A stretch of 64,000 bases of DNA, from positions 372,001 through 436,000 of the forward strand of contig NZ_CP136759.1 of NCBI RefSeq assembly GCF_032931615.1, given 5' to 3'. This document shows, piece after piece, positions 1 to 64,000 of this stretch. Both the position numbers and the translations under genes were made by a program. The stretch's first letter is position 1; each line of letters starts with the position of its first letter. The notes beneath the pieces were generated by a model, which worked only from the letters and a program-made list of their open reading frames with translations, was not told the DNA's origin and made no database searches. This DNA comes from Palleronia sp. LCG004 (GTDB lineage Bacteria; Pseudomonadota; Alphaproteobacteria; Rhodobacterales; Rhodobacteraceae).

Positions 1-100
1 GGCCGCGCGACAGGCGGCCGCGCCGCAGCCATACATCATCGACGGGGGGAGTCTCAGCCGAAATCGCAGCGGGGGGCTCCGCTGCCCCCCGCCATGTGCA

Positions 101-1504
101 TCAGCCCTTCGCGTTCAGCGCCGCACGGAGACCCCCGCCGTCGATCCGGGCCAGCGCATCGCGTACGGGCCCGATCAACGGTTCGGGATCGGTCGCGATG
201 CCGCGCAACGTCAGCACTGCGCGGGCCGGATCGTCGGTGGCGGCGGCCTCGCGCAGTTCCTCTCCGCGGGGGTCGGCCACCGGGGGCAGGTCGCGCAATG
301 CGGCGATCCAGCTTGCCACGGCAAGCGCTCCGCGATCGTGTGCCCGACCGGCGGCAATGTTCTCGCCAAGCGCGGCGAGAAGGCGCTGCGGCATCTTCTG
401 GCTGGTGTCCTGAGCGATCTGGTCGAGACGGTGGCGCAGGCGGGTGTTCTCGAACCGGGCGATCAGCGCATCCGCATAGGCCGGAACATCGACATCCTCG
501 GGCATGTCGAGCGTCGCCGCCTGCTCGTCGAGCATGAGGGCGCGCGCGAAATCGCGAAGATCGGCATCCGACATCGTATCCGCGACGGTCTCGTGACCGA
601 GAAGGCGGCCGGCATGAGCGAGGAACGTGTGCGCGCCGTTCAGGAGCCGCAGCTTCATCTCCTCGAAGGGCGTGACGTCCGAGACGAGCTCGGCCCCGCC
701 GGCGGCAAAGGGCGGCCGTTCTGTCGCGAAGGAATCCTCGATCACCCATTGCAGGAACGGCTCGGTCACGATCGCATTGGGATCGTCATGGCCCAGTGCC
801 TCGCGGATCAGGGCGCGGCCCTCGTCGTCCATCGCGGGCGTGATGCGGTCGACCATCGCGCTCGGGAAGGTGCAGTTGGCGTCGATCCAGCCGGCAAGTC
901 CCTCGTCGATCTCGCGCGCGTAATCGGTGAGGACGCGGTGCAGCATGCGCCCGTTGCTGGGGATGTTGTCGCAGGACAGAAGCGTGATCGGACCGGCACC
1001 GGCCTCTATCCGGCGGCGCAGACCCTCGGCGAGGATGCCGATCGCGGTTCTGGGCTCGCGCGGGGCGGCGAGATCGGTCCGCAGATCCTCGCGCGAACGG
1101 TCGAGCGCACCGCCGTCCTGACAATACCCCTTTTCGGTGATCGTCATCGTCACGAGCCGGAGGTCCGCATCGGCGATCAGGTCGGGGAGCGCGTCGCCTC
1201 CGTCACGAAGGGGATGGCGCGTTCCGATCACGCATCCGAGCTGTCGGAGTACCGCGCTTTCCCCGTCGGCCGCGGCGACGTGGAACAGGCCGTCCTCGGC
1301 GTCGAGCGCATCGAGCTGGTCCTGCCCGGAATTGAGCCGTGCGGCGATGACGCCCCAATCTCCGCCCTCTGCATCGAGGCCCCGGTCCAGGATCCACATC
1401 GTATGGGCGCGGGAAAAGGCGCCGAACCCGATATGCAGGATACGCGGCTTCAGGGCCGCGCGGTCATAGGCGGGATCCTGTCGGGTGATGTCGGGCGTGG
1501 TCAA
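101..1504 (-). CDS. Mannitol dehydrogenase family protein, fructuronate reductase-like
   Basis: NAD(P)-dependent polyol/sugar-acid oxidoreductase of the mannitol dehydrogenase family (467 aa, family about 460-490). Visible motifs are the Rossmann GFGAFSRAH (26-34), TEKGY (123-127), SCDN (177-180), MVDRITP (217-223) and the catalytic KLRLLNGAH (284-292). The start is TTG in a TTGA overlap with the GH31 stop, with GAGGAG 8 nt upstream, so the two are translationally coupled. With a beta-glucuronidase-like enzyme and a UxuR-like regulator in the cluster, D-fructuronate to D-mannonate (UxuB role) is the best guess; mannitol or arabinitol oxidation is the alternative. The family is clear, the substrate is inferred. 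Confidence 0.85.
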   Translation of the reverse strand: MTTPDITRQDPAYDRAALKPRILHIGFGAFSRAHTMWILDRGLDAEGGDWGVIAARLNSGQDQLDALDAEDGLFHVAAADGESAVLRQLGCVIGTRHPLRDGGDALPDLIADADLRLVTMTITEKGYCQDGGALDRSREDLRTDLAAPREPRTAIGILAEGLRRRIEAGAGPITLLSCDNIPSNGRMLHRVLTDYAREIDEGLAGWIDANCTFPSAMVDRITPAMDDEGRALIREALGHDDPNAIVTEPFLQWVIEDSFATERPPFAAGGAELVSDVTPFEEMKLRLLNGAHTFLAHAGRLLGHETVADTMSDADLRDFARALMLDEQAATLDMPEDVDVPAYADALIARFENTRLRHRLDQIAQDTSQKMPQRLLAALGENIAAGRAHDRGALAVASWIAALRDLPPVADPRGEELREAAATDDPARAVLTLRGIATDPEPLIGPVRDALARIDGGGLRAALNAKG

Positions 1505-3861
1505 AGCGTGATCTCCTCTCCGGGGGTGATGATCCGTCCGGCGAGGCGGAGCGTCCGCATCTCCCCTTCGGGAAGGACGATGCGGGCGCGGGCGGGGCCC
1601 TGGCTCTCGTCGCCCTCATGCGCGATCGTCAGGTCGATCCCGTCGCGCGATGCCGTCATCGCGATGCGGGTCACGCGGTGGGGACCGCCCTCGCTCCGGC
1701 CGTCATCGTCGTATGCGAACCCTTCGCCGGTGCCCTCGTCGGGCGGGAAGAGGTGGAACTCGCGCGCCGTCTCGGCCTCGGGTGCCGCACGCATCGCTCC
1801 GGTCGAGAGCGGCAGGACCGCGCCGCGCCGCACGAAGAGCGGAATGGTGTCCAGATCGACGGGCAGTGTCACAATCGCGCCCGGCGCATGTGTCGCACCG
1901 GTCTGGAAATCGGCCCAGCCATGCGCGTTCCGGGGCAGGCGCACCCGACGCTCGGTCGCCCCCTCGTCGATCACGTTCGCCACGAGAAGATCGGGCCCGA
2001 GCAGGAATTCGTCATGCTCCTTCCATGCCTCGGGATCGTCGGGATGGTCGAGGAAAACCGGGCGCAGCATGGGCTCGTCCTCGGTCACGGCGCGCCAGAG
2101 CTGCGTGTAGAGATAGGGCAGCAGCCGATAGCGCAACCCGAGTGCCGCGCGGATCTGCGGCAGGATCTCGGGATACATCCATGGTTCGTTGACGGTGGCG
2201 TCGTCGTTCCAGGAATGGATCGTGAAGCGCGGATGGAAGATGCCGTTCTGGACCCAGCGCAGGAACAGCTCGGGGCCCGGTCGCGGACCCGAGAAGCCGC
2301 CGACGTCGTGGCCGATATTGTAGAATCCCGAAAGGCTCATCCCGAGGCCCGTGCGGATGTTGTAACGCAGCGTCTTCCATGCCGTGCGGTTGTCGCCGGA
2401 CCACGTCTGGGCGTGACGCTGAAGCCCCGGTGCACCCGAACGCGAGATGAGATAGGGACGCTCGCCCGGCGCATGGGCACGTTGCGCGGCTTCGGAGGCG
2501 CGACACATCAGCATCGGCATGACGGGCCGCATGAGGTCGATGTCGATCGGCTCGCCGAAGCCCGCGCAGCGCGCTTCGCGGTCCCAGATCTCGTATTCGT
2601 TGTTGTCGTTCCAGGTCGAGCCGATCCCGTGTTCGAGCAGCTGGGCGGTCACGCCGTCCTTCCACCAGTCGAACGCGTCGGGATTGGTGAAGTCGAGATG
2701 CGATCCCTCGTCGTCCCAGAAGCTCGAGATCTCGGGCGCGTCCGGGGTCTCGCTGTCGCGCACGAAGAGGCCGGCATCCGCCGCCTCGTCGTAGCGGGGA
2801 TGGTCCTTCAGCAGGCACGGCTTGATGTTCGCGATGAGGTGCACGCCCGCATCGCGGAACTTCGTGGCCATCGCGTCGGGATCGGGCACCTTGTCGTGGT
2901 TCCAGTTGAAGACGTACCGCTTCGTCCCGATCGACGTGTAGCCCGAGGACATCTGGAAGCTGTCGCAGGGCAGGTCGTGCTCGGCCAGACGGTCGAGGAA
3001 CCCTTCGAGCTGTGCCTGTGCATCCGGGGCGTCGGTATAGCTCATGGTCGAGCCGGAATAGCCGAGCGTCCAGCGCGGCGGGAAGGCGGTGCCACCGGTC
3101 AGCCGCACCTGCCGCTTCACCAGATCGAGCATCCGCGGTGCCCAGGAGACATAGTAGTCGAGATCGCCGTCCTCGGCCCGGTAGGCGCGGAAGGCCGGGT
3201 GATAATTGTCGAGCTCGTTGCCGAGGTCGAACCAGCAGGGTGCGAGGTTGTCGTAGAAGATCGACCACGCACCGGCACCCGCCGTCTGCGTTATGGTGAA
3301 GGGGACGTGCTTGTAGAGCGGATCGGTCGTCTCGGAATCGTATCCCATCGCGTCGAGATTGCGCATCTCGAACCGGCGGCCGCGACGGTCGAGATCGCCG
3401 GTCTTCTCGCCCAGGCCATGAACGGGCTCGTCGGGGTGGCGCAACAGGAAATGGGCGTGACGATGATCGCGCACCCCGAACATCGTGCCGCCGGTGCGCC
3501 GTTCCTCGACGAAGGTCCGCCATTCGTCGTCGATCCGCGCAGCCCAGGACAAGTGCAGCGGGTGCGAGATGGTGAGCCGCAGGGTCGCGGTCTCGATCAC
3601 GAGGGTGTCGTCGTCCGTGATCCGCGGCTCGGGGCAGTTGAACCCCGACAGGCTGTCGCGGTCGCGCCCTTCGAGCGGCGCATCGCCGCCCGGGGCCACG
3701 GTCCATGTGCGCCCGAGCCGCCATGCACCGTCCTTGAGCAGTGAGACGCGGATCAGGTCGTCCTCGAGCACGCGGATGCGCATGAGGTGCCGTCCGGAAA
3801 CGGTCAGGTCGACGCCGTCGGTGCGGCGATCCGCGAGGGTCCAGTCCTTGAGCGTCTTCAT
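1501..3861 (-). CDS. Glycoside hydrolase family 31 (alpha-glucosidase/alpha-xylosidase-like)
   Basis: A retaining alpha-glycosidase of family GH31, 786 aa. An N-terminal beta-sandwich (to about 240) precedes a TIM barrel and C-terminal beta domains. The nucleophile is D419 in WNDNNE (417-422); the family pattern is usually WxDMNE, so Met is replaced by Asn. The acid/base is D489 in TWSGDN. No signal peptide is seen, so it should be cytoplasmic and act on imported oligosaccharide. It overlaps the upstream TRAP permease by ATGA and the downstream dehydrogenase by TTGA, i.e. one operon. The substrate cannot be told from sequence; the uronic-acid context suggests it clears an alpha-linked sugar from a glucuronide-containing oligomer. 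Confidence 0.9.
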   Translation of the reverse strand: MKTLKDWTLADRRTDGVDLTVSGRHLMRIRVLEDDLIRVSLLKDGAWRLGRTWTVAPGGDAPLEGRDRDSLSGFNCPEPRITDDDTLVIETATLRLTISHPLHLSWAARIDDEWRTFVEERRTGGTMFGVRDHRHAHFLLRHPDEPVHGLGEKTGDLDRRGRRFEMRNLDAMGYDSETTDPLYKHVPFTITQTAGAGAWSIFYDNLAPCWFDLGNELDNYHPAFRAYRAEDGDLDYYVSWAPRMLDLVKRQVRLTGGTAFPPRWTLGYSGSTMSYTDAPDAQAQLEGFLDRLAEHDLPCDSFQMSSGYTSIGTKRYVFNWNHDKVPDPDAMATKFRDAGVHLIANIKPCLLKDHPRYDEAADAGLFVRDSETPDAPEISSFWDDEGSHLDFTNPDAFDWWKDGVTAQLLEHGIGSTWNDNNEYEIWDREARCAGFGEPIDIDLMRPVMPMLMCRASEAAQRAHAPGERPYLISRSGAPGLQRHAQTWSGDNRTAWKTLRYNIRTGLGMSLSGFYNIGHDVGGFSGPRPGPELFLRWVQNGIFHPRFTIHSWNDDATVNEPWMYPEILPQIRAALGLRYRLLPYLYTQLWRAVTEDEPMLRPVFLDHPDDPEAWKEHDEFLLGPDLLVANVIDEGATERRVRLPRNAHGWADFQTGATHAPGAIVTLPVDLDTIPLFVRRGAVLPLSTGAMRAAPEAETAREFHLFPPDEGTGEGFAYDDDGRSEGGPHRVTRIAMTASRDGIDLTIAHEGDESQGPARARIVLPEGEMRTLRLAGRIITPGEEITL

Positions 3862-5162
3862 GCGCCGTATCCAAGAAGCACGCGGGGCAGGAAGAGGCTG
3901 ATTTCAGGCACGTAGGTCACCACGAAGAGAAGGGTCAGGAGGACGAGATACATCGGGATCAGCGGACGGATCACCTTGGCGATCGAGGTTCCGCCGACGG
4001 AGCAGCCGACGAAGAGGGCCGATCCCACGGGCGGCGTGCAGATGCCGATGCAGAGATTGAAGGTCATCACGATGCCGAAATGGACCGGATCCATGCCGAG
4101 ATCCTGCGTCACGGGCAGGAAGATCGGCGTGAAGATCAGCAGTGCCGGCGTCATGTCCATGAAGGTCCCGACGAGAAGCAGCGTGATGTTGATGGCCAGC
4201 AGGATCGCCAGCGGATTGTCGGAGATGCCCAGCAGCACGTCCGAGATCGCGTTGGGGATCAGTCCGAAGGCCATCGCCCGGCTCATCGCGATGGAGGCCC
4301 CGATCATCAGAAGGACAACCGCCGTCGTTACGGCAGATTCGACGAAGATGGCGGGCAGGTCGCGGACCGTGATCTCGCGATACCAGACGAGCGCGAGGAG
4401 CAGCGCATAGATGACGGCGGCCGCGGCGGCCTCGGTCGCGGTGAAGATGCCGGCGATGATGCCGCCCATGATGACGACGATGAGGCCGAGCGGCAGGATC
4501 GCATCGCGTACGGCGCGAAGAACCTCTCCGGTCGAGGGGCGGTCCGCCACGGGATAGCCGCGACGCTTGGCGATGATGCCCGCGACCGTCATCAACCCAA
4601 GCCCCATGAGGATTCCCGGGACGTATCCCGCGACGAAGAGCGCCGCGATCGAGGTGCCGCCGGTGATCAGGGAATAGACGATGAGCGTGGCCGAGGGCGG
4701 GATCAGCAGACCCGTCGGACAGGAGGCGATGTTGACTGCCGCCGAGAAGCCCCGGTCATACCCCTCGCGGTCCTGGAGCGGTGCCATGACGCCACCCACC
4801 GCCGCAGCCGAGGCGACCGCAGAGCCCGAGATCGCACCGAACATCATGTTGGCGATGACGTTGCAATGCGCCAGTGCGCCGGGCAGGCGGCCTGCAAGCA
4901 CCTTGGCGAGGTTGATGAGACGCATGGCGATGCCGCCGCGGTTCATGATGTTGCCCGCCAGGATGAAGAACGGGATCGCGAGCAGGGTGAAGCTGTCGAG
5001 ACCCGACGCCATCTGCTGCGCGACGATGAAGACCGATTGCTCGACCCCCATGAAGAGGAGGAATGTCAGCGTGGCCGATGTCCCGATCGCGAAGGCGATG
5101 GGCACGCCCAGTGCCATGAGGACGGCGAAACTGCCGAAGAGGACCCAGACAGCGGAGTTCAT
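3858..5162 (-). CDS. TRAP transporter large permease (DctM family)
   Basis: Large membrane subunit of a tripartite ATP-independent periplasmic transporter, 434 aa, normal for DctM. The sequence is a run of about 11-12 hydrophobic helices. It includes the conserved Asn/Gly-rich stretch around FILAGNIMNRGG and a GAISGSAVASAAAVGG segment typical of the family. It uses an ion gradient to move a ligand delivered by the binding protein encoded divergently at 5889. The start has GAGGAT upstream. The small permease stops 10 nt before it and the GH31 gene overlaps its end. The ligand is probably a uronic acid or small uronide, from neighbours only. Confidence 0.93.
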   Translation of the reverse strand: MNSAVWVLFGSFAVLMALGVPIAFAIGTSATLTFLLFMGVEQSVFIVAQQMASGLDSFTLLAIPFFILAGNIMNRGGIAMRLINLAKVLAGRLPGALAHCNVIANMMFGAISGSAVASAAAVGGVMAPLQDREGYDRGFSAAVNIASCPTGLLIPPSATLIVYSLITGGTSIAALFVAGYVPGILMGLGLMTVAGIIAKRRGYPVADRPSTGEVLRAVRDAILPLGLIVVIMGGIIAGIFTATEAAAAAVIYALLLALVWYREITVRDLPAIFVESAVTTAVVLLMIGASIAMSRAMAFGLIPNAISDVLLGISDNPLAILLAINITLLLVGTFMDMTPALLIFTPIFLPVTQDLGMDPVHFGIVMTFNLCIGICTPPVGSALFVGCSVGGTSIAKVIRPLIPMYLVLLTLLFVVTYVPEISLFLPRVLLGYGA

Positions 5163-5172
5163 CGTGATATCC

Positions 5173-5676
5173 TCATTCGAGCGGCATTGAGACGTCGCCC
5201 TCGGCTTCGGGAAGGCGGCCCTGGCCGAGATCCCGTGCGAAGAGCGCGCAGTAATAAAGGATGACGATGCCCGCGAAGGGGATCGCCGCGTAGATCCAGC
5301 CCATCGGCAGGCGCAGGGCGGGTGTGACCTGTCCGGAGCTGAGCGTGCGGCTGACGAGCGACCAGCCGCCCCAGACCATGACGATCGCAGCGAAGCCCGC
5401 GACGATCGAGAGGATCACCCATTCGAGGGCCAGCCGGGCGCGTCCCTTGAGCGCGATCGGCAGCAGGTCGATGGCGAGGTGGCGACGCGCGCCGAACGTG
5501 TATGCCCCGCCGATCAGCGCGAGCCACATGAAGAGGAACCGCGCGATTTCGTCGGTGAGGATGGATGGCGTCTGGAAGACGTAGCGGCTCAGGACCTGCC
5601 ACGTGACGCAGGCGACGAGAATCGCGAAGATCGCGATCACCGCCCAGCGAAGGATCAGGTCGACGGCACCCTTCAC
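5173..5676 (-). CDS. TRAP transporter small permease (DctQ family)
   Basis: Small membrane subunit of the TRAP transporter, 167 aa with the GTG start chosen here; DctQ proteins are usually 150-190 aa. Four hydrophobic helices are visible, with the family pattern WQVLSRYVF after helix 1 and LTDEIARFLFMW before helix 2. The frame is open further upstream, to 5865, but that extension is Arg/Pro-rich, unlike a transporter N-terminus, and runs through the divergent promoter region. The GTG at 5676 is therefore preferred; the start is uncertain. It heads the leftward operon followed by dctM, GH31 and the dehydrogenase. Confidence 0.82.
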   Translation of the reverse strand: MKGAVDLILRWAVIAIFAILVACVTWQVLSRYVFQTPSILTDEIARFLFMWLALIGGAYTFGARRHLAIDLLPIALKGRARLALEWVILSIVAGFAAIVMVWGGWSLVSRTLSSGQVTPALRLPMGWIYAAIPFAGIVILYYCALFARDLGQGRLPEAEGDVSMPLE

Positions 5677-5832
5677 GACCGGACCTGTAACGCCGTCTTG
5701 CGGAAACTCATCGCGAAACCCTTTCCTGATGCGCGGCACCGAAACCTGCGGTCGACCAATCCGCGGACGCGGGAGGTCGTGGCAGCGGCTGCGCGGACAA
5801 ATCCGTGCTGTCCCTTGCCAAACCGTTCGGAA

Positions 5833-5845
5833 TTGGTCAACCAGT
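5833..5845. promoter_or_regulatory. Candidate GntR/UxuR-type operator
   Basis: TGGTCAACCA at 5834-5843 is a perfect palindrome flanked by TT and G. It resembles the FadR-subfamily half-site pattern and the enterobacterial UxuR/ExuR consensus (TTGGTATACCAA core). It sits in the only intergenic space between the two divergent arms of the cluster, 46 nt before the binding-protein start. The FCD-type GntR gene at the end of the rightward arm is the natural ligand-sensing repressor. The palindrome is seen; the binding is inferred. Confidence 0.5.
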
Positions 5846-5888
5846 GCGCATTCGAACACACCCATCCGAATTTTCCCGGGAGGACGAC

Positions 5889-6878
5889 ATGACCGTCACC
5901 AAGACAGCCCTTTTCGGCGCGACCGCGCTCGTCGCCGCCGCCTCGATCGCCGACGCCGCCACCATGCGCCTGAGCCACAACAACCCGCCCGACCACCCCA
6001 CGCATCTGTCGATGCAGGAGATGGCCGATCGCGTCTCCGAGCTCACCGACGGCGAAGTCGAGATCCAGATCTTCCCCAATGGCCAGCTCGGCACGCAGCG
6101 CGAGTCGATGGAGCTCGTGCAGAACTGCGCGCTCGAAATGGCGCGTTCCAACGCCTCCGAACTCGAAGCCTTCGAAGAGAGCTATTCCGCGATCAACCTG
6201 CCCTACATCTTCGACAGCGAAGAGCACTTCAACGAAGTGGTCGCGGGCGAGATCGGGCAGGACATCCTCGCCTCCTCGAGCGATAACGGCTTTCGCGGCG
6301 TGGCTTTCCTGACCGAAGGCGCTCGCTCGTTCTACGGGCAGAAGCCGATCCTGTCGCCCGCCGATCTCGAAGGGGTGCAGGTGCGCGTTCAGCCCTCGCC
6401 TTCGGCGATCCGCATGGTCGAGCTTCTGGGCGGCAGCCCGACGCCGATTTCCTGGGGCGAGCTCTACAGCGCGCTGCAGCAGGGCGTCGTGGACGCGGCC
6501 GAGAACAACCCCACCGCGCTCACGACCGCGCGTCACGGCGAGGTCGTTTCCGACTTCTCCCTCGACGAGCACACGATCATCCCCTCGGTCGTCGTCATCT
6601 CGAACTGCGCTTGGGACGGCATGACGCCCGAGCAGCAGGACGCGATGATGCAGGCCGCCTCCGAAATGCAGGAGGCCCATACGCAGCGCTGGCAGGAAGC
6701 CGCCAACGCCGCGCTCGAGGAAGCGCAGAGCGAGATGGGCGTCGAGATCCACGAGGTCGACAAGGCCCCCTTCGTCGAGGCGGTCCAGCCGATGATCGAG
6801 GAGACGGCTTCGCGGTCCGACAATCTCGCCGACCTGATCGAGCGGATCCGCGCCTCGGGCAGCCAGTCCGGCTCCTGA
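5889..6878 (+). CDS. TRAP transporter solute-binding protein (DctP family)
   Basis: Periplasmic ligand-binding subunit, 329 aa. The ATG at 5889 follows CCCGGGAGGACGAC, a strong ribosome site, and opens a signal peptide ending near ADAA (about residue 22). The DctP-family pattern is visible: a mature N-terminus in beta-strand with HxxP, then GQLGTQRE, then the conserved Arg stretch GVQVRVQ where the carboxylate-binding arginine lies. It heads the rightward arm, 4 nt before the GH2 gene. It captures the substrate for the TRAP permeases encoded divergently. A carboxylated sugar fits both the TRAP mechanism and the neighbouring enzymes, but the ligand is inferred. Confidence 0.92.
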   Translation: MTVTKTALFGATALVAAASIADAATMRLSHNNPPDHPTHLSMQEMADRVSELTDGEVEIQIFPNGQLGTQRESMELVQNCALEMARSNASELEAFEESYSAINLPYIFDSEEHFNEVVAGEIGQDILASSSDNGFRGVAFLTEGARSFYGQKPILSPADLEGVQVRVQPSPSAIRMVELLGGSPTPISWGELYSALQQGVVDAAENNPTALTTARHGEVVSDFSLDEHTIIPSVVVISNCAWDGMTPEQQDAMMQAASEMQEAHTQRWQEAANAALEEAQSEMGVEIHEVDKAPFVEAVQPMIEETASRSDNLADLIERIRASGSQSGS

Positions 6879-6882
6879 CGCG

Positions 6883-8655
6883 ATGCTCGAGCGATCCGAT
6901 CTCGCCGAGAACGCCCTCCAGGCGCTTCACGACGAGGATTACGATCGCCCCTACAACACGCAAGGCCTGAACGCGGAGACCCTGATCTTCGCTGGCGGGC
7001 GGCGGGGGCGATCGCTCGACGGCGACTGGACCTTCTGTGTCGACCTCCTCGATACGGGGCTGAGGCAGAAATGGTTCGCGCTGGAACCCTCCGACCCGGA
7101 GGATCGGATCGAGCCCTGGGATTACGATCCCTACGAGGGCGAGACCGTTCCGGTGCCGTCCTGTTGGCAGATGCTCGAGGAGAAGTGGTACTTCTTCGAA
7201 GGATCTGCCTGGTACGGACGCTGGATCGATCTCGACCCGCATGACGGTCGGCGCTTCCTGCGGATCGGGGCCGCGCAATACGATTGCAAGGTCTTCGTCA
7301 ACGGCCGGTTCCTCGGCAACCATTACGGCGGCTCGACGCCGTTCTGCGTCGAACTGACGGGAGCGGTTTCGCCCGGCCGGAACTTCGTGCTGCTCTGCGT
7401 GAACAATGCGCGCACGCGCGACCGCGTGCCCATGCGCAACACCGACTGGTTCAATTATGGCGGGATCACGCGCGAGGTGACGCTCTACGACACGCCCGCG
7501 ACGGTGATCCGTGATCTTTTCGTGCGGCTCGAGGACGGCCGGATCCGCATTTCGGTGCATGCCGACGGGCCGTCCGACCGGGTCCGCGTCGAGATCCCCG
7601 AACTCGGCATCTCTTCGGAGATCGCTCTGGCCGAAGGGCAGGGCGAGGGCAGCTTTGATGCGGTGCCGGAGCTCTGGTCCCCCGAAACTCCGCGCCTCTA
7701 TGATGTTCGCGCCGAAGCGGGCGGTGACGTGGTGACCGATCGGGTGGGCTTTCGCACGATCGAACGACGGGGGACCGAGATCGTTCTCAACGGCGATGCC
7801 CTCTTCCTGCGCGGTATCTCGGTCCACGAGGACGACGCCGAGACAGGCAAGCTGACATCCGAGGCGGATCTGAGGCGCAGATTCGCCCATGCGGCCGAGC
7901 TCGGCTGCAATTTTCTGAGGCTTGCGCATTATCCCCATCACGAGATGGCCGCGCGGCTCGCCGACGAACTTGGCTTCCTGCTCTGGGAGGAGATCCCGGT
8001 CTATTGGGCGATCGATTTCGCCAATCCCGCGACGCTCAAGGATGCCCGCAACCAGCTCGTCGAACTCATCCGTCGCGACCGCAACCGTGCGAGCGTCGTG
8101 ATCTGGTCGATCGGCAACGAGAATCCCGACACCGACGCCCGGCTCGAGTTCATGCGCGATCTGGCCGAAACCGCCCGAAGCGAGGATCCCACGCGCCTCG
8201 TCGCGGCCGCCTGTCTCGTCAATCACCGCAAGCTCAGGATCGAGGACCGGCTCGCCGCCCATATCGACGTGATCGGCATCAACGAGTATTACGGCTGGTA
8301 CGACGAGGATTTCGACGAACTTGGCGTGATCGGCCGCAATTCCGCGCCCGACCGCCCCGTGGTGATTTCCGAGACCGGGGCGGACGGCGATCACGAGATG
8401 GGGCCCGCACGCGGCCTTTTCTCCCTCGACTACCAGGCAGAGGTCTACCGCAAGCAGATCGCGACCCTGCGCGGCCTCGACTACGTGAAGGGCATTTCTC
8501 CCTGGATCCTCTACGATTTCCGGGTCGAGCGGCGGCAGAACAGGTTTCAGCGAGGGTGGAATCGAAAGGGACTGATCGCGGCCGACAAGACGACCAAAAA
8601 GCCCGCATTCGACATCCTCGCTACCTATTACGCGGAGCGAAAGGCCGGCGGATGA
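6883..8655 (+). CDS. Glycoside hydrolase family 2, beta-glucuronidase-like
   Basis: Retaining beta-glycosidase of GH2, 590 aa, close to the usual beta-glucuronidase length. A jelly-roll sugar-binding domain (about 35-200) and an Ig-like domain (about 200-290) come before the TIM barrel (about 290-590). The acid/base is E413 in WSIGNEN and the nucleophile E497 in VISETGADG. NTDWFNYGGITREV in the first domain is typical of beta-glucuronidases. No signal peptide, so it is cytoplasmic. It should release D-glucuronate from an imported glucuronide, feeding the fructuronate reductase-like enzyme of the other arm. A beta-galactosidase activity is less likely. It overlaps the regulator start by ATGA. 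Confidence 0.88.
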   Translation: MLERSDLAENALQALHDEDYDRPYNTQGLNAETLIFAGGRRGRSLDGDWTFCVDLLDTGLRQKWFALEPSDPEDRIEPWDYDPYEGETVPVPSCWQMLEEKWYFFEGSAWYGRWIDLDPHDGRRFLRIGAAQYDCKVFVNGRFLGNHYGGSTPFCVELTGAVSPGRNFVLLCVNNARTRDRVPMRNTDWFNYGGITREVTLYDTPATVIRDLFVRLEDGRIRISVHADGPSDRVRVEIPELGISSEIALAEGQGEGSFDAVPELWSPETPRLYDVRAEAGGDVVTDRVGFRTIERRGTEIVLNGDALFLRGISVHEDDAETGKLTSEADLRRRFAHAAELGCNFLRLAHYPHHEMAARLADELGFLLWEEIPVYWAIDFANPATLKDARNQLVELIRRDRNRASVVIWSIGNENPDTDARLEFMRDLAETARSEDPTRLVAAACLVNHRKLRIEDRLAAHIDVIGINEYYGWYDEDFDELGVIGRNSAPDRPVVISETGADGDHEMGPARGLFSLDYQAEVYRKQIATLRGLDYVKGISPWILYDFRVERRQNRFQRGWNRKGLIAADKTTKKPAFDILATYYAERKAGG

Positions 8656-9380
8656 GCGCGCGGCGCTATGGAGAGGTCGCGGCACAGATCCGCGATCTCG
8701 TCGCGCGTGAGGGGATCGAGCCCGGGGGGCGATTGATGCCCGAACGGGCGCTGTCGGTACGGCTCGACGTTTCCCGTTCGATCATTCGCGAGGCGATCGT
8801 CCTGCTCGAGATCGAGGGCCTTGTCGAGGTGCGACGCGGATCGGGGATCTATCTCGGCGATCCGGGTGCGACTGCGAGCCTGCCAGAGCCCGACGATATC
8901 GGGCCGTTCGAACTCCTGCAGGCGCGCCAGATCCTCGAAGCTGAGATCGCGGGCTTTGCGGCACGCATGGTCACCAAGGCCGATATCGACCGCATGCGTG
9001 CGACGCTCGAGGGCGAGCGCCTGTCACTGGCGAATGGCGACGGGGATTACGCGGGCGACCGAGCTTTTCATCGTCAGGTTGCCGAGGCCACTCAGAACTC
9101 CGTGCTGGTCGATATGGTCGAGGACCTCTGGCGCAAGAGGGAGCAGAGCTCGATCTGGGCGGGACTGCACCGGCGGATCTTCGAAACGGATTACCGTGCG
9201 GATTGGCTCGACGATCACCAGGCCATCCTTGATGCGCTGAGGGCCCGGAACGAGCGCGCGGCACGATCGGCGATGTGGCGTCATCTTGGCAACGTGCGGG
9301 ATAGGTTGATGACGCTGTCGGATGTCGAGGATCCGCGCTTCGACGGGTACCTGTTCGACGACGTGCCCCTGAAGCCCTGA
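8652..9380 (+). CDS. GntR family regulator, FadR/FCD subfamily
   Basis: DNA-binding regulator of 242 aa. An N-terminal winged helix holds the GntR signature (residues about 20-70, SRSIIREAIVLLEIEGLVEVRRGSG region read in parts). An all-helical FCD ligand-binding domain follows (about 85-225), with the D..FH..H metal/ligand pattern visible as DRAFHRQV. The frame is open far upstream, but the ATG in the ATGA overlap with the GH2 stop gives a normal GntR length. Its position at the end of the glucuronide arm, and the TGGTCAACCA palindrome between the arms, point to control of both operons by a uronic-acid intermediate. Confidence 0.9.
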   Translation: MSARRYGEVAAQIRDLVAREGIEPGGRLMPERALSVRLDVSRSIIREAIVLLEIEGLVEVRRGSGIYLGDPGATASLPEPDDIGPFELLQARQILEAEIAGFAARMVTKADIDRMRATLEGERLSLANGDGDYAGDRAFHRQVAEATQNSVLVDMVEDLWRKREQSSIWAGLHRRIFETDYRADWLDDHQAILDALRARNERAARSAMWRHLGNVRDRLMTLSDVEDPRFDGYLFDDVPLKP

Positions 9381-9658
9381 ATCCAAGCCGTTTTCCGCCT
9401 ATTCCACTTGATGAAGCTTGGGTATGCGCGCCGATCTGCCGGCCTCGGCCGAAGATCGCTGGCGAGAGGGTCCCCAGATACACGGTCACATCCTGTTAAC
9501 CAAAAAGATGCTAGCCGTGGCCTCGCCTGGGCGGCAAAACCTTGCCTAGGCTGTTTGCAGGCCAGTTTTCGACCGATTAACGGTCCCAATTCAGGGGCAC
9601 CGGGACCGGTTCCCGACGAAACGAACTGGCGAATCTCGCCGGGAAATGGAGCATTCTC

Positions 9659-12600
9659 TTGATTGACATCTCGAAGGCAGCCGGGCGGATCGACGTCACG
9701 GCAGGGCGCGTCACGACGTTCGATCTGGGCGGCAGCGTTTCCGCCGTGACCGCGCAACCGGAATCAGGCAACGTGACGATCAACCCTGACGGGACCCTCT
9801 CGCTGGTCCTGGCCGACAAGGATTTCCGGGGCCACACCGACTTTTCGGTAACGCTCGGCGAAGGGGCCGATGCGGAGCAGGTCGATGTCCTGATCCGCGC
9901 CAAGGCGGGTCCCCAGGCGAACGGTTGGGGCGAGGGCGATCATTACATGCTCGCGGTGGACGACGAAGACGATGTCGTCGTCGAGCCGGGCGAGAACCAC
10001 CGCAAGATCTACGTTTCCGAAAGCGACGATGCGCTGAGCCGGTCCGATATCGCCGCGCGCGAAGGAATCTCCGAGGGCGACATCAACGCCAAATGGCTCG
10101 AAGCGCACCCCGAATACGGCGCGAGCGAGGACATGGCGCTCAAGACCGATCTCGGGATGTCGCTCTGGTATTCGACGACGGACAAGAGGGCGGACCCGAC
10201 CTCGAACTGGCTCCTCTTCGAGCGAGGCTATGAGTACGACGATACCGGTCGGTTGATCGGTCGGGATTCGGACGGGGAATCGGATATTCACCCCCTCTAT
10301 GTCGGCGCGTGGGGTGAAGGCGAGAAACCCGTTCTCGGGGACCGTGTGCATATCTGGCAGGATCCGAGTCAGAACGTGGTCGTACAGGGACTGGAGATCG
10401 ACGGCGCACGCGTCATGAAGGGCGGGAATCTGCTGTTCGATGACGTGACATTCGACGGAAGCCAGGTGACCATTCAGGGTCTTTTCGGCGCAATCGACGG
10501 TGCGACGCTCCACGGAACCACGATCATCGACGCGACGAATGGCGGGCGGACAAGCGGCTTCTACGGCGAGAACATCGATGGACTTCTCATCGATAAAGTC
10601 TTCGCCGACCGGAACGGATGGTCCCCGGGATACGAGACCGGCGACGGCGATGCACCCCGGATGCAGAACCACAACATCTATATCCAGACCGGTGTCGAGG
10701 ACGTGACCTTTCGCGACAGCATCTCGATGAGAGGAAGCTCTTTCGGTGCGCAGTTCAGATCCGGTGCGGTGATCGAAGGAAGTGCTTTCGTCGACAACAA
10801 CGTCGCCTTCAACACCAGTGGTGGACAATACGACAACCGTGGGCACAACGACAATTATTCGCTCGTCCTCGACAATATCGTGACATCCGCCGGCAACAAG
10901 CCGGGAGCCGGAGCGCGCGATTGGGGCATCGAGGATTACGCGCGCTGGACAAGCTACGTGGGCAACATCATTGCGCATATGGCCGACCCCGCCGATCCCG
11001 AGGATCGGGCCAGCAAGACCGATGGACGACACGACCCCCACACGATCCGCTACGACGACGCATTCGCGGACGACACGCTGATCTACAACTGGATCAGCGA
11101 CCGCTTCCGGGATTCGCCCCGCCACGACCACGATCAGAACCTCCCCGATATCGATCCGGCCGAACTCGACGAGGTCACGATCAGGCGCTTCGTCGAGAAC
11201 GAGCTGGGCGTAAGCAATCCCGACGATCCGATCGACATCCTCGCAACGTTCCTTCGCGCGAACTGGGGGCAGATCGAGGCGAGCGACGTCGTCGACTTCT
11301 TCCAGAAGGGTTTCGGCAAGGACGTCTCGGTCATCGACGGCCCGCAGGATCTGCGTTTCGTCCCGGACGAGCGGGGTGAGGGCTTCCGTTGGGACAACCG
11401 GCTGAACTGGACGAGCGAGGAACTGCCCCAGAGCGGCGATAGCGTCGATCTTGCCGGCAACTGGGTCACCTATGCCGGTACCAACCGTCTGCAGTCGCTC
11501 GATCTCGGCGATGGCGGCAGGTTGACCGTTCGTCAGGGGCTTCTCGAGGTCGCGGACCTCGAAGGTGGCGTGAACAGCGCGATCGAGATCGGTCGGGCAG
11601 GTCAGCTCTGGACCGATGGGTATGACGGCGAAAAGCGTATCGACGTCTCGCAGGACGGCGGACGGTTCGCGAACTTCGGGACCGTCGAGGGTGGCCTCGA
11701 TCTCGCCGTATCGAGTGGTGAGGCGATCCTTGCCACCGGTGGGGCCAAGTTCGAAGTCGATGGTGGCCTGCAGATCACCGGCGATCGCGCGAAGATCGGG
11801 TTCGACGGTCAGGGCGGCGGTGTCGCTTCGCTGTCGCTCGCCGACGGTGCGGTGCTGCAATTCGAGGCTGCACGGTCCGGCTTTTCGACCATTGCGGAAT
11901 TCCGCAGCGGTCACTGGGGAACGCGCGCGAGCGATGTCGTTTCGTCGGTCGATCTCGGATCGGCCGATACCTGGCTCGTCGTCGATTTCGCGGATCTCCG
12001 GTCAAGCGGCCGGTTCGATCTCGTCGAGGTTGACGAACTCGTCGGAGGGTTCGGAACAATCGAGGTCGACGGTGCGTCCGGCATCTCTGTGTGGATCGAC
12101 TATGCCGAGGACCGGCTTCAGGTCGCGAAGGGTGGAAACACTCTGACCCTCGTCGGCAGCGATGCCTCCGATGTCTTCGTGGCAGCCGACGGAATCGAGG
12201 TCAGGATCGAGGAGTATTCCTCGAACGACCGGCTCGACCTGACGGCGGTGATGGATGGACGCGACCTTTCGGATCTTCGTCTCGCGCAGTCGGACGGCGA
12301 GACGGCGATCGTCGATGCGGCGGGCGATGCGATCGCGACGTTCGGCGACGCGGTCGGGACGGTTCATCTGGTCGACGACGGCACTCGCGTCACCCTGAAG
12401 GGAGACACCAATTCCGGACCGATCGATCCGAAGCCGGAACCCCAGCCTGAACCGGAGCAACCCGAGCCGGAGCCCGAACCCGAGAAGCCCGAACCCCAGC
12501 CCGAACCCGAGAAGCCCGAACCCCAGCCCGAACCCGAGAAGCCCGAACCCCAGCCCGAGCCCGAGAAGCCCGAGCCCCAGCCCGAACCGGAAAAGCCGCA

Positions 12601-13015
12601 GCCACAGCCCGAGCCCGAAATGCCGGACCAAGGCGATGGCGGTCCGATCGACTGGAACGTGATCGAAGGGTCGTCGAGGCCCTACCAGAACCTTGCCGGC
12701 ACGGATGGCAGTGATGCGATCCGGGCGAATGGGGGGCGTCTGAACCAGATCACCGGCGGTGACGGTGCAGATGCGTTCATCTTCGGGTCCAGGGTGGCCG
12801 ACAATGTTCAGACCATGTCGGTCGTCAACGATTTCGATGTTTCGGAGGACATGGTCGTGATCGAGCAGGGGGCACAGATCGTCAGCCAGCGGATGCATGG
12901 CGACACGATGTGGATCGGCTTGAAGGGCGATTCCGACATGATCGCTCTCCAGGGCGACGACCTGTCGGTCGATACCGTCAAGATCGTCCACGACGACGCT
13001 CACTGGATCGGGTAA
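9659..13015 (+). CDS. Large secreted beta-helix protein with Pro-Glu repeat and RTX-like C-terminus
   Basis: A 1118-aa protein without a signal peptide. Residues about 220-410 read as a right-handed parallel beta-helix (repeated short beta-strands, Asn/Gly turns). A second beta-rich region follows (about 560-830), then a low-complexity Pro/Glu/Gln linker (about 925-988). The Asp/Gly-rich tail has GTDGSDAI and GGDGADAFIFG, resembling RTX calcium-binding repeats. Lack of a leader plus this tail implies type I secretion. The start is TTG with GGAG 7 nt upstream; no ATG is near. Beta-helix folds are common in polysaccharide lyases and epimerases, and the gene adjoins a uronide cluster, but no catalytic motif was recognised. 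Confidence 0.8.
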   Translation: MIDISKAAGRIDVTAGRVTTFDLGGSVSAVTAQPESGNVTINPDGTLSLVLADKDFRGHTDFSVTLGEGADAEQVDVLIRAKAGPQANGWGEGDHYMLAVDDEDDVVVEPGENHRKIYVSESDDALSRSDIAAREGISEGDINAKWLEAHPEYGASEDMALKTDLGMSLWYSTTDKRADPTSNWLLFERGYEYDDTGRLIGRDSDGESDIHPLYVGAWGEGEKPVLGDRVHIWQDPSQNVVVQGLEIDGARVMKGGNLLFDDVTFDGSQVTIQGLFGAIDGATLHGTTIIDATNGGRTSGFYGENIDGLLIDKVFADRNGWSPGYETGDGDAPRMQNHNIYIQTGVEDVTFRDSISMRGSSFGAQFRSGAVIEGSAFVDNNVAFNTSGGQYDNRGHNDNYSLVLDNIVTSAGNKPGAGARDWGIEDYARWTSYVGNIIAHMADPADPEDRASKTDGRHDPHTIRYDDAFADDTLIYNWISDRFRDSPRHDHDQNLPDIDPAELDEVTIRRFVENELGVSNPDDPIDILATFLRANWGQIEASDVVDFFQKGFGKDVSVIDGPQDLRFVPDERGEGFRWDNRLNWTSEELPQSGDSVDLAGNWVTYAGTNRLQSLDLGDGGRLTVRQGLLEVADLEGGVNSAIEIGRAGQLWTDGYDGEKRIDVSQDGGRFANFGTVEGGLDLAVSSGEAILATGGAKFEVDGGLQITGDRAKIGFDGQGGGVASLSLADGAVLQFEAARSGFSTIAEFRSGHWGTRASDVVSSVDLGSADTWLVVDFADLRSSGRFDLVEVDELVGGFGTIEVDGASGISVWIDYAEDRLQVAKGGNTLTLVGSDASDVFVAADGIEVRIEEYSSNDRLDLTAVMDGRDLSDLRLAQSDGETAIVDAAGDAIATFGDAVGTVHLVDDGTRVTLKGDTNSGPIDPKPEPQPEPEQPEPEPEPEKPEPQPEPEKPEPQPEPEKPEPQPEPEKPEPQPEPEKPQPQPEPEMPDQGDGGPIDWNVIEGSSRPYQNLAGTDGSDAIRANGGRLNQITGGDGADAFIFGSRVADNVQTMSVVNDFDVSEDMVVIEQGAQIVSQRMHGDTMWIGLKGDSDMIALQGDDLSVDTVKIVHDDAHWIG
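12430..12624 (+). repeat. In-frame tandem repeat encoding PEKPEPQPE units
   Basis: A near-perfect 27-nt unit, encoding nine residues such as PEKPEPQPE, recurs about five times inside the secreted beta-helix gene. Shorter PEPEQ/PEPEP variants stand before it. The translated segment is an acidic, extended polyproline-type linker between the beta-rich body and the RTX-like tail. Such repeats change copy number easily by slippage. Confidence 0.85.
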
Positions 13016-13061
13016 GCACTTCGGTTCAGGTTGAAAATCGAAAGACGATCGGAAGATCCAA

Positions 13062-13093
13062 GCCCGCCGGCGAATACCGGCGGGCTTTTTTTG
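13062..13093 (+). terminator. Rho-independent terminator after the secreted beta-helix gene
   Basis: AGCCCGCCGG at 13062-13071 pairs perfectly with CCGGCGGGCT at 13078-13087 across a 6-nt loop. Seven T residues follow (13087-13093). It is 46 nt after the stop codon and is the most canonical terminator in the window. Confidence 0.93.
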
Positions 13094-13172
13094 TAATGGT
13101 GATCAGCTACGGAGCGATTCAGCCACGAACACCTGACCATGCCGGGTCACCGTCCCCCGCCGATTAAATGGG

Positions 13173-15200
<2,028 letters not shown>

Positions 15201-15297
15201 CGTCACCGGAAGGAGATTGCCGGAGGGCGCTGACGGCAGCCGTGACGGGCCGCATGAACACCGCGTCCGATCGCGGCCGGGCGGATCGCTTGGGCCC

Positions 15298-16281
15298 TCA
15301 CGTCCTGCTGCGCCGCCTGCGACCGCCGCGTGCGCCGCCTGCACTCATCTGCGCCTTGGAAGCCTCTGCGAAATTCGCGCCTTCGTCCACCGCGTCGAGG
15401 ATCCGCGAGAACTTGATCCATTCGTAGCCATTATCGTCGTGGTTCATGAGGAAGTTGGCGGCGCGAACGGCCTCCATCTCTACCGAGCGGACCGGATTCA
15501 TGATCGCGCTCGTCATGCCGGCGGTGATCGCCATCGGCAGGAAGGCCGCGTTGATCCCGTGGCGGTGCGGCAGGCCGAAGCTGATATTGCTGGCCCCACA
15601 TGTCGTGTTGACCCCGAGCTCGTCGCGCAGGCGACGCACCAGCGTGAAGACCTGCTGACCGGCATTGGCCATCGCGCCCACGGGCATGACGAGCGGGTCG
15701 ACCACGATGTCGTGGGCGGGAATGCCGAAATCGGCCGCACGCTCGACGATCTTCTTGGCAACGGCAAAGCGGACTTCGGGGTCCTCGCTGATCCCGGTAT
15801 CGTCGTTCGAGATCGCGACGACCGGTACATTGTATTTCTTGACGAGCGGCAGCACCAGCTCGAGCCGCTCCTCCTCACCGGTCACGGAATTGAGGAGGGG
15901 GCGCCCCTCGGCCGCCTCGAGCCCGTTCTCGAGCGCGCCCGGTACGGAGCTGTCGATGCAAAGCGGCACGTCGACCAGTGCCTGGATGCGGCGAACGAGT
16001 TCGGGCATGAGCTGCGGCTCGACGAAGTTGTTGTCTGCGTAGCGCGGATCCTCGGCCATCTTGTTGGTGAAGACGGCCCCTGAATTGACATCGAGGACCA
16101 TCGCTCCGCAGGCGACCTGTTCGAGCGCGTCGCGCTCGACGGTCGAGTAATCGCCCTGTTCGAGCTCGGCGGCGAGCTTCTTGCGGCCCGTGGGATTGAT
16201 GCGTTCCCCGATGACGCAGAAGGGCTCGTCGAAGCCGATCGTCACCGTCTTGGTCTTCGATTCGAGGGTCGTGCGGGTCAT
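15298..16281 (-). CDS. Methyltetrahydrofolate:corrinoid methyltransferase (pterin-binding domain protein)
   Basis: Transfers the methyl group of 5-methyltetrahydrofolate to a corrinoid protein, 327 aa. The pterin-binding TIM barrel is recognisable from CVIGERINPTG at the N-terminus, the LDVNSGA motif and the VDPLVMPVG strand; this matches the middle module of MetH and the acetogen AcsE family. The ATG at 16281 is chosen because AGGAT lies 6 nt upstream. The Arg/Gly-rich C-terminal tail (GGARGGRRRR) is unusual and may bind nucleic acid or be disordered. It stands alone rather than fused to homocysteine and B12 modules, as expected for a split methionine synthase. Confidence 0.88.
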   Translation of the reverse strand: MTRTTLESKTKTVTIGFDEPFCVIGERINPTGRKKLAAELEQGDYSTVERDALEQVACGAMVLDVNSGAVFTNKMAEDPRYADNNFVEPQLMPELVRRIQALVDVPLCIDSSVPGALENGLEAAEGRPLLNSVTGEEERLELVLPLVKKYNVPVVAISNDDTGISEDPEVRFAVAKKIVERAADFGIPAHDIVVDPLVMPVGAMANAGQQVFTLVRRLRDELGVNTTCGASNISFGLPHRHGINAAFLPMAITAGMTSAIMNPVRSVEMEAVRAANFLMNHDDNGYEWIKFSRILDAVDEGANFAEASKAQMSAGGARGGRRRRSRT

Positions 16282-16333
16282 GGTGTCATCCTGTCTGTCG
16301 GCAACGCTCGCGCAATGCGCGGTGGTAGGTGGG

Positions 16334-16630
16334 TCAGGCCCAGCCGTCGTTTTCAATGAGGGCCTTCAGGCGCTCCCGGTCGTATTCGCGGTCGAGGCGC
16401 GCGATTTCGGCCTCGGCAGCCTCGCCGTCGGTCCCATCGACTTCTGCCGGATCGGCCTTGCGCCATTCGGCGATGTAGGCGTCGCTGCCCGCGGCACCCG
16501 ATTTCATCGCGGCACGATCGATCGCCTGCTCGAACCGTTCGGGAAGCTGGATCTTCGTTGCGCGCCGTCCCGCACCCGCGATGACCTGTGCCGGAATGTC
16601 CCGCCAGTAGAGGATCGTCACCTTCGCCAT
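16334..16630 (-). CDS. Virulence-factor domain protein (small conserved protein)
   Basis: Small soluble protein of 98 aa of the family named 'virulence factor' in Pfam. It opens with a beta-strand (AKVTILYWRDIPAQV), has a conserved RRATKIQLPERFEQAIDRAA helix, and ends with an acidic helix. No catalytic function is established for the family. The ATG at 16630 is used; the open frame further upstream crosses the presumed promoter. It is the first gene of the leftward unit, 52 nt before the methyltransferase, and this pairing is one I recall as common in Rhodobacterales, suggesting a role near folate/cobalamin methyl transfer. Confidence 0.78.
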   Translation of the reverse strand: MAKVTILYWRDIPAQVIAGAGRRATKIQLPERFEQAIDRAAMKSGAAGSDAYIAEWRKADPAEVDGTDGEAAEAEIARLDREYDRERLKALIENDGWA

Positions 16631-16754
16631 GTCCGTAATGCCTTTCGATCGACCTCGATGCCACCGCGACCGGAGGGGAGGGGTCCGCCCGCTCGCGTAA
16701 GGACATCTATCCCCCGTGGGGGCTCCGGACCAGATGCCGCCGCCGTCATATCGT

Positions 16755-16766
16755 TCATCATGATGA
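16755..16766. promoter_or_regulatory. Perfect 12-bp palindrome upstream of the methyl-transfer unit
   Basis: TCATCATGATGA is a perfect dyad in the 232-bp space between the leftward methyl-transfer genes and the rightward ppx-type gene. It is a candidate operator for the leftward operon. I cannot name the regulator; methionine-pathway regulators such as SahR are one possibility. Confidence 0.3.
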
Positions 16767-16862
16767 TGAGGGGGCGGAAACCCCGCATGTCCGCACGGCA
16801 CCGCTTGCGCGGGCGGGGCGCGGCCCCTAGTCTCGGTGCAACTGAATGAGGAGGGCGCTCTC

Positions 16863-17978
16863 ATGGCGCCCAGGCGTCCCACAGGTGCCGGCGCGTTCCC
16901 GAAACCGGTCGAGCCCCGAAGCACCCGTACGATCGATCCCGACACGCTTTATGCGGCGTTGGATCTCGGCACGAATTCGTGTCGCATGCTGATTGCCCAA
17001 CCAAAGGGCAATCAGTTTCACGTGGTGGATTCCTTCGCGAAATCCGTGCAGCTCGGCGCGGGGCTCGAAAGCTCGGGCCGGTTGTCGCGCGCGGCGATGG
17101 CGCGGACGGTCCACGCGCTCGGGATCTGCCAGTCCAAGCTCGAGAAGCACAAGGTGAGCCACATGCGGCTCGTCGCGACCGAGGCCTGTCGCCGCGCAAG
17201 CAATGCGGCCGAGTTCATCGCGACGGTGCGCCGCGAGGTCGGACTGCCGCTCGAGATCATCAAGCCCGAGGAGGAGGCCCGGCTCGCCGTCATCTCTTGC
17301 GCGCCGCTGGTCAGCACCAAGACCGAGCAGCTTCTGGTCGTCGACATCGGCGGCGGCTCGACCGAGCTCGTCTGGATCGACCTCACGCGGGTGCCGAAGG
17401 TCGATCGGCCGCGCGCGATCATGCGGCTCCATGCGGGTTTCACGCCCAAGGACGGGTCGCCCTTTCCGGCGGCGCGGGTGGTCGACTGGATCAGCGTCCC
17501 CTGGGGCGTCGCGACCCTGCGCGAGCAGTTCGACGACGTGCGCAACGATGCCGCCCGCTTCGCGCTGATGAGCTGGTTCTTCGAGGAAAATCTCGTGAAT
17601 TTCGCGCCTTACGCGAGCGAGCAGAAGCGCGAGGGGTTCCAGATCATCGGCACCTCGGGCACGGTCACGACCGTCGCGGCAAGCCATCTGGGCCTCCGCC
17701 GCTACGACCGCAACCGCGTGGACGGGCTGCGGATGACCTCCGACCAGATCGATGCGGTGATCCGGTCCTATCTGACGCTCGGCCCCGAGGGGCGGCGCAC
17801 GGATCCCCGGATCGGACGCGACCGGCACACGCTCATCATGTCGGGATCGGCGATCCTGCAGGCGTTGCTGAGGGTCTGGCCCACCGACCGGCTGAGCGTG
17901 GCCGATCGCGGTCTGCGCGAGGGGTTGCTCTATGCCCAGATGTCGGCGGACGGTGTCCTGGACGACGGGCCCTACTAG
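16863..17978 (+). CDS. Ppx/GppA family phosphatase
   Basis: Exopolyphosphatase/guanosine pentaphosphate phosphatase family, 371 aa. The actin-like ATPase fold gives [16 protein letters not shown] near residue 20, [13 protein letters not shown] in the second phosphate loop, and the GTSGTVTT motif. It hydrolyses polyphosphate and/or pppGpp in the cytoplasm. The ATG at 16863 is preceded by AGGAGG at good spacing, so the GTG 27 nt further upstream is not used. It lies 59 nt before rlmE, a pairing common in alphaproteobacteria. Which of the two substrates it prefers cannot be told from sequence. Confidence 0.92.
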
Positions 17979-18037
17979 GCGGGCCGTGCCCTGGATGGGC
18001 GTGCGGCGAATGCGTATTTGAGAAAAGCAAAGAGATC

Positions 18038-18760
18038 ATGGCCAAGAAGACCAGCGGACGTGGACAGCGGGACCTGACGGTGAAGGTCAAGACCGCGCGA
18101 GGGCGGCGGAGCTCGTCTACGCGGTGGCTGCAACGTCAGCTGAACGACCCCTATGTCACGCGTGCCCGCGCCGAAGGCTATCGCGGGCGCGCAGCCTACA
18201 AGATCATGGAACTGGACGACAAGTACCGGTTCCTCGTGCCGGGCGCGCGGGTGGTCGATCTCGGCTGCGCCCCGGGCGGCTGGCTTCAGGTCGCGGTCCC
18301 GCGGATCAACGCGCTGGGCGAGAAATCGGGCAAGGCCCGCGGCAGGATCATCGGTATCGATCTGCAGGAGGTCGAGCCCATCGCCGGTGCGGAGATCCAT
18401 CAGATCGACTTTCTCGATCCGGGCGCGGACGACCTGGTGAGGGGCTGGCTCGACGGCCCCGCGGATGTCGTGATGTCGGACATGGCGGCTGCATCGTCCG
18501 GGCACAAGCAGACAGATCACCTCCGGATCATCGCGCTTTGCGAGACCGCGGCCGAATTCGCCTTCGACGTGCTGGAGGAGGGTGGCACCTTCGTCGCCAA
18601 GGTGCTGGCGGGCGGTGCCGAGGGGGAACTGCAGGCGGTGCTCAAGCGCCGCTTCGAGAAGGTCGCGCATATGAAGCCGCCGTCGAGCCGGTCGGACAGT
18701 TCCGAGAAGTTCGTCGTGGCGAGCGGCTTTCGCGGGCGTGACGACGAGGACGAGATCTAG
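18038..18760 (+). CDS. rlmE: 23S rRNA (uridine-2'-O)-methyltransferase RlmE
   Basis: Methylates the ribose of the A-loop uridine (U2552 in E. coli) on 50S subunits using SAM. The 240-aa protein has the basic N-terminal tail, the GRAAYK lysine, the SAM motif [11 protein letters not shown], the MSDMA aspartate, the FVAKVL lysine and SSEKF glutamate, i.e. the full K-D-K-E tetrad. The frame is open far upstream, but the ATG at 18038 gives the normal length. Its last codons overlap by 4 nt the 3' end of the histidine kinase on the other strand. Confidence 0.95.
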
Positions 18761-20076
18761 CGGGCGAGGACCAGATCGGCCCTGAGCCCGCCGAGCCGCT
18801 GGGACCGGTCCAGGCGCAGCGTTCCTCCGTGCTGCCGCGCGATATCCATTGCGATGCTGAGCCCCAGCCCCACGCCGCTGCCGCGATTCTGGTTGCGCGC
18901 GGGGTCGAGCCGGGAAAAGGGCCGCAACGCCTCGGTGCGCATCTCCTCGGGAATGCCGGGGCCGTCATCCTCGACCGTGAAGACGATCGCCCGCGGTCCG
19001 AGCGACAGGCCCAGTTCGGCCCGCGTGCCATAACGCGTCGCGTTCCCGAGCAGGTTCTCGATCGCCCGGGTGATCGCGAGCGGATGGAGCGAGACGGCAT
19101 CCCCGCCTGCGACGCCGACGATCTCGACATTCTGTCCGGCACGTCGTGCATTCTCGGCCACGTCCTGGAGGAGGAGCGCCGGGTCCATCTCGACCGGATC
19201 GTCGAGTGTTCCGTCGCGCGCGAAGTCGAGGAAGGCGTCGAGCATGCGCTGCATCTCGTCCACGTCGCGCTGGAGCGCCGGGCTTTCGGGATCGTCGCTC
19301 ATCGACAGGCCCAGACGCATGCGGGTCAATGGCGTCCTGAGGTCGTGGCTAACCCCGGAGAGCATCAGCGTGCGTTGCTCCATCTGCCGTTCGATCCTGT
19401 TGCGCATGTCGAGGAATGCCGCACCGGCCTCGCGCACTTCGGTCGCGCCGGACGGTCGATAGGGCAGGGTGCGTCCGCGACCGAAGGCCTGCGCCGCATC
19501 GGCGAGCCGCTTGATCGGTTTCAGCTGGTTGCGCAGGAACAGGTAGGCCACGACCGTCATCAGAAGCGATGCGAGAACCATAATTACGAGAAGCTGATGA
19601 GGATTGCTGGCCGAGACGCGGTTGCGGTCGAAGGAAAGCCCCAGCGGACCCAGCTGTGTCGCCACGCTCAACTGGACGCGCTTGTCGTCGCCGGCCAGAT
19701 CCACGCCCATCAGCTCCGGCAGGGCCTCCCTCAGGGTCGGCAGCACCAGGCGACCGGAAAGGTCATAGAAGACCCGCGCGTCGCCGGTGACCGGATCGGC
19801 TTGCGGAAGCGCCACGTCGATGCGCAGGGCTTGGGCGAGCGGTTCGACCTCGCGCAGCGCATCGGGGATGTCGGGGGCGCTTTCGACCATCGAAACGAGC
19901 CGGCGCAATTCAAGCGCAACATTCCCGGTCATCTGCTCCGTCACGTCCTCGAAGAGGCGCTGGATGAAGACGACCGAAACGACGAGCTGGATCGTCAGGA
20001 CCGGCAGCAGGAGGATGAGCGCGGCCCGACCGTAAAGGGATCGCGGCGTATAGCGTTTGAGCCAATCGACTGTCAT
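18757..20076 (-). CDS. EnvZ-like sensor histidine kinase
   Basis: Membrane sensor kinase, 439 aa. Transmembrane helices at about 18-38 and 161-181 enclose a periplasmic domain of about 120 residues. A HAMP linker, the phosphoacceptor H244 ([11 protein letters not shown]) and a HATPase domain follow, with N-box [11 protein letters not shown]1 DDGPGIP and G2 GSGVGLGLS. It closely follows the EnvZ/OmpR class of alphaproteobacteria. No response regulator gene is beside it, so its partner must lie elsewhere. It is convergent with rlmE, overlapping by 4 nt, and divergent from the MBL hydrolase 41 nt away. Confidence 0.92.
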
Positions 20077-20117
20077 GATGCAGAAGCTATCCCCGGAAAG
20101 GCCGACGAGAAAGCGCC

Positions 20118-20978
20118 ATGACGCAGATGCTCGAGCCGGGCCTTCGCCTGCTCCGCGCCCCGAACCCCTCGCCGATGACCCATACCGGCACGAACACCTA
20201 CCTCCTCGGTCAGGGTCCGGTGGCGGTGATCGATCCCGGTCCCGGCGATCCCGCCCATCTCGACGCGATCCTCGCCGCGACCGGGGGGCAGGTCAGCCAT
20301 ATCTTCGTGACGCATGCGCATCTCGACCATGCCGCGCTCGCTCCCGCGCTGGCGGCCGCGACGGGGGCACCCGTTCTCGCGTTCGGCGATGCGCGCGCAG
20401 GCCGGTCGGAAGTGATGCAGCGGATGGCGGATGCCGGAGGAGGGGAGGGCGTCGATCGCGACTTCCGCCCCGATTGGCACCTCGCGGATGGGGAGGCGGT
20501 CACCGGTCCGGACTGGACGCTGACCGCGCTCTGGACGCCGGGGCATTTCTGCAATCACCTCAGTTTCGCCTGGGGGGATGCGCTTTTCACGGGGGATCTG
20601 GTGATGGGGTGGGCATCGTCGCTCGTCTCGCCGCCGGACGGGGACCTCACGCAGTTCATGTCCTCCTGCCGCCGCCTTGCGACCGGACGCTGGCGCAGGT
20701 TCCATCCCGGGCACGGCGACCCGATTGACGACCCGAAGAGGCGGCTCCACTGGCTCATATCGCATCGGCAGGAGCGCGAGGCGCAAATCCTCGATTGCCT
20801 CGCAGACGGCCCGGCCCGTCCGGGCGAGCTCGTTTCGCGTATCTACACGGGGATCGAGCCGCATCTCCTGCCCGCGGCAGAGCGCAACGTGCTGGCCCAT
20901 CTTGTCGATCTGACAGTCCGTGGCCTTGTTCGGCCCGAGCCCGATCTCGGCCCGACCGCTCTTTTTCAGAAGCGCTGA
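20118..20978 (+). CDS. MBL-fold metallo-hydrolase, LACTB2/glyoxalase II-like
   Basis: A 286-aa hydrolase with the metallo-beta-lactamase fold. Metal ligands are visible: H66-x-H68-x-D70-H71 (HAHLDH), the histidine in TPGHFCNH, the aspartate in FTGDLVMGW and the histidine in HPGHGDP. A C-terminal helical/winged region (about 215-286) matches the LACTB2-like subfamily, in which members act as thioesterases or endoribonucleases. The start is the ATG after AGCGCC; no stronger site is near. The substrate cannot be assigned. Confidence 0.87.
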   Translation: MTQMLEPGLRLLRAPNPSPMTHTGTNTYLLGQGPVAVIDPGPGDPAHLDAILAATGGQVSHIFVTHAHLDHAALAPALAAATGAPVLAFGDARAGRSEVMQRMADAGGGEGVDRDFRPDWHLADGEAVTGPDWTLTALWTPGHFCNHLSFAWGDALFTGDLVMGWASSLVSPPDGDLTQFMSSCRRLATGRWRRFHPGHGDPIDDPKRRLHWLISHRQEREAQILDCLADGPARPGELVSRIYTGIEPHLLPAAERNVLAHLVDLTVRGLVRPEPDLGPTALFQKR

Positions 20979-21037
20979 CTTTCCCTCCGCAACCCTCTTG
21001 CGACCCCCCAACACCCTTGCTATACGCCCCGAAGTGT

Positions 21038-21112
21038 TCCGGCGTAGCTCAGCGGTAGAGCAGTTGACTGTTAATCAATTGGTCGTAGGTTCGATCCCTA
21101 CCGCCGGAGCCA
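21038..21112 (+). tRNA. tRNA-Asn (anticodon GTT)
   Basis: A complete 75-nt cloverleaf. The acceptor stem TCCGGCG pairs with CGCCGGA, the D-arm carries AGCTCAGCGGTAGAGC, the anticodon loop CTGTTAA gives GTT at 21070-21072, and the T-arm has GGTTCGATCC. CCA is encoded. No direct repeat of its 3' end was noticed downstream, so there is no sign of an element inserted here. Confidence 0.98.
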
Positions 21113-21492
21113 TTACTTTACCAAGCTACTGACAGCACGTCATTCTATACGTTCTTCGCGGATGCGGGCGGCGACGGTGTCGTGCCCTTGTCCACGGCTC
21201 GAAGTCATGTGTACAGATCCGTGCCGCTCTGGATGAGTTCGTGCGAGTAAGACCGGGCGTGCAGGCATTCCGGTCCCTCGGTGGTGCCGAGCCCGGTGGA
21301 TCGCCGTCATGGCTCGGACGGACGTTCGCACCGCGACCCGTCGATTGGCGGATGTGGGTGGATGTTCACCCAAACGCGATTCTACATCGGATCTAAATCC
21401 AGGACTTTCCCCATTTCCGGTTCCATGACCCGGCAGCCCGTGCGGAACTGCACACGCGGCTCTGTGCCGCGACGGCCAAAAGGGAGGAAACC
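21113..21492. other. Intergenic region after tRNA-Asn
   Basis: About 380 bp without a convincing gene. Codon usage in the short open frames is poor and none has a ribosome site. Its right end carries AGGGAGGA, the ribosome site of the next gene. I see no repeat, structured RNA or terminator in it; it presumably holds the promoter of the SGNH-type gene. Confidence 0.5.
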
Positions 21493-22278
21493 TTGATTCG
21501 TCATTATCCCGCCATCGTGGCGGGCGTCGTCTGTGCGGCCCCTGCCATCTCGCAGGATGCACCTGCGCCCCAGAAGAAAGCGCTTTCGGAGGAAAATCCG
21601 GGCCAGATCCTCTTCGTTGGAAACAGCTACCTCTATTACGGCGACAGCATCCACAACCACGTCGTCCGAATGGCGCGCGCCGCGTATCCGGACGACAGGT
21701 TCACCTACAAATCCGCGACGATCTCGGGGTCCTATCTCGATCAGCACGAGATCTCGTCTTATCTCGAACCGGGCCGCCTCGGTCTCGACGATCCGTTCGA
21801 CGTCGTGATCCTGCAGGGCCACAGTGCAGCCACGACCACCGAGGATCGGCTCGATCGGTTCGCTGCAGCGGTGAGGGAAGACGCCCCGCAGGTCGAGGAA
21901 CACGGTGCCGAAGTGGCGCTCTACATGACCCCGGCCTACACCGAGGAGAACGACGATTACGATCCCGAGATGTTCGCGCAGATCGACCGGGGCTATACCG
22001 AGGTCGGGAACGAGGTCGACGCGGTGATCATCCCCGTGGGCCTCGCCTTCGAACTCGCCTACGAGGCCCGACCGGAACTGGAATTGCACAAGCATTTCGA
22101 CGGCAGCCATCCGACGCTCCTCGGGACGTATCTCGCCGCGGCGACGGTCTATGCGGCGTTGTACGAAGAATCGGCGGTTGGCAATTCCTACGATTACTAC
22201 GGTGCCATTCCAGCCGAAGACACGGCCTTCCTGCAGGAGATCGCCGAAGAGGCGGTGAGCGCGTACACCTCTCGCTGA
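21493..22278 (+). CDS. Secreted SGNH/GDSL-type hydrolase (DUF4886-like), short form
   Basis: A 261-aa exported protein. TTG start with AGGGAGGA 8 nt upstream, followed by a signal peptide ending near residue 20 (AISQD). The SGNH fold is suggested by FVGNS with a candidate nucleophile S45 in place of GDS, VVILQGHS as the block-III strand, and D203-G-S-H206 as the catalytic Asp/His pair. Members of this superfamily are esterases or carbohydrate deacetylases; the substrate here is unknown. It is a paralogue of the longer gene at 22510, sharing FVGNSY, the ILQ strand and the DG[ST]H motif. Confidence 0.75.
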   Translation: MIRHYPAIVAGVVCAAPAISQDAPAPQKKALSEENPGQILFVGNSYLYYGDSIHNHVVRMARAAYPDDRFTYKSATISGSYLDQHEISSYLEPGRLGLDDPFDVVILQGHSAATTTEDRLDRFAAAVREDAPQVEEHGAEVALYMTPAYTEENDDYDPEMFAQIDRGYTEVGNEVDAVIIPVGLAFELAYEARPELELHKHFDGSHPTLLGTYLAAATVYAALYEESAVGNSYDYYGAIPAEDTAFLQEIAEEAVSAYTSR

Positions 22279-22286
22279 GGGGGTAG

Positions 22287-22317
22287 GATACGTCATTATC
22301 TCGCCATCGCGGCGGGC
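22287..22317 (+). pseudogene. Vestige of the 5' end of an SGNH-family gene
   Basis: A 31-nt stretch matches the start region of the upstream SGNH gene (21495-21525) at 28 positions. Read in the matching frame it gives IRHYLAIAAGG against IRHYPAIVAGV. The start codon is gone, and further downstream only scattered resemblance remains (CGGAGGAAA). It looks like the remnant of a tandem duplication lying between the two surviving paralogues. Confidence 0.5.
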
Positions 22318-22509
22318 GGCTGCGGGCATCGGCTCGGTCCGCGTCGCCCCCCATTCCCAAAGATCGAGAGACGGAGGAGAATTCGACCTCGGAGGAAACC
22401 GGCCAACCGGCCGGAGAGGCTTTCGGGTCCGTGTCCGGAAAGGGCACCGACCCAAATCGTGGCGGCGAAGTTCCCGAAAGTGCCGCCCGTTACATGGAGG
22501 AGGAGAAAC

Positions 22510-23781
22510 ATGAAGAAATCATTCTTGCTGGTCCTTGCGGCCCTTGCACCTGTCGCGGCCCCGGCTGCGCCGGTGGAGGTCCTGTTCGTCGGAAACAGCT
22601 ACACCTTCGCCCGGCTCGACCCGGTGCTGAGCTACAACGCCGACAACGTGACGAGCCTGACCTCGCCCGAACGGGGCGGGGGCTATGCCGATCCCGAGTC
22701 GCGCAACCGCTATTCGCCCCCGCCATGGGGCGGCGTGCCGGGCATCGTGAAGAAGCTCACCGATCAGGCAGGGCTCGACTACGAGATCTCCCTGTCGACC
22801 CGTCAGGCCGCGTCGCTCCGCGGGCATTTCCTCAACACCAATCCCGACGACTGGGATCTTCGCAGCAACATCGCGTCAAAGCCTTGGGACAAGGTCATCC
22901 TGCAGGAACAGAGCGACGAGCCGTTGCCGCGCGTGACCAACGCGTTCGGCAACGAACTTCGGTCGAACCCTGAATACTTCACCCATTTCGCCGATGTGAT
23001 CGAGGATTTCGTGCATTCCTCCGACCCGACCGGGACGATCCGCTATCGCGATGCCTTTCCGGGTGCGAGCGAGGATGCGCGTCAGGCGGCCTGCGCCGAT
23101 GCGGGCATATCGCCGGTGACCTGCAGACGGGATCGTGGCTCCTATGCCAATCCGAACGCCAACCCTGACGCAGATCTCTATCTCTACCAGACCTGGGCGC
23201 GACCGAACCTCGTCGATGGCGCGCTCGAGACCGAGATCGACCCCGAGACCGGTGCCGCCATCCGCACGGGCGGCATGTCGGAAGAGACGTTCTTCGCCAG
23301 CCTCGACGAGATGACGGCCCTGCTGGCGAATGCCTATGCCGACGCGGCCGATCTGGCCGGGCAGGACGGGACCGGCGGGTTCACCGGCATCGCCCCCGTC
23401 GGCGAGGCGTTCCTGAGCGCGGTCGCGTCAGGGATCGCCACGCGCGACTTCTGGGGCGAGGACGCGCTGTCCGACGGGCTGATCGACCTCTGGTTCGAGG
23501 ACGGCACCCATGCGAGTCCCGCGGGCTCGTATCTCAGCGCGCTGACCATCTTCGGCACGATCACGGATCTGGATCCCGGCATGTTCGGCGCGGGCGAACT
23601 CGCGGCTCGTGACCTCGGGATATCGGCCGAGACCGCGCTTCTCCTTCAGGGCACCGCAAGCCGGCAGCTGGGCTTCACCCAGCCCGCCATCGTCCCGCTG
23701 CCCGCGACGGGCGGTATGCTGCTCCTCGGGGTCGCGGGGCTCGGTGCCGTGCGCCGCCGCCGACGGACCGCGCCGGCCTGA
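22510..23781 (+). CDS. SGNH-type hydrolase with VPLPA-CTERM sorting tail
   Basis: A 423-aa exported protein. The ATG at 22510 follows GGAGGAGGAG and opens a signal peptide (about residues 1-20). The hydrolase core has FVGNS with candidate nucleophile S30, the strand VILQEQSD, and D331-G-T-H334 as the Asp/His pair. The last 29 residues are VPLPA, a hydrophobic helix and an RRRRR cluster, the three parts of a VPLPA-CTERM sorting signal, processed by an exosortase in envelope or biofilm-matrix systems. The long insert between blocks distinguishes it from its shorter upstream paralogue. The substrate is unknown. Confidence 0.82.
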   Translation: MKKSFLLVLAALAPVAAPAAPVEVLFVGNSYTFARLDPVLSYNADNVTSLTSPERGGGYADPESRNRYSPPPWGGVPGIVKKLTDQAGLDYEISLSTRQAASLRGHFLNTNPDDWDLRSNIASKPWDKVILQEQSDEPLPRVTNAFGNELRSNPEYFTHFADVIEDFVHSSDPTGTIRYRDAFPGASEDARQAACADAGISPVTCRRDRGSYANPNANPDADLYLYQTWARPNLVDGALETEIDPETGAAIRTGGMSEETFFASLDEMTALLANAYADAADLAGQDGTGGFTGIAPVGEAFLSAVASGIATRDFWGEDALSDGLIDLWFEDGTHASPAGSYLSALTIFGTITDLDPGMFGAGELAARDLGISAETALLLQGTASRQLGFTQPAIVPLPATGGMLLLGVAGLGAVRRRRRTAPA

Positions 23782-23794
23782 TCCCCCGTCAAGA

Positions 23795-23831
23795 CTTCGC
23801 ACTCCGTCGACATCTGCGACGGGGTGCGAGG
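23795..23831. terminator. Strong hairpin after the VPLPA-CTERM gene
   Basis: CTTCGCACTCCGTCG pairs with CGACGGGGTGCGAGG around a 7-nt loop, with one mismatch and one wobble. It starts 14 nt after the stop codon. There is no T tract, so termination without a U-run, or 3'-end protection, is the likely role. Confidence 0.45.
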
Positions 23832-23955
23832 ATGATCTGGTCCTTCCGCCGCGATGTCCGGGCAGGCTTCGGGACCACGAACTTGGCCTCGTCCCTCGGA
23901 TGACGCAAAAGCGACGCACATCCTCGGACACGAACCAGAGACCAGAGAAGACCCC

Positions 23956-25119
23956 ATGGCCACAGACGAAGAGCTCGATACGCAAACCACATTGGCGAAC
24001 TGGCGCACCGCGCCCTATTCCCGCCGCAGCTTCCACCACGTCGACGAGTTGATCCGGGTCGACACGATCGAGGCATCGGATCGGCCGGGATCGCTGAAGA
24101 CCGGGCCGGAGCTCGACCTCGGCTCGGTGAAACTGGCCGATGGACGGAGCGTCGAGGATGCGCTTGCGGCCTCGCATACGGACGCGTTCCTCGTCCTGCA
24201 CGATGGGGTCATCGTGTCCGAGCGCTACGATCGGTTGATGCGGGCCGGGGATCGGCACATCGTCTTTTCCGTCTCGAAATCCGTGACGGGGTGCCTGGCG
24301 GGCATTCTCGTCGAGGAAGGCGTCCTCGATCCCGGCAAACCTGTGACGGAATACGTGCGGGAGCTGGAGGGATCGGCCTGGGACGATGCGACGGTGCGCG
24401 AGGTGCTCGACATGACCGTCTCGGTCAGGTTCGTCGAGGACTACCTCGATCCGGCGGGCGACGTGTCGCGCTATCGCGTCGCGATGGACTGGAACCCCCC
24501 GGGGGATTTTCCCTACGAAGGGGGGCTTCACGCCTTTCTTCCCAAACTGCCGAAAGGCGAGGGGCCGCACGGGTACCGCTTTCACTACGTCTCGCCCAAT
24601 TCCGACGTGCTTGGCTGGGTGCTCGAAGCCGCGAGCGGCAGGAAGATCGCAGAGCTGCTCTCGGAGAAGATCTGGCGCAGATGCGGTGCCGAAGCGGATG
24701 GCATGATCACCGTGGACCAGATGGGCGGCGCGCGTACCGCCGGCGGCATCTGCATGCGTGCCCGCGACCTGGCCCGCTTCGGCGAGGTGATGCGCAACGA
24801 GGGCCGCGCGGGCGGCGAGCAGGTCATCCCGGCATGCTGGATCGAGGATATCCGCCGGAATGGCGACCGCGGCGCGTGGGAGTGTGGCGGCATGACGGCG
24901 CTCTATCCGACGGGATCGTATCGCAGCCAATGGTACGTGCCGGACACGCATCCGGGCGCGCTGATGGCCATCGGGATCCACGGGCAGTGGGTCTATGTCG
25001 ATCTCGAGAACCGGATCACGGCCATCAAGCTGTCGTCGCAACCGCTGCCGGAAGACAGCGCGCTGGATCAGCTGAGCCTGTCCATCTTCAAGGCACTCGG
25101 CGACCACTTCGGAGCCTGA
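23956..25119 (+). CDS. Serine hydrolase of the beta-lactamase/class C fold
   Basis: A 387-aa member of the penicillin-binding-protein-like serine hydrolases. The nucleophile motif is S105-V-S-K108, the second motif begins at Y211 (YVS), and a GIHGQW segment takes the place of the K-T/S-G strand. These proteins act as esterases, amidases or D-aminopeptidases more often than as true beta-lactamases. No signal peptide is evident at the chosen ATG, so it may be cytoplasmic. It lies directly before the polyamine-type transport locus on the same strand and could hydrolyse an amide or ester in the imported compound; this is an inference from position. Confidence 0.82.
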   Translation: MATDEELDTQTTLANWRTAPYSRRSFHHVDELIRVDTIEASDRPGSLKTGPELDLGSVKLADGRSVEDALAASHTDAFLVLHDGVIVSERYDRLMRAGDRHIVFSVSKSVTGCLAGILVEEGVLDPGKPVTEYVRELEGSAWDDATVREVLDMTVSVRFVEDYLDPAGDVSRYRVAMDWNPPGDFPYEGGLHAFLPKLPKGEGPHGYRFHYVSPNSDVLGWVLEAASGRKIAELLSEKIWRRCGAEADGMITVDQMGGARTAGGICMRARDLARFGEVMRNEGRAGGEQVIPACWIEDIRRNGDRGAWECGGMTALYPTGSYRSQWYVPDTHPGALMAIGIHGQWVYVDLENRITAIKLSSQPLPEDSALDQLSLSIFKALGDHFGA

Positions 25120-25168
25120 GCCGGGGATCGCGCTGCACGTCCGAGCGGCATCTGCCGCAGCGGCACGT

Positions 25169-25190
25169 CAATATAACTCTGGAGATATTG
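25169..25190. promoter_or_regulatory. CAATAT-N10-ATATTG inverted repeat upstream of the binding-protein gene
   Basis: Two perfect 6-bp half-sites separated by 10 nt lie about 70 nt before the polyamine-type binding-protein start. The stretch is AT-rich compared with its surroundings, as expected for a promoter with an operator. The regulator is unknown; the LuxR-type protein at the far end of the locus is one candidate. Confidence 0.3.
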
Positions 25191-25261
25191 CTGCCATGGG
25201 CATCACCTTGCAAGCTATGGAAACAGCACCACTCACGCAATCTTACAGGAGAACTACCGCT

Positions 25262-26347
25262 ATGAAGGCATTTCCCGCAAGCGGGCGACGCATGGTGGCC
25301 CTCGCTTCTGTGGCGCTTCCCGCGATGATCGTGTCTGCCACGGCACAGGCGCAGGATGGCAAGGATCTCGTCGTCTTCGACTGGGGCGGGTACGAGGATC
25401 CGGGCTTCTACGCCGACTATATCGAGAAATACGGCGACGGCCCCCAGTTCTCGTTCTTCACCAGCGATATCGATGCCGTCCAGAAGGTCCGCGCGGGATA
25501 CGAGGTGGACGTCATCCATCCCTGCACCGCAACAATGCCGCAATGGATCGAAGATGGCCTGATCAAGCCTCTCGACACGTCGCGGCTGGATCACTGGGAC
25601 GATCTGAGCCAGGGCATGCTTGACGCGCCGTTCGTCCAGAGCGACGGCAAGGTCTGGATGGTCCCGTTCGATTTCGGCGCGGACGGCATCATCTACCGCA
25701 CCGACGTCGTCGAGAATCCCACGGGCATCGATATGCTGCTCGACCCGGCCTACAAGGGGCGCACCGCCTTGCCGGCAAACGCCTCCGGGCTCTGGATCGC
25801 CGCCGCGCTGCATGTCGGCGTCGAGCTCGATCACAAGAGCATTAGCGAGGAACAGTACGAGGAGATGCTGGCCTTCCTGCGCGAGGCGCACCAGAACGCG
25901 CTCTTCTACTGGGAGGACCCGACGCAGCTGTCGCAGGCTCTCAAGTCCGGCGAAGTGGTCGTGGCCGAAGGGTGGAACGATCTCGGCGCGCGCCTCAAAG
26001 CCGAAGGCGAACCGATCGACTTCATCGCCGATGCGCCCGAAGGGATCGCGCCCTGGATGTGCGGCTATGCCCTGTCCGCGACCTCCGATCCCGAGCGCGA
26101 GCAGCAGGCCTACGACTTCCTGAACGCCATCAGCTCGCCCGACGCTGCGGAATACCTCGAAACCTCATGGGGTTACGGACATTCCAATACCGTCGGCGAT
26201 GCGCGGGTGGATCCATCGGTGACGGAGTCCTACTACCTCGACGACGTCCGCCAGGCGATCGAGGAAAAGGGCGTCTTCGGGCCGCTCCCGGACGAGATCC
26301 GCGCCCGTTTCGTCCAGGATATCGCCCGGATCCGCGCAGGTTTCTGA
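25262..26347 (+). CDS. ABC transporter substrate-binding protein, spermidine/putrescine (PotD) type
   Basis: Periplasmic binding protein of 361 aa with a signal peptide ending near ATAQAQ (about residue 30). The mature start LVVFDWGGYEDP is typical of PotD-like proteins, as are the acidic binding-cleft residues and VPFDFGADGIIYR. ATG at 25262 follows AGGAG at 10 nt; an upstream in-frame ATG at 25196 lacks a site. The permeases and ATPase of the same transporter type are encoded 4.4 kb downstream, split from it by a deacetylase, two SDR genes and a divergent amidohydrolase. The ligand is an amine or amine derivative by family; the exact compound is unknown. Confidence 0.9.
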   Translation: MKAFPASGRRMVALASVALPAMIVSATAQAQDGKDLVVFDWGGYEDPGFYADYIEKYGDGPQFSFFTSDIDAVQKVRAGYEVDVIHPCTATMPQWIEDGLIKPLDTSRLDHWDDLSQGMLDAPFVQSDGKVWMVPFDFGADGIIYRTDVVENPTGIDMLLDPAYKGRTALPANASGLWIAAALHVGVELDHKSISEEQYEEMLAFLREAHQNALFYWEDPTQLSQALKSGEVVVAEGWNDLGARLKAEGEPIDFIADAPEGIAPWMCGYALSATSDPEREQQAYDFLNAISSPDAAEYLETSWGYGHSNTVGDARVDPSVTESYYLDDVRQAIEEKGVFGPLPDEIRARFVQDIARIRAGF

Positions 26348-26355
26348 GTATCCAA

Positions 26356-26385
26356 CCCCCGCGGCGGCACCGGCCGGCGCGGGGG
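26356..26385 (+). terminator. GC hairpin after the binding-protein gene
   Basis: CCCCCGCG at 26356-26363 pairs perfectly with CGCGGGGG at 26378-26385; the loop holds a small CCGG dyad. No T-run follows. Its place between a binding-protein gene and downstream enzyme genes is typical of hairpins that trim read-through and stabilise the upstream transcript. Confidence 0.5.
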
Positions 26386-26418
26386 CGGGCCCCCCGGATT
26401 TCATGGGAGGAGAGCGGC

Positions 26419-27300
26419 GTGACCCCCAAGGTCCATTGCGCGCTGACATTCGATTTCGACGCGATGTCCGTCTGGATCGGCAGCTATGCCAGTCGCAATC
26501 CTTCGATGATCTCGCGCGGCGAATTCGGCGCGGTCGCGGTTCCCCGCATCCTCGACCTTCTGCGCCGCCACGGTCTGCCGGCGAGCTTTTGCGTCACCGG
26601 ACATACCGCGCTGGCCTATCCCGACCTGGTGCGTCGCATCGCGGCCGAGGGGCACGAGCTGGTGCATCATGGCTGGGTCCACGAGAATCCGGCCGACTTC
26701 TCCGAAGCAGACGAGCGCCGCAATCTCGAGAAGGGGTTCGAGGCGATCGACAAGGCCGCCGGACTCGTTCCACGCGGCTACCGGTCGCCGTCGTGGGATT
26801 TCTCCGAGCGGACCGTTCGCATTCTCGTCGATTCCGGCATGACCTATGACAGCTCACTGATGGGCTCCGATCTCGTCCCCTATTACGTGCGGTCCGGCGA
26901 CGCATTTCCGAACGACGCGCCCTATGTCTTCGGGGTCCATACCGACCTGGTCGAGCTGCCGGTCGCTTGGCATCTCGATGATTTTCCGCATTTCGAGTAT
27001 GACGGCGCGACCAAGGGGCTCTCCGCGCCCTCGACGGTTCTGGAGATCTGGAAGGACGAGGTGAGCTGGGCCGCCGATCACGAGCCCGGCGGCCTGCTGA
27101 CTTTCACCATGCATCCGCAGGTGATCGGTCGCGGGCATCGTCTGGCCATGCTCGAGACGTTCGTTTCCTGGCTGAAGTCGCGCGGGGATGTCGGGTTCAC
27201 GCGCATGATCGACCACGCGGATCGCTGGAAATCCGCGAACCCGCTCGGCGAATGGCTGGCGCAGGGCAGCGTTCACGCCCGCACCGATGGTCTGGGATGA
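26419..27300 (+). CDS. Polysaccharide deacetylase family protein (NodB-like)
   Basis: A carbohydrate-esterase-4/NodB-fold hydrolase of 293 aa. TFDFDAM carries the catalytic and metal-binding aspartates, HHGWVHENP gives the H-x3-H metal pair, and YRSPSWDFS is motif 3. There is no signal peptide, so it acts in the cytoplasm, unlike peptidoglycan deacetylases. Cytoplasmic members include PuuE-type allantoinases and amidases acting on small N-acyl or ureide compounds, which fits an amine catabolic locus. The GTG start has GGGAGGAGAG upstream. It overlaps the next gene by ATGA. The substrate is not assigned. Confidence 0.85.
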   Translation: MTPKVHCALTFDFDAMSVWIGSYASRNPSMISRGEFGAVAVPRILDLLRRHGLPASFCVTGHTALAYPDLVRRIAAEGHELVHHGWVHENPADFSEADERRNLEKGFEAIDKAAGLVPRGYRSPSWDFSERTVRILVDSGMTYDSSLMGSDLVPYYVRSGDAFPNDAPYVFGVHTDLVELPVAWHLDDFPHFEYDGATKGLSAPSTVLEIWKDEVSWAADHEPGGLLTFTMHPQVIGRGHRLAMLETFVSWLKSRGDVGFTRMIDHADRWKSANPLGEWLAQGSVHARTDGLG

Positions 27301-28049
27301 CGGTCGTCTCCTCCGGCACCGGGCGATTGTCAGGCAAGCGGGCGCTGGTGACAGGCGCGGCCAACGGCATCGGCAGGGCGATCGCCCGGCGCTTCGTCTC
27401 CGAGGGCGCAAAAGTCTTTGCCACCGACATCACCTGGACGGATGAGGACCGCCACGCTTTGCCGGGGGCCCGGATCGACACGCTCGACGTGGCGCTGGAG
27501 GCCGAATGGCAGAGGATCGTATCGGATATCGAAGGTCACTGCGGGGGCCTCGACATCCTGGTCAACAATGCCGGGATCGGCGGGGGCGACGCGCCCATAC
27601 ACACGACCAGCCTCGACGCGTGGCACAGGGCCCATTCGGTCAACCTCGACGGCGTGTTTCTCGGCATGAAACATGCCGTGCCCCTGATGCGCTTGGCCGG
27701 GGGCGGGGCCATCGTGAACATGGGGTCGATCTGGGGCGTGGCTGGCACCGCGGGATCGGCGGCGTACCAATCCTCCAAGGGGGCCGTGTCGGTCCTGACC
27801 CGCAACGGGGCGATCACCTATGCGCCGGAGAACATCCGCGTGAACGCAATCCATCCGGGGCTGATCGCGACACCGATGACCGCGTCCCAACCCGATGAGC
27901 TGAACGAGAATACGAGGCGGATGACCCCGCTGGGCCACCCCGGAACCCCCGATGATATCGCGGCAGGTGCGCTCTACCTCGCCAGCGACGAGGCCGCCTT
28001 CGTCACCGGTGCCGAACTCGCTATCGACGGAGGGTTCCTTGCCCAGTGA
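27297..28049 (+). CDS. Short-chain dehydrogenase/reductase (SDR)
   Basis: Classical SDR oxidoreductase, 250 aa. The cofactor motif TGAANGIG is near residue 20, NNAG near 90, the catalytic serine in MGSIWG, and Y-x3-K in AYQSSKGA. It ends with the family's IDGGFLAQ. Its start overlaps the deacetylase stop by ATGA and its end overlaps the next SDR by 11 nt, so the three are translationally coupled. It probably oxidises a hydroxyl group in the compound opened by the neighbouring hydrolase. Confidence 0.9.
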   Translation: MTVVSSGTGRLSGKRALVTGAANGIGRAIARRFVSEGAKVFATDITWTDEDRHALPGARIDTLDVALEAEWQRIVSDIEGHCGGLDILVNNAGIGGGDAPIHTTSLDAWHRAHSVNLDGVFLGMKHAVPLMRLAGGGAIVNMGSIWGVAGTAGSAAYQSSKGAVSVLTRNGAITYAPENIRVNAIHPGLIATPMTASQPDELNENTRRMTPLGHPGTPDDIAAGALYLASDEAAFVTGAELAIDGGFLAQ

Positions 28050-28773
28050 CGGAAGCAGGCAGGTCAGGCTTGCCGTCGTCACGGGCGCGGCGCGCGGCAT
28101 CGGGGCCGCGACGGCACGGCGGCTTGCGGATGACGGGTTCCGAGTGATCGCCTGCGACAGGGAGTTCGAAACCCTCGGGGTGGACTTGCCCGATCCCGGC
28201 CGACCGCAACCCTGCAATCTGGACGTGGCCGACGCATCCGGATGGTCGAACCTGGCCCGCCGAATCGCCGGATCGGGTGCCGAACTTGGCGCCTTGGTGA
28301 ACGGCGCGGCGATCTACCGTCCCCGCCCGCTCGAGGACGAGACCGAGGCCGGGTTCGAAGAGGTGTTCAGGGTCAACCAGATGGGCACCTTTCTGGGCCT
28401 CGGCGCATTGTCTCCCCTGATGGCTGACGGGGCGAGCGTCGTGAACATCTGTTCCATCGGCGGCATGATCGGTGACGAGACCGCCTTCGCCTACACGGCG
28501 ACCAAATGGGCCGTCCGCGGCATGTCGCGATCTGCGGCGCGGGCCCTCGCCCCGAGGGGGATCCGCGTCAACACCGTCTGCCCCGGGCTGATCGACACGC
28601 CGATGTTCTACGAGAACTCGGCCGATACGATCGACAACCTGATCGCCGGCGTCCCCGCCGGTCGACTCGGGCTGGCCGACGAGGTCGCGCAATGCATCTC
28701 GTTCCTCTGCGGGCCGGAAAGCCGGTACATCACCGGTACGGATCTCGTGATCGACGGCGGCTATCTGGCCTGA
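28039..28773 (+). CDS. Short-chain dehydrogenase/reductase (SDR), second copy
   Basis: Classical SDR of 244 aa, related to the gene before it but not a recent duplicate. Motifs are TGAARGIG, NGAA in place of NNAG, CSIGG with the catalytic serine, and Y-x3-K in AYTATKWA. The C-terminus is IDGGYLA. The TTG start is chosen because GGAGGG lies 5 nt upstream; this places it inside the end of the preceding gene and explains the tight coupling. The reaction is unknown. Confidence 0.87.
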   Translation: MPSDGSRQVRLAVVTGAARGIGAATARRLADDGFRVIACDREFETLGVDLPDPGRPQPCNLDVADASGWSNLARRIAGSGAELGALVNGAAIYRPRPLEDETEAGFEEVFRVNQMGTFLGLGALSPLMADGASVVNICSIGGMIGDETAFAYTATKWAVRGMSRSAARALAPRGIRVNTVCPGLIDTPMFYENSADTIDNLIAGVPAGRLGLADEVAQCISFLCGPESRYITGTDLVIDGGYLA

Positions 28774-28821
28774 AAGGACCGGTCCGCCCCGAGGATCGCG
28801 ACCGGGTCGCGGGCCCGGCAG

Positions 28822-30489
28822 TCAGGCTATGGCCGCGTCCCATGTGATCGCGCCGTCGCAGATGGTCAGCAGCGGTCGTGCCTCCGAAAGGCGGTCGGCC
28901 GGCATTTCATGCAGCGGATGGTCCATCACGACCACGTCGGCCATCATGCCGGGCGCAAGGCGTCCCTTGCTGTCCTCGTTGAACTCGACCCAGGCATTGT
29001 CGACGATGTAGCTGGCGAGCGCCTCGTCCAGCGTCTGGGTGCCGTCCGCCCAATGCGGCCCCGCATCCAGCGGGGCGCAAGCCGCCTGAATCGACCGCAT
29101 GGGTTCGATCGGCACGATCGGCCAGTCGGTGTTGAAGATCAGACGGGGGGCATGTGCGCGGACGTCGCGGAACGCATAGCACAGCTCGCGCTGATCGTCG
29201 TGAAAGCTCCGGCCCGGAGGGGCAGGGGGAAACCAGCCGGCCCGCGGGCTCTGCATCGGCTGCATGGACGGCACAACACCAAGGGCGTCGAACCGCGGCA
29301 GATCCTCGCGCGTGACGGTCTCGACATGTTCGATCCGGTGGCGGCTGTCGCGGCGGCCATTGGCGTTCTGCGCCGCCTCGTAACCGTCCAGCACCCGGCG
29401 CACCGCCAGTTCGCCGATGGCGTGGGTGGAGATCTGAAAGCCCGCGCGGTCCGCCCGGATGCAGACCTCGGCAAAGTGGTCGGGCGCGAAGAGCTCGACA
29501 CCGTTCGTCGTCGGATCTTCGGGATAGGGGCGCAGCTGGAGCCCGGTCCTGCTTTCGCTGACGCCGTCCATGAACATCTTCACCCGACCGCACCAGACCT
29601 TGTCGCCGGTGAACCTAGCCCGCATCTCGTGCGCTTCCTCGAGCCGGTCGATCGGATCGTCGTTCTTCAGGTGGAACGGAACCTCGATGCGGCAGGGCAG
29701 GCGGCCCTCGACCTCGAGCTCGGACAGCAGTTCGAGCTGGTAGAAGTTGCCGTCCATGTTGTGCAGGGTGGTGATCCCGAACCTGGCGCAGTGGAGCATC
29801 CCCTTCTCGAGCGATGCCTTGTCGGCTTCCCTTTCATCCTCGGTGGGGGGCGTCGCGGGGTTCCGGCCGAAGGCGATCCCCGCCTGTTCCCGGCCGCCGG
29901 AGGACGAGAGCCGCGCGACATGGTTCCAGGCACCGGGCTCAACCAGCATTCCCGTCGCCATGCCGTCATCGCCCATCACGATCTCGCTGTCGGCATCGGT
30001 TTCGCCGCCATAAAGAATTCCGGCCATCTCCAGCGCCTTGGTGTTGGCCCAGATGCTGTGATGGTCGCCGCCGAACACCGCGAAGGGGCGGTCGGGGATG
30101 ATCTCGTCGAGATCGTGGCGCGTGGCGGGGCGGCCGTCGAACATGTAATAGTTGGCCCCAGTGGCCATGAGCAGCGTGTCGTCGGGGCGCGCGGCCGAAT
30201 AGTCCCGGATCATCGCGGCGATCTCGGCGCGGTCCGTCGATCCCTGGAAATCGAGCCGGTCGAGTTCGACGCCACCCATGAACAGGTGCACATGGCTGTC
30301 GATGAAGCCCGGCATCACGGAATTGCCGCCGGCATCCACGATCCGCGTGTCGGGACCCGCCAGATCCAGGATCGTGGCATCGTCGCCGATCGCGGTGATC
30401 AGGCCGTCCTTGATGGCGATGGCGGTCTGGCCGGGCATCGGCGTGTCGAAGGTGACGAGGCTGCCGTTATGGATAACGATGTCTGTCAT
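28822..30489 (-). CDS. Amidohydrolase family 3 (YtcJ-like metal-dependent hydrolase)
   Basis: A 555-aa hydrolase with the composite beta-sandwich/TIM-barrel amidohydrolase fold. It shows the N-terminal strand set (IVIHNGSLVTFD), the H66-x-H68 metal pair in FIDSHVHLF, STHAIGE and HRIEHVE histidines, and the metal aspartate in FNTDWPI. YtcJ-like enzymes hydrolyse N-formyl or N-acyl groups or lactam/imide bonds. It runs opposite to the rest of the locus and shares a 256-bp divergent promoter region with the permease operon. It suggests that the imported amine carries an amide that is removed inside the cell. Confidence 0.88.
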   Translation of the reverse strand: MTDIVIHNGSLVTFDTPMPGQTAIAIKDGLITAIGDDATILDLAGPDTRIVDAGGNSVMPGFIDSHVHLFMGGVELDRLDFQGSTDRAEIAAMIRDYSAARPDDTLLMATGANYYMFDGRPATRHDLDEIIPDRPFAVFGGDHHSIWANTKALEMAGILYGGETDADSEIVMGDDGMATGMLVEPGAWNHVARLSSSGGREQAGIAFGRNPATPPTEDEREADKASLEKGMLHCARFGITTLHNMDGNFYQLELLSELEVEGRLPCRIEVPFHLKNDDPIDRLEEAHEMRARFTGDKVWCGRVKMFMDGVSESRTGLQLRPYPEDPTTNGVELFAPDHFAEVCIRADRAGFQISTHAIGELAVRRVLDGYEAAQNANGRRDSRHRIEHVETVTREDLPRFDALGVVPSMQPMQSPRAGWFPPAPPGRSFHDDQRELCYAFRDVRAHAPRLIFNTDWPIVPIEPMRSIQAACAPLDAGPHWADGTQTLDEALASYIVDNAWVEFNEDSKGRLAPGMMADVVVMDHPLHEMPADRLSEARPLLTICDGAITWDAAIA

Positions 30490-30582
30490 GTCGGTCGGGC
30501 CCGTTTTCTGCCATGTCTGTTTGGTCGGGGCCCGTCGTCGTGAAACGGTTCCGCCCCATCGTGATCCCTAGCTGCTATCTGT

Positions 30583-30623
30583 CCCGGGCCGCCATACCCC
30601 TCCAGGGATATGGCGGTGCCGGG
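30583..30623. promoter_or_regulatory. Extended hairpin in the amidohydrolase/permease divergent region
   Basis: CCGCCATA at 30589-30596 pairs perfectly with TATGGCGG at 30609-30616. It is extended inward by CCC/GGG and outward by CCCGG/CCGGG across a small bulge. It stands 123 nt before the permease start and 93 nt before the amidohydrolase start, so it may be a 5' leader structure or a large operator. No T-run follows on either strand. Confidence 0.4.
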
Positions 30624-30745
30624 CGTGGCGTGCAGAATGTAGCGTGCCAAATCCGCACCCTGCAGATTCCGGTTCCGTGCCAGCGCATGGAACGGCGCAG
30701 ACGTGACCCCGCTCGCCCCTGCCGCCACTTCGAGGAGGTATCAGA

Positions 30746-31627
30746 ATGTCGTTCCTGCCGCTGACACGGCGCTTTTCCACCGACGAGAAGGTCGGCCTGC
30801 GCCTGATTTCGGTGCCGGCCCTCGCGGTCTTTGCGCTGATCGTCGCGCCGCTCGTGATGACGCTGGTCTACAGCCTGTGGGAGCAGACCTATACCGCCCT
30901 GAACAAGAGCGTATCGCTCACCAACTACACGACGGTCCTGACGGACCCGATCTATCGGGCGCTGTTCCTGAAATCGCTCGGCGTCTCGGGCCTGGCGACC
31001 TTCGTGTCGCTGCTCTTCGCCTTTCCGATGGCCTATTTCATCTCGTTCTACGGCGGCAGGCACAAGGTGGCCTGGATCATCGCGATCATCCTGCCGTTCT
31101 GGACCAGCTATCTGCTCAGGGTCTTCGCGTGGAAGATCGTGCTGGGCTATAACGGTGTCCTCAACTCGGCGCTTATCTGGGCGGGACTGATCGACCAGCC
31201 GCTGGATGTCCTGATCTACAGCCAGACCTCGGTGGTGATCACGTTGACGCATGCGTGGATGCCGTTCGCGATCCTGCCGATCTATCTGTCGCTCGAACGG
31301 ATCGACCGGTCCCTCTACGAGGCCGCACGGGATCTCGGCGATCCGGCATGGGCACGGTTCATGCGCATCACGCTGCCGCTGGCCACGCCGGGGATCATCG
31401 CGGCCGCACTCGTGATCTTCATTCCGACATTCGGCGATTACGTGACGCCGACGATCGTCGGCGGTGCCAGCGGGCAGATGATCGCCAACATCATCCAGAT
31501 GAACTTCGGTGCGGCGAACAACTGGCCGCTCGGGGCGGCAGTCTCGGTCGCGACGATCCTGCTGGTCGCGCTGATCGCGACGACGTTCAGCATGATCCTG
31601 CACTTCGTGACATCGCGTATCCGGTAA
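30746..31627 (+). CDS. ABC transporter permease, PotB type
   Basis: Inner-membrane permease, 293 aa, with six hydrophobic helices and the EAA loop (LYEAARDLGDPAWARFMRI, read in part) that docks on the ATPase. GAGGAGG precedes the ATG. It is the first gene of the rightward permease-permease-ATPase-aminotransferase-dehydrogenase run. The GDYVTPTIVGG segment is typical of polyamine-type permeases. It pairs with the PotC-type gene 11 nt downstream. Confidence 0.92.
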   Translation: MSFLPLTRRFSTDEKVGLRLISVPALAVFALIVAPLVMTLVYSLWEQTYTALNKSVSLTNYTTVLTDPIYRALFLKSLGVSGLATFVSLLFAFPMAYFISFYGGRHKVAWIIAIILPFWTSYLLRVFAWKIVLGYNGVLNSALIWAGLIDQPLDVLIYSQTSVVITLTHAWMPFAILPIYLSLERIDRSLYEAARDLGDPAWARFMRITLPLATPGIIAAALVIFIPTFGDYVTPTIVGGASGQMIANIIQMNFGAANNWPLGAAVSVATILLVALIATTFSMILHFVTSRIR

Positions 31628-31638
31628 GGGAGAAGGTC

Positions 31639-32430
31639 ATGAGAAAACCGTTTTTCGTCTATGCCATCCTTTTCCTGGTGGTGCTCTACCTGCCGGTCGC
31701 GCTGCTGCCGCTCTTTTCCCTGAACGCATCGGTGAACCCGTCCTTCCCGCTCTCGGGGTTCACGTTCGAATGGTACGAGGACCTCGCCCGGCAATCCGCC
31801 ATGTTCGAGGCGCTGAAGAACAGCCTGATCGTGGGAGTGACGGCGGCCGCCGTGTCAACGACGCTCGGCATGCTCGTGGCGCTCGCGACCGTCCGGCACC
31901 GCTTTCCCGGTATGGCGCCCGTCAACGCGCTGATCATGTCGCCGCTGGTCCTGCCGCAGATCCTTCTGGCGGTGTCGCTGATGATCCTCGCCCTGCAGAC
32001 CGGCATCGGCCTGTCGCTGATGACGGTGACGGCGGGCCACATCCTGCTCTGCACGCCGTTCACCACGGTCGTTCTGCGGGCCAGCTGCGGCGGCATGGAC
32101 GGCAGTCTGGAGGAGGCATCCTACGATCTGGGATACTCGCCCTTCGCGACCTTTCTCCACGTCACCCTGCCGCTGCTCGCGCCCGGCCTCGTCGCGTCCT
32201 TCCTGATCGCCTTCACGCTCAGCTTCGACGAATTCATCGTCGCCTTCTTCCTCTCGGGGAGCGAGCCGACCCTGCCGCTTTACATCTGGGGACAGCTCCG
32301 CTTCCCGCAGCGGCTGCCGGCCATCCTGGCCCTCGGAACCATCATCCTGTTCTCCAGCGTCATGCTCTTGCTTCTCGCACTTCGGCTTCTTGGACGGTCT
32401 TCGGCCGGAAAAGATCTCGATCTCTCCTGA
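31639..32430 (+). CDS. ABC transporter permease, PotC type
   Basis: Second inner-membrane permease, 263 aa, six helices, EAA loop EEASYDLGYSPFATF, and the LSFDEFIVAFF segment characteristic of PotC-type proteins. The ATG at 31639 follows GGGAGAAGGTC; an open frame further upstream reaches into the previous gene and is not used. It forms the translocation channel together with the PotB-type protein. Confidence 0.92.
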   Translation: MRKPFFVYAILFLVVLYLPVALLPLFSLNASVNPSFPLSGFTFEWYEDLARQSAMFEALKNSLIVGVTAAAVSTTLGMLVALATVRHRFPGMAPVNALIMSPLVLPQILLAVSLMILALQTGIGLSLMTVTAGHILLCTPFTTVVLRASCGGMDGSLEEASYDLGYSPFATFLHVTLPLLAPGLVASFLIAFTLSFDEFIVAFFLSGSEPTLPLYIWGQLRFPQRLPAILALGTIILFSSVMLLLLALRLLGRSSAGKDLDLS

Positions 32431-32444
32431 CAAAGGCCCTGACG

Positions 32445-33542
32445 ATGACCAACCCGCTTATCCAAATCGAGAAACTGACCCGGACCTACGGCAGGTTCAC
32501 GGCGCTGAACGCGGTGGACATGCAGATCAACGAGTCGGAATTCTACTCGCTTCTGGGGCCATCGGGCTGCGGTAAGTCGACATTGCTGCGCCTGTTGGCG
32601 GGCCTCGACGAGCCGACATCCGGAACCGTCCGCATCGAGGGCAAGGACGTCACCCGACTGGGTGCCGAGAAACGGCCGACGAACATGGTCTTCCAGAGCT
32701 ATGCGATCTTCCCGCACATGACGGTCTTCGACAACGTCGCCTATGGCCTCCGCCGCAAGAAGATCCCCGCGCGCGAGCTGGGCGACACCGTCTCCGAAAC
32801 CCTGGAAAAGGTCGGGCTTTCCGGGCTCGAGAAACGCAGGAAGCCCGAACTCTCAGGCGGCCAGCTGCAGCGTGTCGCCCTTGCGCGGGCCCTCGTGATG
32901 CGCCCAAAAGTGCTGCTCCTCGACGAGCCTCTGGCCGCCCTGGACAAGAAGCTCCGTCAGGAGATGCAGAGCGAGCTGCGCCGCCTTCAGCGCGAGCTCG
33001 GCATCGCCTTCGTCATGGTCACCCACGACCAGGAAGAGGCCCTGACCATCTCCGACAAGGTCGCGGTGATGTCCGAGGGCCGCATCCTGCAGAATGCCAC
33101 CCCGCGGGAGCTCTATGACCGTCCGCAAAGCCGCAAGGTCGCCGAATTCGTGGGCGAGATGAACTTCTTCGCCGGTGAGGTCACGGGCCGCGAGGGCGAC
33201 CGCATCGTGGCGCGGTTCGATCGCCTCGAAACGCTGAGCCTTCCCGGGGATCTGCAACCGGATGCCGAACCCGGAAGCCGCATCGAGATCGGCATCCGGC
33301 CCGAGAAGTTCTTCCTCGCCGGACCGCAGACCCCGCCCGACAGGATCCGCACCGGCCGCATCCTCAGCACGGAATTCTTCGGAGAGACCACGCATGTCTT
33401 TGTCGAACTGGCTGCGGGCAGGCCTCCTATCACGGTCTCCGTGCAGAACGAGGACCGCACGGACGGGCTGCCGCTGGAGCGGGGCGACAGCTTTTCCCTG
33501 AGCTGGACGGATACCGCCTACGTGGCGATGCGCCCGGACTGA
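32445..33542 (+). CDS. ABC transporter ATP-binding protein, PotA type
   Basis: ATPase subunit, 365 aa. Walker A is GPSGCGKST (38-46), the signature LSGGQLQRVALARAL and Walker B VLLLDEPLAALD; H-loop TH follows. A C-terminal TOBE domain (about 280-365) is typical of polyamine and Fe/maltose importers. The ATG at 32445 is 14 nt after the permease stop. It powers import of the ligand captured by the PotD-type protein at 25262. Confidence 0.94.
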   Translation: MTNPLIQIEKLTRTYGRFTALNAVDMQINESEFYSLLGPSGCGKSTLLRLLAGLDEPTSGTVRIEGKDVTRLGAEKRPTNMVFQSYAIFPHMTVFDNVAYGLRRKKIPARELGDTVSETLEKVGLSGLEKRRKPELSGGQLQRVALARALVMRPKVLLLDEPLAALDKKLRQEMQSELRRLQRELGIAFVMVTHDQEEALTISDKVAVMSEGRILQNATPRELYDRPQSRKVAEFVGEMNFFAGEVTGREGDRIVARFDRLETLSLPGDLQPDAEPGSRIEIGIRPEKFFLAGPQTPPDRIRTGRILSTEFFGETTHVFVELAAGRPPITVSVQNEDRTDGLPLERGDSFSLSWTDTAYVAMRPD

Positions 33543-33621
33543 CGACCGGCACAGCGATGACAGAGATCAGCCCGGAAAACGCGGTTTCCCGGGGCAAGAC
33601 GACGCATGATTGGAGTAAGAC

Positions 33622-35040
33622 ATGTTCATCCAGAATGAGAAGATCGACGCGGCAGAACTCGCCGGTATGGACAAGCAGCATTCCCTGCATCCCTGGTCGG
33701 ATCTCGCCACGAACCAGAGCGAGGACCCGCTCGTTCTGGCCGAGGCGGAGGGAATCCATATCCGCGACGCCGAAGGAAACCAGTATATCGACGGTATCGG
33801 CGGCATGTGGTGCGTTCAGGTCGGGTACGGCCGCAAGGACATCGCCGACGTCATGGCCCAGCAGGCGCGCCAGATGTGCTATTACACGCCCTTTGGCGCG
33901 ATGACGAACGTTCCGGCGGCGCGGCTCGCCGCCGCACTGGCCGAACGCGCGCCCGGTGATCTCAACACCGTCAGCTTCTCGACCTCCGGCTCGGACGCCG
34001 TCGACAGCGCGGTGCGGTTCGCCCATTTCTACTTCAACTGCCTCGGCAAGGAGACCAAGAAGCAGGTCATCGTCCGGATGGACAGCTATCACGGCTCGAC
34101 CTACCTGACCGCGTCCATGAACGGAAAGCGCCGCGACTGGAGCCACTTCGACTACGCGCGCGAGCTCGTGCATTTCCTCCCGTCGGTCAATGCCTTCCGT
34201 CGTCCGGCCGATCAGTCGCTCGAGGATTTCGCGGCCGAGAAGGTGGCGGATCTCGAAGCCAAGATCCTCGAGCTCGGCCCCGAGAACGTGGCCTGTTTCG
34301 TGGCCGAGCCGATCCAGGCATCGGGCGGCATCATCGTTCCGCCTGAGGCCTACCTCCCGCAATGCCTCGAGATCTGCCGCAAGTACGACGTGCTCTATAT
34401 CTCCGACGAGGTCGTGACCGCCTTCGGCAGGCTCGGCCATGTCTTCGCCTCCGAGAACGTGTTCGGCATCCAGCCGGATATCATCACCTGCGCCAAGGGC
34501 CTGACCTCGGGGTATATCCCGATGGGCGCGACGCTCTATTCCGACCGCCTGATCGCGGCGATCAGCGGCGACAAGGCGGTGGACCATCCCTACTTCACCA
34601 ACGGCTACACCTATTCCGGCCACCCGGTCGCGTCGGCCGTGGCACTCAAGAGCCTCGAGATCCTCGAGGACGAGAAGATCCTCGAACAGGTGCGCGAGAC
34701 GGGGCCGTATTTCCTGGCCCAGCTCGAGAAGCTGCGCGATCTGCCGATCGTGGGGGATGTGCGCGGCATGGGCCTGATGGCCTGCGTCGAATGCGTCGTC
34801 CGCAAGGTCGGGGCCGAGCCCGGAGAGGAAGACATGGCCGTCGCCGTGCGGGTGGACCAGCATGCCCAGGATCGCGGGCTGATCCTGCGCCCGTTCGAAA
34901 GCCTGTGCATCATGTCGCCGCCGCTGATCGTCACGAAGGAGGATATCGACCGGATCGTCACGATCCTCCGCGACAGCCTGATCGCCACGCAGGACGACCT
35001 GATCGCCGAAGGCGTGTGGTCGCCTTCTGATGCCGCCTGA
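33622..35040 (+). CDS. Class III aminotransferase (putrescine/omega-amino acid:pyruvate type)
   Basis: PLP enzyme of 472 aa. The PLP-binding lysine is K292 in CAKGLTSGYIPMGA, and ISDEVVTAFGR carries the conserved aspartate that contacts the pyridine ring. The N-terminal HPWSDLA and GGMWCVQVGYG stretches match omega-aminotransferases that use diamines, beta-alanine or GABA with pyruvate. It removes a primary amino group to give an aldehyde, which the dehydrogenase 12 nt downstream would oxidise. Together the two make a standard diamine degradation step. The precise amine is unknown. Confidence 0.92.
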   Translation: MFIQNEKIDAAELAGMDKQHSLHPWSDLATNQSEDPLVLAEAEGIHIRDAEGNQYIDGIGGMWCVQVGYGRKDIADVMAQQARQMCYYTPFGAMTNVPAARLAAALAERAPGDLNTVSFSTSGSDAVDSAVRFAHFYFNCLGKETKKQVIVRMDSYHGSTYLTASMNGKRRDWSHFDYARELVHFLPSVNAFRRPADQSLEDFAAEKVADLEAKILELGPENVACFVAEPIQASGGIIVPPEAYLPQCLEICRKYDVLYISDEVVTAFGRLGHVFASENVFGIQPDIITCAKGLTSGYIPMGATLYSDRLIAAISGDKAVDHPYFTNGYTYSGHPVASAVALKSLEILEDEKILEQVRETGPYFLAQLEKLRDLPIVGDVRGMGLMACVECVVRKVGAEPGEEDMAVAVRVDQHAQDRGLILRPFESLCIMSPPLIVTKEDIDRIVTILRDSLIATQDDLIAEGVWSPSDAA

Positions 35041-35052
35041 GGGAACGACGAC

Positions 35053-36468
35053 ATGCTTCTGATCGATGGAAAGACCTTTGCCGGCAGCGGAGAAGACCTG
35101 CCGGTACTGGCCCCCGCCGAAGGGGTCGAGATCGCCCGAGTGAAGGCGGCGAGCGCCGAGGAATTCGACGCGGCGGTCGCCGCCGCCCGGCAGGCGTTTC
35201 CCGCATGGTCCGCCACGACACCGCAGGAAAGGGCGGCCCTGCTTCTGGCCCTCGCGGACGCGATCGACGCGCGCCACGAGGACCTCGCCCGCATCGAGGC
35301 GCGCAACGGTGGCAAGCCGATCACCCAGGTCCTGCAGGACGAGATGCCCGCGATCTCGGATTGTTTCCGGTTCTTCGCCGGCGCGGCGCGGGTGATGCAG
35401 GCGCCGGTGGCCGGCGAATACGTCGCGGGCCATACCTCGATGATCCGGCGCGATCCGATCGGCGTCACCGCCTCGATCGCGCCGTGGAACTACCCGCTGA
35501 TGATGGCGGCGTGGAAGATCGCGCCGGCTTTGGCCGCGGGAAACACGGTGGTGTTCAAACCTTCCGAACAGACGCCCCTGACCATGATCGAACTGTTGCC
35601 TGTCCTGGCCGATCTGTTCCCGGCCGGCGTCATCAACGTCGTGCAGGGCAAAGGTGCCGATACCGGGGCGCGGATGTCCGGCCACCCCGACATCGACTTC
35701 ATCTCGCTGACCGGGGCGGTCGAAACGGGACGTGCCGTCCTGTCGGGGGCCACGGGCAACCTGAAACGAACGCATCTCGAACTCGGCGGGAAGGCTCCCG
35801 TGCTGGTGCTGGACGATGCCGATATCGACGCCGCCGTCGAATGCGTCGCGACCTTCGGATATTACAACACGGGTCAGGATTGCACCGCCGCCTGCCGGGT
35901 CTATGCCGAGGCCGGCATCCACGACCGGTTCGTCGCGGCGCTGGCCGCGCGGGTGGAACGGATCCGGACGGGGGATGTCATGGATCCCGCCACGGAAATG
36001 GGGCCGCTCATCTCGCAGGCTCAGCGTGACCGCGTCGCGGGCTTCATCGACCGCGCCCGCGATACGGGACATATCGACGTCCTGACGGGCGGCACGGTCT
36101 CCGACGGGCCCGGCTTCTATCTGGCACCCACGCTCGTGGCCGGCGCGCGCCAGCAGGACGAGATCGTGCAGCAGGAGGCCTTCGGGCCGCTCGTCTCGGT
36201 CACCCGCGTGTCCGACGCGGCGCAGGCGCTGGACTATGCCAACCAGAGCATCTACGGCCTCGCGTCGTCGGTTTGGACACGGGACGTGGGCCAGGCCATG
36301 TCGCTCGCCTCGCGGCTGTCCTTCGGCGTCACCTGGATCAACACGCACCTGACGACGATCAACGAAATGCCCCATGGCGGCCTGCGTCAGTCCGGTTATG
36401 GCAAGGACCTGTCGATGCTCGGGCTCGAGGATTACACCGTCGCGCGCCATGTGATGATCCAGCACTGA
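35053..36468 (+). CDS. Aldehyde dehydrogenase, gamma-aminobutyraldehyde dehydrogenase-like
   Basis: NAD(P)-dependent ALDH of 471 aa. The catalytic cysteine is C277 in GQDCTAACR and the general base E243 in LELGGKAPV. The motif SIAPWNYPL is also present. The GQDCTAA form and the length fit PatD/PuuC-type amino-aldehyde dehydrogenases. It follows the class III aminotransferase by 12 nt and should convert the amino-aldehyde made by it to an amino acid such as GABA. Last gene of the run before a perfect hairpin. Confidence 0.92.
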
Positions 36469-36504
36469 AACTGCCCGATCCTTGGGCATGATCCGTTCAC
36501 GACC

Positions 36505-36530
36505 GGCCAGCTTCATGCCCGAAGCTGGCC
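36505..36530. terminator. Perfect 10-bp hairpin after the aldehyde dehydrogenase
   Basis: GGCCAGCTTC at 36505-36514 and GAAGCTGGCC at 36521-36530 are perfect complements around ATGCCC. It starts 36 nt after the stop and lies 44 nt before the LuxR-type gene. No T-run follows, so it may be a terminator of the catabolic operon or an operator of the regulator gene. Confidence 0.5.
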
Positions 36531-36574
36531 GCAAGCTGGACGGCGGTGCGGCATGGCACTAGAACACCGTCACC

Positions 36575-37354
36575 ATGATGACGGCCGCTCTTCAAAAACG
36601 CTGGAACGACGGTGTCGGTGACCTTCTGGTGCATCGCGACTCCTCCGACATAGTCGACAGGTTCCTGTTCCATCTCTCCGACTGCGTCGAATTCGACCAG
36701 TGGTACACGGCCCTCTTCCACAGATCCGAACCCCCCGAACGGCTGGCCTTTCACGGCATCCGCCACGGCAAGGACGATTACGAAGAGGGGTATTACCTCC
36801 TCGATCCCTTCTATCAGAAGTTCCGTCAGGATCCTCGCCGCAGCGTTCACCGGCTCGACGACATCTCGATGCCGAGCCGTGCCAAGTCGACCTATTTCGA
36901 AAGCTATCTCGGCAAGTGGGAAACCCGCGACGAAGTCGGGTATCTGGTTCCGGTGGGCAAGAACAAGTCGATGCACCTGTCGATTTCCCGGTCGAACGAC
37001 ATGCCGTATTTCGAGACCGGCGAACTGGTGTTCCTCGAAAGTCTGGTGAACCTCGTCGGGGTGATTTTCAGCGTCGACCGTCACAGGTCCGAGCTGGACG
37101 AGGAGATGCGCAGCGCCCGCATGCACGACATGGTCGACGAGAAGGTCAGCGATTTCGGCGCCGGGATCCTCAGCGCCCGCGAGCGTGAAATCGCGCTGCT
37201 CCAGCTCAAGGGATACACCGCCCGTTCGATCGCGGGTCTGACCGGGATCACCGAAGGCACGGCCAAGATCCACATGAAGAACATCTACCGCAAGATGGGC
37301 GTCAGGTCCCAGGTCGATCTTCTCGTCAACTTCTTCGACACCCTGTACGTCTGA
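36575..37354 (+). CDS. LuxR-type transcriptional regulator
   Basis: A 259-aa regulator with a C-terminal LuxR helix-turn-helix (about 190-250: LSAREREIALL, then TGITEGTAKIHMKNIYRKMGV read in parts). The N-terminal 180 residues form an alpha/beta sensor region with Trp/Tyr-rich stretches (DQWYTALFHR, GYYLLDPFYQKF). It is not a clear autoinducer-binding domain, and no luxI gene is near. The start could be either of two adjacent ATG codons. Its place at the end of the amine locus, same strand, suggests local control of it. Confidence 0.87.
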   Translation: MMTAALQKRWNDGVGDLLVHRDSSDIVDRFLFHLSDCVEFDQWYTALFHRSEPPERLAFHGIRHGKDDYEEGYYLLDPFYQKFRQDPRRSVHRLDDISMPSRAKSTYFESYLGKWETRDEVGYLVPVGKNKSMHLSISRSNDMPYFETGELVFLESLVNLVGVIFSVDRHRSELDEEMRSARMHDMVDEKVSDFGAGILSAREREIALLQLKGYTARSIAGLTGITEGTAKIHMKNIYRKMGVRSQVDLLVNFFDTLYV

Positions 37355-37861
37355 AGACCGTCCGGGCCCCGCCGCATCTTCGGGGCAGGGCGTAGTCAGT
37401 CGCGCTGACCCGGGCTCCTCGCAAGATCCCGAGAACCTCTCGGTCCGCCTTCCGTCCCTTGATCCGTCGGTATTTATTGCAAGGCGAGGAAAAAGCCGGA
37501 GACCTTCGCATATCCCGAAGGCAACGTCCGGCACCCGATCAAGCAACGACCCACATGCCACTCGGAATCTCGCGCGAGGATATAGGCGCTGATGGATCCC
37601 GACGGCGCACGCGGGTCACAGGGAAAGAAGGGTGGCGGAGACGAAGGGAGACTACGCCAAATTTCCCAACTATCTGACTTTACTCAGGAATACGGGTGAA
37701 ACGATGTCCATTTAGCGAGTAGCCCACGTTGGACAACACCATGATGGGTGCAGCTGCGCAACGCCTCTCTTGCGGCACATGGCAGTCGTTGCGGGCGGGG
37801 GCCTTGGTCGGTTAGCTCGACGAGGAGTTGCCGCAAAGCGGCGGAGGTGAGGGAGATTGCA
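37355..37861. other. Non-coding junction between chromosome and integrative element
   Basis: The first 278 bp are chromosomal flank after the LuxR-type gene. They contain a weak GCCCCG/CGGGGC hairpin at about 37366-37387 and no convincing gene. At 37633 the 17-bp attachment repeat begins, and the rest lies inside the element. The sequence becomes visibly less GC-rich there, with more TTT/AAA runs than the flanks. Confidence 0.6.
37633..37649. repeat. attL: 17-bp direct repeat of the tRNA-Ser 3' end
   Basis: TGGCGGAGACGAAGGGA is identical to 41922-41938, the 3' terminal 17 nt of tRNA-Ser (read on the minus strand, including the encoded CCA). It marks the left end of the inserted element. Confidence 0.9.
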
Positions 37862-38182
37862 GTGTATGACGATGGCACCGGAGGGGGCCTTTCCGCAGGA
37901 GGGGCAATCCTCCTCTTGTCTATCGGGATTTACGTGACGATCCTCTGGCAGGCAGGAAAGGCGTTGGAACGGCACGGCTACGCTCTTGCAGGAACCCGGC
38001 TATGCACGATCTCCGTGTCTTCCGTTCTGATGGGCTTCATGGGCGGACTGGCAGGGGGTGCCTTCATTGTCTTGGTCTTGGGTGGCTATTCCAACCCCGC
38101 TGCTATGCGCGTGCATTGGCTCGCGATCTTTATCGGCTGGGCGAAGGGCGTCCTCGACGGCTGGCGCAAGCCTATCTCCTGA
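37862..38182 (+). CDS. Small membrane protein of the element
   Basis: A 106-aa protein with a GTG start preceded by GGGAG at 7 nt. Two hydrophobic segments are visible (about 13-32 and 50-76, the second Gly-rich), then an amphipathic end (WAKGVLDGWRKPIS). The frame is open further upstream, but that part is Arg/Ser-rich and unlikely. No family was recognised. Small Gly-rich two-helix proteins in phage-derived elements can be holins, but nothing here proves it. Confidence 0.45.
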   Translation: MYDDGTGGGLSAGGAILLLSIGIYVTILWQAGKALERHGYALAGTRLCTISVSSVLMGFMGGLAGGAFIVLVLGGYSNPAAMRVHWLAIFIGWAKGVLDGWRKPIS

Positions 38183-38427
38183 CTTTCCTTAAGGTCCCAC
38201 CATTGAAGGGAGAACCGTGAGGATGACGTGGTGATGACGGCCATCGGGCAATGCCAAGGCGTCCTCAGTCTCTCTCTTGCTGGTCCTGAGTGCGTCCTCG
38301 GGGTTGCCCTCCGGGGTGGCCTCGGGGGCGGTTATGGGTGGCCTCTGGGGGTATCACCTTAGAGGCGCATCATTAATGCAACCTGACGAAAGGCCAGAAG
38401 CAGCCACTCGAAAGGACCAGACCCAGA

Positions 38428-39276
38428 ATGACGAAGACGAACCAGACACTTAGACCCGGCGCTGGAATGAAGCACCGGAAGTGCAGCCTATCCGAAATCC
38501 GTACCGACCCAGCACGTTTCCAGTTCCGGGGGCCGGGGCTCTGTAGTGAGCACGTGAGAGAGATGGCAGACGCGGTTAAGCGGGGCGATACGCTGGAACC
38601 GCCGACCATCTGGCGTGACCCCGGAGACGGGCAGCTCTACGTGATCGCAGGCCACCATAGGCTCCAAGCGTACACAGCGGCTAAGCGTACCGGCAAGATC
38701 CCGGTCATTGAGTTCGCGGGGGAGTACCGGGACGCGCAGCTCTACGCGGTCAAGTCGAACAGGAACAACAAGCTCCACTTCACATCGGTCGAGAGGTCTG
38801 ACGCAACGTGGAGGCTGGTGCGGGCGTGGGATCCTGAGCTGGGCACAGACGGCCACACGTTCTCCATCGCAGAGATTACCAAAAGCGCCGGAAGCACTAA
38901 GCCGACCGTGAACCGGATGCGTAAGGCGATGGCCGACGCCTATCGGGAGGACGGCACCACGCCCGACATGCTTCCCGAAACTTGGGGTGACATGCGCTTG
39001 CGGCGGAGAGAGCAGGCGCTGGACGCGGATGGCTGGGAATGTGATCGGGATGCGGAAGAAGCGCACAGCGAGGAGGTGGACCGGATATACGGCCAGCTCA
39101 ACCAGACCATGCATCAGGAACGCCACAGGAACCCAAGAGCCCTTGGACACGCGATCAAGCGTTGCCTTGGCTCGGACACGTACATGGTTCTCGACTGGGT
39201 GAGAGAGGCGAACGACGGCTATGCGGACGAAGACCTAGAGGGATCTGACGACGAGGCGGCAGCCTTCCCATTCTGA
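38428..39276 (+). CDS. ParB/Srx-domain protein without ParA
   Basis: A 282-aa protein. Residues about 18-110 form a ParB/sulfiredoxin-type domain, with SLSEI at the start and AGHHRLQAY as the nucleotide-binding loop corresponding to the ParB GERR/GxxR box. A helix-turn-helix follows (about 150-175, IAEITKSAGSTKPTVNRM). The C-terminal 100 residues are acidic and helical. No ParA gene is near, so chromosome-style partitioning is unlikely. Related solo proteins in phages and plasmids act as regulators or nucleases. It is the largest intact cargo gene of the element, and its codon use differs from the flanking genes. Confidence 0.78.
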   Translation: MTKTNQTLRPGAGMKHRKCSLSEIRTDPARFQFRGPGLCSEHVREMADAVKRGDTLEPPTIWRDPGDGQLYVIAGHHRLQAYTAAKRTGKIPVIEFAGEYRDAQLYAVKSNRNNKLHFTSVERSDATWRLVRAWDPELGTDGHTFSIAEITKSAGSTKPTVNRMRKAMADAYREDGTTPDMLPETWGDMRLRRREQALDADGWECDRDAEEAHSEEVDRIYGQLNQTMHQERHRNPRALGHAIKRCLGSDTYMVLDWVREANDGYADEDLEGSDDEAAAFPF

Positions 39277-39401
39277 GCCCCGCAGGTCCTCATGGGACCC
39301 ACGGAGGTTTTCACCGCAGATATCTGAGCGCCTTATCATAAGAGCGGCCAAGAGCGCGTTCCCCCCATGCCTTTGCTGGGGGTGGAGGGGAGGCTTCCTC
39401 A

Positions 39402-39584
39402 TCACCTCGGCAGGTGCTGGCCCGGTGCCAGATACAGCGAGCCGCAGCGACCGACCGACAGGCGCAGCTCACTGCCCAGCGCGGCCGACAGACGTTCGAG
39501 GTATGGAGAGCTACGCTCGCGGCACGGGTCGTCGGGAGCGTAGGTCAGGGTCGACTTGATCGGGAAGGGAAGGCGGATCAACAT
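39402..39584 (-). CDS. Possible small protein in the element
   Basis: A 60-codon frame opening MLIRLPFPIK with GAGGA about 7 nt before the ATG. It has mixed charged and hydrophobic residues and no low-complexity bias, so it may be real. No family was recognised. It lies between the ParB-like gene and the recombinase, on the opposite strand to both. Confidence 0.3.
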   Translation of the reverse strand: MLIRLPFPIKSTLTYAPDDPCRERSSPYLERLSAALGSELRLSVGRCGSLYLAPGQHLPR

Positions 39585-39711
39585 GGGAAGTCCTCGCGGT
39601 CTGATTGGTCGCAAGGTCTTGGTATCAATGCCACTTTGCATAGATCGCCTTGCTCTCACGAATACCGCTTCTCTGCCTGTCTGGCAACAGGAGGTCCCAT
39701 CCATCCGTTAG

Positions 39712-39825
39712 GGTATACCTCTACGGACAGCCGGACGAGAGAGGAAATGGGTGTCCGTAGGGGTTGATTTCCATCATCGGAGAGGTATCTCTACGGACAG
39801 TACCCTATAGGACACCGGAGGTATC
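39712..39825. promoter_or_regulatory. Two inverted-repeat sites upstream of the serine recombinase (candidate res/operator)
   Basis: CTCTACGGACAG occurs at 39719-39730 and again at 39789-39800. An inverted, near-matching copy (GTGTCCGTAGGGG) lies at 39751-39763 and a weaker inverted copy (GGACACCGGAGGTATC) at 39810-39825. This makes two dimer-type sites, each an inverted pair, ending right at the recombinase start codon. That is the geometry of resolvase subsites that also act as autoregulatory operators. Confidence 0.55.
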
Positions 39826-40473
39826 ATGTCCCGGACCATCTTCTATGCCCGCGTTAGCACCGCCGACCAATCCCTCAACCTCCAGCGCACCCAAGCCGAG
39901 AAAGCAGGCTTCGAGATCGACGAGGTGGTGGCGGACCATGGAGTGTCCGGGGTCAGCACGAAGCTGGCGGAACGTCCCGAGGGAAAGCGGCTCTTCGACA
40001 AGCTGCGCCGGGGTGACGTCCTCGTGGTGCGTTGGGTCGACCGGCTGGGGCGGGACTATCAGGACGTGACGGACACGATCCGAAATCTCATGCGACAGGG
40101 CGTCGTGGTGAAGACGGTCATCAACGGCATGGTCTTCGACGGTGCCACCGAAGACCCTGTCCAGCAGGCTGTGAGAGACGCTCTCATAGGCTTCATGGCC
40201 GCGACGGCACAGGCACAGGCGGAAGCTACAAAAGCCGCTCAGAGGGCCGGTATAGACGCCGCCAAGAGCGATCCTAAGAGATACCGTGGGAAGAAGCCGA
40301 GCTATGACCAGCGCGGACTTGAGCAAGTGCAGTCGATGACCGCTTCAGGGTCAGGGACAAGCGAGATCGCCAAGGCCACGGGTCTTTCTCGGCAGACGGT
40401 CCTGAGGATCAAGGTAGACCCTGCGGCAGCTCAAGCGGCGCTGGAACGGTGGAGCGTATCAGAAGGCCCGTAG
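39826..40473 (+). CDS. Serine recombinase (resolvase/invertase family)
   Basis: A 215-aa site-specific recombinase. The catalytic serine is S11 in YARVSTADQ, with the conserved R-R pair in VRWVDRLGRD. A long helix joins the catalytic domain to a C-terminal helix-turn-helix (about 170-200, TSEIAKATGLSRQTVLRI). It is a small resolvase/invertase, not a large phage serine integrase. Its 3' end overlaps the integrase 3' end by 15 bp on the other strand. It could resolve dimers of the excised element or invert a segment; no second set of sites was seen in the window. Confidence 0.93.
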   Translation: MSRTIFYARVSTADQSLNLQRTQAEKAGFEIDEVVADHGVSGVSTKLAERPEGKRLFDKLRRGDVLVVRWVDRLGRDYQDVTDTIRNLMRQGVVVKTVINGMVFDGATEDPVQQAVRDALIGFMAATAQAQAEATKAAQRAGIDAAKSDPKRYRGKKPSYDQRGLEQVQSMTASGSGTSEIAKATGLSRQTVLRIKVDPAAAQAALERWSVSEGP

Positions 40474-41890
40474 GAACCCTTGAGCCTCAAGCTGGCTCCA
40501 GACCGCCTCCTGTGTCTGAGCAAGCTGTTCCTTCAGGAGCCCATGGTCATAGACCGTGCTGGAGGTGCGGGGGCCAGCCCACCCGCCGATGTCGTGGATG
40601 TCGCCTTCTGGAACCCGAGCTTGCCGAGCGACGGTGCGCCACGTGTGGCGGGTCGAATGGAGGGAGAGCCGCTTGTCGGTCTCGCCACCTAGGACCTGAC
40701 GACGAAACCGCGTGAACCACTGCGAAATCGCATAGACCTTACCGACCGAAGGCCGGATCGGCCAGTCCGGGAACAGGGGGCCACTTTCCCCGTGCTCCAC
40801 AAGGCGGCGGGACATGATCGGCCACGCGCCTTCGGGGATCGGGACGTATCGCCTTGCGTTGCGAGACTTTCCTTCCGCCAGATTTATCCCTTCGGCGTCA
40901 TCTTCGAGGTCTTGAGTTTTCACCATCGCCAGCTCGTCGACACGACACCCAGTGACCAGCGCCAAACGAAGCAGATCGCCCTCCCGTGTTCCGCGCGGCG
41001 CTGCGGATAGGATTGCCGAGACCTCTTGTGCTGTGAAGTCTTCGCGCCGAGGCGCTTCATCGCTCCGGGCGCGGGGTGTTAGCTGCGTGAAGACCCACGG
41101 ATCGCGATAGCGCTGGGCCGTCAGGTTGCGGTCGATTGCCCAGACCCAGATCGCTTTCAGCAGGGTGACGTTCTTGTTGACCGTTCCAGAGGAAAGCCCG
41201 TTCGGGGCACGTGGAGACTTGGCTGCGGGGAGGTACACGTCGCGGAAACGCCGGGCTAGATGCGGCGTCACGTCTTCGAGACAGGCAGCCTCGGCAGGGT
41301 CTTCGAGAAAGGCATGGAGGTGCTTGACCGCCGTTTCCGTGTTCATGACGGTTTTCCGCTTGATGGGCTTGAAGCCTCGACGATTGCCGGGAGCGCGTTC
41401 CTCGAAGTACTGGAGCGACAGCCCGCTGGAGGGGGAAGCCGCGACCATAGGCGACTTTGCCGAACCTCTTGAGCTTCACTGGGTCGACACCGCGTTCCTC
41501 AGCGGCCTCCAGCTTGTCCCCGAGAACCATAGAGACACCGCCGCGACCGTCCTCGGCATCGTCCTTTGCGATCACCTGTTGCCACTCGTCGGCCCGCTCA
41601 AGCGAGAACTGTCCTTCGTCGCTTTCCTCCATGGACCGGCGGCGGATCTCGCCCAGCGCTATGTCCCGGCGTTTCCGTGCCTCGATGAGGTTCCGGGTCC
41701 CGAGCCCCTTCCGTATCTCTTTGCCGAACGGCTGACCGGTCCACGGGTTCGGGAGCCCCACAAGGTCAGGGGGTGTAACCATCCTGAAGACCCAGCCGGT
41801 GCCGGGGCCGCGAGGTTGCTTGAGATAATCCATGTCGTCAGCCTTGCGCGTGTGGTCCATCATGGACAACGGCTTGCTGAACATCATCAT
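40459..41890 (-). pseudogene. Tyrosine integrase split by a frameshift
   Basis: The N-terminal frame (from about 41890) has a DUF6538-like arm-binding region (GWVFRMVTPPDL, GLGTRNLIEARKRRD). It runs out of register near 41410-41435. The other frame takes over with QYFEERAPGN, a core-binding domain, and a complete catalytic domain: R in TGCRVDE, H-x2-R-H in HSTRHTW and the tyrosine in STVYDHG. Joining them needs a +1 shift, i.e. removal of one base. The C-terminal half has no good start of its own. A real mutation, a sequencing error or programmed shifting are all possible; loss of function is the simplest. ATG at 41833 is an alternative start. Confidence 0.82.
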
Positions 41891-41921
41891 TTCCTGAGCT
41901 AAATCAGTAGCTTGAGGATAA

Positions 41922-41938
41922 TGGCGGAGACGAAGGGA
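41922..41938. repeat. attR: 17-bp direct repeat within tRNA-Ser
   Basis: Identical to 37633-37649. It forms the 3' terminal 17 nt of the intact tRNA-Ser gene, so integration kept the tRNA functional. Confidence 0.9.
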
Positions 41939-42011
41939 TTCGAACCCTCGAGACGGTTTCCCGCCTACTCCCTTAGCAGGGGAGCGCCTTCGACCACTCG
42001 GCCACATCTCC
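41922..42011 (-). tRNA. tRNA-Ser (anticodon GCT)
   Basis: A 90-nt class II tRNA with a long variable arm. The acceptor GGAGATG pairs with CGTCTCC, discriminator G, and CCA is encoded. The D-arm has TGGCCGAGTGG, the anticodon loop CTGCTAA gives GCT, and the T-arm GGTTCGAATCC. Its 3' end is the insertion site of the 4.3-kb element. Confidence 0.97.
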
Positions 42012-42052
42012 GCCGACGCGTATAGCCTGCGACGGCGAGGAGTTACAAGGCG

Positions 42053-42895
42053 TTAGTTTCGGTTTTCGCCCTCCGGCCCCGAAGCCGCGTCACGCCCCGC
42101 GCGACGGGGGCGGCTTGCGGCGCTCGCGGCGCGGGCGGTGCCCCGGCGCGTGTCGTCGAGCACCCTTGGCGTGTGGCGCGCGCGGGCCAGCGCCGTGTCG
42201 CAGGATGCGCCCTCGACCGAGGCGGCGGCGATCTCGCGCAGCGCGAATGTCGACACCTTGACGAGCCCCACGAGCGTCTCGCGCGACAGGGCGTGGATCG
42301 CGAGGTAGTCGAGATGGGCGCCGAGCAATCCCGCCCCCTCGGCCGCGCCGCCCTCGGCATTGACGCGGCAGGCATCGGCGTCGCGCGACAGGAACGACCG
42401 GCAGAGCAGGGGGCGCGCGTCGTAGGCCCGGCAGGTCCGCGTCTCGGGGTCGAGCGCGGGGCAGGCCTGCGGGTGCCAGTCGCGCCCGTCGGGATGCCCG
42501 GCGAGCGGTGCCAGCGCCGAATGCAGCGCGCGCGCCTCGGCCTCGGTGATCGTGCCCCCGTCCGGCCCGTCGAGGATGCAGCAGAACGCGCAACCCGCGG
42601 CGCAGGCGGCCTCGGTCACGATGGGGGGCGGGTCGCGCATCGTCTCGGCCAGCAGGGCACCGGCCACCTGGCGCGCCACCTCTCCGGTCGCCATCGCGCG
42701 GACCGCGTCGCGATAGGGGACGCCATGCCGTTCCGCCGTGCCCAGCCAGGCGTCGAGCATGCGGCGCGCCCGGTCCGCGCGGGCCGCCTCCGCTCCGGGC
42801 AGGGGCGTGGCGGCCAGCCGCGCGCGCAACCCCGCGATGCTGCGGGGGACCTCCCGCATCGCCTTGCGCCGTGCTGTCCGCGCGGATCTGGCCAT
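42053..42895 (-). CDS. YkgJ-type cysteine-cluster protein
   Basis: A 280-aa protein with the Zn/Fe-chelating cluster of the YkgJ family: CAAGCAFCC near residue 97-105, then CPAL, CRAYDARPLLCRSF and a further Cys (DACRV). The pattern binds a metal ion or Fe-S cluster; no enzymatic role is established. The N-terminal 80 residues are helical and Arg/Ala-rich, and the last 40 are disordered, Arg/Ala-rich. It lies 4 nt after the malic enzyme on the same strand, probably one transcript. Confidence 0.82.
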   Translation of the reverse strand: MARSARTARRKAMREVPRSIAGLRARLAATPLPGAEAARADRARRMLDAWLGTAERHGVPYRDAVRAMATGEVARQVAGALLAETMRDPPPIVTEAACAAGCAFCCILDGPDGGTITEAEARALHSALAPLAGHPDGRDWHPQACPALDPETRTCRAYDARPLLCRSFLSRDADACRVNAEGGAAEGAGLLGAHLDYLAIHALSRETLVGLVKVSTFALREIAAASVEGASCDTALARARHTPRVLDDTRRGTARAASAASRPRRAGRDAASGPEGENRN

Positions 42896-42899
42896 CGCC

Positions 42900-45185
42900 C
42901 TAGCCGTAATGCGTGACCGGCGTGCCCGCCACGGCCGACATGTTGAGAAGCCCGCGCGCGGTGATCGAGCTCGTCACGATATGCGCGCGGTTGCCCATCC
43001 CCATCAGGATCGGCCCGACCTCCAGCCCGTTCGCCTTCATCTTGAGGATGTTGCGAACGCCCGAGGCCGCATCGGTATTGGCAAAGACCAGCGCGTTCGC
43101 GGGGCCTTCCATGCGGCTGTCGGGAAAGATCCGCGCGCGCAGATCGCCGTCGAGCGCGGCATCGGCATGCATCTCGCCCTCGTAGACGAAGTCGCGGGGC
43201 CTGGCGTCGAGGATCTCGAGCGCACCGCGCATCCTGATGCCGGTATCGCAATCGTAATTGCCGAACTGCGAATGCGAGCAGAGCGCGATCTTGGGGTCGA
43301 CCCCGAAGCGGCGCATGTGCCGCGCCGCCGAGATCACCGTCTCGGCGATCTGCTCGGGCGTGGGCGAGGGGTTCACATGCGTGTCCGCGATGAAGAGCGG
43401 CCCGTCCTCGAGCACCATGAGCGACAGCGCGCCGACCGCGCGCAGGCTCTCGGTCCCCAGGACCTGCGTCACGTAGTTCAGGTGCCACAGATACTGGCCG
43501 AACGTGCCGCAGATCAGCGAATCCGCCTCGTCGCGATGGACCATGACGGCGCCGATCGCGGTGGAGTTCGTCCGCATGATCGCCTTGGCAAGGTCCGGCG
43601 TCACGCCCCGGCGTTGCATGATCGTGTGGTAGGTGTTCCAGTAATCGCGGTAGCGGGCGTCGCTTTCGGGGTTCACGATGTCGAAATCGACGCCTGGCCG
43701 GATCTGCAGGCCCGCGCGTTCGGCCCTGAGTTCGATCACCTCGGGCCGCCCGATCAGGATCGGCTTGTCGGTCGTCTCCTCGAGCATGGCATGCGCCGCG
43801 CGCAGCACGCGCTCGTCCTCGCCCTCGGCGAAGACGATGCGCCGGCTCGTCGTCGCCGCCGCGTCGAAGACCGGCCGCATGATGAGGGCCGACCGGAAGA
43901 CGGACCCGTCGAGCTTGCGCTTGTAGGCTTCGAGATCCTCGATCGGCCGCTCGGCCACGCCCGATTCGATCGCGGCCTTGGCGACGGCACTCGCCACCAC
44001 GCCCATCAGCCTCGGGTCGAACGGCTTCGGAATCAGGTAATCCGGCCCGAAGGTCATTTGCTCGCCCTGATAGGCGGCGGCGGCCTCGGCGCTGGTCGTC
44101 TTGCGGGCAAGCTCCGCGATGCCCTCGACGCAGGCGACCTTCATCTCGTCGTTGATCGTCGTCGCCCCCACGTCGAGCGCGCCGCGGAAGATGAACGGAA
44201 AGCAGAGGACGTTGTTGACCTGGTTCGGGAAATCGGACCGGCCGGTGGCGATCATCGCACCAGGGGCCACGGCGCGGGCCTCGTCTGGGTCGATTTCGGG
44301 GTTCGGGTTGGCAAGCGCGAAGATGATGGGCTTGGGGCTCATCCGCTCGACCATCTCGGCCTTGAGGACGCCCGGACCCGACAGGCCCAGGAACAGATCC
44401 GCCCCCTCGATCACGTCGCCCAGCGTCCGGGGCCCGCCCGGCTGGGCGAAGCGCGCCTTCTGCGGCGTCATGTCGGCCTCGCGGCCTTCGTGGACCAGCC
44501 CCTCGATATCGCAAAGCCAGATGTTTTCGCGCCGCACGCCCAGCTTCACCAGCATCTCCAGGCAGGCGATGCCCGCGGCTCCGCCGCCGGTCGAGACGAT
44601 CTTGATGTCCTCGAAATTCTTCTTCGCGACGCGCAGGGCATTGGTCGCGGCCGCCCCCACCACGATCGCGGTGCCGTGCTGGTCGTCGTGGAAGACGGGA
44701 ATGTTCATCCGCTCCCGGCAGATCTCCTCGACGATGAAGCAGTCGGGGGCCTTGATGTCCTCGAGGTTGATCGCACCGAACGTGGGCTCCAGTGCGCAGA
44801 CGATCTCGGCAAGCTTCTCGGGGTCGCTTTCGGACAGTTCGATGTCGAAGCAGTCGATATTGGCGAACTTCTTGAAGAGGACGGCCTTGCCCTCCATCAC
44901 CGGCTTCGATGCCAGCCCGCCGATATTGCCGAGGCCGAGCACCGCCGTCCCGTTCGACACGACCCCGACCAGATTGCCGCGAGAGGTATAGTCGCGCGCC
45001 GCATCGGGATCTGCCTTGATCTCGAGACAGGCTTCCGCCACGCCCGGCGAATAGGCCCGAGAAAGGTCCCGCCCGTTGGCGAGAGGCTTCGTCGCGCGGA
45101 TCTCGAGTTTTCCGGGTCTCGGGTGGCGGTGATAATCCAGCGCCGCCGCACGCAGGGCGGCCTTCCTGTCGTCTTGCTCGCTCAT
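42900..45185 (-). CDS. maeB: NADP-dependent malic enzyme with phosphotransacetylase-like domain
   Basis: Converts malate to pyruvate and CO2 with NADPH formation; 761 aa, the size of the two-domain MaeB form. The N-terminal half has SRAYSPGVAEACLEI, VSNGTAVLGLGNIG and the metal-binding VFHDDQHGTA motif. The C-terminal half (about 430-761) is a phosphotransacetylase-like domain that is regulatory rather than catalytic in this family. NADP preference is by family. Upstream are two small DUF3072-type genes; the YkgJ-type gene follows by 4 nt. Confidence 0.95.
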   Translation of the reverse strand: MSEQDDRKAALRAAALDYHRHPRPGKLEIRATKPLANGRDLSRAYSPGVAEACLEIKADPDAARDYTSRGNLVGVVSNGTAVLGLGNIGGLASKPVMEGKAVLFKKFANIDCFDIELSESDPEKLAEIVCALEPTFGAINLEDIKAPDCFIVEEICRERMNIPVFHDDQHGTAIVVGAAATNALRVAKKNFEDIKIVSTGGGAAGIACLEMLVKLGVRRENIWLCDIEGLVHEGREADMTPQKARFAQPGGPRTLGDVIEGADLFLGLSGPGVLKAEMVERMSPKPIIFALANPNPEIDPDEARAVAPGAMIATGRSDFPNQVNNVLCFPFIFRGALDVGATTINDEMKVACVEGIAELARKTTSAEAAAAYQGEQMTFGPDYLIPKPFDPRLMGVVASAVAKAAIESGVAERPIEDLEAYKRKLDGSVFRSALIMRPVFDAAATTSRRIVFAEGEDERVLRAAHAMLEETTDKPILIGRPEVIELRAERAGLQIRPGVDFDIVNPESDARYRDYWNTYHTIMQRRGVTPDLAKAIMRTNSTAIGAVMVHRDEADSLICGTFGQYLWHLNYVTQVLGTESLRAVGALSLMVLEDGPLFIADTHVNPSPTPEQIAETVISAARHMRRFGVDPKIALCSHSQFGNYDCDTGIRMRGALEILDARPRDFVYEGEMHADAALDGDLRARIFPDSRMEGPANALVFANTDAASGVRNILKMKANGLEVGPILMGMGNRAHIVTSSITARGLLNMSAVAGTPVTHYG

Positions 45186-45283
45186 GATCCCTTCACTCTC
45201 CCCGGCATGGTCGGGTCAGGGATAGAAGACCGGCCCCGCCAAGGAAAGCGGGATCGACCGTTTTTGCGTGCATCGGGCGACGG

Positions 45284-45505
45284 TCAGCCGCGTCCGGTCT
45301 TCTCCTGCAGCGCGTCGATCCTCTTCGACGCCTCTCCCTTGGTCATCGCGGGGTCGAATTCCTCGCCCGCCTCCTCGCAAAGCGTCTTGAGATACGAGGA
45401 TTGCGCCCCCGTCATCTCCTCGTCGCCCGTTACCCAGTCGTCGACCGGCTTGTCGGCGTTTCCGGGGGCGTCCGTCTTCGGGGTCTCTGTCGCGTCATCG
45501 GTCAT
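45284..45505 (-). CDS. DUF3072 domain protein
   Basis: A 73-aa acidic protein. An N-terminal disordered part is followed by the DUF3072 core: MTGAQSSYLKTLCEEAGEEF, then a linker and a helix ending KRIDALQ. The fold resembles a small SAP-like or helical pair; its function is unknown. It is a paralogue of the gene 63 nt upstream, which has the same two-helix pattern. Confidence 0.82.
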   Translation of the reverse strand: MTDDATETPKTDAPGNADKPVDDWVTGDEEMTGAQSSYLKTLCEEAGEEFDPAMTKGEASKRIDALQEKTGRG

Positions 45506-45568
45506 GGATTTCTCCGTCCTGGATGTTCTCTTGATGTTCCAAGTCTGGCGCGGCGGGAAGGTTCCCGC

Positions 45569-45796
45569 TCACATGCTCTTCAACGCCTCGATCCGGGCAT
45601 CCGCCTGGTCCTGCGTCAGATTGCCGTCCATCGGCTCGTCGTGCTTCTCGCACAGCTCGCGCAACTCGGCGGCCTGCTTGTCGGTCATGGGCTCGTTGCC
45701 GTGCGGATTCTCGCCCGTCTCGACCGCACCCGCGACCGGAAAGGACGCCACGTCCATCGGGTCGTGCTTGGTTCCCTTGTCGTCTCTGTCGGCCAT
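45569..45796 (-). CDS. DUF3072-like small protein, second copy
   Basis: A 75-aa protein with CGGAGGAT before its ATG. The C-terminal half MTDKQAAELRELCEKHDE, then QADARIEALK, aligns with the DUF3072 core of the next gene. The N-terminus is different and His/Asp-rich (DKGTKHDPMDVASFP). Divergent from the cytidine deaminase gene 88 nt away. Function unknown. Confidence 0.75.
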   Translation of the reverse strand: MADRDDKGTKHDPMDVASFPVAGAVETGENPHGNEPMTDKQAAELRELCEKHDEPMDGNLTQDQADARIEALKSM

Positions 45797-45884
45797 GTCT
45801 GATCCTCCGTTTCGTGGGGTCAATGCCGGTCACGAAGGCCGGTTCCGCTTGCCAAAGCGCGGGGCCTTGCGCAGATTGCAGGGC

Positions 45885-46283
45885 ATGGAAGACCCTCTCA
45901 TCGATGCCGCGCGCCAGGTGCGCGAGAATGCCCACGCGCCCTATTCGCGCTTCAAGGTCGGGGCCGCGATCGACAGTGTCGAGGGGCGCCGCCACCTCGG
46001 CTGCAACGTCGAGAACGTCGCCTATCCCGAAGGCACCTGTGCCGAGGCTGGGGCCATCGCCGCGATGATCGCCGCGGGCGACCGGCGCATCGCCTCCATC
46101 GCGGTGATCGCCGACAGCCCCGATCCGGTCCCGCCCTGCGGCGGCTGCCGGCAGAAGATCGCGGAATTCGCCGATGGCGACGCGCCCGTCACGCTCGCCA
46201 CCACCGGCGGCAAGGTCCTCAGGACCAGCGTGGCCGAGCTTCTGCCCGGTGCCTTCACCGTCGGACACATGGACCGCGCGTGA
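45885..46283 (+). CDS. cdd: Cytidine deaminase
   Basis: Deaminates cytidine and deoxycytidine to uridine and deoxyuridine. The 132-aa protein is the small tetrameric type with zinc ligands C52 (CAEAGA, with catalytic E54), C85 and C88 (PPCGGCRQ). The enclosing frame is open for kilobases upstream as an antisense shadow of maeB; the ATG at 45885 gives the family's normal start. The last codon overlaps the deoA GTG. First gene of the nucleoside salvage operon. Confidence 0.95.
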   Translation: MEDPLIDAARQVRENAHAPYSRFKVGAAIDSVEGRRHLGCNVENVAYPEGTCAEAGAIAAMIAAGDRRIASIAVIADSPDPVPPCGGCRQKIAEFADGDAPVTLATTGGKVLRTSVAELLPGAFTVGHMDRA

Positions 46284-47590
46284 ACGTCCGCGCGCTGCTT
46301 GCCACCCTGCGTCGCGGCGAGGTGCCCGACCCGGCGGCGCTCGCCGAATTCGCGGGCGGGCTCGCCGATGGCCGCGTCACCGACGCGCAGGCCGGCGCCT
46401 TCGCGATGGCCGTCTGCACCGGGCCGGGCCTGGGCGAGGGGGGGCGCGTCACATTGACCCGCGCCATGGCCGACAGCGGCACGCGCCTGAACTGGGACGT
46501 GCAGGGCCCCGTCATCGACAAGCATTCCACGGGCGGCGTCGGCGATCCCGTCTCGCTGATCCTCGCCCCCGCGCTCGCGGCCTGCGGCGGTCATGTCCCG
46601 ATGATCTCGGGGCGCGGACTCGGCCATACCGGCGGGACGCTCGACAAGCTCGAGGCGATCCCCGGCTTCCGCATCGACCTCTCGCGTGACGAGATCGCCG
46701 CCCGCCTCGCCGATTGCGGTGCCGCGATCGTCGCCGCCACGGGCCAGATCGCGCCCGCCGACAAGCGTCTCTATGCCGTGCGCGACGTGACCTCGACCGT
46801 CGACCAGATCGACCTCATCACCGCGTCGATCCTGTCGAAGAAGCTCGCCGCCGGGCTCGATGCGCTGATCCTCGACGTCAAATGCGGCTCTGGGGCCTTC
46901 ATGCGGTCGCGGGCCGAGGCCCGCGCGCTGGCGCAGGTCCTGACCGCGACCGGATGCGGCGCGGGCCTGCCGACCGCCGCGCTCGTCACCGACATGGACC
47001 AGCCGCTCGCCCCCGCGATCGGCAACGCGGTCGAGGTCGCGGCGGTGATGCGCGTGCTCGACGGCACCCATCGCGACAGCCGCCTGCAACGCGTCACGGC
47101 GGCGCTGGGCGGCGCGTTGCTCCATATGGCGGGCCTTGCTCCCGACGCCGATGACGGTGCCGCGCGGATCGACGCGGCCATCGAGGACGGCCGCGCGCTC
47201 GGGATCTTCGCCGCCATGGTCGCGGGGCAGGGCGGGCCGCGCGACTTCGACACGCGCTGGGCCGAATATCTGGGCACCGCCCCGGTCCGCCGCGACGTGT
47301 CCGCCCGCGACGGCGGCATGCTTTCGGCCATCGACGGCACCGCGCTGGGGCAGGCGGTCGTGGCCTTGGGCGGCGGTCGGTTGCGCGAGGATGCGGCGAT
47401 CGACCATTCGGTCGGCCTCGACGCCATCGTGCCGCTCGGCGCGCGCCTCGCCCCCGGCGATCCGATCTGCCGGATCCACGCGGCCGACGACACCGCCGCC
47501 GAACGGGCCGAGGCCGCGATCCGCGCGGCCGTCACGCTGTCCGACGGCCCGCCCCCTGATGCGCCCCTCATCCTGGAACGTCTGACATGA
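46280..47590 (+). CDS. deoA: Thymidine phosphorylase
   Basis: Splits thymidine or deoxyuridine with phosphate into the free base and deoxyribose-1-phosphate; 436 aa, the normal length. The family signature [16 protein letters not shown] and the phosphate-binding [11 protein letters not shown] are present. The GTG start overlaps the cdd stop as GTGA, and its own stop overlaps the deoB ATG, so the three are translationally coupled. It passes deoxyribose-1-phosphate to DeoB and uracil to Upp. Confidence 0.96.
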
Positions 47591-48768
47591 CCGGCCGCGC
47601 CTTTCTCGTCGTCCTCGATTCCGTCGGTATCGGCGGCGCGCCCGATGCCGACAGCTTCGGCGACGAGGGCGCGAATACCGTCGGCCACATCGCCGAGGCG
47701 CTGGTCGGCACCGACCGCCCCCTGACGCTTCCCAATCTCGACGCGCTGGGCCTCGGCGCGGCGCTGACGCTGGCCTCAGGTCTGCGCGCGCCGGGGCTCG
47801 GGGCCGAGCCGCAGGGCCTCTGGGGGGGCGCGACCGAAATCTCTCCGGGCAAGGATACCCCGTCGGGTCACTGGGAACTCGCCGGACTGCCCGTGCCGTG
47901 GGACTGGACCTTCTTCCCGCCCGAGGATCCCGCCTTCCCGCCCGATCTGGTCGCGCGGGTCTGCGCGCTCGCCGGGACCGACGGCATCCTCGGCAACCGC
48001 CACGCCTCGGGCACCAACATCATCGAGGAGGAGGGGGCCGAGCATCTCCGCACCGGCTGGCCCATCTGCTACACCTCGACCGACAGCGTCTTCCAGATCG
48101 CCGCGCATGAGGAGGTCTTCGGCCTCGACCGACTGCTCGCGCTCTGCGAGGGGCTCGCGCCCGACCTCCACGCGCAAAAGGTCGGACGCGTCATCGCGCG
48201 GCCCTTCCTCGGCGACGAGGCGTCGGGCTTCAGCCGCACGTCGAACCGCCGCGACTATGCCATCGCGCCACCCGCGCCCACGCTCTGCGACTGGGCGCAC
48301 GATGCCGGGCGCGAGGTTCATTCCGTGGGCAAGATCGCCGACATCTTTTCGATGCGGGGCATCGACACCCGCGCCAAGGGCACCGATGCAGAACTGCTCG
48401 ACCATCTGCACGCCCGGATGGACGATGCCGCGCCCGGATCGTTCACCTTCGCCAATTTCGTCGAATTCGACAGCCTCTACGGCCACAGGCGCGACGCGGA
48501 CGGCTATGCCCGGCACCTCGAATGGTTCGATGCGGGCCTGCCCGGCCTGATCGATCGGCTCGGCCCCTCCGACATCCTCGTCATCACCGCCGATCACGGC
48601 AACGACCCGACCTGGCGCGGCACGGATCACACGCGTGAATGCGTGCCCGTCCTCGTCGCGGGGCGCGGGGCGGGGCGGATCGGCCCTTGCGCCTTCGTCG
48701 ATGTCGCGGCAAGCATCGCCGCGCATCTGGGCCTACCCGAGACCGGCCCTGGAAGGAGCTTTCTGTGA
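47587..48768 (+). CDS. deoB: Phosphopentomutase
   Basis: Interconverts (deoxy)ribose-1-phosphate and -5-phosphate; 393 aa. It is an alkaline-phosphatase-superfamily metalloenzyme, with the N-terminal metal aspartate in [13 protein letters not shown], the phosphorylated threonine region [10 protein letters not shown], and C-terminal [10 protein letters not shown] and TDHTRE metal ligands. ATGA overlap with deoA and a GTGA overlap with add. deoC, which would use its product, is not in the window. Confidence 0.96.
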
Positions 48769-49736
48769 CCGAAGACCTGCCGCGGATCGAACTGCATCTC
48801 CATCTCGAAGGCGCGGCCCCGCCCGCCTTCATCCGCGGCCTCGCCGCCGAGAAGGACGTTGACCTGTCGTCGATCTTCGATGATCGCGGAAACTATTCCT
48901 ACCGCGATTTCAATGACTTCCTCCGCATTTACGAGGCGGCCTGCACGGTCCTGCGAACGCCCGACGACTTCGCCCGCCTGACCCGCGCCGTGCTCGAGCA
49001 ATCGGCGGCCCAAGGCGTCGCCTATACCGAGATCTTCGTTTCGCCCGATTTTTGCGGCGGTCGCGACCTGGGGGCCTGGCGCGATTATCTCGCCGCCATC
49101 CGCGAGGCGGCCGGGGACGTTCCCGAGATCGAGATGCGGACCATCGCCACGATCATCCGCCATTTCGGCCCCGACGCCGCCCGCGAGACGGCGCGCTGCG
49201 CGGCCGAGACGGCGGGCGATTTCGTGACCGGCTTCGGCATGGGCGGGGACGAGTTCGCCGGCCATCCGCGCGACTTCGCCTATGCGTTCGACATGGCGCG
49301 CGAGGCCGGGCTCGGCCTCACCTCCCATGCGGGCGAATGGGGCGGGGCGAAATCCGTCCGCGACACGCTCGACCATCTGCGGGTCTCCCGCATCGGCCAC
49401 GGCATCGCGGCGATCGAGGATGCGGCGCTCGTTGAACGGCTCGCCCGCGACGGCATCACGCTCGAGGTCTGCCCGGGATCGAACGTGGCGCTCCGGGCCG
49501 TTCGCGGCTGGCGCGACCATCCGGTCGAACGTCTGCGCGAAGCGGGCGTGCCGCTCACCGTCTCGACCGACGATCCGCCCTTCTTCCACACGACGATGAC
49601 GCACGAGCACGAGCGTCTGGCCGAGACCTTCGGCTGGGAGCGCGAGACCTTCGCCGATATCGCCCGCACCGCCGCCCGCGCCGCCTTCTGCGACGAGGAG
49701 ACGCGTTCCGCGCTCCTCGCGCGCATCGACGCCTGA
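48765..49736 (+). CDS. add: Adenosine deaminase
   Basis: Deaminates adenosine and deoxyadenosine to inosine forms; 323 aa. The zinc ligands HLHLEG near the N-terminus, the histidine in TSHAGE with the catalytic glutamate, IGHG, and STDDPPFF with the metal aspartate are all visible. GGAAGGAG lies before the GTG, which overlaps the deoB stop. The longer upstream reading lies inside deoB and is rejected. Confidence 0.95.
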
Positions 49737-49754
49737 TTGCCCAGAGGACCCGAT

Positions 49755-50384
49755 ATGCAGCATCTCACGATCGTCGATCACCCGCTGATCCAGCACAAGC
49801 TGACCCTGATGCGCGACAGGACCTCCTCCACCGCGCTCTTCCGGGCGCTCCTGCGCGAGATCAGCCAGCTCCTCGCCTACGAGATCACGCGCGACCTTCC
49901 GGTGACGACCACGCGCATCGACACCCCGATCGAGCCGATGGACGCCCCGACGCTCGACGGGCGCAAGCTGGCCCTCATCTCGATCCTGCGGGCCGGGAAC
50001 GGGATGCTTGACGGGATGCTCGAACTCATCCCGTCGGCGCGGGTGGGGTTCGTCGGGCTCTATCGCGACGAGGAGACGCTTCAGCCGGTCGAGTACTATT
50101 TCAAGGTTCCCGACCTGATGGACGAGCGTGTGGTGATCGCGGTCGATCCCATGCTCGCCACCGGCAACAGCTCGGCCGCCGCGATCGACAGGCTCAAGGC
50201 GGCGGGCGCGCGCGACATCCGGTTCCTCTGCCTGCTCGCCTCCCCCGAGGGCGTCGCGCGGATGAAGGAAGCGCATCCCGACGTGCCGATCGTCACCGCC
50301 GCGCTCGATGCGCGGCTGAACGAAAAGGGCTATATCGTGCCCGGACTGGGCGATGCAGGCGACCGGATGTTCGGCACCAAATAG
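49755..50384 (+). CDS. upp: Uracil phosphoribosyltransferase
   Basis: Converts uracil and PRPP to UMP; 209 aa, the usual size. [13 protein letters not shown] at the N-terminus, the PRPP-binding [14 protein letters not shown] and the C-terminal [13 protein letters not shown] are family signatures. It lies 18 nt after add and ends the salvage operon. It recaptures uracil released by DeoA. Converging with the gene at 50392. Confidence 0.97.
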
Positions 50385-50391
50385 GGCGGCC

Positions 50392-51408
50392 TCAGCCCGC
50401 GCAGATCTGCTGCAGGGCGCGCCATTCCCCGGCGGGCAGGACCGGTTCCGCTTCGGCGGCCGTGACCGGATCGGCCTCGATCAGCGGGTCCATGCTCTCT
50501 CCCGCGGCCTCGCGCGCCTCGGCATAGGGCGTCGCGGGGATGCGAGCCTCTTCCATCTTTTCCAGGAATATCTCGGCCGATAGCGGGTCCTGCGGTTCCG
50601 ACAGCAGCGATTGCGCATAATCGGCAAGCGCGATGTCGGGGATCTCGCCCCGCGTCAGCAGGTTGACCGCCGCACCCGGCCCCGCATGCTCGAGCAGCCG
50701 CGCGATGGGATCGACGGCCTCGGCGCGGGCAAGCTCGGCCACGACATATCCCGCGACGGCCTCCGGGCCGTCGCTGTCCTCGACGAGCGTGCGGTCGAGC
50801 AGGACGATATTGCCCGGCAGATGCTCGGCTGTCCGGGGGCCGTCGGGCAGGACCACGATCTGCCCCCCGCCGGGCCCGAGCACGCGCCGCGACAATTCGG
50901 CGAGCGGCTGGCGCGCGGCCTCCGCCTGACAGGGTTCGCCTTCGATCAGGGTGATCTCGCGCAGGAGGCGCAGGCCGGTATCGGCGCGCACCGCCGGGGG
51001 GGCGACCGAGGCCGCATGCCGGACGAGGGCCCCCGGAAGCCACAGCACGCCGCCCGCCAGAAGCGCCGCGAGGATCACGCCCAGGATCGCGCTGCGGACC
51101 CATCCGTGCCGCGGGCGGTGCCGGGCGATCACGCGGTGCACCGTCTCGATCGCCTCGATCATGTCGGTGTCGTCGAGTTCCAGCGTCTCGGCCGCGTCGG
51201 GGCCGGGGGCGAAGATCGCGGGCATCTCGCCGGGATTCTGCCGCTCGGTCGCGGGAAGCGACCAATGCGTGAGCGGCCGTTCGGACATGTCGGTGATGGA
51301 GATCGTCGCATCGCCCAGCGACACGATCACGTCGCGCGGGTCCGTGCCGGGTGCCTCGGTCCAGAGCCCCGAGGCCTCGAGCCGTTCGTACCCCCTCAGG
51401 ACGACCAT
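50392..51408 (-). CDS. Hypothetical membrane-anchored protein
   Basis: A 338-aa protein. An N-terminal cytoplasmic domain of about 100 residues opens with a beta-strand pattern (GYERLEASGLW, DVIVSLGDATISI). One transmembrane helix at about 107-127 follows, then a large soluble domain. Around 'GYVVAELARAEAVDP' it resembles the helix that carries HExxH in M48-type peptidases, but the metal histidines are absent. So it could be a non-catalytic relative, or the likeness may be chance. Not recognised as a named family. The short space to upp is convergent. Confidence 0.65.
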   Translation of the reverse strand: MVVLRGYERLEASGLWTEAPGTDPRDVIVSLGDATISITDMSERPLTHWSLPATERQNPGEMPAIFAPGPDAAETLELDDTDMIEAIETVHRVIARHRPRHGWVRSAILGVILAALLAGGVLWLPGALVRHAASVAPPAVRADTGLRLLREITLIEGEPCQAEAARQPLAELSRRVLGPGGGQIVVLPDGPRTAEHLPGNIVLLDRTLVEDSDGPEAVAGYVVAELARAEAVDPIARLLEHAGPGAAVNLLTRGEIPDIALADYAQSLLSEPQDPLSAEIFLEKMEEARIPATPYAEAREAAGESMDPLIEADPVTAAEAEPVLPAGEWRALQQICAG

Positions 51409-51585
51409 CGATCTGCCCCTCCGGCGGTGATGACGCTCCTTCTCCGGGCGGTCCTGTCCCTAGCGCTTGGTAAAGCCGTCATGCCGCCTGTCGTCCCGAT
51501 CGAAGATCCGGGGGCGAGTATCGCGCCTCGGGGCGGCAATGCAAAGACCGTGCGAGCGGCCACCGCACGATAATCGGCCGGGCGC

Positions 51586-51614
51586 GGCAACGGTTTCGCG
51601 GCGAAACCGTTGCC
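51586..51614. terminator. 13-bp hairpin downstream of fadJ-type gene
   Basis: GGCAACGGTTTCG and CGAAACCGTTGCC are perfect complements around CGG. It lies 15 nt beyond the stop of the leftward beta-oxidation operon. There is no U tract in the leftward direction, but stem strength and position fit the operon end. Confidence 0.6.
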
Positions 51615-51628
51615 GAAACCCACCGTAC

Positions 51629-53833
51629 TCAGGCCGCAGCGCGTGCGGAGCCGTCGCCGAACCGGGCGTAGAAGCCCTGTTTGTCCTCAGCCATCTCGCG
51701 CAGGAGGGCGGGACAGGCGAAGCGCGGGCCTTCCGCCGCCTCGAGCGTCTCGCAGATCTCCACCGCGCGGGCCGCGCCGATCATGTCGAGCCAACCGAAC
51801 GGACCACCGGACCAGGGGGCGAAGCCCCATCCGAGGATCGCGCCCACATCGCCCTCGCGGATATCCTCGAGCACGCCATCCTCGAAGGCGCGCACCGCCT
51901 CGAGCACGCCCGCCATCATCAGGCGGTGCTGCACGCGGGTCAGCTCCGGCTGGTCGGTATCGTCGCTGCCGTAGCGCTCGGACAGGCCGTGCCAGAGGCC
52001 CTGCCGCTTGCCGTCGGTGCCGTAATCGTAGAAGCCCGCGCCCGCCTTGCGGCCCATCCGCCCCTCGTCGGCCATGGCGAAGAGGACCTCGTCCACGGCA
52101 CCGTCGGGATAGGCATCGCCCATCGCGGCGCGGGTCGCGCGGGCGATGCGGACGCCGAGTTCGATCGAGGTCTCGTCGATGAGCTGCAACGGCCCGAGCG
52201 GGAAGCCCAGCATCCGTGCCGCGTTCTCGATCAGCGCGGGGTTGACCCCTTCGCCGACCATGCGGACGCCCTCGTTGATATAGGGGATGATGCAGCGGTT
52301 GGCGTAGAAGAACCGCGCGTCGTTCACGACGATCGGCGTCTTGCGGATCTGCCGCACGAAATCGAGCGCCTTGGCCACCGCGCGGTCGCCGGTCCCGGCC
52401 CCCTTGATGATCTCGACCAGCATCATCTTGTCGACGGGCGAGAAGAAATGGATGCCGATGAAATCGCCGGGTCGTCCGCTCGCCTTCGCGAGATCGCCGA
52501 TCGGCAGGGTCGAGGTATTGGTCGCGATGATGCAGTCGGGGCCCACGGCGGCCTCGACCGCGCGGGTGACCTCGGCCTTGATGCCGGGGTCCTCGAACAC
52601 GGCCTCGATCACGAGGTCGCAGCCCGACAGCGCCTCGTATTCGGTGGTCGCGTTGATCCGGCCCAGCACCTCGGCCTTCTTCTCCTCGGTGACCTTGCGG
52701 CGGCTCACGCCCTTCTGGAGGATGCCCTCGGCATGCGACTTGCCGCGGTCGGCATCGGCCTGTTCCCGGTCGATCAACACGACGTCGATCCCGGCATTCG
52801 CCGCGACGTAGGCGATGCCGGCCCCCATCATGCCCGCGCCCATGATGCCGAGCTTTCGGACCTTCTGGTCCGGCACGTCGGGCCGGTTCGCGCCCTTCTC
52901 GAGCGCCTGCTTGTTGAGAAAGAGCGACCGGATCATTGCCGAGGAGGACGGGTCCATCAGCACGCTGACGAAATGGCGGGCCTCGATCCTGAGGGCGGTG
53001 TCGAAGGGAACGAGCGCGCCCTCGTAGACCGCCGAGAGGAGCGCCTTGGCCGCCGGATAGACCCCTTGGGTCTTGCCGTTCACCATCGCCGAGGCCCCGA
53101 CGAAGGTCATGAAGCCCGCCGGGTGATAGGGCGCGCCGCCGGGCATCTTCCAGCCCTTCTGGTCCCAGGGTTTGACGATGTCGGCGTCGCCCGCCTGCAG
53201 CACCCATGCCCTGGCATCGGAGAGCGGGTCGGCCGTGACTTCGTCGATCAGGCCCGCGCCCTTCGCGGCCCTGGGCTCCATCATCTTGCCCTCGAGCAGG
53301 ACGGGCGCGGCGGCCATGACGCCGACCATGCGGCTGAACCGCGTCGTGCCGCCCGCGCCGGGAAAGAGGCCCACCATGATCTCGGGCAGGCCGATCCGGG
53401 CCTTGGGATCGTCGGTCATGAAGCGGCGGTGACAGGCCAGCGCGATCTCGGTGCCGATGCCCGCGCATGTGCCGGGCAGGGCGCAGGCCACGGGCTTGCC
53501 GCCCTTGTTGGTCTTGGGATCGGCACCCGCGCGCTCGATCTTTCGCAGGATGCGGTGCCCCTCCATCGTGAAGTCGAAGAGCGCCTGCGCGGGCGCGTCG
53601 CCCGACCGCTCGCGGATATTGGCGAGCACATTCAGATCCATCCCGCCCGCGAAATCCTTCTTGCCGGAGGTGATGACGATGCCCTTGACCGCGTCGTCGG
53701 CGAGCGCCTCGTCGATCATCCCCTCGACGAGGGCGAAGGCCTCCTCGGTCAGGGTGTTCATCGACTTCGACTTCGCGTCCCAGGTGATGATCGCGACGCC
53801 GTCGGCATCCGTCTCCATCGTGAAGTCGGTCAT
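51629..53833 (-). CDS. fadJ: Bifunctional enoyl-CoA hydratase/3-hydroxyacyl-CoA dehydrogenase (FadB/FadJ type)
   Basis: Carries out the second and third steps of fatty-acid beta-oxidation; 734 aa. An N-terminal crotonase domain (about 1-200, with GIGTEIALACH and GLPEIMVGLFPGAGGT) is joined to an NAD-binding domain (GIMGAGMMGAGIAYVAA near 340) and a C-terminal dehydrogenase domain with NRCIIPYINEG. ATG at 53833 overlaps the NTF2-like gene by ATGA. Last gene of the leftward operon. FadJ versus FadB naming is a judgement, since the thiolase is a separate upstream gene. Confidence 0.92.
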   Translation of the reverse strand: MTDFTMETDADGVAIITWDAKSKSMNTLTEEAFALVEGMIDEALADDAVKGIVITSGKKDFAGGMDLNVLANIRERSGDAPAQALFDFTMEGHRILRKIERAGADPKTNKGGKPVACALPGTCAGIGTEIALACHRRFMTDDPKARIGLPEIMVGLFPGAGGTTRFSRMVGVMAAAPVLLEGKMMEPRAAKGAGLIDEVTADPLSDARAWVLQAGDADIVKPWDQKGWKMPGGAPYHPAGFMTFVGASAMVNGKTQGVYPAAKALLSAVYEGALVPFDTALRIEARHFVSVLMDPSSSAMIRSLFLNKQALEKGANRPDVPDQKVRKLGIMGAGMMGAGIAYVAANAGIDVVLIDREQADADRGKSHAEGILQKGVSRRKVTEEKKAEVLGRINATTEYEALSGCDLVIEAVFEDPGIKAEVTRAVEAAVGPDCIIATNTSTLPIGDLAKASGRPGDFIGIHFFSPVDKMMLVEIIKGAGTGDRAVAKALDFVRQIRKTPIVVNDARFFYANRCIIPYINEGVRMVGEGVNPALIENAARMLGFPLGPLQLIDETSIELGVRIARATRAAMGDAYPDGAVDEVLFAMADEGRMGRKAGAGFYDYGTDGKRQGLWHGLSERYGSDDTDQPELTRVQHRLMMAGVLEAVRAFEDGVLEDIREGDVGAILGWGFAPWSGGPFGWLDMIGAARAVEICETLEAAEGPRFACPALLREMAEDKQGFYARFGDGSARAAA

Positions 53834-54303
53834 GTCTTCTTCTCCCTCGTGAAGCGGGCGATCGCCTCGCCACTGTCTGAAATCCTGTCGGTCCGGGGCT
53901 CGGTCAGCGGGAAGGAACGGTTCTCGACGCCCACCCAGATCGCCGTCGCACGCCATCCGCCGTTCTGCGCCGCGAGGACGACCGAGCCGGGATAGGGCGG
54001 GCAGACCGCGACGCCCGCGCGCCGTAGCTCGGTGGTGTAGCGGCAGAGGATGCGGTTCGGCCCCACCGGATCGATCGCGTCGATCTCGCGCAGACCCTCG
54101 TCGGCCCCGAGACCGTGGACCATCTCGATCCATTCCCCGAACGTGCGGGCGAGCGCGGCCTCGGTCGCGATGACCGAGTGGCCGTTGATGGTGGAAACCT
54201 CGAAGGGCAGGGCGACGCGTTGTCGGAACCCGTCGAAGTCGCGGCTGAAGGTGAACGCGCCCGTCGCGTCCAGCCATTCGCGGATTGCGGTCCGGCCGAC
54301 CAT
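53830..54303 (-). CDS. NTF2/SnoaL-like small protein in the beta-oxidation operon
   Basis: A 157-aa protein with the alternating helix/strand pattern of the NTF2-like cone fold: an opening helix (AIREWLDATGAF), a curved sheet and an AIWVGVENRSF strand. No catalytic residues can be named. It overlaps the thiolase stop by one base and the fadJ start by four, so its synthesis is tied to both. Its function is unknown; an accessory role in acyl-CoA metabolism is inferred only from position. Confidence 0.7.
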   Translation of the reverse strand: MVGRTAIREWLDATGAFTFSRDFDGFRQRVALPFEVSTINGHSVIATEAALARTFGEWIEMVHGLGADEGLREIDAIDPVGPNRILCRYTTELRRAGVAVCPPYPGSVVLAAQNGGWRATAIWVGVENRSFPLTEPRTDRISDSGEAIARFTREKKT

Positions 54304-55514
54304 CAGACCCGCTCGAGGATTGTCGCGGCCCCCATTCCAGAAGCTACGCAGAGCGTGGCGAGCCCGGTCTCGCGGTCGGTGCGCTCCATCTCGTCCAGAA
54401 GCGTGCCGAGGATGATCGCGCCCGTCGCCCCCAGCGGATGCCCCATGGCGATCGCCCCGCCGTTGGGGTTCACGCGCGCATGGTCGACCCCGAAGGCCTG
54501 CATGAAGCGCAGCACCACGGCCGAGAACGCCTCGTTCACCTCGAAGAGGTCGATGTCGCCGATCTCCATGCCGCTGTCGCGCAGGATCTTCTCGGTCACG
54601 GGGACGGGGCCCGTCAGCATGATCGTCGGATCGGTGCCGATCTTGGCCGTCGCGCGGATCCGGGCGCGGGGCTTGAGGCCGTGCGCGCGGCCGAATTCCG
54701 CGTCGCCGATCAGCAGGCCCGCCGCGCCGTCGACGATGCCCGAGGAATTGCCGGCATGGTGGACATGCGCGATCCGCTCGAGATGCGGGTATTTCATGAG
54801 TGCGACCTTGTCGAAGCCCGGCATCGTCTCGCCCATGTCCTTGAAGGACGGCGCGAGCGCGCCCAGGGCCTGCATGTCGGTGCCGGGGCGCATGTGCTCG
54901 TCATGGCCCAGGATCGAGAGGCCGTTGCGGTCCTTGATCTCGATGATCGACTTCTGGAACCGGTCTTCGGCCCAGGCGGCGGCGGCGCGCTTCTGGCTCT
55001 CGACGGCGAAGGCGTCGGCATCGTCGCGGGAGAATCCGTATTCGGTGGCGATGATGTCGGCCGAGATGCCCTGCGGTACGAAATAGGTCTCCATCGCGAC
55101 GCTCGGATCGACGGCGATGGCGGCCCCGTCGCTGCCCATGGCGACGCGGCCCATCATCTCGACACCGCCCGCGATATAGCCGTGGCCGGCCCCGCCGCGG
55201 ATCTGGGCGGCGGCCATGTTCACGGCCTCCAGCCCGCTCGCGCAGAAGCGGTTGATCGAGACGCCGGGGATCCGCTCGTCGAGGGAGGAGGCCAGCACGG
55301 CGGTCCGGGCGAGACAGCCGCCCTGTTCGGCGACCTGCGTGACGTTGCCCCAGATCACGTCCTCGACCGCGTGCCCCTCAAGCCCGTTGCGCTGGGCGAT
55401 CGCGTCGAGGATCTGCGCGCTCAGACGCACGCTCGTCACCTCGTGCAGCGCGCCGTCCTTGCGCCCCTTTCCGCGCGGGCTGCGCACGGCATCGTAGATA
55501 TAGGCGTCGTTCAT
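54303..55514 (-). CDS. Acetyl-CoA C-acyltransferase (thiolase)
   Basis: Cleaves 3-ketoacyl-CoA to acetyl-CoA and a shortened acyl-CoA; 403 aa. The nucleophile is C91 in NRFCASGLEA, the second cysteine C389 in LCVASGMG, and NEAF and GHPLGATGA carry the oxyanion and histidine residues. The frame stays open upstream across the GST gene; the ATG at 55514, in ATGA overlap with the GST stop, gives the normal length. It completes the beta-oxidation cycle with the FadJ-type protein. Confidence 0.94.
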   Translation of the reverse strand: MNDAYIYDAVRSPRGKGRKDGALHEVTSVRLSAQILDAIAQRNGLEGHAVEDVIWGNVTQVAEQGGCLARTAVLASSLDERIPGVSINRFCASGLEAVNMAAAQIRGGAGHGYIAGGVEMMGRVAMGSDGAAIAVDPSVAMETYFVPQGISADIIATEYGFSRDDADAFAVESQKRAAAAWAEDRFQKSIIEIKDRNGLSILGHDEHMRPGTDMQALGALAPSFKDMGETMPGFDKVALMKYPHLERIAHVHHAGNSSGIVDGAAGLLIGDAEFGRAHGLKPRARIRATAKIGTDPTIMLTGPVPVTEKILRDSGMEIGDIDLFEVNEAFSAVVLRFMQAFGVDHARVNPNGGAIAMGHPLGATGAIILGTLLDEMERTDRETGLATLCVASGMGAATILERV

Positions 55515-56155
55515 GTCGCTTCTCCTTGGGGCTCCGGGCGGCGCGGCATCAGGTCGTAGGGATGTTTCCAGCCCGGCAGCGCCTCGATCGCGGAGAGCCA
55601 CCGGTCTATCGCGGGCCAGTCGGCCCTCTCGAAGCCGAAGGGCTCGGGGTAGAACAGGTAGGAACAGCAGGAGAGATCGGCGACGGTGACGTCGCGGCCG
55701 ACGATCCAGTCGCGATCCGCGAGATGCGTGTCGAGAACCTGGTAGGTCCCCTGCAGGCGGTTCCGCATGAAGTCGATCACGGGCCCGGGGCGCTTGTCCT
55801 CGGGCAGGAAGTTCATCAGGAACCGCGTCGCGCCGGCCTGTCCGCTGAGCTTGTGATTGTCCCAGAATTGCCAGCGCAGCACCTCCGCCGCCTCGGCCGG
55901 CGCGCCGCCGAGCCGGCCCGTCCGTTCCACGATGTGCTGCTGGATGACGCCCGACTGGGTGAGACGCAGATCGCCGTCGACCATCACGGGAACCTCGCCC
56001 ATGACGTTGTGCGCCTCGCGCCATTCATCGGTGCGGGTTTCGCCATTGAAGAAATCGACGAAGACCGGCCGCCAGTCGAGGCCCGTCAGTTCGAGTGCGA
56101 TGGCCGCCTTGTAGGCGTTTCCGGATTCTCCGAAGCAGTGAAGTTCGATCGTCAT
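55511..56155 (-). CDS. Glutathione S-transferase family protein
   Basis: Cytosolic GST fold, 214 aa. The N-terminal thioredoxin-like domain starts with IELHCFGESGNAYKAAIALELTG, where Ser10/Asn12 are candidate glutathione contacts, and has the cis-Pro in EVPVMVDGD followed by LTQSGVI. An all-helical C-terminal domain follows with the DRDWIVGRDVTVADLS capping motif. It is translationally coupled to the thiolase. Its partner substrate is unknown. Confidence 0.9.
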   Translation of the reverse strand: MTIELHCFGESGNAYKAAIALELTGLDWRPVFVDFFNGETRTDEWREAHNVMGEVPVMVDGDLRLTQSGVIQQHIVERTGRLGGAPAEAAEVLRWQFWDNHKLSGQAGATRFLMNFLPEDKRPGPVIDFMRNRLQGTYQVLDTHLADRDWIVGRDVTVADLSCCSYLFYPEPFGFERADWPAIDRWLSAIEALPGWKHPYDLMPRRPEPQGEAT

Positions 56156-56210
56156 GTCGTCCTCGTGTCGTCGGTTGCGCCGCGGGGGCTTCGCGCCCCC
56201 GCACCCCCGC

Positions 56211-56235
56211 GGAGTATTTCTCGACAGATGAAGCC
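56211..56235 (+). repeat. Intergenic repeat, plus orientation
   Basis: GGAGTATTTC, TC, GACAGATGAAGCC. It matches the inverted copy at 56371-56395 at 23 of 25 positions. It is preceded by a GC-rich hairpin and ACCCCCGC. I recall this motif as frequent downstream of genes in Rhodobacterales genomes. Confidence 0.6.
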
Positions 56236-56370
56236 CGATGCTAACCGTCGATTAAAGATCGTGCGATACCTTTCTCGGGCGGTACAGGCTGGAGAGCCGA
56301 TGACCGCGACAGGTGAAGCTCCGTCCCGGTCGTTTGGCGTCGATGCTGTCGTCGGGACGGAGTGCCCCGC

Positions 56371-56411
56371 GGCTTCATCTGTCCCGAAATACTCCCGCCG
56401 GAGGCGTTGCC
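56371..56411 (-). repeat. Intergenic repeat, minus orientation
   Basis: Read on the minus strand it is GGCAACGCCTCCGGCGGGAG then TATTTCGGGACAGATGAAGCC. The CGCC/GGCG stem lies 43-60 nt after the acyl-CoA dehydrogenase stop, so it probably acts as its transcript end. Confidence 0.6.
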
Positions 56412-56453
56412 GGATGTCGGCCACGGGCGGTCCGGCTCCGGCATCGCGAGACC

Positions 56454-58232
56454 CTAGAAGCCCGCCGCGTCGAGCGCCATGACCGGCGCGCCGCCCGTCT
56501 CGATCCGCGCTCGGTGAAGCGCCGTGGCGGGCAGCTGGCGCGCCATGTAATATCGCCCTGTCGCGATCTTGGCCTCGAGGAATTCGGGATCGCCGGTTCC
56601 GGCATCGAGCGCGCGCCGCGCGGCGCGGGCCATCCGTGCCCACATCAGCCCCATGCAGACATGTCCGAAGAGATGCATGAAGTCGTAGCTTCCGGCGAGC
56701 GCGTCGTTCGGGTCGCGGGCCCCGTGCTCCAAAAAGAAGGTCGCGGCCGCCTGCATGTCCTTGCTCGCGCGTTTCAGCGGCTCGAGGAATTGGGTCGTGA
56801 AATCCACGTCGTCGCCGTTTTCGCGGATGAATCTTTTCACGAGGTCGAAGAAAGCAATGACCGGTTTGCCGCCGTCGAGGGCGAGCTTGCGGCCGACGAG
56901 GTCGAGCGACTGGATCCCGTTCGTTCCCTCGTAGATCATCGTGATCCGCGCATCGCGGACGAATTGCTCGATCCCCCATTCGCGGGTGAAGCCCGATCCG
57001 CCGAGCGTCTGCTGTGCGAGGATCGTCGTCTCGAAGCCCTTGTCGGTCAGGAAGCCCTTCAGCACCGGGGTGAGGAGGGAGATCATCGCCTCGGCCTCCG
57101 CGTCGCCGGCGCGGTGGGCGCGGTCGAGCAGATGCGCTCCCCAGAGCGCGAAGGCGCGCGCGCCCTCGACGAAGCTCTTCTGGTCCATGAGATTTCGGCG
57201 CACATCGGGATGCACGATGATCGGATCGGCCGGTCCGTCGGGGTTCCTGGCACCCGTCACGTCGCGTCCCTGGAGCCTGTCGCGCGCGAAGGCGAGCGCG
57301 TTCTGGTAGGCGACCGCCCCCTGGGCATAGCCCTGGACGCCCACGCCGAGCCGCGCCTCGTTCATCATGGTGAACATGGCCCGCATGCCCTTGTGCGCCT
57401 CGCCGATAAGATAGCCGGTCGCGCCGTCGTAGTTCATCACGCAGGTCGCGTTGCCGTGGATGCCCATCTTGCTTTCGAGGCCGCCGCAGGAGACCGCGTT
57501 GCGATCACCGAGCGATCCGTCCTCGTTCACCAGGAATTTCGGCACGATGAAGAGCGATATGCCCTTCACGCCCTCGGGGCCGCCCGGAATGCGCGCGAGG
57601 ACCAGGTGGACAATATTCTCGGTCAGGTCGTGTTCGCCGGCCGAGATCCAGATCTTCTGGCCTGTGATGCGGTAGGTCCCGTCCTCCTGCGGTTCGGCGC
57701 GGCTGCGGATGAGGCCGAGATCCGTGCCGCATTGCGGTTCGGTCAGGTTCATCGTGCCCGACCAGATCCCGTCGACGATGTTGGGCAGGTAGGTGCGCTT
57801 TTGCGCGTCGGTCCCGTGGGTGTGGATCGCGTTGTAGGCCCCGTGCGACAGTCCCTGATACATGTTGAAGGCCATGTTGGCCGAGACGAAGATCTCGCCC
57901 ACCGCGGTCTGGAGGATCTGCGGCATGCCCTGACCGCCGTATTCGGGGTCGCAATCGAGCCCCAGCCAGCCGCCCGCGCGCATCTGCTCGTAGGCGTCCC
58001 TGAAGCCCGCGGGCGTGCGGACCACGCCGTTCTCGAGCGTGCATCCCTCGCGGTCGCCGATCGCGTTCAACGGAGCCAGCACGTTCTCGGCCAGCTTTCC
58101 GGCCTCGCCCAGGATGGCCGAGACGAGATCCGGGTCGAGATCGTCGTAGCCCGGAACGTCGCTTCCGGCGGTCCCGATAAGGTCTTGGATGACGAATTGC
58201 AGATCCTTGAGGGGGGCGGCGTAGACGGCCAT
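56454..58232 (-). CDS. Acyl-CoA dehydrogenase, long C-terminal-extension type
   Basis: FAD-dependent enzyme for the first step of beta-oxidation; 592 aa, about 200 more than classical acyl-CoA dehydrogenases. The FAD/substrate motifs [12 protein letters not shown] and [10 protein letters not shown] are present. The catalytic-base region [18 protein letters not shown] is typical of the extended subgroup. The extra C-terminal domain is the one found in DmdC (methylmercaptopropionyl-CoA dehydrogenase) and FadE-like relatives, so either a fatty acyl or a DMSP-derived substrate is possible. ATG at 58232; the gene lies 41 nt after the MerR gene. Confidence 0.92.
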
Positions 58233-58273
58233 GGCAGACTCCTGTCGATCGGGTAGGGACGGGGCCGGATTGT

Positions 58274-58669
58274 TCAGGCGGCGGATCCGCGACGGACCTT
58301 GGCGAGCGCGTCCTCGCCCCAGCGGATCTGGTCCGACAGATCGGAGATGGCCTCGTCGAGTTCGGTGCGGCGGCGCTTGAGGTCCTTGAGCCGTTCCTTC
58401 GCGATCTCGTAGGTGCGGCTCAGCTGCGTTTCCTGGCCGTCGCCGAGGGTATAGAGATCGAGGAGCTGGCGGATTTCCTCGAGACTGAAGCCGAAGCGCT
58501 TTCCGCGCAGGATGAGCTTCAGCCGCGCGCGGTCGCGCCGGGTGAAGAGCCGCTTCTGGCCGTCGCGCCGGGGCGCGATAAGCTCTTTCGATTCGTAGAA
58601 CCGCAGCGTTCTGGGCGTCACCTCGAAGGTTTCGCACATCTGCCTGATCGTCATCAGATCGTCACTCAT
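58274..58669 (-). CDS. MerR-family regulator, first of a pair
   Basis: A 131-aa regulator with an N-terminal winged helix ([21 protein letters not shown]), the wing, and a C-terminal coiled coil (about 85-125) that makes the dimer. It has no cysteine-rich metal loop, so it is not a metal sensor. Members near fatty-acid or branched-chain acyl-CoA genes (LiuR-like) sense acyl-CoA compounds. The ATG at 58669 is chosen; the upstream extension crosses the operator-like repeat. It is likely to control the acyl-CoA dehydrogenase directly downstream. Confidence 0.9.
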
Positions 58670-58738
58670 CTCACGGATCTCCCACTGGTCACGGGGAACA
58701 ATCTGCCCGCGCCATTGGGTTCGCGCAAGACGGTTGAC

Positions 58739-58766
58739 GTTTACGTAAGCCAAACGTTGCGTAAAC
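58739..58766. promoter_or_regulatory. GTTTACGTAA-N8-TTGCGTAAAC inverted repeat (candidate MerR operator)
   Basis: Two 10-bp half-sites match at nine positions, 8 nt apart, between the two MerR genes and 70 nt before the first MerR start. The TTACGTAA/CGTAAA content resembles the operators reported for LiuR-type MerR regulators, but this is from memory. It probably mediates autoregulation and control of the acyl-CoA dehydrogenase transcript. Confidence 0.55.
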
Positions 58767-58776
58767 TTTTAACGAT

Positions 58777-59187
58777 CTAGTCGAGATCGCGCGCGACGAA
58801 ATCGCGGTTCTCGGAGAGCTCCTCGATCGCACGGTCGAGGCGATCGCGCTCCGCCCTGAGATCCCCGAGCTTCTCGTCGGCGAGGGCGATCCAGGCCCGC
58901 ATCTGCGCCTGGGTGCCCTGCCGGTCGTAGATGTCGAGCCACTGGCGCATCTCCTCGAGGCTGAACCCCCAGCGGCGTCCGCGCAGGATCAACGTCATGC
59001 GGGCGATGTCGCGGGCATGGTAGAACCGGGACCGGCCCTCGCGCTCGGGGTCGAGAAGTTCGATGTACTCGTAATATCGCAGCGTCCGCGGCGTCACGTC
59101 GAAGCGGGCGCACATCTCCTTGAAGGACAGGCGTCGCTCGGTCATCGCAGTGTCTTCTGGTCGAGGGGATGCGGAGGCGTCGGACAT
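58777..59187 (-). CDS. MerR-family regulator, second of a pair
   Basis: A 136-aa MerR protein with the winged helix (SFKEMCARFDVTPRTLRYYEYIELL, read in parts), GRSRFY in the wing, and a C-terminal coiled coil with many Arg/Glu heptads. It closely resembles the MerR gene after it (shared MC..F.VTPRTLR.YE, RGRRWGFSLEEMRQWLDIY against [19 protein letters not shown]). An old duplication is likely. ATG at 59187 is 5 nt after the stop of the NAD(P)-binding gene; 59145 is an alternative start. Confidence 0.88.
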   Translation of the reverse strand: MSDASASPRPEDTAMTERRLSFKEMCARFDVTPRTLRYYEYIELLDPEREGRSRFYHARDIARMTLILRGRRWGFSLEEMRQWLDIYDRQGTQAQMRAWIALADEKLGDLRAERDRLDRAIEELSENRDFVARDLD

Positions 59188-59192
59188 GGGCG

Positions 59193-59897
59193 TCACCCCG
59201 CCACCGCGTCGCGCAGCGCCGTGTCGAGACTGCTCGCGGAGCGTGGCTCGGGGCGGGCGATCGCGGGGGTGTCGCGCGACCATTCGCCCGTTTCGGCGCA
59301 GTGCAGGATGAAATGCGCCAGATCGGCATGGCGCGTCCGGATGAGGTCGGGGCGGATCGCCTCGGGCGTGACCACGTAATCGGTGGTAAGCGTCCCGTCC
59401 ATCAACCAGCCGGGCCGGACGGCCGTCCAGTCGATTTCCGTCGAGCCGCGCAGCAGCGCCTCCATCTCGGCCATCTGGGCGAAGATCCGGCCCAGGGCGA
59501 GCCCGGACGCGATCCTGAACCAGTGCGGCCCACGGTTGCGGGCGGCCACGAAGCTTGCCGAGATAACGACAAGGCGGGTCTGGCCGTTCGACCGCATCGC
59601 GTGGAGGATGCGCCGCGTGCCGTCGCGGTAGAGCGGGGGAGGTGCGATCGCGTTCCGCGCGGACAGGGCGATCCCGATGGCAGAGACGACGACGTCGTAC
59701 CCGTCGAGAGCGGGGCCGAGATCGTCTCCGAGGACATCCGCCTCCACACGCTCGACGTCGCGGGGCAGGGCGGTTTCGTCGGGAAAGGCGGTATCGACCG
59801 CGCGGACATGGTGGCCGCGCGACTGCGCCTGCGTGACGACGTGCCGTCCGGTGGCACCGGTCGCGCCGATGACGGCTATGCGGAGGGGTTCGGTCAT
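59193..59897 (-). CDS. NAD(P)-binding oxidoreductase-like protein (atypical SDR)
   Basis: A 234-aa Rossmann protein with the atypical-SDR cofactor motif VIGATGATGRHVV at the N-terminus, VVVSAIGIAL and VVISASFVA strands, and WTAVRPGWLMDG near 160. It lacks the YxxxK of classical SDRs. Such proteins are often NADP(H)-binding flavin reductase-like or nucleotide-sugar-like enzymes. First gene of a leftward run with the two MerR genes. Its reaction is unknown. Confidence 0.83.
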   Translation of the reverse strand: MTEPLRIAVIGATGATGRHVVTQAQSRGHHVRAVDTAFPDETALPRDVERVEADVLGDDLGPALDGYDVVVSAIGIALSARNAIAPPPLYRDGTRRILHAMRSNGQTRLVVISASFVAARNRGPHWFRIASGLALGRIFAQMAEMEALLRGSTEIDWTAVRPGWLMDGTLTTDYVVTPEAIRPDLIRTRHADLAHFILHCAETGEWSRDTPAIARPEPRSASSLDTALRDAVAG

Positions 59898-60101
59898 CTC
59901 GGTTTCTCGAACAAGGATGCCGTCGAAACGAATAGTCAGGTCGGACGTTCCGGCATTCGCCCCGAATATCGACCCTGCGCGGAGAGTTGCCAACCCCGTC
60001 GATTCACCCTGACGTGTGCCGGATCGCCAGTTTGCCCTTGCCCCGGGAGCCCCGTTTCCGAATAGAGAGGCCATCACGCAGCACGGCCCGGAGAGCGCAG
60101 G

Positions 60102-60533
60102 ATGTCCGACAGGACCGAAGAGATCGCCCGTCAATTCGTGGAAATGCTGCCGCATGCGCGCGACCTCGGGATGCGGCTCGTCTCGATGTCGCCGGGCCGC
60201 GCGGAGATCGAGATGCCCTACGACGAAAAGCTGGTGGGCGAGCCCGCCACGGGCGTGATCCATGGCGGCGCGGTCTCGGCGCTCATGGATACGTGCAGCG
60301 GCGCGGCGGTAATGCTGCATCCCGTGGCACCCGAAAGCACCGCGACGCTCGATCTCAGGATCGACTACATGCGGCCCGCGACGCCCGGCCAGACGATCCT
60401 CGCCGAGGCGGAATGCTATCACGTGACGCGATCGGTGGCCTTCATCCGGGCCCGCGCGCTCGACGACGACCGCGAGCATCCGGTCGCCACCGCGACCGGC
60501 GCCTTCACCATCGAACGGGGGGACGCATCGTGA
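60102..60533 (+). CDS. PaaI-type hotdog thioesterase, first of a pair
   Basis: A 143-aa hotdog-fold acyl-CoA thioesterase. The family pattern is visible: [20 protein letters not shown], where the glycine-rich HGG and the later D/E residues form the active site, and [15 protein letters not shown] as the strand before it. It hydrolyses an acyl-CoA; chain preference is unknown. Its TGA overlaps the GTG of the next hotdog gene. Confidence 0.9.
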
Positions 60534-61045
60534 GCCGCAGGCCGCCCGAACCCGTCCAGGTCATCAAGCAGCGACGCGACGCGACGCTCGAGGCGCTGGT
60601 CTCGGGGATCCCCTATCTGCGCCATCTGGGCATCCGGTTCGACCGGCGCGGGGACGAGCTGACCGCCACGCTGCCCTATGACGACAAGCTCATCGGCAAT
60701 CCGATGCTGCCCGCGCTGCATGGCGGGGCGACGGCCGCGTTTCTCGAGACGACGGCGACCATCGCGCTTGCCTGGTCGCGGCTCTGGGACGAGATCGAGA
60801 GCGGCCGCGTCGATCCCGCGGCTCTCGACCCGAAGGACATGCCGCGGATGCCCAAGACCATCGACATCACGGTCGATTACCTGCGTTCGGGCCTGCCGCG
60901 CGACGCCTATGCGCGGGCGCGCATCGCCCGGTCCGGCCGTCGCTATGCGACCGTTGGTGTCGAGGCCTGGCAGGACAATCACGACCGTCCCTATGCGCAG
61001 GCGCTGGTGCATTTCATCATGCCGCGCCCCCGCGACGACGGCTGA
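60530..61045 (+). CDS. Hotdog thioesterase, second of a pair
   Basis: A 171-aa hotdog protein starting with a GTG in GTGA overlap with its neighbour. It has [20 protein letters not shown] and [13 protein letters not shown] in place of the first gene's motifs, with an insertion ([22 protein letters not shown], read in part) not found in the first. Two adjacent, co-translated hotdog proteins may form a hetero-oligomer. Function beyond thioesterase is not clear. Confidence 0.88.
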
Positions 61046-61072
61046 GCGCGACGGCCCGCGCCTTCCGCGGCC

Positions 61073-62128
61073 CTAGAGCCAGCGATCGCGATCCGTGCCG
61101 ACCGCTTCGGACACGTTCGCGAAGCCGTCCCGCTCCAGAAGCGCGTCCAGACCGCGCGCGATCCGCTCGACCAGCGACAGGCCCTCGTAGACCAACGCCG
61201 AATAGAGCTGCACGGCCGATGCGCCCGCTCGGATCTTGGCATAGGCATCCTCGGCCGAGGCAATGCCGCCCACGCCGATCAGCGGAAGGTCGGTGAGCCC
61301 GGAGAGTTTCGCGAGGATCCGCGTCGACGGCGCGAAGAGCGGTGCGCCCGAGAGGCCGCCAGCCTCGGCCGCATGGGGCCCGCCGATCCCCTCGCGCGAG
61401 AGGGTGGTGTTGGTCGCGACGATGGCGGCGATGCCGCCCGCACCGGCCACCCGCGCGATATCGGCCAGCGCCGCATCGTCGAGGTCGGGCGCGATCTTGA
61501 CGAAGACCGGCAGCGGCCGGTCGAGCATCGCGTTGGCCGCCAGCACCGTCTCGAAGAGCGCCGCGAGCGCGTCCGCCCCCTGCAGGTCGCGCAGCTTCTC
61601 GGTATTGGGCGACGAGACGTTGATCGTCGCGAAATCCACGTATGGCCCTGCGCGGCGCAGCACCTCGGCAAAGCCTGCGGCACGGTCGGGGGCGTCCTTG
61701 TTGGTGCCGAGGTTGAGGCCGCGCGGCACCTTCGTCGGCGTCGCGGAAAGCCGGCGCGCGATCTCCTCCACGCCGATATTGTTGAAGCCGAAACGGTTGA
61801 TGACCGCGCGGTCCCCGGTCAGCCGGAAGAGGCGCGGGCGGGCATTCCCCTCCTGCGGGCGCGGCGTCGCGGCACCGACCTCGAGAAAGCCGAAGCCCGC
61901 CCGCGACAGGGGGGCGAGCGCGCTTGCGTTCTTGTCGAAGCCCGCGGCGAGGCCGACCGGATTGGGCAGGTCGATCCCGGCCAGCCGCGTCCGAAGTCGC
62001 GGGCCCGTCACGACGCCCGGCAGCGGCACGAGACCCGCGCCGAGCGCGCGCAGCGCGAGGCCATGCGCGCGTTCGGGATCGATCCGGTGCAGCGCGGCGA
62101 GGCCCAGCCGTTCGACCGCCTGCCTCAT
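61073..62128 (-). CDS. pyrD: Dihydroorotate dehydrogenase (quinone)
   Basis: Oxidises dihydroorotate to orotate in pyrimidine synthesis, passing electrons to quinone; class 2, membrane-associated, 351 aa. FMN and substrate motifs are [34 protein letters not shown] (active-site serine) and [16 protein letters not shown]. The N-terminal helix that binds quinone is present (residues about 1-40). ATG overlaps the DUF952 stop by ATGA. Confidence 0.96.
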
Positions 62129-62463
62129 CCGACGCGGTCGGGCAGGGTGAAACCGTCATCCCCGCGTGTCAGGCGGGCGTTCCACAGGATGTCGGCACGT
62201 TCGAGGTTGCGATAGAGATGCGGGAAGAGGTCGCCGCCCCGCGCCGCCTCCCATTTCAACGCGGTTCCCAGCCTGCCCGCATCGCAGGCACAGAGGATCA
62301 CCTCCTCCGCATCGGTGAAGTGTTTGGCAAGCGTCCCCTCGAGCTGGTCGGCCTTGGAGAGGTGGATATAGCCGTCATCGAGATCGACGGGAGCGCCGCG
62401 CGTCTCGCCCGCGCGCTCGAATTCCGCGAATTCCTGCGGTCTGAGGATCTTGTAGATTTCCAT
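62125..62463 (-). CDS. DUF952 domain protein
   Basis: A 112-aa protein of the DUF952 family. The start [29 protein letters not shown] and the FPHLYRNLE strand match it. The fold resembles ADP-ribosyl-transferring or cyclophosphodiesterase-like small enzymes, but no function is established. It is transcribed with pyrD, an arrangement common in alphaproteobacteria. ATG at 62463 is preferred over a longer reading that runs into the next promoter region. Confidence 0.87.
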
Positions 62464-62597
62464 GACCCGTCTTTTGCCACGCGTCCGCATCCAAGACCAG
62501 TCCCGCCCGCCTGGCCGAGCTGCCCCCGCGGGACCTTTGACAAGCGACCGCCCCCCGCGCAGAGTTTCGGGGTGACAAACCTTCGAGGACCTTCCGC

Positions 62598-64000
62598 ATG
62601 ATCCGAACTCTCTCCGCCTCCACCGCCGCGCTCGCCCTTCTCTCGGGCGCCGCCGCGGCCTATGACCTGACCATCCTGCATACCAACGATTTCCACGACC
62701 GCTTCGAGCCGATCAACGCCTACGATTCGACCTGTTCGTCCGAGGACAACGACGCCGGCGAGTGCTTCGGTGGCATCGCGCGGATGGTCACGGCGGTCGA
62801 GGACGCGCGCGAGGCCGCCGCGGGGGATGTCATCCTGCTGGATGCGGGCGACCAGTTCCAGGGCTCGCTCTTCTTCACGCAATATGGCGGCGACCTTTCG
62901 GCTGAGTTCATGACGCAGCTGGGCTACGACGCAATGGCGGTCGGCAACCACGAATTCGACGACGGCCCCGAAGGCCTCGCGAAGTTCCTCGAGCAGGTGG
63001 AGTTTCCCGTCCTGTCGGCCAATATCGACGTCAGCGGCAACGACGCCCTGTCGGGCAACGTGCCGAAATCGATCGTGATCGAAACCGAAGGGGACGAGCG
63101 CATCGGCATCGTCTCGGTCCTGGCCGAGGATACGCCCGAGACCTCCTCGCCGGGCGACGACGTCATCTTCTCCTCCATCATCGACGCGGCGCAGCAGCAG
63201 GTCGACATGCTGACCGATGACGGGGTGAACAAGATCGTCATGCTCACGCATGTGGGCCTTCCCGCGGACCGGCGGCTGGCCGAAGGGGTGACGGGCATCG
63301 ACCTCATCATCGGTGGCCATTCGCATACGCTTCTGGGCGACATGGAGGGGGCGGCGGGACCCTATCCCACGATGGTCAACGACGTTCCGATCTTCCAGGC
63401 CTATGCCTACGGCAAGTATCTGGGCGAGATCGACGTCACCTTTTCCGACGACGGCGAAGTGACGGAGATTTCCGGCACGCCGGTCCTGCTCGATTCATCG
63501 GTCGCCGAGGACGAGGCGACGCTGGAGCGTGTCGCGGCCCTCGCCGAACCGCTCGAGGAGCTGCGCCAGGAAGTGGTGGGCGAGAGCACGGCCGCGATCG
63601 ACGGCACGCGCGAAAGCTGCCGCGCCGTGGAATGCGAGATGGGCAACCTCGTGACCGACGCCATGCTCGCCCGCACCGCCGATCAGGGCGTGCAGATCGC
63701 GATCACCAATGGCGGAGGCCTGCGCGCCTCGATCGAGGGGGGCGAGGTCACGATGGGCGACGTGCTGACCGTGCTGCCGTTCCAGAACACGCTCTCGACC
63801 TTCGAGGTCGACGGCGCGGCCATTGTCGCGGCGCTCGAGAACGGAGCGAGCCAGATGGAAGAGGGGGCCGGCCGCTTCGCGCAGGTCGCCGGGATGAGCT
63901 ATACGGTCGATCCCTCGGCCGAGGTCGGCAGCCGCATCAGCGAGGTGATGGTCGGAGGAGAGCCGATCGACGAGAGCGCGACCTATGCCGTCGCGTCGAA
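62598..64000 (+). CDS. Secreted 5'-nucleotidase/UshA-type metallophosphoesterase (truncated by window end)
   Basis: A secreted calcineurin-like phosphoesterase; 467 residues are visible, and the gene runs past the right edge. GAGGA lies 8 nt before the ATG, which opens a signal peptide (1-21, ending AAAAY). Metal motifs are LHTNDFHDR, DAGDQFQGS, VGNHEFDDG and GGHSHT. A C-terminal 5'-nucleotidase domain begins near 345 (EMGNLVTDAML, TNGGGLR). It releases nucleosides from nucleotides outside the membrane, which fits the nucleoside salvage operon elsewhere in the window. Confidence 0.92.
   Translation, partial: MIRTLSASTAALALLSGAAAAYDLTILHTNDFHDRFEPINAYDSTCSSEDNDAGECFGGIARMVTAVEDAREAAAGDVILLDAGDQFQGSLFFTQYGGDLSAEFMTQLGYDAMAVGNHEFDDGPEGLAKFLEQVEFPVLSANIDVSGNDALSGNVPKSIVIETEGDERIGIVSVLAEDTPETSSPGDDVIFSSIIDAAQQQVDMLTDDGVNKIVMLTHVGLPADRRLAEGVTGIDLIIGGHSHTLLGDMEGAAGPYPTMVNDVPIFQAYAYGKYLGEIDVTFSDDGEVTEISGTPVLLDSSVAEDEATLERVAALAEPLEELRQEVVGESTAAIDGTRESCRAVECEMGNLVTDAMLARTADQGVQIAITNGGGLRASIEGGEVTMGDVLTVLPFQNTLSTFEVDGAAIVAALENGASQMEEGAGRFAQVAGMSYTVDPSAEVGSRISEVMVGGEPIDESATYAVAS

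Follow-up and report, generated by a model that had tools for sequence, protein, structure and literature searches.

A compact element integrated in a serine tRNA gene

The stretch of Palleronia sp. LCG004 DNA analyzed here (64 kb, referred to as the window) contains a 4.3-kb element at 37633..41938, hereafter called the window copy. It lies in tRNA-Ser(GCT) (41922..42011, minus strand), which adjoins the gene for a tyrosine integrase. The 3' end of this tRNA forms the proximal att copy (41922-41938), and an exact 17-bp repeat of it forms the distal att copy at the end away from the tRNA (37633..37649, plus strand). The two are identical, and this 17-mer occurs exactly two times in the 3.87-Mb LCG004 genome, where the chance expectation for another copy is about 0.0005. 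A sequence-only reading of this DNA had placed both ends at a perfect 17-bp tRNA repeat, and these counts agree; the window copy is a genuine tRNA-integrated element. Its GC content is 61.4%, compared to 66.2% for the 64-kb window, and the left flank had no counterpart in 13 other genomes of the same genus, save one 37-bp match.

Gene content is limited to a small membrane protein, a ParB-like gene, a serine recombinase (Rec), and the tyrosine integrase. Matches of the tested element open reading frames (ORFs) to Pfam, PHROG, and NCBIfam included no structural, packaging, relaxase, or type IV secretion genes. No recognized replication gene was present in the window copy, and a comparison of the window copy with 50,697 phage records yielded no DNA match.

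The integrase (40459..41890, minus strand) was identified by Pfam (E value of 2.3e-13) and by alignment to relatives. The presence of this gene had been called correctly from sequence, but the earlier reading overlooked that it is split into two open frames by a frameshift near 41405-41417. Out of 35 integrases tried from relatives, 8 matched at an E value of ≤1e-10, and for 7 of these 8 the alignment switched frame at a break located between about 41405 and 41417. In relatives, the integrase is one open frame. A sequencing error could account for this break; taken at face value, the frameshift suggests that the window copy is unable to move by itself.

A serine recombinase with a three-part upstream site

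Rec (39826..40473, plus strand) is a small serine recombinase of the resolvase type, with a Pfam Resolvase domain (4.1e-26) plus HTH_7, and serves as the hallmark of the family described below. Directly upstream are three res-like subsites on the plus strand: subsite I (39703..39730), a dyad around TATA, subsite II (39752..39784), and subsite III (39792..39814). A recombinase with its own sites was also part of the sequence-only reading, and both components were recovered here. Among 80 Rec loci, 37 have the heptamer GGGTATA in the 130 bp preceding Rec, versus 0.19 expected, and a consensus built from these 37 loci and the window shows all three res-like parts. The exact heptamer was absent in the other 43 loci, and two (L086 and L088) had no clear subsite array upstream of Rec. 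The subsites are clustered at near-fixed spacing despite differing neighbors in relatives. Because this three-part site recurs upstream of a small serine recombinase, the most likely role predicted for Rec is that of a multimer resolvase.

Rec could instead be a DNA invertase that flips a segment of the element, a reading we consider improbable. The top PHROG for Rec is "DNA invertase," and invertases in the PDB match it, although less strongly than resolvases. The closest PDB matches are the Sin/Tn552 and gamma-delta/Tn3 resolvases, the clustering and near-fixed spacing of the subsites across relatives speak against inversion, and among the element repeats listed, none formed another complete crossover site in the inverted orientation.

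A probable family of small tRNA-bracketed elements marked by Rec

In the survey of 80 named Rec loci, a tRNA was in view in 46, and an exact 14- to 37-bp tRNA repeat bracketed Rec in 32 (32 of the 46 with a tRNA); in one locus, the repeat was nonbracketing. The 48 loci without a detected tRNA repeat comprised 14 with a tRNA and 34 whose fetched stretch, in some cases cut by a contig end, contained no tRNA. These repeat-less loci may use other insertion sites or may not be such elements. The window copy shares the arrangement that defines the family, namely, a tRNA-bracketed element containing a Rec homolog preceded by a three-part site.

Delimited elements (n = 38) ranged from 3.7 to 12.8 kb, with a median of about 7.5 kb. 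Rec is present in all 38 by survey design (L036 has a distant resolvase), 35 encode an integrase, 23 encode a ParB-like protein (including L141 and L197, where the gene is present as pieces only), and 5 encode a polymerase I (Pol I)-like protein. ParB-like and Pol I-like genes never occurred together (overlap of 0 among 38 elements; P = 0.006), and 10 elements had neither. RNase HI was found in 7 elements, all of them ParB bearing, and adjoined ParB in 6. The Pol I-like group had no PDB match by sequence. A search with its structure model, which was of moderate quality (pLDDT of 66), placed Taq/Klenow-type Pol I family enzymes among the best 50 matches, with low TM-scores of about 0.3.

Several relatives of the window copy are at serine tRNAs. 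Roseobacter MED193 (L145) carries a 4.7-kb sister element in the same tRNA-Ser(GCT), and a second element in the LCG004 genome, also 4.7 kb, lies at tRNA-Ser(TGA). A search for the ParB and recombinase pair next to tRNA-Ser in other Rhodobacterales, proposed as a check in the sequence-only reading, was positive in L145, in L131 and L196 at tRNA-Ser(CGA), and in L153 at tRNA-Ser(TGA). The earlier description of a compact element with a nonphage, nonconjugative gene set is borne out, and the same set recurs in these relatives, so the window copy can be rejected as a lone oddity.

The frameshifted integrase and tiny cargo would fit a degenerate remnant of a larger prophage, integrative and conjugative element (ICE), or island that retained these genes by chance. 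Against this, relatives of similar size at the same or other tRNAs have an undisrupted integrase and matching gene classes, as in the 4.7-kb elements of MED193 and LCG004. Because relatives are likewise small, the window copy does not seem to be what is left of something much larger, and we regard this explanation as very improbable.

The ParB-like protein and its conserved flanking DNA

The ParB-like gene (38428..39276, plus strand) encodes a 282-amino-acid protein with a ParB/KorB/Noc N-domain, a helix-turn-helix (HTH), and a helical C terminus. The ORF has a PHROG match of 2.1e-18, in line with the original ParB-like call, and a precomputed label of PF02195; a Pfam scan returned no family at an E value of ≤0.1. 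Its structure model had a pLDDT of 86, with ParB, Noc, and KorB among its matches in the PDB. A weak PHROG portal-family match over a stretch inside the ParB-like domain was the sole exception to the absence of structural genes from the element. A first scan of genome contigs with the single ParB protein gave no match, a set of 5.8 billion proteins returned only the protein itself (5 proteins including itself when an alignment was the query), and an alignment scan of viral contigs returned 3 loci.

A classical ParABS partition system was ruled out, as the 64-kb window contains no parS-like 16-mer with up to 3 mismatches and no ParA partner was seen in the Pfam, PHROG, and NCBIfam matches of the tested element ORFs. 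The idea that this protein is the element's effector, or a defense gene, did not survive comparison either. None of five window ORFs (ParB, Rec, the C-terminal part of the integrase, the membrane ORF, and a 100-amino-acid ORF) matched in PADLOC, and the ParB-like gene persists in the 23 elements noted above while other genes vary. The ParB-like protein looks like part of the backbone and not an effector.

Intergenic DNA on both sides of this gene is conserved in the second LCG004 element. The upstream region (38191..38327, plus strand) matches the corresponding position of that element (G000:C1:2271526-2271662) with 94% identity over 137 bp, and the downstream region (39273..39385, plus strand) is 87% identical, despite the two ParB proteins being only 32 to 34% identical. 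The upstream leader is predicted to fold strongly as RNA in the window (z-score of −3.39 for 38185-38427) and in L145 (−3.87); the predicted fold was weak in L153 (−1.43) and not significant in L030 (−0.45). Rfam assigned no family to the leader at the gathering score, the only overlap being a subthreshold ffh-sRNA (E value of 3.6). Several elements have in common a short CCACCATT-type motif ahead of the ParB gene, with no long RNA that could be aligned.

Cargo and defense genes

The sole cargo-like gene of the window copy encodes the small membrane protein anticipated from sequence (37862..38182, plus strand), 106 amino acids in length with two to three hydrophobic segments. It had no family match, with some of the family searches using a 144-amino-acid version of the ORF, and no homolog in 225 fetched loci. 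Strong defense-gene matches were found in 12 of 32 relatives scanned and were absent from the window copy. At an E value of ≤1e-5, defense models matched 21 of 40 proteins scanned, whereas among 10 flanking genes there was 1 match (P = 0.016); at ≤1e-10, the cargo excess was not significant (13 of 40 versus 1 of 10; P = 0.15). The variable slot of Rec-marked elements is a place to seek new defense genes.

An interpretation of the window copy and its relatives

With a probability of roughly 0.7, the window copy is a minimal, probably immobilized member of a family of small nonconjugative integrative elements in Rhodobacterales and Rhizobiales. At the sequence level, members combine an integrase gene beside a tRNA with a duplicated end, Rec with its three-part site, a ParB-like or Pol I-like protein, and variable cargo. 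A point against this reading is that the Rec relatives on two small M. nodulans plasmids have no integrase match. The integrase would excise a circle and insert it at a tRNA, and Rec, acting at the res site, would convert multimers to monomers, whether of the element just excised or of one coming in. By binding to DNA of the element, possibly as a clamp that depends on CTP in the manner of KorB and Noc, the ParB-like protein may regulate how the circle is expressed or maintained. Because relatives carry RNase HI and Pol I-like genes, limited self-replication may also occur. The recurring resolvase, and the way in which ParB (alone or together with RNase HI) and a private Pol I-like polymerase replace one another, suggest that the islands have a multimeric, replicating free stage. 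Movement from cell to cell would need help from a phage, from a conjugative element, or from natural transformation. Given an architecture similar to that of the Vibrio PICMIs, dependence on a helper is plausible.

One tentative alternative is an integrative plasmid, in which the circle replicates itself with host factors by RNA priming and with the aid of either RNase HI or a Pol I-like protein. In this scheme, ParB would assist segregation or limit copy number, dimers would be resolved by Rec, and transformation or mobilization would account for transfer. The RNase HI and Pol I-like genes of relatives (7 and 5 elements), the plasmid-type function of Rec-res, and the strongly folded ParB leader in the window and L145 are consistent with this, as are two small M. 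nodulans plasmids that carry Rec with a primase-polymerase or DUF5906 protein. However, the window copy has no recognized replication gene, only 8 plasmid records among 72,556 have Rec-like genes, circular copies were not found, and the leader fold is weak or not significant in L153 and L030.

A phage satellite is rather unlikely. Here, a helper phage would induce excision, followed by replication and packaging, possibly in concatemeric form like the Vibrio PICMIs; Rec-res would then restore monomers from the delivered concatemer ahead of integration. In the PICMI report (PMC10803314), size, fixed-site chromosomal integration, a minimal gene set, and restriction-modification (RM), DRT, and PARIS cargo are all parallel; a recurring Rec and res would suit concatemer delivery; and phages with a ParB-like gene near the terminase gene are described in another report (PMC6536676). 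Yet the 50,697 phage records contained no match to the element DNA and none to Rec at an E value of ≤1e-20, AlpA and the DUF5906 primase, markers by which some satellites are defined, were below the cutoff throughout the LCG004 genome, and tandem copies were absent from the 14 viral loci examined (of 24).

A more elaborate proposal, which we consider doubtful, is that Rec-marked elements are undescribed minimalist phage satellites of Alphaproteobacteria. They would travel as concatemers in unmodified helper capsids, be converted to monomer circles by Rec-res, replicate by RNA priming (through either a private Pol I-like polymerase or ParB together with leader RNA and RNase HI), and integrate at tRNA genes to deliver a swappable defense system. 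The near-identical DNA flanking divergent ParB genes in the two LCG004 elements would then be a shared packaging or replication signal. Within open-access titles and abstract openings, the Rec-marked family was not found described, and the portion of the open-access literature covered yielded no satellite family for Rhodobacterales or Rhizobiales.

Returning to the small nonconjugative integrative element family, Rec-marked elements look like small mobile islands with a resolving enzyme, its own target site, and often antivirus genes, of which the window copy is a stripped-down and probably grounded example. Small tRNA islands without transfer genes can bear antiphage systems. In Rhodobacterales and Rhizobiales, Rec and its res-like site offer a hallmark by which such islands can be searched for.

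Comparison with known systems

According to PMC10803314, PICMIs of Vibrionaceae are about 6 kb, occupy a fixed site, encode few core proteins and no capsid-remodeling genes, and carry RM, DRT, and PARIS as accessory cargo. Rec-marked elements are similar in small size, fixed site, few genes, lack of capsid-remodeling genes, and these cargo types. PICMIs are defined there by Int, AlpA, a DUF5906/DUF3987 primase, and insertion at fis, whereas Rec elements use tRNA sites and combine Rec-res with a ParB or Pol I-like protein. The window copy has tRNA-Ser as its site, AlpA and DUF5906 do not rise above the cutoff in its genome, and "Resolvase" and "ParB" have 0 matches in the main text of the PICMI paper.

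The Pseudomonas tmRNA islands I23, I44, and I55, as presented in PMC12595487, have a tyrosine integrase, direct repeats, and defense systems without transfer genes, and one of them is transduced by a jumbo phage. Rec elements share the tyrosine integrase, RNA-gene target, direct repeats, defense systems, and lack of transfer genes. The Pseudomonas islands have in common an ~18-kb region and AlpA, unlike Rec elements, which are 3.7 to 12.8 kb in total and have Rec-res as the common trait.

Like KorB, Noc, and ParB, the window ParB-like protein has a ParB N-domain and HTH fold. The canonical ParB-family motif is of the GERR type. The window protein has a GHHR motif in contrast, its modeled C terminus is predicted to differ, and it has neither a visible ParA partner nor a parS consensus in the window. 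Rec itself appears most similar to the recombinases of Tn3/gamma-delta and Sin/Tn552, in which a small serine recombinase is likewise preceded directly by a multisubsite region. Unlike in those systems, no transposase was found, and Rec is coupled to a tRNA-specific integrase.

Ends and gene content of the tRNA-Ser element

The 4.3-kb element at 37633-41938 lies in a tRNA-Ser(GCT) gene (41922-42011, minus strand), and its attachment sequence is duplicated. The sequence-only reading had described a perfect 17-bp tRNA-end repeat at both boundaries, and an exact second copy was indeed located at 37633-37649; the whole 3.87-Mb genome contains just two copies of this 17-mer, with about 0.0005 further chance copies expected. 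The GC content of the element was 61.4%, versus 66.2% for the window. At 12472-12618 on the minus strand of the window, there are also two overlapping tRNA predictions (Arg and one unassigned).

The gene content agreed with what had been read from the sequence. A small membrane protein was recovered as a 106-aa product with two to three hydrophobic segments and no homolog among 225 loci searched, and the proposed ParB-like protein matched the PHROG family "ParB-like partition protein" (2.1e-18) and no Pfam family at E<=0.1. The element also encodes a 215-aa serine recombinase (Rec; 39826-40473, plus strand) and a tyrosine integrase (Int) with its 5' end toward the tRNA gene. Structural, conjugation, and replication genes had been reported absent. 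When element ORFs were searched with Pfam, PHROG, and NCBIfam, no structural, packaging, relaxase, or replication gene was detected, the sole exception being a weak PHROG portal-family stretch (3.7e-05) inside the ParB-like domain.

Rec marks a recurrent family of tRNA-inserted elements

Rec was present in 15 of 295 same-family genomes at E<=1e-40 but in only 2 of 385 genomes of a class-wide draw at E<=1e-50, its own genome included in both cases. Among named genomes, 364 loci were confirmed to encode Rec, and the best 80 of these were used for later counts. Nearly all of the best 80 were Rhodobacterales or Rhizobiales by title, with exceptions that include a metagenome-assembled genome labelled Chlamydiae. 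An exact 14- to 37-bp tRNA-gene repeat bracketed Rec in 32 of the 80 loci. The stretch retrieved contained a tRNA in 46 loci, all 32 of these among them, and one locus of the 80 had a tRNA repeat that did not bracket Rec. Target tRNAs varied (Ser, Leu, Val, Thr, Ala, Cys, Gly, Gln, Met, Tyr, and Arg).

Together with six elements from a first survey, the bracketed loci gave 38 delimited elements of 3.7 to 12.8 kb. An integrase was found in 35 of the 38, and in two more (L184 and L186) the integrase ORF crosses the boundary used. A ParB-like gene was present in 23, with pieces only in L141 and L197. Rec occurs in all 38 by design, as it was the starting point of the survey, and L036 was counted as Rec-bearing for a distant resolvase. 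Closest to the window element in place and content was L145 from Roseobacter sp. MED193 (tRNA-Ser(GCT), 4.7 kb, with integrase, ParB-like protein, and Rec). The pairing of ParB-like protein and recombinase at tRNA-Ser, which the sequence-only reading had proposed to seek elsewhere, was thus found in L145 and also in L131, L153, and L196, all with an integrase.

Rec was encoded on 8 of 72,556 plasmid records, and a search of 50,697 phage records with a cutoff of E<=1e-20 gave no match. Three of the eight plasmid records came from M. nodulans, and two of these are small plasmids of 9.8 and 12.6 kb whose annotation includes a DUF5906-domain protein or a primase-polymerase. These small plasmids, pMNOD06 and pMNOD07, carry a close Rec relative, in two pieces in pMNOD07, and an integrase search of both gave no match.

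A candidate resolution site upstream of Rec

In the PDB, Rec was closest to resolvases of the Sin/Tn552 and gamma-delta/Tn3 types and matched DNA invertases more weakly. A three-part array, not clear in L086 and L088, recurred upstream of Rec in a set of 17 sequences; in the window, it comprises site I (~39703-39730, with a TATA centre), site II (~39752-39784), and site III (~39792-39814). In 37 of the 80 loci, versus 0.19 expected, the 130 bp preceding Rec contained the core heptamer, at positions -112 to -118 relative to Rec in 36 of these 37; the exact heptamer was missing in 43. A consensus of the 37 heptamer loci and the window contained all three parts. From these patterns, we read Rec and the candidate res site as a multimer resolution system, in which multimers would be resolved by Rec.

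Sibling elements, apparent module exchange, and a probable integrase frameshift

At 2.27 Mb, the same genome contains a second, similarly organized element, inserted in tRNA-Ser(TGA) and in tandem with another (L036, G000:C1:2262000-2280000, at 6102-15130; att copies lie at 6102, 10795, and 15113). The first of the pair encodes an integrase, another resolvase, a ParB-like protein, and a membrane protein, and the second encodes an integrase and a 366-aa protein. A third element in this genome (L035, G000:C1:1018000-1036000, at 3020-11910) occupies tRNA-Cys, and its Rec shares 72% identity with that of the window; it also encodes a Pol I-like protein and a Drt8 reverse transcriptase. The att repeat of L035 consists of two exact runs (12 and 11 bp) with no single long one.

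The ParB proteins of the window element and the 2.27-Mb element were 32 to 34% identical, yet the DNA just before the gene (38191-38327) was 94% identical over 137 bp and that just after it (39273-39385) 87% identical over about 112 bp. Across 295 genomes, nothing else matched the upstream piece to a similar extent, and 30 other genomes had only short matches, of at most about 55 bp; the downstream piece, searched in its own genome, had two copies there. Two MED193 elements had ParB leaders 89% identical over 201 bp and ParB proteins 62% identical. In the pairs L172/L197 and L129/L184, Int and Rec stretches were common at 83 to 89% DNA identity, and no other common stretches were listed at limits of 80% and 80 bp. 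Judged by these alignments, modules appear to have been exchanged between elements, and the conserved DNA flanking ParB could possibly hold regulatory, replication, or packaging sites.

Int would drive excision and insertion of the element. When 35 integrases from other elements (34 from delimited elements plus L034) were compared with that of the window, eight matched at E<=1e-10, and seven of the eight alignments were split between two frames, breaking at ~41405-41417; the integrases of relatives keep one frame. The break may be a real frameshift or an assembly error. Because its integrase appears frameshifted, the window copy is probably stuck, unless integrase is supplied in trans.

ParB-like and Pol I-like modules

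For the ParB-like protein and its ALTERNATIVES, the model of the window copy had a pLDDT of 86 and matched the folds of ParB-CDP, Noc, and RK2 KorB (E about 1e-6, TM-scores 0.3 to 0.5); Noc and ParB were matched in a profile search as well. The protein would bind element DNA. Seven delimited elements carry an RNase HI gene (PDB RNase HI match, 1.8e-50), placed directly upstream of ParB in five (L157:7859-8464, L168:7870-8361, L181:4406-4954, L182:8750-9259, and L197:9828-10397), directly downstream in L082 (6693-7214), and apart in L191 (7755-8285).

Five other elements, without ParB, encode a Pol I-like protein of ~500 aa (L035:6539-8047, in the same genome as the window, L135:5061-6512, L144:7955-9319, L173:8278-9801, and L180:4314-5828). 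Pol I-type (family-A DNA polymerase) enzymes were among the fold matches listed (best E 1.5e-6, TM about 0.3) for a model with a pLDDT of 66, best toward the C-terminal part. By sequence, the group had no PDB match and the L035 member no Pfam match. The ParB-like (23/38) and Pol I-like (5/38) proteins never co-occurred (P=0.006), and 10 of 38 elements had neither. This mutual exclusivity suggests that both may function in a free stage during which the element replicates.

Cargo and defence genes

Cargo was variable. PADLOC was used to scan 40 proteins from 32 elements, 27 of which contributed a single protein; this set includes L034, L040, and the two L036 elements, with other resolvases or none, and L031, which is not repeat-delimited. 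Calls included type IIG restriction (L031, L080, and L185), Drt8 (L035, 9.1e-162), DSR2 (L157, 1.9e-130), HerA with a methyltransferase (L084), methyltransferases (L078 and L184), a caspase-like protein (L182), and AriA beside a DUF4435 protein (L082), which we take to be a PARIS pair. Some relatives had cargo atypical of defence, such as GtrA and a glycosyltransferase in L079, and none of five ORFs in the window element had a PADLOC match. At E<=1e-5, 21 of 40 element proteins matched, versus 1 of 10 flanking control genes (p=0.016). At E<=1e-10, the counts were 13 of 40, from 12 of the 32 elements, versus 1 of 10; because p was 0.15 at this cutoff, broad defence enrichment of the cargo is only suggestive, and its strength rests on the specific calls.

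Comparison with described islands

No description of the Rec-marked family was found in searches of open-access literature. The nearest described analogues found were Vibrio phage-inducible chromosomal minimalist islands (PICMIs; PMC10803314) and tmRNA-inserted islands, one of which is moved by a jumbo phage (PMC12595487). AlpA and DUF5906 form part of the PICMI definition (PMC10803314), and neither scored above the cutoff in the genome of the window. The main text of PMC10803314 mentions neither "resolvase" nor "ParB," and "ParB" and "serine recombinase" are absent from PMC12595487. Transfer of the element would be helper-dependent, and we class the Rec-marked elements within a known class, the defence-carrying, transfer-deficient tRNA islands.
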